DNA of 20,432 nucleotides from Dunaliella salina (Eukaryota; Chlorophyta; Chlorophyceae; Chlamydomonadales; Dunaliellaceae). Shown here one piece after another: positions 1-20,432 of the stretch. Both the position numbers and the translations under genes were made by a program. The notes beneath the pieces are model-generated. The model was given only the letters and a program-made list of their open reading frames with translations. It did no database searches and was not told the origin of the DNA. The stretch covers positions 6,962 through 27,393 of the forward strand of contig MU069537.1 in the NCBI GenBank assembly GCA_002284615.2, read 5' to 3'. Each line of letters opens with the position of its first letter. Position 1 is the stretch's first letter.

Positions 1-344
1 TGCAGGGCAATGTGGGCCTTTGCAAGACAAAAATGCAGGCCATGAGCTGCAGGCCATGAGCTGTAGGCCAGGAAAATGTACAGCTGCATGACAGCAGGCC
101 ATGAGCTGTAGGCCTTAAAAACAAGGGCCTTCACAAGACAACAAAGGCTTTTGCAGGGCAATGTGGGCCTTGGCAAGATGATGCCTTGGATCTCCACAAA
201 ATGCACTCTTTGCCGTGCATTTGCCTGCCGCTCACCTTCCCTCGAAGCTTGACCTGGCTTGAGTCTTTCCTTTCTGTTGTTGACAGTTGGGTCTTTCCTT
301 AATACACCCTGGTTGCTGTCAAGCGTAAACTTGAACCTTGAACT
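1..344. repeat. Gene-free stretch with short direct repeats
   Basis: No exon is recognised. The 20-mer TGCAGGGCAATGTGGGCCTT occurs at 1-20 and again at 152-171. Between them a CAGGCCATGAGCTG(T/C)AGGCC motif recurs about three times. The stretch lies downstream of the last recognised sorting nexin exon and is probably intron. I looked for the expected sorting nexin C-terminal tail on the minus strand and did not find it here. Confidence 0.6.
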
Positions 345-587
345 GCACAAACTTGTGCCTATGCCAGGGCTGAGTCCCTCAGCAGAGCACTCACATCGGA
401 AGCGCTCTCCTTCTGGCTAAGTTTCCAGAAGCGAAATCGATGAATCACTGACATGCACCACTAAATGCACTAATCTGTGCCTGTGCCAGTGCAAAATCCC
501 TCAGCAAAGCGCTTGTGTCCAAAGCGCGCTCCTTCTGGAAGCGGTTCACAAGCAAGATTTCTAAATCACTGACAAACAAGCCTATCT
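345..587 (-). repeat. Exon-edge ladder, donor side of exon 596-775 (two extra copies)
   Basis: Two tandem units (345-466 and 467-587, period 121-122 bp) are degenerate copies of the segment starting at 588, which holds the true 3' end of the BAR exon and its donor. Each copy keeps recognisable versions of the codons for the DMSALLRDFALAQAQ stretch and the following donor region. Both carry many substitutions. The copies lie inside the downstream intron and in the same orientation as the exon. Confidence 0.85.
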
Positions 588-595
588 GCACAAAC

Positions 596-775
596 CTGTG
601 CCTGTGCCAGGGCAAAGTCCCTCAGCAGGGCGCTCATGTCAGAAGCACGCTCTTTCTGGAAGCGGTTCAGCTCCTCAGTCATGCGGGCTACGATGCTGTC
701 ATAGGAAAGTTTAGCGGCGCGCACGCGCGTCTCCCCATCCTCCACTTCCCGTTCAGCCTCTGTTATCTTGTCTTC
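596..775 (-). CDS. SNX1: Sorting nexin exon: last visible BAR helix
   Basis: Sixty codons, phase 0 at both ends, starting EDKITEAEREVEDGE and ending RDFALAQAQ. The acceptor is a TTTGCAG before GAAGAC; the donor is CAG followed by gtttgt. The middle reads SYDSIVARMTEELNRFQKER, the conserved pattern of the last long helix of Vps5/SNX1 BAR domains, where 'EE/D-I-x-RFQ-x-x-K' precedes a short C-terminal tail. If the donor were unused, the frame would run nine more residues to a stop after VCADRLVCQ, an unusual tail lacking the expected Trp. I therefore think another exon follows outside the window. The exon continues the chain from 2348-2413 in frame. Confidence 0.93.
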
Positions 776-853
776 CTGCAAAGGCCATTGCGTTCATACG
801 TTACCTCTGTCCGTGCTCGTGTGCATATGCATGATTATTCTGGCCAGCAAGTG

Positions 854-891
<38 letters not shown>

Positions 892-3800
892 TGTGTGATA
901 TGCTGCATGTGTGCATTCCTACTGTAGAACTTTTTGATCCCGCAAAAATAATGTTTTTGATCCCGCAAAATTATATTTTTGAGGGGTGCAGGATGACTGA
1001 GAAGCGACCTGAAAATAATTTTTCAAGGGGCTGCAGGATTGGTGCGGGATGACTGAGGGAGACCTTCAAAATAAGTTTGTCGAAACAATCTAAAACATTT
1101 ATTAAGTGTTTTAGATTGTTTATTGTTATTCCGAGGTATTGTTCAATACAGTGTTCTGAGCGAGGAAGACTAAAGGTCCTAAGGCTATGGAGGCATCATC
1201 AGCTAACCTGCATAGCTTCTTCAAGCCCTCCCTCCCTTCCCGTGGCTGAGGTGCAGCAGAAGGGAAACCCTTCTGCTGCACCTCAGTCACGGGAAGGGAT
1301 TATGGACACTGTTTTTGAGGGATGCAGGTAGCAGGGACGAAGAAGTTCCAGGAAAAGCTTGCACAGCAGCGTGCAATGGCAGGACCTCCATGCATGGTCT
1401 ATCCCTATTTTCCATGTATGCATGCAGGTAAATATCAGTGAAGTAAGTGGGCAAGAGGGGGGGGGGGTGTTTGTCCCTGCGGAAATGTGCGGGATTGCCA
1501 AAAATGATTTTTGAGGAAGGTGCGAGATTGGAGCGGGATTGCAAAATTAAAACTTATATATAGGGGTGCAGGATGACCACCTGGTAGTGTGAAAGTAAAT
1601 GTGTTTCCTGTAGTTCATGGAAACGCAGGCTTTTCATCACCTCTGATGGTGCTCCCACAGTCCAAGGTCCCATGAATCAAGAGAACCAAGATAATGTCTT
1701 AGGATTGGAAAAGTTTGTTTCTGCATGCCTAAAGTACTGTGACTCAGCTTCAAGTGCTGCGTTCCAGACTGGAATGGTCTGATGACAGTTATAATTTCTC
1801 TGCTTCAGCTCTGCTGCCCCCACAGGCAGGTACAGCTATGTAACCCTTTGCTGTCCTTTCCAATGGTCCCACTGCACAAGTGTTAGCATAACAAGGCACG
1901 CAGCAGACCATCAGCACCCAGGAATAAGATCATGCATCTCTAAGATAACGTTAGATGTGGCACAGCAGTGGCAAGGATTAGGAACATGGCAGAGCAGAGA
2001 AGCCTGAGACAATACAAGCACATGTCATGACATTGCCCTGATATGGTGCTCAGTATTTTTCGAAGGCCTCCATATCAAGTAAGGGCCAAGCGTAACTCAA
2101 AACGCGGGGCTGACCATCTATGCCACCAGCTTCCGCAGATCTGCAGCTTTTTTGCAGGAAATTTGGCTTCTGTTTGATGACCTGGCTTTCCAATGGTGCC
2201 TGCGCTGATTGTTTGAATTCAACCTTGGTGTGTATCCTTCAGTAACTGGTTCAACACTCCACTTTCGTTGACGTGCACTTGCAAACCAACAGCGTCCAAG
2301 TCCCAGCATGCCTCACAGTGAGTGTTCATGTCTTGACCACCACCCACCTTGAGGCCTGGCGTCCCACGCAGCTTGGCTAGCTTCACTTTCCTGCCATCTA
2401 GGTCACCTTTTGCCTGAGAACAAGTGTGGGCGAGTAGGAACAAGTGTGGGCAAGTAGACAAAAAATCCAGCCTCAAATCCCTGCCGTTTAGGCCTCTCTC
2501 GGCACTGGGAAAGGTTTATTGAAGCAGGGAGGAGCATGATGGGAAAAATTGGCAATGGGCTTGTAGGCTGTGCATGCTATTGGAAATGTCTCTTCTGCCA
2601 ACTGGATCGCTTGAGGTTTGCGTGTGTAGGTCTGTAAGAGCAAGGGGGAGCATGATGGAAATTGGGGCTGGGCTTAAGAGGCTGTGGATGCTGGTGGGGC
2701 TGACGCCTCTGCCAGGAAGTGGATACACGTTGCGTGTCAGAGTGCGAAGGCACAAAGGAGGGCCAACACGATTGGTATACTTGCAGAGCAGTGTAAGCAC
2801 CAAGGCTTCTTGTGCATGGCTCTGGCATCAATGGACGACACCTGTGCCAGCACAAACATTGAGGAATGTGTGAGGCAATGCAAAGGTGGCTCCACTGTCA
2901 AGAGGCGCAATTGAAGGACTAGAGGGCTTGAAGAATCCACTTCTGCAGGGACACATGCTAGCGCAGGAATGAGCAGAAAAGGTGCTCACAGCCCCAGCTC
3001 AAAGATGACAAAACATGATGATTGGATCAGGGCATGAAGGAAGCCACTTCCTTGGAAACACACAAAAGAAGAGGAATGAAACAGGGGAAGGAACACAGAA
3101 GGTGCTCACGGCCCCAGCACAAGGATGACAAACATGATCATTGGATTGGGGCACCAAGGAGGGAAGATTTCTGCGGGAACATCCGCTTGAAGAGGAATGA
3201 ACGGGGAAGGTGATTACGGCCCCAGCGCAAGGACAACAATTATGATCACAGGATTGGGTCACCAAGAAAGCCCCCTTCTCCTGCACCCACCTGCCCTCTT
3301 TACATACGCTTGCATCCACCCACACCAAACTGCCTCCTCCCACAAACACAGGCCCTCCCTTGCACGTGCACCTGCGTCAGCTGCGTCAGAGCTGCAACCC
3401 TAGTGCTGCATCCCTTACGCTGCGTTCCTTGTGCTCAGGTGCAAGCACAGATGCTCTGACACACCTTTTGCGTCCATCATGCATTTTCCACACCCATATG
3501 CCCTATTTTGGCACGCACCTGCATCAACTGCATCAGCGCTGTTGTCCATGCTAGGGCGTAAGCATAGATGCGCTGGCAGCCACTCCGTATCTCAACCCAC
3601 TTGCCCTCCTCACATGCAAGTGCACACTCCCAAACCCACCTGCATCCTCCCACACCCATATGCCCTATTTCAGCACGCACCTGCATCAACTGCACCAGCG
3701 CTGTGGTCCATGTGTTAGGGCATAGGTAAAGATGCGCTGGCAGCTAATGCGTACCTCACACCCACCTGCCCTCCTAAAAAGCAAGTGTACCTTCCCACCA

Positions 3801-6800
3801 AACCCACCTGCGTCAACTGCGACAGAGCAGTCGCCCTGTCTGCCATGGTGGTCTGCACGCACTTGATGGTGCGCGCCATCTCTTTCAACGGCGCCTCAAA
3901 GGTGCATGCCAGGGTGTGCGCGCGTTGCCGGGATGAGGTGGCGATTTGGCCGCTCCGCCCACACAGCACGTCAAAGGAGCCTCGCATGGGACCATCATCA
4001 AATTTGCCCTGAACAAGTGTGAAGCATCATCAATCTTGCTCTGGATACATGCAAAGCATTTTGCATACTTCAAAAAAAGGCAATGATTTGCATTGAGCTA
4101 CTGTGCTCCTCCTGCACAGCTCCTAAGAGGAGCCTCACATGGAACCGTCGTCAAGTTTGCCCTGAACGCACACCAAGCATCTTGAAAAGGTTGATTAAAG
4201 ACTGAATTGCGCTGAGCTTCTGTGCTCCTCCTGCACTGTGCACATCAGAGGAAATCTGCACAGGACACCGTGCACACAGGATCTCGTCAATTTGTCAAGA
4301 AAGCGGCAAAGTAATGATGCTGTTGAGCACCGCCTGCTAGGCAAGTCAAAGGAACCTCGCATGTGACCATGTGTGCAATGTGTTTCATAGATTTGCCAAG
4401 AAAGTGGCAGAGTGATGTTGCTAATGAGCACTGCATGATCAGCAAGTCACAGGAGCCTTGCAGGGGAGCAGCAGCGCTTACTATGAATCCATTTAAATGC
4501 AAAAGCACAGGTATGCTATCAATGTCCGCCAGGCATGTCCAAACAAGTGCAGGAAAGCGTTGCTTCGGAGCATTTGTACAGCACGTCACAGCCTAAGAGA
4601 GTGGCAGGAAAAAGTACGCTCGGACCCTGAGTACCTACAAATAGCCTTGCATCAGACCCTCATTGAATTTGCCCTGAATGAATGTAATTGAACATGAGTT
4701 CATAGAGCTGATGGTCGAGGAATACTGTCATTGAGTCCAACTTTAATGATTATTGCTCTGGATGAGCAAAATGCTGGAGGTTGTGATGATACTGGTGGAG
4801 GAACTTTGCTGCGATATGACAGAATTGGTAATACTATCATGGCAGGTGAGGGATGCTGAGCTGCTCCCAGTGTGAGCAATTAAAAGATGATTGTGGGGAA
4901 TGTCCAGCTTGCTCAACCTGCTGACCATATGCTCAATTTCAGATGTCAGGCATTGAAGACAGGACCTGATAACCCCATGCTCAACCTCTGGTGACCCCAT
5001 GCTCAAGCTCTGATGACCAATCGTAAAGGATATGGCATCCAATGACCCCATGCTCAAATTCTGATGACCACATGCTCAACCTCTGATGACGCAATGCAGA
5101 AGAAGAGGAAAGAGAAGTTTGGTCTACGCAGGCCAGAGGCCGCGCGCACAAAAAATAAGACTCCCTAACTAGCAAGCTAGCAGGGGTCTCACCAAAGGGC
5201 CCTCAAAACCTACACAAGACACAGCAAGAGCTAATAAGGATCTACCCAATGCGAAGGACGGCCGAACCCGATGCCCAAATGCTCAACCAGACGGTCAAAA
5301 AAAAGTGCAGCTCCATCCTGTCCAGGCAACAAACCAGAAGCAGAAGGCAGGGTGCCACTGTCTGTCGGACAAACTAGTAAGGCTGGATGTGATCTCAGGG
5401 TGCCACTGTCTGTCGTGTGATCTCAGGGTGCCACTGTCTGTCGAACAAACAGACTGGATGTGATCTACCGCGAAGGAAGCAAGCCTCGCGTACGACTTGT
5501 GCTTGAGTGCAGCACACGAGGCCTGCAAAGCCCATGCCAGCTGAACTGCGTGACTCCACCACAGCAGTGACATGCACTCTTATCTAGCACCTGGCACGGC
5601 CTTTGCAGGCACCATCTGTGCAAGCGTGCAGCAAACAAGGCCTGCAAAGCTTACGCCAGCAGCTAGGCTGTGTGTCTCCATCAAAATGCAGATACACGGT
5701 CAAGCACCTGGCGTGGGCTTTGCAGGCCTTGTTTGTTGCATGTGTGCACAAGTGGTGTCTGCGGAGCTCATACACACTGCTAGACTGTGTGCCTCTTGAG
5801 ATTGCATGTCAAAGTATGGAATGCTACAGCAACAGGGTCCAAATATAGAGAATGCACACTCTTGCTCAGCAGTGTGTTCAGACTGTTTTGGCGGTCCATT
5901 CAACTCCTCCACAACAATTGCATGCCAAAGCATACAATGTCACGGTGACATGATCATAAGGGTGAGAGCGGGCACCAGCTGCTCAGCTGCCGATGCCCAC
6001 ACTCTTCCAGCGCTCCATTGAACTCCTCCACATGAATTGCATGTCATAGCAGGAAATTTTACAGCATCAAAATGTTGAGAGATCAAATGTGTTGAGAGCG
6101 CACGCCAGCTGCTGCATGTCCCAAGTCATCCAGCGCTCCATTCAACTTTCCCAAAAGAATTGCGTGCCAAAGCAACAATTTTACAGAAACAGGATCAAAA
6201 TATAGAAAGTGTGCACCAGCTACTCAGCTGCATGCCCAGACTTTTCCGGGGCTCCATTCAACTCCATGTTAGTAGAAAAGGTTGCAGCCACAGAATTCAA
6301 ATGTTGAGAATTCGCATCTGCTGCTTAGCTGCATGCCTAAGGCCTTGCAATGCTCCATTTAAACCCTTCTCAAGGGTTGAATGTCAAAGCAGACAACCTA
6401 CAGCGACGGGATTCAGATGTTGAGAGCGCGCACCAGCTGCTCAACTGCTTGCCCAAACTCTTCCAGCGCTCCATTCAACTCCCCTAAAGAAGTGCATGCC
6501 AAAGCACAAGATGCTGACAGGTTTCAAATGTCGAGAGTGTGCACTAGCTGCTCAGCTGTATGCCCAAACTCTTCCAGCGCTCCATTCAACTCCTCCAAAA
6601 GATTGCTTCTTTAACAAGCAAATGCTGAGAGTGCGTACCAGCTGCTCAGCTGCGTGCCCAAACTCCTCCAGCGCTCCATTCAACTCAGTCTCCTTCTTGA
6701 TGAGCCTGGCCGCTTGGCGATGAGCCTCCACAAGGTGCGTCTCCAGGTTGTTGATGTAGTCGCGCACCTTGATGTAGTCAGCATCCTCTGCGCCGTCATC

Positions 6801-7601
6801 AGACCTGGTGACAGAAACACAGCATCAGACCTGGGTTGTGCAATTGGGGAAATGACAGGCAGCATTGCACTTGCAGATGGTGCACCTCGATGGAGTCAGC
6901 ATCTTCTGCACCGTCATCAGACCTGGAGGCAGCGATGCAGCATCAGACCTGGAGGCCAGTGACTTTGGAAATGACATGCGACATTGTAATCGCAGATGGT
7001 GCACCTTGATGTAGTCAGCATCCTCTGCTCCGTCAACAGACCTGGGGGCAGCCACGCAGCATCAGACCTGGGGTTGCGCGACTAGGAAAATGAGAAGCAG
7101 CATTGACGTTGGACATGGTATTTCCCAAAGACAGAAGCAAAGCATCCTTTGCACTGTGATCAGACCTGGAGGCAATGACAGCATCAGACCTGGGCTGTGC
7201 AACCAAGAAAATGACAGGCAGCATTGTATTTGCAGAAGGTGCACCTTGATGGAGTCAGCATCCTCTGCATCGTCATCAGACCTGGAGGCAGCGATGCAGC
7301 ATCAGATCTGGAGATCAGCGACTTGGGAAATGACATGCAACATTGTAATCGCAGATGGTGCACCTTGATGTAGTCAGCATCCTCTGTACCATCATCAGAC
7401 CTGGGGGCAGCCACGCAGCATCAGACCTGGGGTTGTGCAACCAAGAAAACGTCAGGCACCATTGTCATCGCAGACGCGTGGTGCTTGCAAGACCGAGACG
7501 CCAAAGGGATGCAGACTCGCAGCAGGGGGCAATGGCGAGCCTCAGGACGGAGTCTGAGGTGATGGGCTCTGAGGGCGCTGAGGCAGCGCCAGGGGGGGGG
7601 G

Positions 7602-7637
<36 letters not shown>

Positions 7638-10600
7638 CAACGCAGCATCAGGCCTGGAGCAGAGCAATTGGAGACAGATGGACATCATCGAAATTGGACA
7701 TGGCCAACCCGGGATACAGAAGCAAAGCGTCAGACAAAGTGAGCTGGGTGGGCAGCGACGTAGCATCAGACCTGGGACAGAACAACTGTGACAGGCAGCA
7801 TCAAAACTGGTCATGATAGAACCTGGAGACAGGTGCTAAGCTTTTTGATCAGACAACAAGCCGGGGGGGCAGGGACACAGCATCAGACCTGGGGTTGTAC
7901 GACCGTGGAAATGACAGGGAGCATTGAAATTAAGGATGTGAGACCTGGAGGAGCAGCACAGCATCAGACGTGGAGCCTGTATGTGAGACCTGAACAGATG
8001 TGCAGACTCGCAGTAAGGAACAACAAGGAGCCTCAGAATCGGAGAAGACATGGGTAAGTCAGAACGAATTTTTGATGTTAAGGCAGCATTGGGGCTGCAG
8101 ACGGTGAGCGGAGGGGGCAGGGAAGCAGCATCAGACCTGGAGCAGTGCAACCAGTAGACTAAGAGGCAGCACTGAAATTGGAGGAGATAAAATCAGGGGA
8201 CGCTAGCACAGCCTCAGGCGGAACCGGGAGGTAACATCAGGCTTGAAGGATGTGAGGTCTGGAGAAAGAAGAACCAGAGTAGAAAGAAGAACCAGAGGGG
8301 GAACCTCGAGAGTGTAAGACCTTGAGACAATAAACCTGTTTTGAGTTCTCCAGATGCAGAGACAGGGAGATAGCTGGGAGTATATTTATTTCCTTTGTTG
8401 AAGAATGAACATTGTGCAACTGTTCAAAAACATATGTCTCCACAAAGCCGAAAGACTATGTATGGCAACAGTGGAAGCCTGACCTGACACACTTAGGTCG
8501 TGAAAGTGGACCCTCTGCCAAAAACGCTGAAGAGGTCGTGGCAGACAGGACAGGAGAGCAGATTGCTGAAATTCGGCGTGCAGACTTTCATCGTAGGACA
8601 CAGACTTTGGCTGGCTTTCCATCAGTACAGGGCGCAAACTTTTGGTTGGCGTTCCAGGAAGGTGCGCTGGCACTGCCTGGCACATGCTTTGTTTCCATGA
8701 TGGTGCGGCCTATGGCCTGCTTAGGCCTTTCTTTCCTCTCTTCGAGGTGCGCATGCATTGCGGTACACAGGCATTGTTTCCTTGTTGCATGCGGCCCGTG
8801 ACGTGCGTGGACTTTTCTTTTCTCTCTTACAGGCACGCAGGCATCGCAGTATACGCATTGTTTCCTTCATGTACGCGGCCTACAGCCTGCATATACTTTT
8901 CTTTTTTCCTTTCACGGTTTGCAGGCATTGCAGTACACGCGCTGCCCAATCAGATGTCTTGGGCAAAATGGAGGGGCTCTGGCAGGACAGCAGGCCAGCA
9001 GAATAACAGGTTTTCTTGTCTTGACAGACCGTTTATAAGTGCAGCAGCTGTGAACCATCAGAGCTGACCTCTGTTCCCTGGTTGGCAGTTCTCAGGTGCC
9101 CCCCAAAAAGGGATATTCAGCTCGCGCTGACAAGAAATTGGTCAGCTCAAGGCTCCTGGTTTGCTGATCTGTTTATTCAGTGTCCCAAACTGTCATTTAA
9201 TGTTCAGGCAGCTCACCTTCCTGATACCATGCTTTGCGCGGAATGGTGCAGGCTCTTGAACCTGCAATCCAAACCAAAAACCAAAGCACAATTAGTGCTA
9301 CAGCGCATGCATGCATTGACAGTCACTTGACACGACCTGTAACACACCATCTGTCCGTTTTGATTGAGGGCAGGCCCTAAAAAGACACTACTTAACGAGA
9401 CTACTTCAGTCCGGAAAGCTTAATATGTATAAACACCCATCTTAGTGCAATTGATGTGCAGGAAACCAAGAGATCTGGAAAGTGTGCCACATGCATGAGC
9501 TCATTCAAGCACTTCACCCTACCATGACTATTGTATCTGCACAACCCATTTTAGTGCTTTTGATGTGCAGGAAACCAGAGGATCTGGGGGTTGTGCCACA
9601 AACTGATTCATGCACTTTACCCTGCCCATGGCCCGTAACACTGCACAACCCCATGCATGAGCTTATTCAAGCACTTCACCCTGCCATGACCCTCAACACT
9701 GCACACCCCCATGCATGATCTTACCGTAGCACTTCAACCTGCCATGACCTTCACACTGCACAATCCCAAACATCCATGCTTATGTTTAAATAAACCTGCT
9801 TCAATACAGAAGCAGCTTAATCCTATGAACACTCATCTCAGTGCATTTGATGCAAGGCAGCTGAGGATCTGGAGATTGTACATCATGCATGAGCACATCT
9901 TGGGTGAGGACGAGGAAGGACAAGACATCACCCTGCCAAAACTTGCACAACCCCATGCATGAGCTTATTTTATAAGCACTTCACCCTGCCATGACCCTTA
10001 ACACTGCACAACCCCATTCATGAGCTCATTCACGCACTTCACCCAGCCATGACTCTTAACACTGCACACCCCCACGCATGACCTTACCGCAGCACTTCAC
10101 CCATGGCACCATGACCCTCACACTGCACATCACCCCCCATGAGCCTACCAGAGAAATTTCACCCTACCGTGACCCTTACACTGTACAACCACTCACACCA
10201 ATACTACAGCCAAGGCTTTCACCTTGCTCCATTCCACCAGCCAGCAGATACACAAACAAGCAGTGAAGGACTCTGCTGATGATTGCTGCTAAGGATCCGC
10301 TTCATCCGCTTCCTCCTACCGGCCAGGCATCTTCCAAACAAGCACGGCCACCACCCCATCCAAATGAATGCTGCTAAGGCTTTGCTGTTGCTGCAGTTTC
10401 CTCGCCAGGCTGTCCTCTGAACAGCCATGGCAGCCATCGCAGCAATTGCAGCCACTGCGGAGAAAGAGCAGTGTCATAACTGCACTGCCTTGCACTGCAG
10501 GCATCCAAGCAAGCACCACCGACGCTGCAGACATCCAAGCAAGCACCACCAAAACTGCAGACACTGCACGGACACTGCAGGCATGTGACGCTGCAGACAC

Positions 10601-13600
10601 TGCATGGACACTGCAGGCATGTGATGCTGCGGACACTGCACGGACACTGCAGACAAGTGACGCTGCAGACACTGCACGGACACTGCAGACATGTGACGCT
10701 GCAGACATTCAAGCGAGCACCACTGACGAGACTGGTCCCCCAGACTAAAGCTGGTCCATCAAACTAACACTGTCACTACACTAGCTGGTCCCCCAAGTGA
10801 ACACTGCAGCACACATGCTGTTCCCTTAGGAAGACCCTGCCACACACGCCCATCCCTCAACAAAGACTGCAAACAATCGGATCAAACACCGTTGCAACCC
10901 AAGCACTGTTGTTACACAAGTACTTCATACCAAATCCCAAAAGGAGGCGCAGCCTACCTCGTGCTAAAAGACAAAAAAAAGGAACTGAGAGGCGAGCACC
11001 ACTGTCGCACGAGCACTGCAGCTCATCATTGCAGCGCCCCGTTGACAGCAGAGGCCTTGCCAGCGTGCTCCCTGCCTGACAACGCGCAACAATCCACCAA
11101 ACAAACACCGCTGCAACCCAAGCACCGCTGTGGCTAGAGCACCACTATGGCTCAAGCACCATTCTAGCGCCAACAAACAATGCTGCAACCCAAGCACCGA
11201 CTGCTGTGGCTTGAGCACCACTGTAGCGCCAACAAACAACGCTGCAACCCAAGCACCGACCGCTGTGGCTTGAGCACCACCATGGCTCAAGCACCATTGT
11301 AGCGCCAACAAACACTGCTGCAACCCAAAAACCGCTGTAACTCAAGCACCACAATGGCTCAAGCACCATTGTAGCACCAACAAACACCGCTGCAACCCAA
11401 GCGCAGATGTGAAGCAAGCACCACTGTGGCTCAAGCACCATTGTAACGCCAACAAACACCGCTGCAACCCAAGCAACGCTGTGGCTTGAGCACCATTATG
11501 GCTCAAGCACCATTGTAGCGCCAACAAGCACCGCTGCAACCCAAGCACCGCTGTAGCTTGAGCACCACTGTGGCTTTCCACTGCTGCGCAAATAAACACC
11601 ACAGCAATGTTATCGCCCTTGTGACTCAAGCACCACTGAGACTCAACACCGCAGCGCAAACAAAGTGCAAACAAACACCGCTGCAACGTTAGCACTGCTG
11701 TGACTCAAGCACCACCGTGGCTCACCACTGCAGCGTGCAATTGACGGCAGGAGCCTTGCCTGCCCTTCTCTCCGCCTGCAGACGCAAAACAGTCCACCAA
11801 ACAAACTCTGCTGCAACCCAAACAAGCGCCGCTTGCCTCAAGCACTAAAATGGCTCAACACTGCAGCACGCCATGAATGGCGGGGGCCTTGCTCGCACTG
11901 CTCTCCGCCTGCCAGCGTGCAACACTCCACCAAACAAGCATCGCCACAATCCCAGCACCACTGCAGCACGGCATTGACAGCAGGGGCTTTGCCGGCCCTG
12001 CTCTCTGCCTGCCAGTGCGCAAGAATTCACCATATAAACACAGCTGCAACCCAAACAAGCACCGCTGGGCCTCGAGCACCACTGTGGCTCACCACTGCAG
12101 CGCGCCGTTGACGGCGGGTGCCTTGCTCGCACTGCTCTCCGCCTGCCAGCGGGCCATCTCGAGCGTCCAGTCCTGGTCGTTGGACTCCAAGAACAACTGC
12201 AGCTCCTTGCTATCCTTCAAGACTGGGTGGGAAGCAACCTTGCTCAAGAACACCTGCAAATTGAGCATGCATAAGGAGACCAGGAGAACTGGGTGGACTG
12301 CAGCTCTTTACTGTCCTCCAGCACTGGGTGGGAGGCAAACTTGCTCAAGAACACCTGCATGTTATACAGGCACAAAGGGACCTGGAGAACTGGGGGGGCC
12401 GCAGCCCCCAATGATCCTTCTGCACGGGGTGGGAGGCAACCTTGCTCAAGAACACCTCCCATGTTATGCATGCACAAGGGGACCCAGGAAAACTGGTTTG
12501 GCTGCAGCTTTTTACTGTCCTTCAAGACTGGGTGTGAGGAGACCTTGCTCAAGGACATCTGCACATCAAGCATGCACAAGGACACTAAAAGAATTGGGTG
12601 GGCTGCAGCTCCTCACTGCCCTTGAACACTGGGTGAGAGGCAACCTCCCAGACCTTGCTCAAGAACACCTATGCATCAAGCATGCACAAGGACACCAAAA
12701 AGACTGGGTGGGTTGCAGCTCCTTGCAGCAGCTCATGAGCCTTTCTAGTTGTAATGCTGTAGACCTGAGCTGGTTGTCTGCCTTACTATTTGTAAAACAC
12801 GCAGTAATTGATTTTTCAATTGTAAGAAACACAATCAAAAATGAAAAGTTATATTTTAAAAAGTAATTGGGTCGACCCTGAACCGCTGGCTTGGGAAGGA
12901 TCTTGAGGATCAAATTCACGGAAGCCGAGCATGTCCGCTAAGGCCTTTCCTGCACATGGAGCTCCAGTTGACAACTACCAGCATGCAGAATCCCTTCAAA
13001 AGTTGCAATTTGTTTTTGTCTGCTCCAAGAGGGCCCAGATGTTCTGTCAAATGCAGAATCCCGTTTTTGGTGCTAACGCCTGATCTCAGATTGTTTGCAG
13101 GCATGAACACTGTTCTGGTCCAGCACCGACCTTGACATGACATTATCCTAACAATCATCAAATGTTCAAAATATACCTTGCAGCAATTCGCAGGCCACCT
13201 ACCCACAAACCATGACTACCAAGAAAAAAGAAAAAAACTACGTAGAAAAACTACGTAGGCAGAGGAACTCTCCCTACATCAATTAAGGAAAAGGAGACAC
13301 ATTGGCTCAAAAAAGAGCCGTGTGCCCCCTCCACCACAACGTGGTATGAAAAAGAGAAAGCTAATGTGGATCTGGAGGAGGTGCTCACTAGAAGCACCTG
13401 CCTCTAGAACCTGGCTGTGGGAAGTATTCTTGTTTTCACTAGCGCGGCGTATGGTGACTAGTTTGTGGGCATATTGAACAGAATGGGCATGAAGTTGTTG
13501 AGCAAGCTTCGTGGCACGCTACCATCACTGCACCACCACTTGCCTGTAGAATTTGACACAACTGCAGGATAAGATTCTGAGACAACTGGAGCTTCTGCAT

Positions 13601-16443
13601 TAGCTTGCTCCAGGCCACTTTCCTACATCACTGCTGCAGATGCTGCACCACCACCGCTTGCCTGCAGAGCTCGACACCTGCTCAATGAAATCCAGAGACA
13701 TCTGGAGCTTCTGCATTAGCTTGCTCCAGGCCACCTTCCTACATCACTGCTGCAGCCACTGCTGTACCATCACTTCCCTGCAGCGCTCGGCGCCCTTGCT
13801 TGTAGGAATCCAGAGATATCTGGAGTTAGCTGGCAGGCCACCTTCCTACATCACTTCTGCCGCCACCGCCGTACCATCACTTCTCTGCAGCGCTCAGCGC
13901 CGCTGCTCGAAGAAACCCAGAGACATCTGGAGCTCTTGCATTAGCTTGTTGGCCACCTTTTTACATCACTTCTGCAGCTGCCGCACCACCGCTTGCCTGC
14001 AATGTTTGGCGCCGCTGCTCGATGTAATCCAGGGACGTATGGAGCGTTTGCATCAGCTTGTAGGCTACCTTCCTAAATCACACCCCCAGACGCCACACCA
14101 TCACATGCCTGCAGTGTTCTGCGCCGCAGCTCAACGAAATCCAGAGACATATGGAGCCACCTCACCACCACTTGCCTGCAGATTGTGACATAACTGCTGG
14201 ATCAGATCCTGAGACAACTGGAGCTTCTGCATTAGCTTGCAGGCCTTTTCCCCACATCACCCCTGCAGCCACCGCACCACCACTTGCCTGCAGCACACGG
14301 CGCTGCTGCCCGATGATATCCCAGGACATCTGGAGCTTCTACATTCGTTGGTAGGCCACCTTCCTACAGCACCTCTGCAGACACCATACCACTTGCCTGC
14401 AGCGCTCGGCGCCGCTGCTCGATGAAATCCAGGGACATCTGGAACTTCTGCACCGCACTCTTCTCGGGCAGCGCAGGCACGATGCAGCCCTTGTTCTTCT
14501 CGGTCAGCTTTTGGTGCAGCCACGAAAAGTGGGAAAAGCGCCGCACGACCTCGCTGACGGGCTGGGTGTAGGCAGGGTGGGATGTTGTGGTGCGGATCTG
14601 CGCGTGGGGCATTAGAGACATTCTGTTAAGATGTGACTTTCCGTTAAGATTTGATGTTCTGTCAAGACGTGAAGGGACGTTTTGCAAAACGTGAAGGATG
14701 GCTCCTGCATATTCGCCCAACAAGTGGCTCTGCTGTTTTAATGGAGCGATTCAAAGCACTTTAACCTGAGAATCAGGCAGAGCATGACCAGTCGCGCAAG
14801 TGCTTGTTTTGTAGTGCTACAAAAAGCTACTGTGCATCAAAAAAGCCACTGTGCGTCCAGTGCCCTTGATCTAACCGATAGCTCCTTCTCGCAAATCTGT
14901 ACACCTTTCAACCTGTACCTGTTTTGGAGCATCTGCCTCGCATTTCTGTATGCCGCACCAGCAACATCTGCCCACCTACAACCACAGCCCCCCAAGAAGG
15001 CATGCACCGCTCCATCACAAATGGCAATGGATGCGAGCTGAAACTGTTGTGAACAAGAAATGTGAGGAGCGCAGGGACCTTGAAGTGATGAGAAATGCAT
15101 GCACTGATCCAAAAAAGTGCGCACCTTGAATGTTACAAAGGCTGAGACCCCCTCTCCTTGCTTGACCGGGTCCAGCACCTGCACAAGACAAAACGGTTTT
15201 GCTTTTTCTAATGAAGACATTGCAAGAGAGGCGTCGCAGCTGAAAACCCAGCCTTTTGAAGCAGAAATTGATCTGTTCCAGAAGTCCCAATCCAAGGCTC
15301 CCATCCAACACAACACCCTCATCCTCATGGAACGCCCAGGCAGAAAAAAGTGAAAGCTCAGGTATTGAAGAGCTCCTTGCTGCCTGACAAATGTATGTGC
15401 AGGGTATTCTTTTGATGCTTGTCCAGTGGCAGCCTCATGCTTGCGGGAGGAAGAGCAGCAAGCAGCGAAATCCGACATTCAGCACATCAAGGGTCTCATA
15501 CCCTGGATAGTGATCTCAGCACTCCACACATGCAGGCACCTGCAGAGGATGTCACAGCCTTGGCCTGTAAGAATATTGAATATCTTCTGCACCCTAGACT
15601 GCTGCCTCACTGAGGATCCAATCTCAGACCTTGCAGAAATGGAAGAGCATGCTTATAGGGGGTGGTTGGCCAGAGTCACAGCAATTGATCAATTCATTCC
15701 ATTCCTCTGTGCTGCACTGCGCTGCTTGTGATATCAAGTAAGTGAAGGTGTAAGAAAAGAATGATGAGTGTTTTGGAAACTAGAGCACACACACGGACTC
15801 CTCTCTCAGTCGGTTACGGCCTTATTAACGCACAATCCCACAACTTGCCTCTGCAGCTCCTGCAACTTCCACTCCTTCGCGTGACTTTTTCACCACCATT
15901 GTTAGCACACTTCAATATCCTGAAAAATGTGCACTGACCATGTCTTAGGCGCGCCTACCACAAGTTCCAGGACCTCGAGCATAGAGTTGTTTTTGCTGAC
16001 TATGCACAGCTGAACATGCACTGACCTGTACATGAATGCTCCCTGGATCATTATTGTGGACAGAGCCTTGTTCTGGTGCATGGTAAGGCTGACTAGGGCT
16101 AGCTACAGGAGCGGCGGAGGTGAAGAAACCCGCGGTGTCTTGAAGCACAGACTCATACGGAGGTGGTGCAGATTGTTCCCCCGCCTGAGGAGTACGCACA
16201 GGATACCCTTTCCATGAGAGAAAGCACAAAGACTTGAGGAGTGCAAAATTGTCCCTGTTGTCCGCCTGTCGGACATGCGCTAGAAAGCATTCACCATTTC
16301 CTCTGTGTGCCCCTCTCTTGCTTGGCTCTCCAGGTCTGTCCAGGTACAGTTTCTTGTTTCAATGTACCTAGGCTATGGATCTCTGCATGACCCTATGAGG
16401 TGTTCGTGCAGCTCACTGTCCTATTGTAACGGGATTCAGCCAT
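596..16443 (-). CDS. SNX1: Sorting nexin gene (PX-BAR, SNX1/Vps5 type), multi-exon, 3' end probably outside window
   Basis: Gene-level entry. SNX1/Vps5-type sorting nexins bind endosomal phosphoinositides through a PX domain, and their dimeric BAR domain senses and bends membrane; with retromer they drive endosome-to-Golgi or vacuolar sorting (family knowledge). Nine exon pieces on the minus strand, read right to left, give a Pro-rich N-terminus, a PX domain (DPVK start, RRFSHF, PALPEKSAV, FIEQRRRAL), a linker and BAR helices (DYINNLETHL, FEAPLKEMARTIK, KLAKLRGTPGLK, EELNRFQKERASDM). About 420 residues are visible, close to the usual plant SNX1 size. Phases agree at all directly adjacent junctions. 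Two gaps remain: roughly 20 residues expected between the exons at 12093 and 6804, and the last 15-20 residues after 596. Introns are GT-AG except one GC-AG (14396-12254). Most introns hold tandem copies of exon edges. The call of SNX1 over SNX2 is by overall resemblance only. Confidence 0.9.
857..897. repeat. (TG)n microsatellite
   Basis: About 20 TG dinucleotides with one TA interruption. It lies about 80 bp upstream (in transcript sense) of the acceptor of exon 596-775, so the pre-mRNA carries a CA repeat there. CA repeats near splice sites can affect splicing in other systems; that role is only possible here. Confidence 0.95.
1083..1121. repeat. Perfect 15-bp inverted repeat
   Basis: Arms 1083-1097 (AAACAATCTAAAACA) and 1107-1121 are exact reverse complements separated by 9 bp. 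It is AT-rich and lies within the intron between exons 2348 and 775 of the sorting nexin gene. It resembles a small foldback end or hairpin. Confidence 0.9.
1233..1299. repeat. Long near-perfect hairpin, 32-bp arms, 3-base loop
   Basis: Arms 1233-1264 and 1268-1299 are reverse complements apart from one position (G in the left arm, T in the right), which is a G-U pair in plus-strand RNA. The loop is AAA. The arms are GC-rich (CTGAGGTGCAGCAGAAGGG core). It is intronic to the minus-strand gene. It could be a foldback transposon end, a recent palindromic duplication or a small-RNA hairpin; the sequence alone does not decide. Confidence 0.95.
1578..2347. other. Intron sequence without recognised features
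   Basis: This is the rest of the intron between sorting nexin exons 2348-2413 and 596-775. I saw no coding signature on either strand, no exon-edge copies and no clear repeats. Confidence 0.6.
2348..2413 (-). CDS. SNX1: Sorting nexin exon: BAR inter-helix segment
   Basis: Twenty-two codons, AKGDLDGRKVKLAKLRGTPG then LK, phase 0 at both ends. The acceptor is a ttgttctcag; the donor is AAG followed by gtgggt. In the family, a K-x-KL-x-KL stretch with a following GTPG-like turn links the middle and last BAR helices, and this exon sits in exactly that place. It joins SQLTQ of exon 3808-4008 to EDKITEAE of exon 596-775 without a frame change. The exon is short and is recognised only in the context of its neighbours. 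Confidence 0.9.
2419..2458. repeat. 20-bp tandem duplication beside an acceptor
   Basis: The unit AACAAGTGTGGGC(G/A)AGTAGG is present twice, 2419-2438 and 2439-2458, directly next to the acceptor of exon 2348-2413. It is a small instance of duplication adjoining a splice site, but here the exon is not copied. Confidence 0.8.
2531..2760. repeat. Two-copy tandem repeat, about 116-bp period
   Basis: GGAGCATGATGG begins at 2531 and at 2647. After each, similar sequence follows (ATTGG..., GGGCTT, GGCTGTG.ATGCT..TGG, TCT.CTGCCA). Imperfect intronic repeat between sorting nexin exons; no similarity to a neighbouring exon was recognised. Confidence 0.7.
2981..3270. repeat. Three-copy degenerate tandem repeat, about 110-120 bp
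   Basis: Units begin GGTGCTCACAGCCCCAGC at 2981, GGTGCTCACGGCCCCAGC at 3101 and GGTGATTACGGCCCCAGC at 3209. Each is followed by AAGGATGACAAACATGATCA-like and ATTGGGTCACCAAG-like stretches, and each later unit is preceded by GAGGAATGAA. It lies in the intron between exons 3808 and 2413. No link to an exon was recognised. Confidence 0.8.
3369..3807 (-). repeat. Exon-edge ladder, donor side of exon 3808-4008 (three extra copies)
   Basis: Copies of the last coding bases plus donor of the FEAPL exon begin at 3369, 3516 and 3678; the true edge is at 3805. On the minus strand each copy reads like '(A)L-x-QL-x-Q' followed by a gtgcg-type donor, against the genuine ALSQLTQ followed by gtgggt. Spacings are 147, 162 and 127 bp. 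The sequence between copies is also shared (CACCCATATGCCCTATTT occurs near 3491 and 3653). Confidence 0.85.
3808..4008 (-). CDS. SNX1: Sorting nexin exon: BAR middle helix (FEAPLKE)
   Basis: Sixty-seven codons, phase 0 at both ends. It starts GKFDDGPMRGSFDVLCGRSG and ends MADRATALSQLTQ. FEAPLKEMARTIKCVQTTMA is the hallmark of the second long BAR helix in SNX1/Vps5 proteins (F-E-x-P-L-K-x-x-x-R-x-x-x-x-x-K). The acceptor is a cacttgttcag; the donor is CAG followed by gtgggt. I chose this acceptor over the AG at 3953-3954 because it keeps phase 0 with the upstream exon and gives the usual spacing from the FG-x-A motif to FEAPL, with GSFDVLCGRS matching the family's 'G-x-x-F-x-x-L-x-x-K-S' turn. 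The laddered copies upstream also include this acceptor. Confidence 0.92.
4012..4690 (-). repeat. Exon-edge ladder, acceptor side of exon 3808-4008
   Basis: Degenerate copies of the exon's first codons with the acceptor recur upstream of it. The clearest ends near 4166 (GTCGTCAAGTTTGCCCTGAAC, antisense of ttcag-GGCAAACTTGACGAC). Further copies lie near 4246-4310, 4340-4410 and 4440-4460, and one ends near 4685 (TTGAATTTGCCCTGAATG). The GGAGCCTCGCATG block of the exon is recognisable in most. Similarity is strong near the exon and weaker farther out. Confidence 0.75.
4920..5092. repeat. Short tandem motif array, 20-25 bp
   Basis: The motif ATGCTCAA(C/G/A)CTCTGATGACC and close variants occur about six times between 4928 and 5088, partly regular and partly spaced by other sequence. 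It is intronic with respect to the sorting nexin gene. There is no coding signal. Confidence 0.75.
5093..5347. other. Intron sequence without recognised features
   Basis: No exon, no exon-edge copy and no evident repeat. Possible transposon remnant, but no ends or coding motifs are visible. Confidence 0.5.
5348..5443. repeat. Three-copy repeat CAGGGTGCCACTGTCTGTCG
   Basis: The 20-mer is exact at 5348-5367, 5396-5415 and 5424-5443, with TGATCT before the second and third copies and again at 5460. Spacings are 48 and 28 bp. It is intronic, and high identity suggests recent duplication. Confidence 0.9.
5500..5765. repeat. Repeat copies in both orientations around GGCCTGCAAAGC
   Basis: A block of about 35-45 bp occurs in direct orientation near 5515-5555 and 5627-5660 (ACGAGGCCTGCAAAGC and ACAAGGCCTGCAAAGC). 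It occurs inverted near 5588-5625 and 5705-5750 (GGCTTTGCAGGCCTTGTTTG). The inverted pairs could fold into hairpins. The minus-strand reading near 5490-5545 looks like an 18-codon exon but was rejected (see the rejected list). Confidence 0.8.
5850..6638 (-). repeat. Exon-edge ladder, donor side of exon 6639-6804 (about seven extra copies)
   Basis: Tandem units of about 95-125 bp repeat the 3' part of the BAR exon with its donor. Unit edges carrying GAGAG(C/T)G-GCACCAGCTGCTCAG lie near 5960, 6090, 6196, 6307, 6421, 6532 and, as the genuine edge, 6626. In minus sense each copy reads like ELNGALEEFGHAAEQL followed by gt(g/a)cgc. The copy at 6532-6625 is the closest to the exon in sequence; the outermost (near 5860) is the weakest. 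Most copies have lost the reading frame. Confidence 0.9.
6639..6804 (-). CDS. SNX1: Sorting nexin exon: first long BAR helix
   Basis: One base plus 55 codons: SDDGAEDADYIKVRDYINNL then ETHLVEAHRQAARLIKKETE and LNGALEEFGHAAEQL. The pattern Y-I-x-x-L-E-x-H-L-x-E-A-x-x-x-A-x-R-L-x-K and the following FG-x-A motif are characteristic of the first BAR helix in SNX1/Vps5. The acceptor is a tttctgtcaccag; the donor is CTG followed by gtacgc. It starts with one base that completes a codon, so the preceding exon must end with two bases, as the exon ending at 12093 does. A further exon may lie between them. Both flanks carry tandem copies of this exon's edges. Confidence 0.94.
6805..8150 (-). repeat. 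Exon-edge ladder, acceptor side of exon 6639-6804
   Basis: The block GTGCACCTTGATGTAGTCAGCATCCTCTGC-GCCGTCATCAGACCTGG spans the exon's first codons (DDGAEDADYIKV) and its acceptor. It recurs near 6879-6931, 6999-7049, 7239-7290 and 7358-7410, with weaker copies near 7135-7180. AGCATCAGACCTGG alone recurs at further places to about 8140. In the near part the spacing is about 120 bp, with two slightly different unit types alternating. Copies often keep in-frame codons close to the exon but have no matching donor. Confidence 0.88.
7592..7634 (+). repeat. Poly-G tract (32 uninterrupted G)
   Basis: G runs from 7592 to 7634 except for one C at 7602; 7603-7634 is pure G. In the minus-strand transcript this is poly-C. 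It could form a G-quadruplex on the plus strand. The exact length may be unreliable, since such runs are hard to sequence. A shorter G run lies at about 1456-1468. Confidence 0.9.
8151..8690. other. Intron sequence, no confident gene
   Basis: Apart from a short AGAAGAACCAGAG duplication near 8265-8300, nothing repeats clearly. An open minus-strand stretch near 8500-8560 could be read as a small exon with phases that fit the missing sorting nexin segment, but its donor (gtccac) is poor, so I do not annotate it. Confidence 0.4.
8691..8955 (+). repeat. Three-copy repeat with acceptor-like pyrimidine tracts
   Basis: Units of about 85-95 bp each contain TGCGGCC(T/C)-like sequence, then CTTTTCTTTTCTCTCTTACAGG or a variant, then GCA(G/T)GCATTGC-GTA-ACGCATTGTTTCC. 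The tracts lie near 8730-8745, 8813-8832 and 8899-8925. On the plus strand each looks like a polypyrimidine tract plus AG, but no plus-strand gene is known here. Confidence 0.75.
8956..9429. other. Intron sequence without recognised features
   Basis: No coding signature, RNA gene or repeat stands out on either strand. Confidence 0.5.
9430..10222 (-). repeat. Degenerate tandem array, CATGCATGAGCTTATTCAAGC / TTCACCCTGCCATGACC type
   Basis: Units contain CCCATGCATGAGCT-ATTCA-GCACTTCACCCTGCCATGACC and CACTGCACAACC, repeated about eight times between 9490 and 10190. A longer unit with TTAGTGCATTTGATG...GATCTGG occurs near 9433, 9551 and 9838. At the right end, TTTCACCTTGCTCC (10217-10230) resembles the TTCACCCTGCC core, so the array may be a donor-side ladder of a weakly supported exon ending at 10223. 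That link is inference. Confidence 0.7.
10223..10390 (-). CDS. Possible sorting nexin exon (weak)
   Basis: Candidate for the segment missing between exons 12093 and 6804. On the minus strand, an AG at CTGCAG (10391) followed by one base, 55 open codons and two bases before gtgaaag would keep phase with both neighbours. The translation contains NSKALAAFIWMGWWPCLFG, a plausible amphipathic stretch, but then RRKRMK and a low-complexity tail. It is longer than the roughly 20 residues expected and matches no family motif I know. It lies between two repeat arrays, as real exons here do. Other acceptors in the same frame are equally possible. Confidence 0.2.
10490..10720. repeat. CTGCAG-rich tandem array, 36-bp unit
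   Basis: The unit (ACATGTGACGCTGCAG followed by ACACTGCACGGACACTGCAG) repeats with edges at 10581, 10617, 10653 and 10689, exactly 36 bp apart. Less regular related copies (CATCCAAGCAAGCACCACC) lie at 10502-10552. Because 36 is divisible by three, several frames stay open on both strands; these are not taken as genes. Confidence 0.9.
10960..12092 (-). repeat. Exon-edge ladder, donor side of exon 12093-12253, with an internal array
   Basis: Long copies of the exon's 3' end (codons for MARWQAESSASKAPAVNGAL and the CAGTG donor) occur near 11025-11095, 11733-11800, 11863-11930 and 11960-12025. They carry the same CTCTCCGCCTGCC and CCACCAAACAAAC-like flanks. Between 11100 and 11700 a denser array of roughly 60-75 bp units made of CACCACTGTGGCTCAAGCACC, ATTGTAGCGCCAACAAACACC and GCTGCAACCCAAGCACC repeats about eight times. 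The array seems to be an amplified part of the same unit. Confidence 0.85.
12093..12253 (-). CDS. SNX1: Sorting nexin exon: PX end and linker
   Basis: Fifty-three codons plus two bases. VFLSKVASHPVLKDSKELQ continues the PX domain C-terminus directly from RRRALQ of exon 14397-14597, matching the family pattern 'AL-x-x-F-x-x-R-[IV]-x-x-HP-x-L-x-x-S-x-x-[LF]-x-x-FL'. It then runs LFLESNDQDWTLEMARWQAE and SSASKAPAVNGALQ. The acceptor is a tcaatttgcag; the donor is CAGTG followed by gtgagc. The exon ends in a different phase from its start, and that phase fits the one-base start of exon 6639-6804. A minus-strand edge of this exon is copied on both sides. Confidence 0.93.
12254..12735 (-). repeat. 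Exon-edge ladder, acceptor side of exon 12093-12253 (four extra copies)
   Basis: CTTGCTCAAGAACACCT, the antisense of the exon's first codons (VFLSK) with its acceptor, lies at 12239 in the exon. It recurs at 12340, 12441, 12544 (as AAGGACATCT) and 12654. Spacings are 101, 101, 103 and 110 bp. Each unit also copies the following codons (ASHPVLKDSKELQ), so four possible alternative exon starts exist upstream of the real one. This is the cleanest ladder in the window. Confidence 0.95.
12736..13500. other. Intron sequence without genes
   Basis: It contains a CTACGTAG palindrome duplicated with an AAAA spacer near 13238-13258 and a GGCTC-AAAAAA-GAGCC short stem near 13304-13319. In a eukaryotic intron these are not read as terminators. 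No coding sequence is visible on either strand. Confidence 0.5.
13501..14396 (-). repeat. Exon-edge ladder, donor side of exon 14397-14597 (eight extra copies)
   Basis: Copies of the exon's 3' end with its GC donor (antisense CTTGCCTGCAG plus CGCTCGGCGCC...GATGAAATCCAG-GACATCTGGAGCTTCTGCA) have their edges near 13539, 13657, 13773, 13880, 13992, 14104, 14171 and 14283. The genuine edge is at 14392. The typical spacing is 107-118 bp, with one of 67. In minus sense each reads like QKFQMSLDFIEQRRRALQ followed by gcaagt or a mutated form. Copies also share an intronic part (GGCCACCTTCCTACATCAC). Confidence 0.95.
14397..14597 (-). CDS. SNX1: Sorting nexin exon: PX domain core
   Basis: Sixty-seven codons, phase 0 at both ends, from IRTTTSHPAYTQPVSEVVRR to FIEQRRRALQ. 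It holds the PX hallmarks: the RRFSHFSWLHQKL strand-helix (R-R-[FY]-S-x-F phosphoinositide contact), the proline loop PALPEKSAVQKF, and the FIEQRRRAL helix that binds PI3P in family members. The acceptor is a ccacgcgcag. The donor is a GC: CAG followed by gcaagt. The alternative GT donors just inside the intron would add residues and break the frame to VFLSK, so the GC donor is preferred. Confidence 0.96.
14598..15124. other. Intron sequence with a short imperfect repeat near the acceptor
   Basis: TTCTGTTAAGATGTGAC, TTCCGTTAAGATTTGATG and TTCTGTCAAGACGTGAAG lie in tandem at about 14620-14675. The rest shows nothing recognisable. The large minus-strand open frame spanning 14837-15478 is mostly intron read-through around an 18-codon exon. 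Confidence 0.6.
15125..15178 (-). CDS. SNX1: Sorting nexin exon: start of PX domain
   Basis: Eighteen codons, VLDPVKQGEGVSAFVTFK, phase 0 at both ends. This matches the first PX strands of plant SNX1 (V-x-DPVK-x-G-x-G-V-x-A-[YF]-[IV]). The acceptor is a tttgtcttgtgcag; the donor is AAG followed by gtgcgc. It joins HVQ of the upstream exon and IRTTTS of the downstream one in frame. Confidence 0.93.
15179..16025. other. Intron sequence without recognised features
   Basis: No exon-edge copies, coding motifs or clear repeats. This intron, near the 5' end of the sorting nexin gene, is notably free of ladders. Confidence 0.6.
16026..16232 (-). CDS. SNX1: Sorting nexin exon: Pro-rich N-terminal region
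   Basis: Sixty-nine codons if the acceptor is the AG at 16233-16234. It contains QSAPPPYESVLQDTAGFF and PVASPSQPYHAPEQGS and ends PGSIHVQ before gtcagt. Low-complexity, Pro/Ser-rich and probably disordered, it fits the region preceding PX in sorting nexins; PPPY is a PY-type motif. The 3' end is firm because IHVQ continues into VLDPVK. The 5' edge is less sure: a second AG at 16209-16210 follows a pyrimidine-rich tract but would need another phase. No in-frame ATG lies in the exon, so translation must start in an upstream exon. Confidence 0.8.
16417..16443 (-). CDS. Tentative first exon of the sorting nexin gene
   Basis: ATG at 16443 with coding MAESRYNRT, then a good gtgagc donor in phase 0, which agrees with the phase 0 acceptor chosen for the next exon. 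The start has CAAG before ATGG, a favourable context. Other ATGs in this region run quickly into stops or the wrong frame. Still, nine residues cannot be verified by homology, and the ATG is only about 20 bp from a TATA-like box. Confidence 0.45.
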
Positions 16444-16594
16444 CTTGGCTCACATCGGTTTGCTATAAAAGCTTTTAACAAATTCGAAAAGAGTACAGAT
16501 ACGTTGGGGTTTGCGAGTATCCACTACTGCATTGAAAGAGAGAATTTGACCCGATGCGTACCTGTGACTAGTAATAGCATATTTGTTTTTGAAA
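16444..16594. promoter_or_regulatory. Divergent intergenic region / bidirectional promoter
   Basis: The two proposed start codons, 16443 (minus) and 16595 (plus), are 151 bp apart. TATAAAAG lies at 16464-16471 on the plus strand, about 130 bp before the plus-strand ATG, so a start about 30 bp downstream would give a 5' UTR of roughly 100 nt. If the sorting nexin start is farther left, the region is longer. Promoter function is inferred from position only. Confidence 0.5.
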
Positions 16595-16668
16595 ATGGAT
16601 GATAGAAGGAAAGTGGCCGTGGTTGGGTCCGGCATCAGTGGTCTGTCTGCGGCCTGGCTCCTCCATCG
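16595..16668 (+). CDS. Amine-oxidase-like gene, exon 1 (Rossmann motif)
   Basis: Twenty-four codons plus two bases: MDDRRKVAVVGSGISGLSAA then WLLH. V-x-G-x-G-x-x-G-x-x-A/S-A is the FAD/NAD(P)-binding turn, with the glycines in VVGSGISG. The ATG at 16595 has AAAATGG context and lies only six residues before the first beta strand, the usual position in this family. The donor is CG followed by gtgagt. Confidence 0.93.
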
Positions 16669-19600
16669 GTGAGTGTGTGCTGTCCTTCAGGCTGTTGCAT
16701 TTTCAAGCAAGTGGCACTTGCTTTCTTGGAAATCCATGGATTTACATTGCTTGCATGCCCACGTCACTTTTTTTGATGGCCACAGGCACGGGGATGCGGT
16801 TACCCTCTTTGAGAAAGAGGCGGTATGCGGAGGCCACACCCTCACTGACCACTCATCACCCTATCCTGTAGACTTGGGTTTTCAGGTGCGTCACCCATGT
16901 CCACTCTCGAATTCAAAAATGCGAGGCTGGGGGCTGTCCAGCTCAGAGTCAGGAGAAATGAGAGAAGAGGTAATGGTGATGCAAGTTGGGGCTATCTTTC
17001 AGGCACAACTTTTCATTCTCCTGTTTAATTTATGCTTCATGTGTGTGGAAAAGACCACATGTTCTCTGTGCAAGCATCCACCCATACGTACAGTTTGGGC
17101 AAGCAGGTCTTGAGCTTACAATGACAATCTTCATCACATAATAGCCACAACATTCTGAGTTTTTGATGGGCAGATGAATCCAACGTACAATGCCAGCTGC
17201 CCTCGAAAAGAGAGTAACATCCCTTTGATGAGAGAATGTTGATGTTATGTGCACTCACCGTGTGTCATGCCAGGAGACCTATGATTATACTCTTCAGAAC
17301 TCAAAAGGAGGAAAGAAGTCATGTCTCATCTAAAATACAAGTAACCAGAGGATGACAAGCCGCTGATGCTTCTTTGCAGCCCAAGAAATACTTGCATTCT
17401 GTGTCTCCAAGTGCCTCAGTAAGTGTTCATGCTTTCATCTTCCAAGTGTGCGAGTGCCTGAAGGACACAAGTACCTTGGCTATATGACTCTGCGTCCTGA
17501 TGCTAGGAACACTGTTCTTTTGGCCTAGCTTATTCTTAGCTGCTCTCGCTGCATCCGGGCTCACATCGAGGATGCCCTTGCATTATATTCAATGCTTCAT
17601 TGAAATATTCGAAAGTATTCCTTTGAAATTATAAGTACACGAGGCGCAACGGGGGTCAATTGTTACATTTGCTATGGCGCTTGTGAGGTTACAGAGGGCT
17701 TTCGTAATAGTTAAAAGGTCTATTCATGCTGAGAAACCTCCAGTGAGCGAACCCCTGAATACTCTCTTTAGAGCCAAGCCCGCCGCTGTGCTGTGCTACA
17801 GAGGGCCTTGTTTCTTGGGTGCTGGCAGCGGCTTTTAAAAACCCCATGCACTGACTATGGTAGGTCTACAACCTGACGACGTATCCACACTTCGTGGGCT
17901 TTCTGGAGAGCCTTGGCGTGGACTCTGAGGCGTCTGATATGTCTTTCGCATTGTCCATGGATGAGGGCAAGCTGGAATGGGGGAGCCATGGACTGGATAC
18001 CATTTTTGCGCAGCGCTCCAACCTGGCTAGCCCATCTTTTCTCAGGTCTGCCTGATTCAATTCCTTTGCTTACATTTGTCTGGCTTTGATTTTCAACCCT
18101 GTGTACATCCAAATGAATGCAAATGTTTGCTTTATTTTTTTTGTTTTCATATGCAAGTTGCTGTTTGGAAAATTGTTACTTCACAAAGCGGTTTGTAGTG
18201 TCAGTGGTTCAGCAGCTGGTTTTTGTGTTGCTAAATTACTCGCTAGTGAAGTCCCTGCCTCGAACCTGCATGGACAGGTGTTTTTTCCTGCTTTTTAATG
18301 CTTGCCCTAGCTTTTCACAAAATCCCAATGTGAAAGCCATTGCACACAAAACTGATGCTCAAAGTTTTCCGCATCACTGGAGCATTCCAACCATGTTGTC
18401 TGTACAGGATGATCTCAGATGTCATTCGCTTTGGCAAGGAAGCACCTCGGGTCTTAGAGCCATCTGAAAACCACAAGGCAAGTGATGAGTGTAGCGAACT
18501 ACTTCATGATTATTCCGCAATGTTATTAGTTCCTTCAGCAGTGCAAGTTGCTCAGAATCAGTTTTGAAGGGGTGCACAGTGGGCGCACAATGTGCATGAT
18601 GAATGGCCGAGATGGGTGCGCAATGATAAAAACACATCAAATTCTGATGTGGTGCGAAGGACAGGTGCAAGGGAGAGGAATTAGGGAGAGGAAATAGGGC
18701 GAGGGAGAGGAAATAGGGGGAGGGAGAGGAAATTGGGAAAGGAAATAGGGTGAGGGGGAGATAACATGGGAGAGGTAATAAGGCGAGGGTAAGGAGGGGA
18801 AAAACGGGAAGGAAAGCATCGCTCGGCAAGCAGAGTATGTAGAGTCCTTCAAGCGGAAGCGTGAAGAGCAGCATGAATTTGAGGCAGGAAAAAAAGCCAG
18901 GACGTAATACGCTTCCTGCCTTGCAGTCAGCTCTGGAGAGGATGTATGCATGCAGGAGTTTCATTGGCATTATTATTATAACGATGCATCGCGACAGGTG
19001 CATGCACAACAGTGTCAGAGCAGTGTGTAATGAGGAATGTGCAATTCAAATTGTCTCTCAGCTGCCAAGGAGAGTGCAAAAAATGAAGGTGCGCAAAGGG
19101 GGAAATGCTTGGGCTGGAAGGTGGGATGCACAATGAGGGTGCGCAAAGGGTACATAAAGTTTGCTTGGCTTCTAGAAAGGTTGCACAATGGCAATTCAAT
19201 TCACAAGTTCAAGGGAGCACAGTGGTTGGGCACTTCTACAGTGTTGCCCAGAGGCACCAAAGGTTGTTGCGCATTTTATATGTGTGCTTTCTTCTATTGC
19301 TCCCAACCACGCAAGGCAAGTTCAGCTGCTACCACAGTGGCTGTTTCAGCATCAAACACCAACAGTACACAAACACTTCCGACTGCACCTTTCACACATG
19401 CAAGCACCCGTCGTGATGTCACCTCGTCAGAAGGTGCAGGCTGATATGAAGAGACATCTGTGAGTGGACGAACTGGTGAATTTTCCTTACTGCCTACACG
19501 AGTGTGCACAGAGCGCTGCTGTTTGTTTTGAAGCGAGGAGAGTGGAATTGGCACCTGGAATTGGCAAGCAGGAATTGGCCAGCTGCAAGGAGAATTGCTT

Positions 19601-20432
19601 TGCCTAGCCTCAAAGCCAGGACGTTGGCCTTTTTAGGTACAGGTGTGCATGATTGGCAACAGCCCCTACAGCCGGGCACCTCCTGTTCATCCCCACTGTA
19701 TGTTTGTGCAGTTCCGAGACATGAAGATGGGGCAGTACTTGCAGCAAGAGGGCTACAGCCAGGGCTTCATCAACAATTACGTGGTACCAATGTGTGCAGC
19801 CGTGTGGAGTGTACCAAAGGCACAGGTAGCGGCGCCCTCGTGCTCCTCCCATTGTTGCTGTTTCCTGCTCTTGGTTGGGTGGGGTAAGGGTTTAGGGTTT
19901 AAGGGTTTTGGGTGAGGGTCAGGATTTAGAGTTTAGGGTTGGCTGCTCTTTATTGACAGCATGCTTGCGCCTTCTGCTGTGAACCGCCTTGACTGCTCGT
20001 TGCCTGCCCATATTTTTTTGATTAACATTGGTGTTTTTGTATGTTAACATAGACATTGCCGTCTGTTAGCATTGTGAGGCCTTGCAACTGCACAAATTCT
20101 TGCATGAACTGCAAGCAGTGCAACTGACTGCTCATTGCCTGCTCATATTTTGGTGTCTGAAGGTTGTGAGGCCCTGCAACTGCACCTATTTTCGCACGAG
20201 CTGTGTTTGCTGACTGCCCTCTGAAAGACCTCCTCTGCACTCCTCTGACTGGCATGGCCTTTCTGAAGTGTGAGAGCTCCCCAAAGTTTGCTTCTTTAGT
20301 GTGCAGAAGTTTGGAACAAGCCAGAGGCCATGCTGCTGTGTGGCAGCTTCAAAGGCTCTGCAATGGGAATGCTGGTGCATCGCCTGCCTGAGGACAAGCT
20401 CTGCTTCAGGGTGACAAAGTTGGCATACGCGT
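16595..20432 (+). CDS. FAD/NAD(P)-binding amine-oxidase-like protein, multi-exon, 5' part
   Basis: Gene-level entry; the 3' part lies outside the window. Five exons joined in phase give about 181 residues. They have a Rossmann dinucleotide-binding start (VAVVGSGISGLSAAWLLHRH), an FEKEAVCGGHT ADP-binding continuation, VDLGFQVYNLTTYPHFVGFL, SDMSFALSMDEGKLEWGS, SDVIRFGKEAP and GFINNYVVPMCAAVWSVP. This run is typical of the predicted NAD/FAD-binding proteins of COG2907 and of the N-terminal domain of plant cyclopropane-fatty-acid-synthase-like proteins. Whether a methyltransferase domain follows cannot be seen. Substrate unknown. Introns are 117, 978, 362 and 1234 bp; the last is GC-AG. None carries exon-edge ladders. 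Confidence 0.9.
16786..16885 (+). CDS. Amine-oxidase-like gene, exon 2
   Basis: One base completing an Arg codon, then 33 codons: HGDAVTLFEKEAVCGGHTLT and DHSSPYPVDLGFQ. The acidic residue in LFEKE binds the ribose of FAD in the family, and GGHT is the conserved follow-on loop. The acceptor is gatggccacag; the donor is CAG followed by gtgcgt. Confidence 0.93.
16886..17863. other. Intron 2 of the amine-oxidase-like gene
   Basis: 978 bp. No conserved protein segment is missing across it (DLGFQ joins VYN), and I saw no exon copies or clear repeats. Small open frames on both strands look random. Confidence 0.7.
17864..18045 (+). CDS. Amine-oxidase-like gene, exon 3
   Basis: Sixty codons plus two bases: VYNLTTYPHFVGFLESLGVD, SEASDMSFALSMDEGKLEWG, SHGLDTIFAQRSNLASPSFL. 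The family has 'V-x-N-x-x-[TN]YP-x-[FM]-x-x-[FL]-[FL]-x-x-LGV-x-x-x-x-SDMSF-[AS]' followed by 'EW.S..GL..LFAQ..N...P.F', matched almost position by position. The acceptor is ctatggtag; the donor is AG followed by gtctgc. Confidence 0.95.
18408..18477 (+). CDS. Amine-oxidase-like gene, exon 4
   Basis: One base finishing an Arg codon plus 23 codons: MISDVIRFGKEAPRVLEPSE then NHK. It continues 'FLR-MI-x-[DE]-[VI]-x-RF' of the family. The acceptor is ttgtctgtacag. The donor is AAG followed by gcaagt, a GC donor in phase 0. A read-through would stop eight residues later at LLHD, and no suitable GT donor lies nearby in phase. Confidence 0.88.
18478..19711. other. Intron 4 (GC-AG) of the amine-oxidase-like gene
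   Basis: 1234 bp starting gcaagt and ending gtttgtgcag. Apart from the purine-rich tract (separate entry), a GTGCGCAAAGGG block occurs at about 19090 and 19139. No coding segment is missing from the protein across it. Confidence 0.75.
18664..18812 (+). repeat. Purine-rich (GGGAGAGGAAATA) repeat tract
   Basis: About 150 bp, almost all purines, of irregular units GGGAGAGGAAATAGGG(C/G)GA. Such polypurine tracts can form triplex or unusual structures. It lies inside the GC-AG intron 4; its CT-rich antisense explains the low-complexity minus-strand open frames here. Confidence 0.9.
19712..19825 (+). CDS. Amine-oxidase-like gene, exon 5
   Basis: Thirty-eight codons, FRDMKMGQYLQQEGYSQGFI then NNYVVPMCAAVWSVPKAQ, phase 0 at both ends. 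The family motif '[TF]-[LV]-x-x-[YF]-L-x-x-x-GYS-x-x-F-x-x-x-Y-[LV]-VP-[MI]-C-[AG]-[AS]-[VI]-WS-[CV]-P' fits closely. The acceptor is gtatgtttgtgcag; the donor is CAG followed by gtagcg. The next segment, expected to begin with a Leu-Ser-Phe-like motif, was not found before the window ends. Confidence 0.95.
19884..19940 (+). repeat. Interstitial telomere-like tract (TTTAGGG type)
   Basis: Imperfect GGGTTTAGGGTTTAAGGG-type repeats, including TTTAGGGTTTAAGGGTTTT and, at the end, GAGTTTAGGGTTGG. TTTAGGG is the common telomere unit of plants and many green algae. It lies about 60 bp into intron 5, on the coding strand. It may be a scar of end repair or a telomerase-mediated insertion, and the degeneration suggests it is not recent. 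Confidence 0.85.
19941..20432. other. Sequence after exon 5, no confident exon
   Basis: Probably intron. GTGAGGCC(T/C)TGCAACTGCAC occurs near 20070 and 20168, and CTGCTC(G/A)TTGCCTGC near 19994 and 20129. From about 20300 a plus-strand frame stays open to the window end (contains AMGMLVHRLPEDK), but it does not match the expected next segment and its phase does not fit exon 5, so no exon is called. Confidence 0.5.

What the first reader, a model, noticed from the sequence alone, without database searches (positions are those of the whole stretch)
345..14396. Exon-edge ladders: introns of one gene built from tandem copies of neighbouring exon ends
Eight arrays in the sorting nexin introns consist of degenerate tandem copies of a 95-160 bp unit spanning an exon end and its splice site (donor side of the exons ending at 14397, 12093, 6639, 3808 and 596; acceptor side of those starting at 12253, 6804 and 4008). 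Copies are seen directly. In several arrays the copy nearest the exon looks best preserved and distal ones more decayed, suggesting repeated duplication at the exon edge. Tandem duplication of exon segments containing AGGT is a proposed route of intron gain; here the same sort of event appears to lengthen existing introns, on both sides of exons and repeatedly in one gene. I know of no described system of this kind, but cannot search.
Basis: partly seen in the sequence, partly recalled or inferred. Interest (0 to 1): 0.88.

Follow-up and report, generated by a model that had tools for sequence, protein, structure and literature searches.

The report
Introns grown from duplicated exon ends
In this green-alga genome, stretches of DNA that straddle the border between exon and intron have been copied head-to-tail many times, so that introns are partly built of decayed copies of neighbouring exon ends, which shows one way that introns can grow without changing the protein.

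Summary
The gene is a minus-strand SNX1/2-type sorting nexin. Eight of 18 tested exon edges have direct copies of their own outer 35-75 exonic bases in the adjoining intron, right side, same strand, and in none of the window's other introns. Two arrays searched as DNA and the protein hit only this locus. It is not one gene's oddity: in kinase, chaperonin and kinesin genes of this genome 23 of 112 Pfam-defined edges (22 without a simple-repeat case) show it; opposite flank 0, reverse complement 1, other locus 1.

Copies change evenly over codon positions, whereas exon-versus-copies differences fall mostly on third positions (43 of 70): ladders are fossils of older exon ends. Intron 3/4 seems old and short in relatives, so ladders lengthened it.

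Not supported: a decay gradient and, in this gene, a preference for junctions: array coverage is flat across introns and runs about 60 bp into exons (kinase flanks do decline). Best reading: recurrent tandem duplication of about 100-125 bp, tolerated across splice sites because the exon-proximal site is spliced. A new variant of tandem genomic duplication; I found no account of it.

The parts
13531..14452 (-). Ladder at donor (GC-type) of exon 3: 8 copies of about 56 exonic + about 53 intronic bases
12196..12723 (-). Ladder at acceptor of exon 4: 4 copies, period 101
11095..12154 (-). Ladder at donor of exon 4: 4 exon-bearing copies; includes a 72-bp sub-array at 11207-11575
6764..8220 (-). 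Ladder at acceptor of exon 6: units of about 119 bp to 7474, weaker copies to about 8220; block amplification of 3 units
5801..6686 (-). Ladder at donor of exon 6: 7 copies, spacing 94-123
3952..4674 (-). Ladder at acceptor of exon 7: 4 degenerate copies
3285..3814 (-). Ladder at donor of exon 7 (weakest; 7 bp of exon in the best alignment, 36-44 bp in weaker ones)
341..669 (-). Ladder at donor of exon 9: 2 copies, period about 121, 64-74 exonic bases
16023..16184 (-). Exon 1 (no ladder)
15116..15184 (-). Exon 2 (no ladder)
14397..14600 (-). Exon 3, part of the PX domain region
12093..12253 (-). Exon 4
9216..9260 (-). Exon 5, not mentioned in the finding (no ladder)
6639..6804 (-). Exon 6
3808..4008 (-). 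Exon 7
2348..2419 (-). Exon 8, not mentioned in the finding (no ladder)
596..775 (-). Exon 9

Best explanation
The introns of this alga have undergone recurrent local tandem duplication with units of mostly 60-160 bp (median about 116). A duplication wholly inside an exon breaks the protein and is lost. One inside an intron, or one that spans an exon-intron border, is tolerated: it copies the splice site together with the exon end, the spliceosome uses the copy nearest the exon, and everything else becomes intron. Repeated rounds, including amplification of blocks of several units, give a ladder that lengthens an old, originally short intron. Copies then decay neutrally while the exon stays under selection. 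Shown: the anatomy, the locality and correct side, occurrence in three further gene families, even decay of copies against mostly synonymous drift of the SNX exons. Inferred: that introns 3/4 and 6/7 are old (from inserts in relatives' predicted proteins), use of exon-proximal sites in this strain (taken from a relative's mRNA-derived protein), the repair or replication process, and that short ancestral introns explain why so many founding duplications hit a junction.
For: Same-strand, right-side copies at 8 of 18 edges. 23 of 112 edges in 58 exons of three other families; 0 of 112 on the opposite flank, 1 reverse complement, 1 other locus, and a shuffled probe reached the threshold for 1. Positions where the exon differs from the copies' consensus: 15 of 19 at third codon position and 0 at second in 7 SNX ladders; 28 of 51 in other loci; pooled 43 of 70, p 2.6e-6. 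Private copy changes are even: 74/64/82 and 54/54/69; pooled p 0.11. First-copy spacing is a multiple of 3 in 7 of 28, so no frame keeping. P0001 runs without insert across the ladder edges. At the codon of intron 3/4, P0062, P0066, P0068 and P0074 have inserts of 28-102 aa; at that of 6/7, P0026 and P0060 of 22 and 17 aa. In the window, array coverage is flat in introns, stops about 60 bp into exons and is 0 over 4.2 kb upstream of the gene. Arrays beside exons exceed random DNA: 27 of 58 pieces against 8 of 58, p 2e-4. Decoy donors score lower on average than the real ones (p 1.6e-4; biased, see report).
Against: No RNA from this strain, so the splice choice is not seen. Decoy splice sites survive well (61 of 77 dinucleotides intact, 50.5 expected, p 0.011) and decoy acceptors are as strong as the real ones (11 of 24 at least equal, p 0.95), so a plain proximal-wins rule needs a reason not shown here. 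In the kinase loci array coverage declines away from the Pfam match (0.20-0.23 within 200 bp, 0.15 at 300-500, 0.07 at 500-800), which could mean a junction preference or just the loci's ends. The exonic share of the unit is not quite uniform (KS p 0.029, 27 ladders). In the non-SNX loci 24 of 51 shared differences are nonsynonymous, less clean than in SNX (4 of 19). No orthologous genomic DNA could be read.
Confidence: 0.75

Rival explanations
1. Junction-targeted duplication: something about splice junctions (R-loops, nucleosome borders, paused polymerase) makes them hotspots of tandem duplication.
For: In the window the ladders at 8 edges outnumber the unrelated interior arrays of period 60 or more, five by my reading; arrays are commoner beside exons than in random DNA; kinase flanks show less array further out; only 3 of 28 ladders have units with under 30 intronic bases.
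Against: Base coverage by arrays does not rise toward exons in the window, and the kinase loci end where it falls. If ancestral introns were short, as suggested by relatives, a random 110-bp duplication would span a junction about half of the time (2P/(I+P), own arithmetic).
Confidence: 0.15
2. The copies are kept by selection, e.g. as spare or decoy splice sites, recursive-splicing points or regulators.
For: Splice dinucleotides are kept slightly more than expected (61 of 77, p 0.011); AGGT is intact in 6 of 6 exon 6 acceptor copies.
Against: The junction 4-mer is not outstanding among all 4-mers of the unit (19th of 90 for donors, 11th of 88 for acceptors); copies change evenly over codon positions; 10 of 18 edges in the same gene have none.
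Confidence: 0.06
3. Ordinary intronic minisatellites that touch exons by chance, with nothing else to explain.
For: Interior arrays exist (2966-3266, 4910-5095, 5498-5727, 8660-8940, 9401-10129), and coverage in the window is flat.
Against: In the ladders the copies carry the exon end itself, so the founding unit spanned the junction; this is seen at 23 of 112 sampled edges, a lower bound. It is rather a part of the best explanation than its rival.
Confidence: 0.04

Closest known systems
[quoted passage not shown] 2011 as cited in PMC4974935; review PMC3443670; passages read)
   Same: Tandem duplication of a segment with AG/GT signals, one copy spliced out, protein unchanged.
   Different: There a new intron is made from an exonic segment; here pre-existing introns are lengthened by many rounds at their own borders, in several gene families.
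Fission-yeast genes with multiple tandem copies of a 24-bp AGGT-bearing exonic segment spliced as an intron (Zhu & Niu 2013b, seen only as cited in PMC4974935)
   Same: Several tandem copies of exon sequence lie inside an intron.
   Different: Two genes, exon-only unit, new introns; here border-spanning units of about 116 bp, existing introns, many genes.
Potato RdRp duplication spanning an intron-exon border (PMC4974935, passages read)
   Same: The duplicated segment carries a parental intron/exon border with its splicing signals.
   Different: Single event that makes a new intron plus extra exon; here arrays of up to 8-9 copies and no change to the exon.
[quoted passage not shown] not held; known to me from recall and citing passages)
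   Same: Small internal duplications that can include intron parts.
   Different: Not described, to my recall, as ladders that make up much of intron length.
Introner elements (PMC9860276, start of the abstract seen in the listing)
   Same: Repeats that make intron sequence.
   Different: Introners are dispersed families; the two arrays searched here are single-locus.

Membership tests
Tandem genomic duplication | Head-to-tail copies of a local segment | tested here: met
Tandem genomic duplication | Copies only at the source locus | tested here: met
   (two of the eight arrays searched genome-wide as DNA)
[quoted passage not shown]
   Inserts read as introns 3/4 and 6/7 occur at the same codon in relatives; the other introns were not testable
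[quoted passage not shown]
   P0001 runs without insert across the ladder edges; a relative's protein, not this strain's
Introner elements | Dispersed family inserted at many loci | tested here: not met
   (two of eight arrays)
SNX1/2-type sorting nexin (host gene) | PX domain plus Vps5-like C-terminal domain | tested here: met
   on P0001, whose residues 2-417 of 450 map to nine exons of the window; the rest would lie in the gap beside the window

The most novel reading that the evidence does not exclude
Splice junctions in this lineage are real hotspots at which short tandem duplications start, so that introns grow from their ends; the resulting ladders are a dated fossil record of each exon's synonymous history inside its own intron, and the alga's spliceosome reliably picks the outermost of many equally good sites by a rule not yet described.
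Probability: 0.15. Interest if true: 0.85.

Novelty: new variant of a known kind. Interest (0 to 1): 0.62.

Why it matters
How introns grow is usually told through transposons. Here a large share of intron length (0.41 of intron bases in this gene lie in tandem arrays) came from duplication, much of it of exon borders, and the same is seen in three unrelated gene families. It gives a natural test of splice-site choice among near-identical sites, and copies of exon ends free from coding constraint that can be used to date and measure neutral substitution beside the constrained original. Gene finders may also call ladder copies as exons.

Tried and rejected
Gradient of decay away from the exon: tested, not found. 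Functional retention of decoy splice sites: weak excess of dinucleotides, but the junction 4-mer is not outstanding; left open at low weight. Dispersed repeat family or dispersed exon fragments: not found for the two arrays and the protein searched. RNA families: no match at gathering score in the window. Viral contigs with an exon 9 query: no relative, as expected for an algal gene. Random regions as a control were mostly lost to runs of N: of the 18 regions L012-L029 (180 kb) only 69.7 kb were readable, and L010-L011 beside the window were N but for the overlap; the gene content of the readable part is unknown.

Samples and dropped rows: 31 of 66 kinase matches, 12 of 12 chaperonin, 15 of 27 kinesin and 0 of 18 AAA matches were examined. 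In one search the exon 7 donor ladder was left out. In some searches the junctions of the non-SNX ladders were chosen by a splice-score rule of mine. Of the 23 edges, L041 (simple repeat) was left out; there L063 gave no junction, and L040 and L053 gave no copies at the chosen junction; L036, L053 and L058 were dropped for doubtful junctions.

Literature: nine searches were answered; in their listings (titles and starts of abstracts; 1,112, 261 and 37 papers matched, of which 15, 10 and 15 were listed) I saw no description of such ladders. The library holds open-licence papers only.

Full report
GENE AND ORGANISM. The window (GC 0.51) holds most of a minus-strand gene whose product matches sorting nexin 1/2 proteins of green algae: P0001 (an unnamed MMETSP/EukProt transcript protein, 86% over 99% of the query), then Haematococcus lacustris at 65%. 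P0001 carries PX and Vps5 domains. tblastn of P0001 places nine exons covering its residues 2-417 of 450; both flanks of the window read N. The genome has 285 Mb in 1,403 contigs with long runs of N. From size, GC and gap structure I think that it is Dunaliella salina or close kin (published draft: 343.7 Mb, GC 49.1%, contig N50 (L50) given as 10,635 (7.8 kb); part 1 of 2 of the text read); no call names the organism.

OBSERVATION. TRF lists arrays with periods of 101-240 at the exon edges. Self-BLAST shows repeats crossing the splice sites. With probes made of exon sequence alone (up to 80 bases), 8 of 18 edges find copies in the adjoining intron (up to 3 kb searched), 34 copies in all, scores 38-108 against at most 36 for 30 shuffles of each probe. 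A matrix of edge and mid-exon probes against ten non-coding stretches and both strands is clean: only the adjoining intron, right side, same strand scores (66-94 for seven edges, 38 for the exon 7 donor); all other cells are at or below 34. Edges without copies: both edges of exons 1, 2, 5, 8, and the acceptors of exons 3 and 9.

OTHER GENES. I listed Pfam exon matches in the same genome: kinases 66, chaperonins 12, kinesins 27, AAA 18, and fetched 31, 12, 15 and 0 of them with 400-600 bp flanks. Direct repeats of period about 60-160 cross many of these exon ends. Using the outer 60 bases of the Pfam match as probe, 23 of 112 edges (9 of 55 acceptors, 14 of 57 donors; 20 of 58 exons) have a same-side copy; one (L041) looks like a simple repeat. 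Controls on the same 112: opposite flank 0, reverse complement of the flank 1 (at the threshold of 36), flank of another locus 1; a shuffled probe reached the threshold for 1 edge. The rate is a lower bound because Pfam matches can end short of the exon. By family: kinase 13 of 59, chaperonin 3 of 24, kinesin 7 of 29.

WHAT EVOLVES HOW. For seven SNX ladders (35 copies; exon 7 donor left out), 19 exon positions differ from the consensus of their copies; 15 are third codon positions, 4 first, 0 second; 15 are synonymous. Changes private to single copies are spread 74/64/82 over codon positions (p 0.33). In 19 ladders of other genes (45 copies) the numbers are 28 of 51 third positions (27 synonymous, 24 not) and 54/54/69 (p 0.28); pooled, 43 of 70, p 2.6e-6, and private changes p 0.11. 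The copy joined to the exon therefore looks like the coding one, the rest drift freely, and the ladder keeps an older state of the exon end. The non-SNX set is less clean, as expected where only two or three copies can share changes of their own. Identity to the exon does not fall with distance (rho -0.15, p 0.39, 37 copies pooled). In some arrays multi-unit blocks are more alike than neighbours (87% at offset about 360 in the exon 6 acceptor ladder against 75% at one unit; 86% at two units against 72% at one in L061), so arrays also grew by block duplication.

UNIT ANATOMY. Over 28 ladders the exonic part has median 55 bases (quartiles 40-69), first spacing median 121, all 87 spacings median 116 (quartiles 96-126); the exonic share of the unit leans to 0.2-0.7 (KS against uniform p 0.029, n 27; exonic parts under 18 bases cannot be seen); 7 of 28 first spacings are multiples of three, so the frame is not kept.

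SPLICING. P0001, from a relative's transcript, runs without insert across the ladder edges, so exon-proximal sites are used there. Decoy dinucleotides are intact in 61 of 77 copies (37 of 50 donors, 24 of 27 acceptors; 50.5 expected from identity, p 0.011). Decoy acceptors score like the real ones (11 of 24 at least equal, p 0.95); decoy donors score lower on average (5.4 against 8.2, p 1.6e-4), though 16 of 38 are at least equal (the non-SNX real sites were themselves chosen for high score, a bias in their favour). The junction 4-mer is not outstanding within the unit. Decoys are thus not purged; how they are ignored is open.

OLD INTRONS LENGTHENED. Predicted proteins of relatives carry inserts that I read as unspliced introns: at the codon of intron 3/4 in P0062, P0066, P0068 and P0074, of 28, 41, 42 and 102 residues (84-306 bp), and at intron 6/7 in P0026 and P0060 (22 and 17 residues). 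Only short, stop-free introns can appear like this, so the lengths are biased low, and that they are introns is my reading. Here intron 3/4 has 2,143 bp, of which ladders span about 1,340 (from the coordinates).

IS THE JUNCTION SPECIAL? Array coverage in the window's introns is 0.41 and flat: 0.42 at 0-50 bp from exons, 0.49 at 300-500, 0.43 at 500-800, 0.34 at 800-1300 (0 in the 263 bases beyond). Inside exons it stays 0.41-0.47 to 60 bp, then falls to 0.07 and 0; the 4.2 kb upstream of exon 1 have 0. In the kinase loci it is 0.20, 0.23, 0.21, 0.18, 0.15 and 0.07 at 0-50, 50-100, 100-200, 200-300, 300-500 and 500-800 bp from the Pfam match; most of those loci end about 600 bp out, which lowers the last values, so the decline is not decisive either way. 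Random regions have 0.060 of 69.7 kb. In matched pieces, 27 of 58 exon neighbourhoods against 8 of 58 random pieces have more than 10% array. So arrays belong to genes or introns and do not respect exon ends, but need not prefer them. A short ancestral intron makes junction-spanning units common by chance: 2P/(I+P) is about one half for P 110 and I 300 (own arithmetic).

MECHANISM. I take the source to be ordinary tandem duplication (repair of staggered breaks or slippage; not tested) filtered by selection: exon-internal events lost, border-spanning and intronic events kept. This is close to tandem genomic duplication as a route of intron gain (PMC4974935, PMC3443670; passages read), including a fission-yeast case with several exonic copies in one intron cited there, but here existing introns are lengthened, by border-spanning units, repeatedly, in several gene families. 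Nine answered literature searches, of which I saw the listings, showed no account of it; subscription papers and supplements were not searched.

LIMITS. No RNA of this strain, no orthologous genomic DNA, no second algal genome as control, and a gap-rich assembly. Copies at 65-95% identity are unlikely to be assembly artefacts.

Noticed in passing
window 9606-10129 and 10494-10707: Interior intron arrays of shorter units (58 and 30-36 bp) not related to any exon end.
   Followed up: partly
window 7592-7634: A run of 43 nearly pure G inside intron 5/6, and (GT)20 at 857-897.
   Followed up: no
window about 1234-1298: An inverted repeat with arms of about 30 bases, seen by eye, that could form a hairpin in intron 8/9.
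   Followed up: no
window 19875-19940: Degenerate AGGGTTT-like (telomere-type) tandem repeat upstream of the gene.
   Followed up: no
window 14396-14395: Exon 3 has a GC rather than GT donor, and 6 of its 8 ladder copies keep GC.
   Followed up: partly
protein P0067 (EukProt gene model): The sorting nexin model of another alga repeats TKAELDAKK at the start of the exon 8 homologue (sequence), as if a duplicated acceptor edge had been kept as exon.
   Followed up: no
genome G000, regions L010-L029: Much of the fetched scaffold sequence reads N; the window is itself a gap-free island between such runs.
   Followed up: partly
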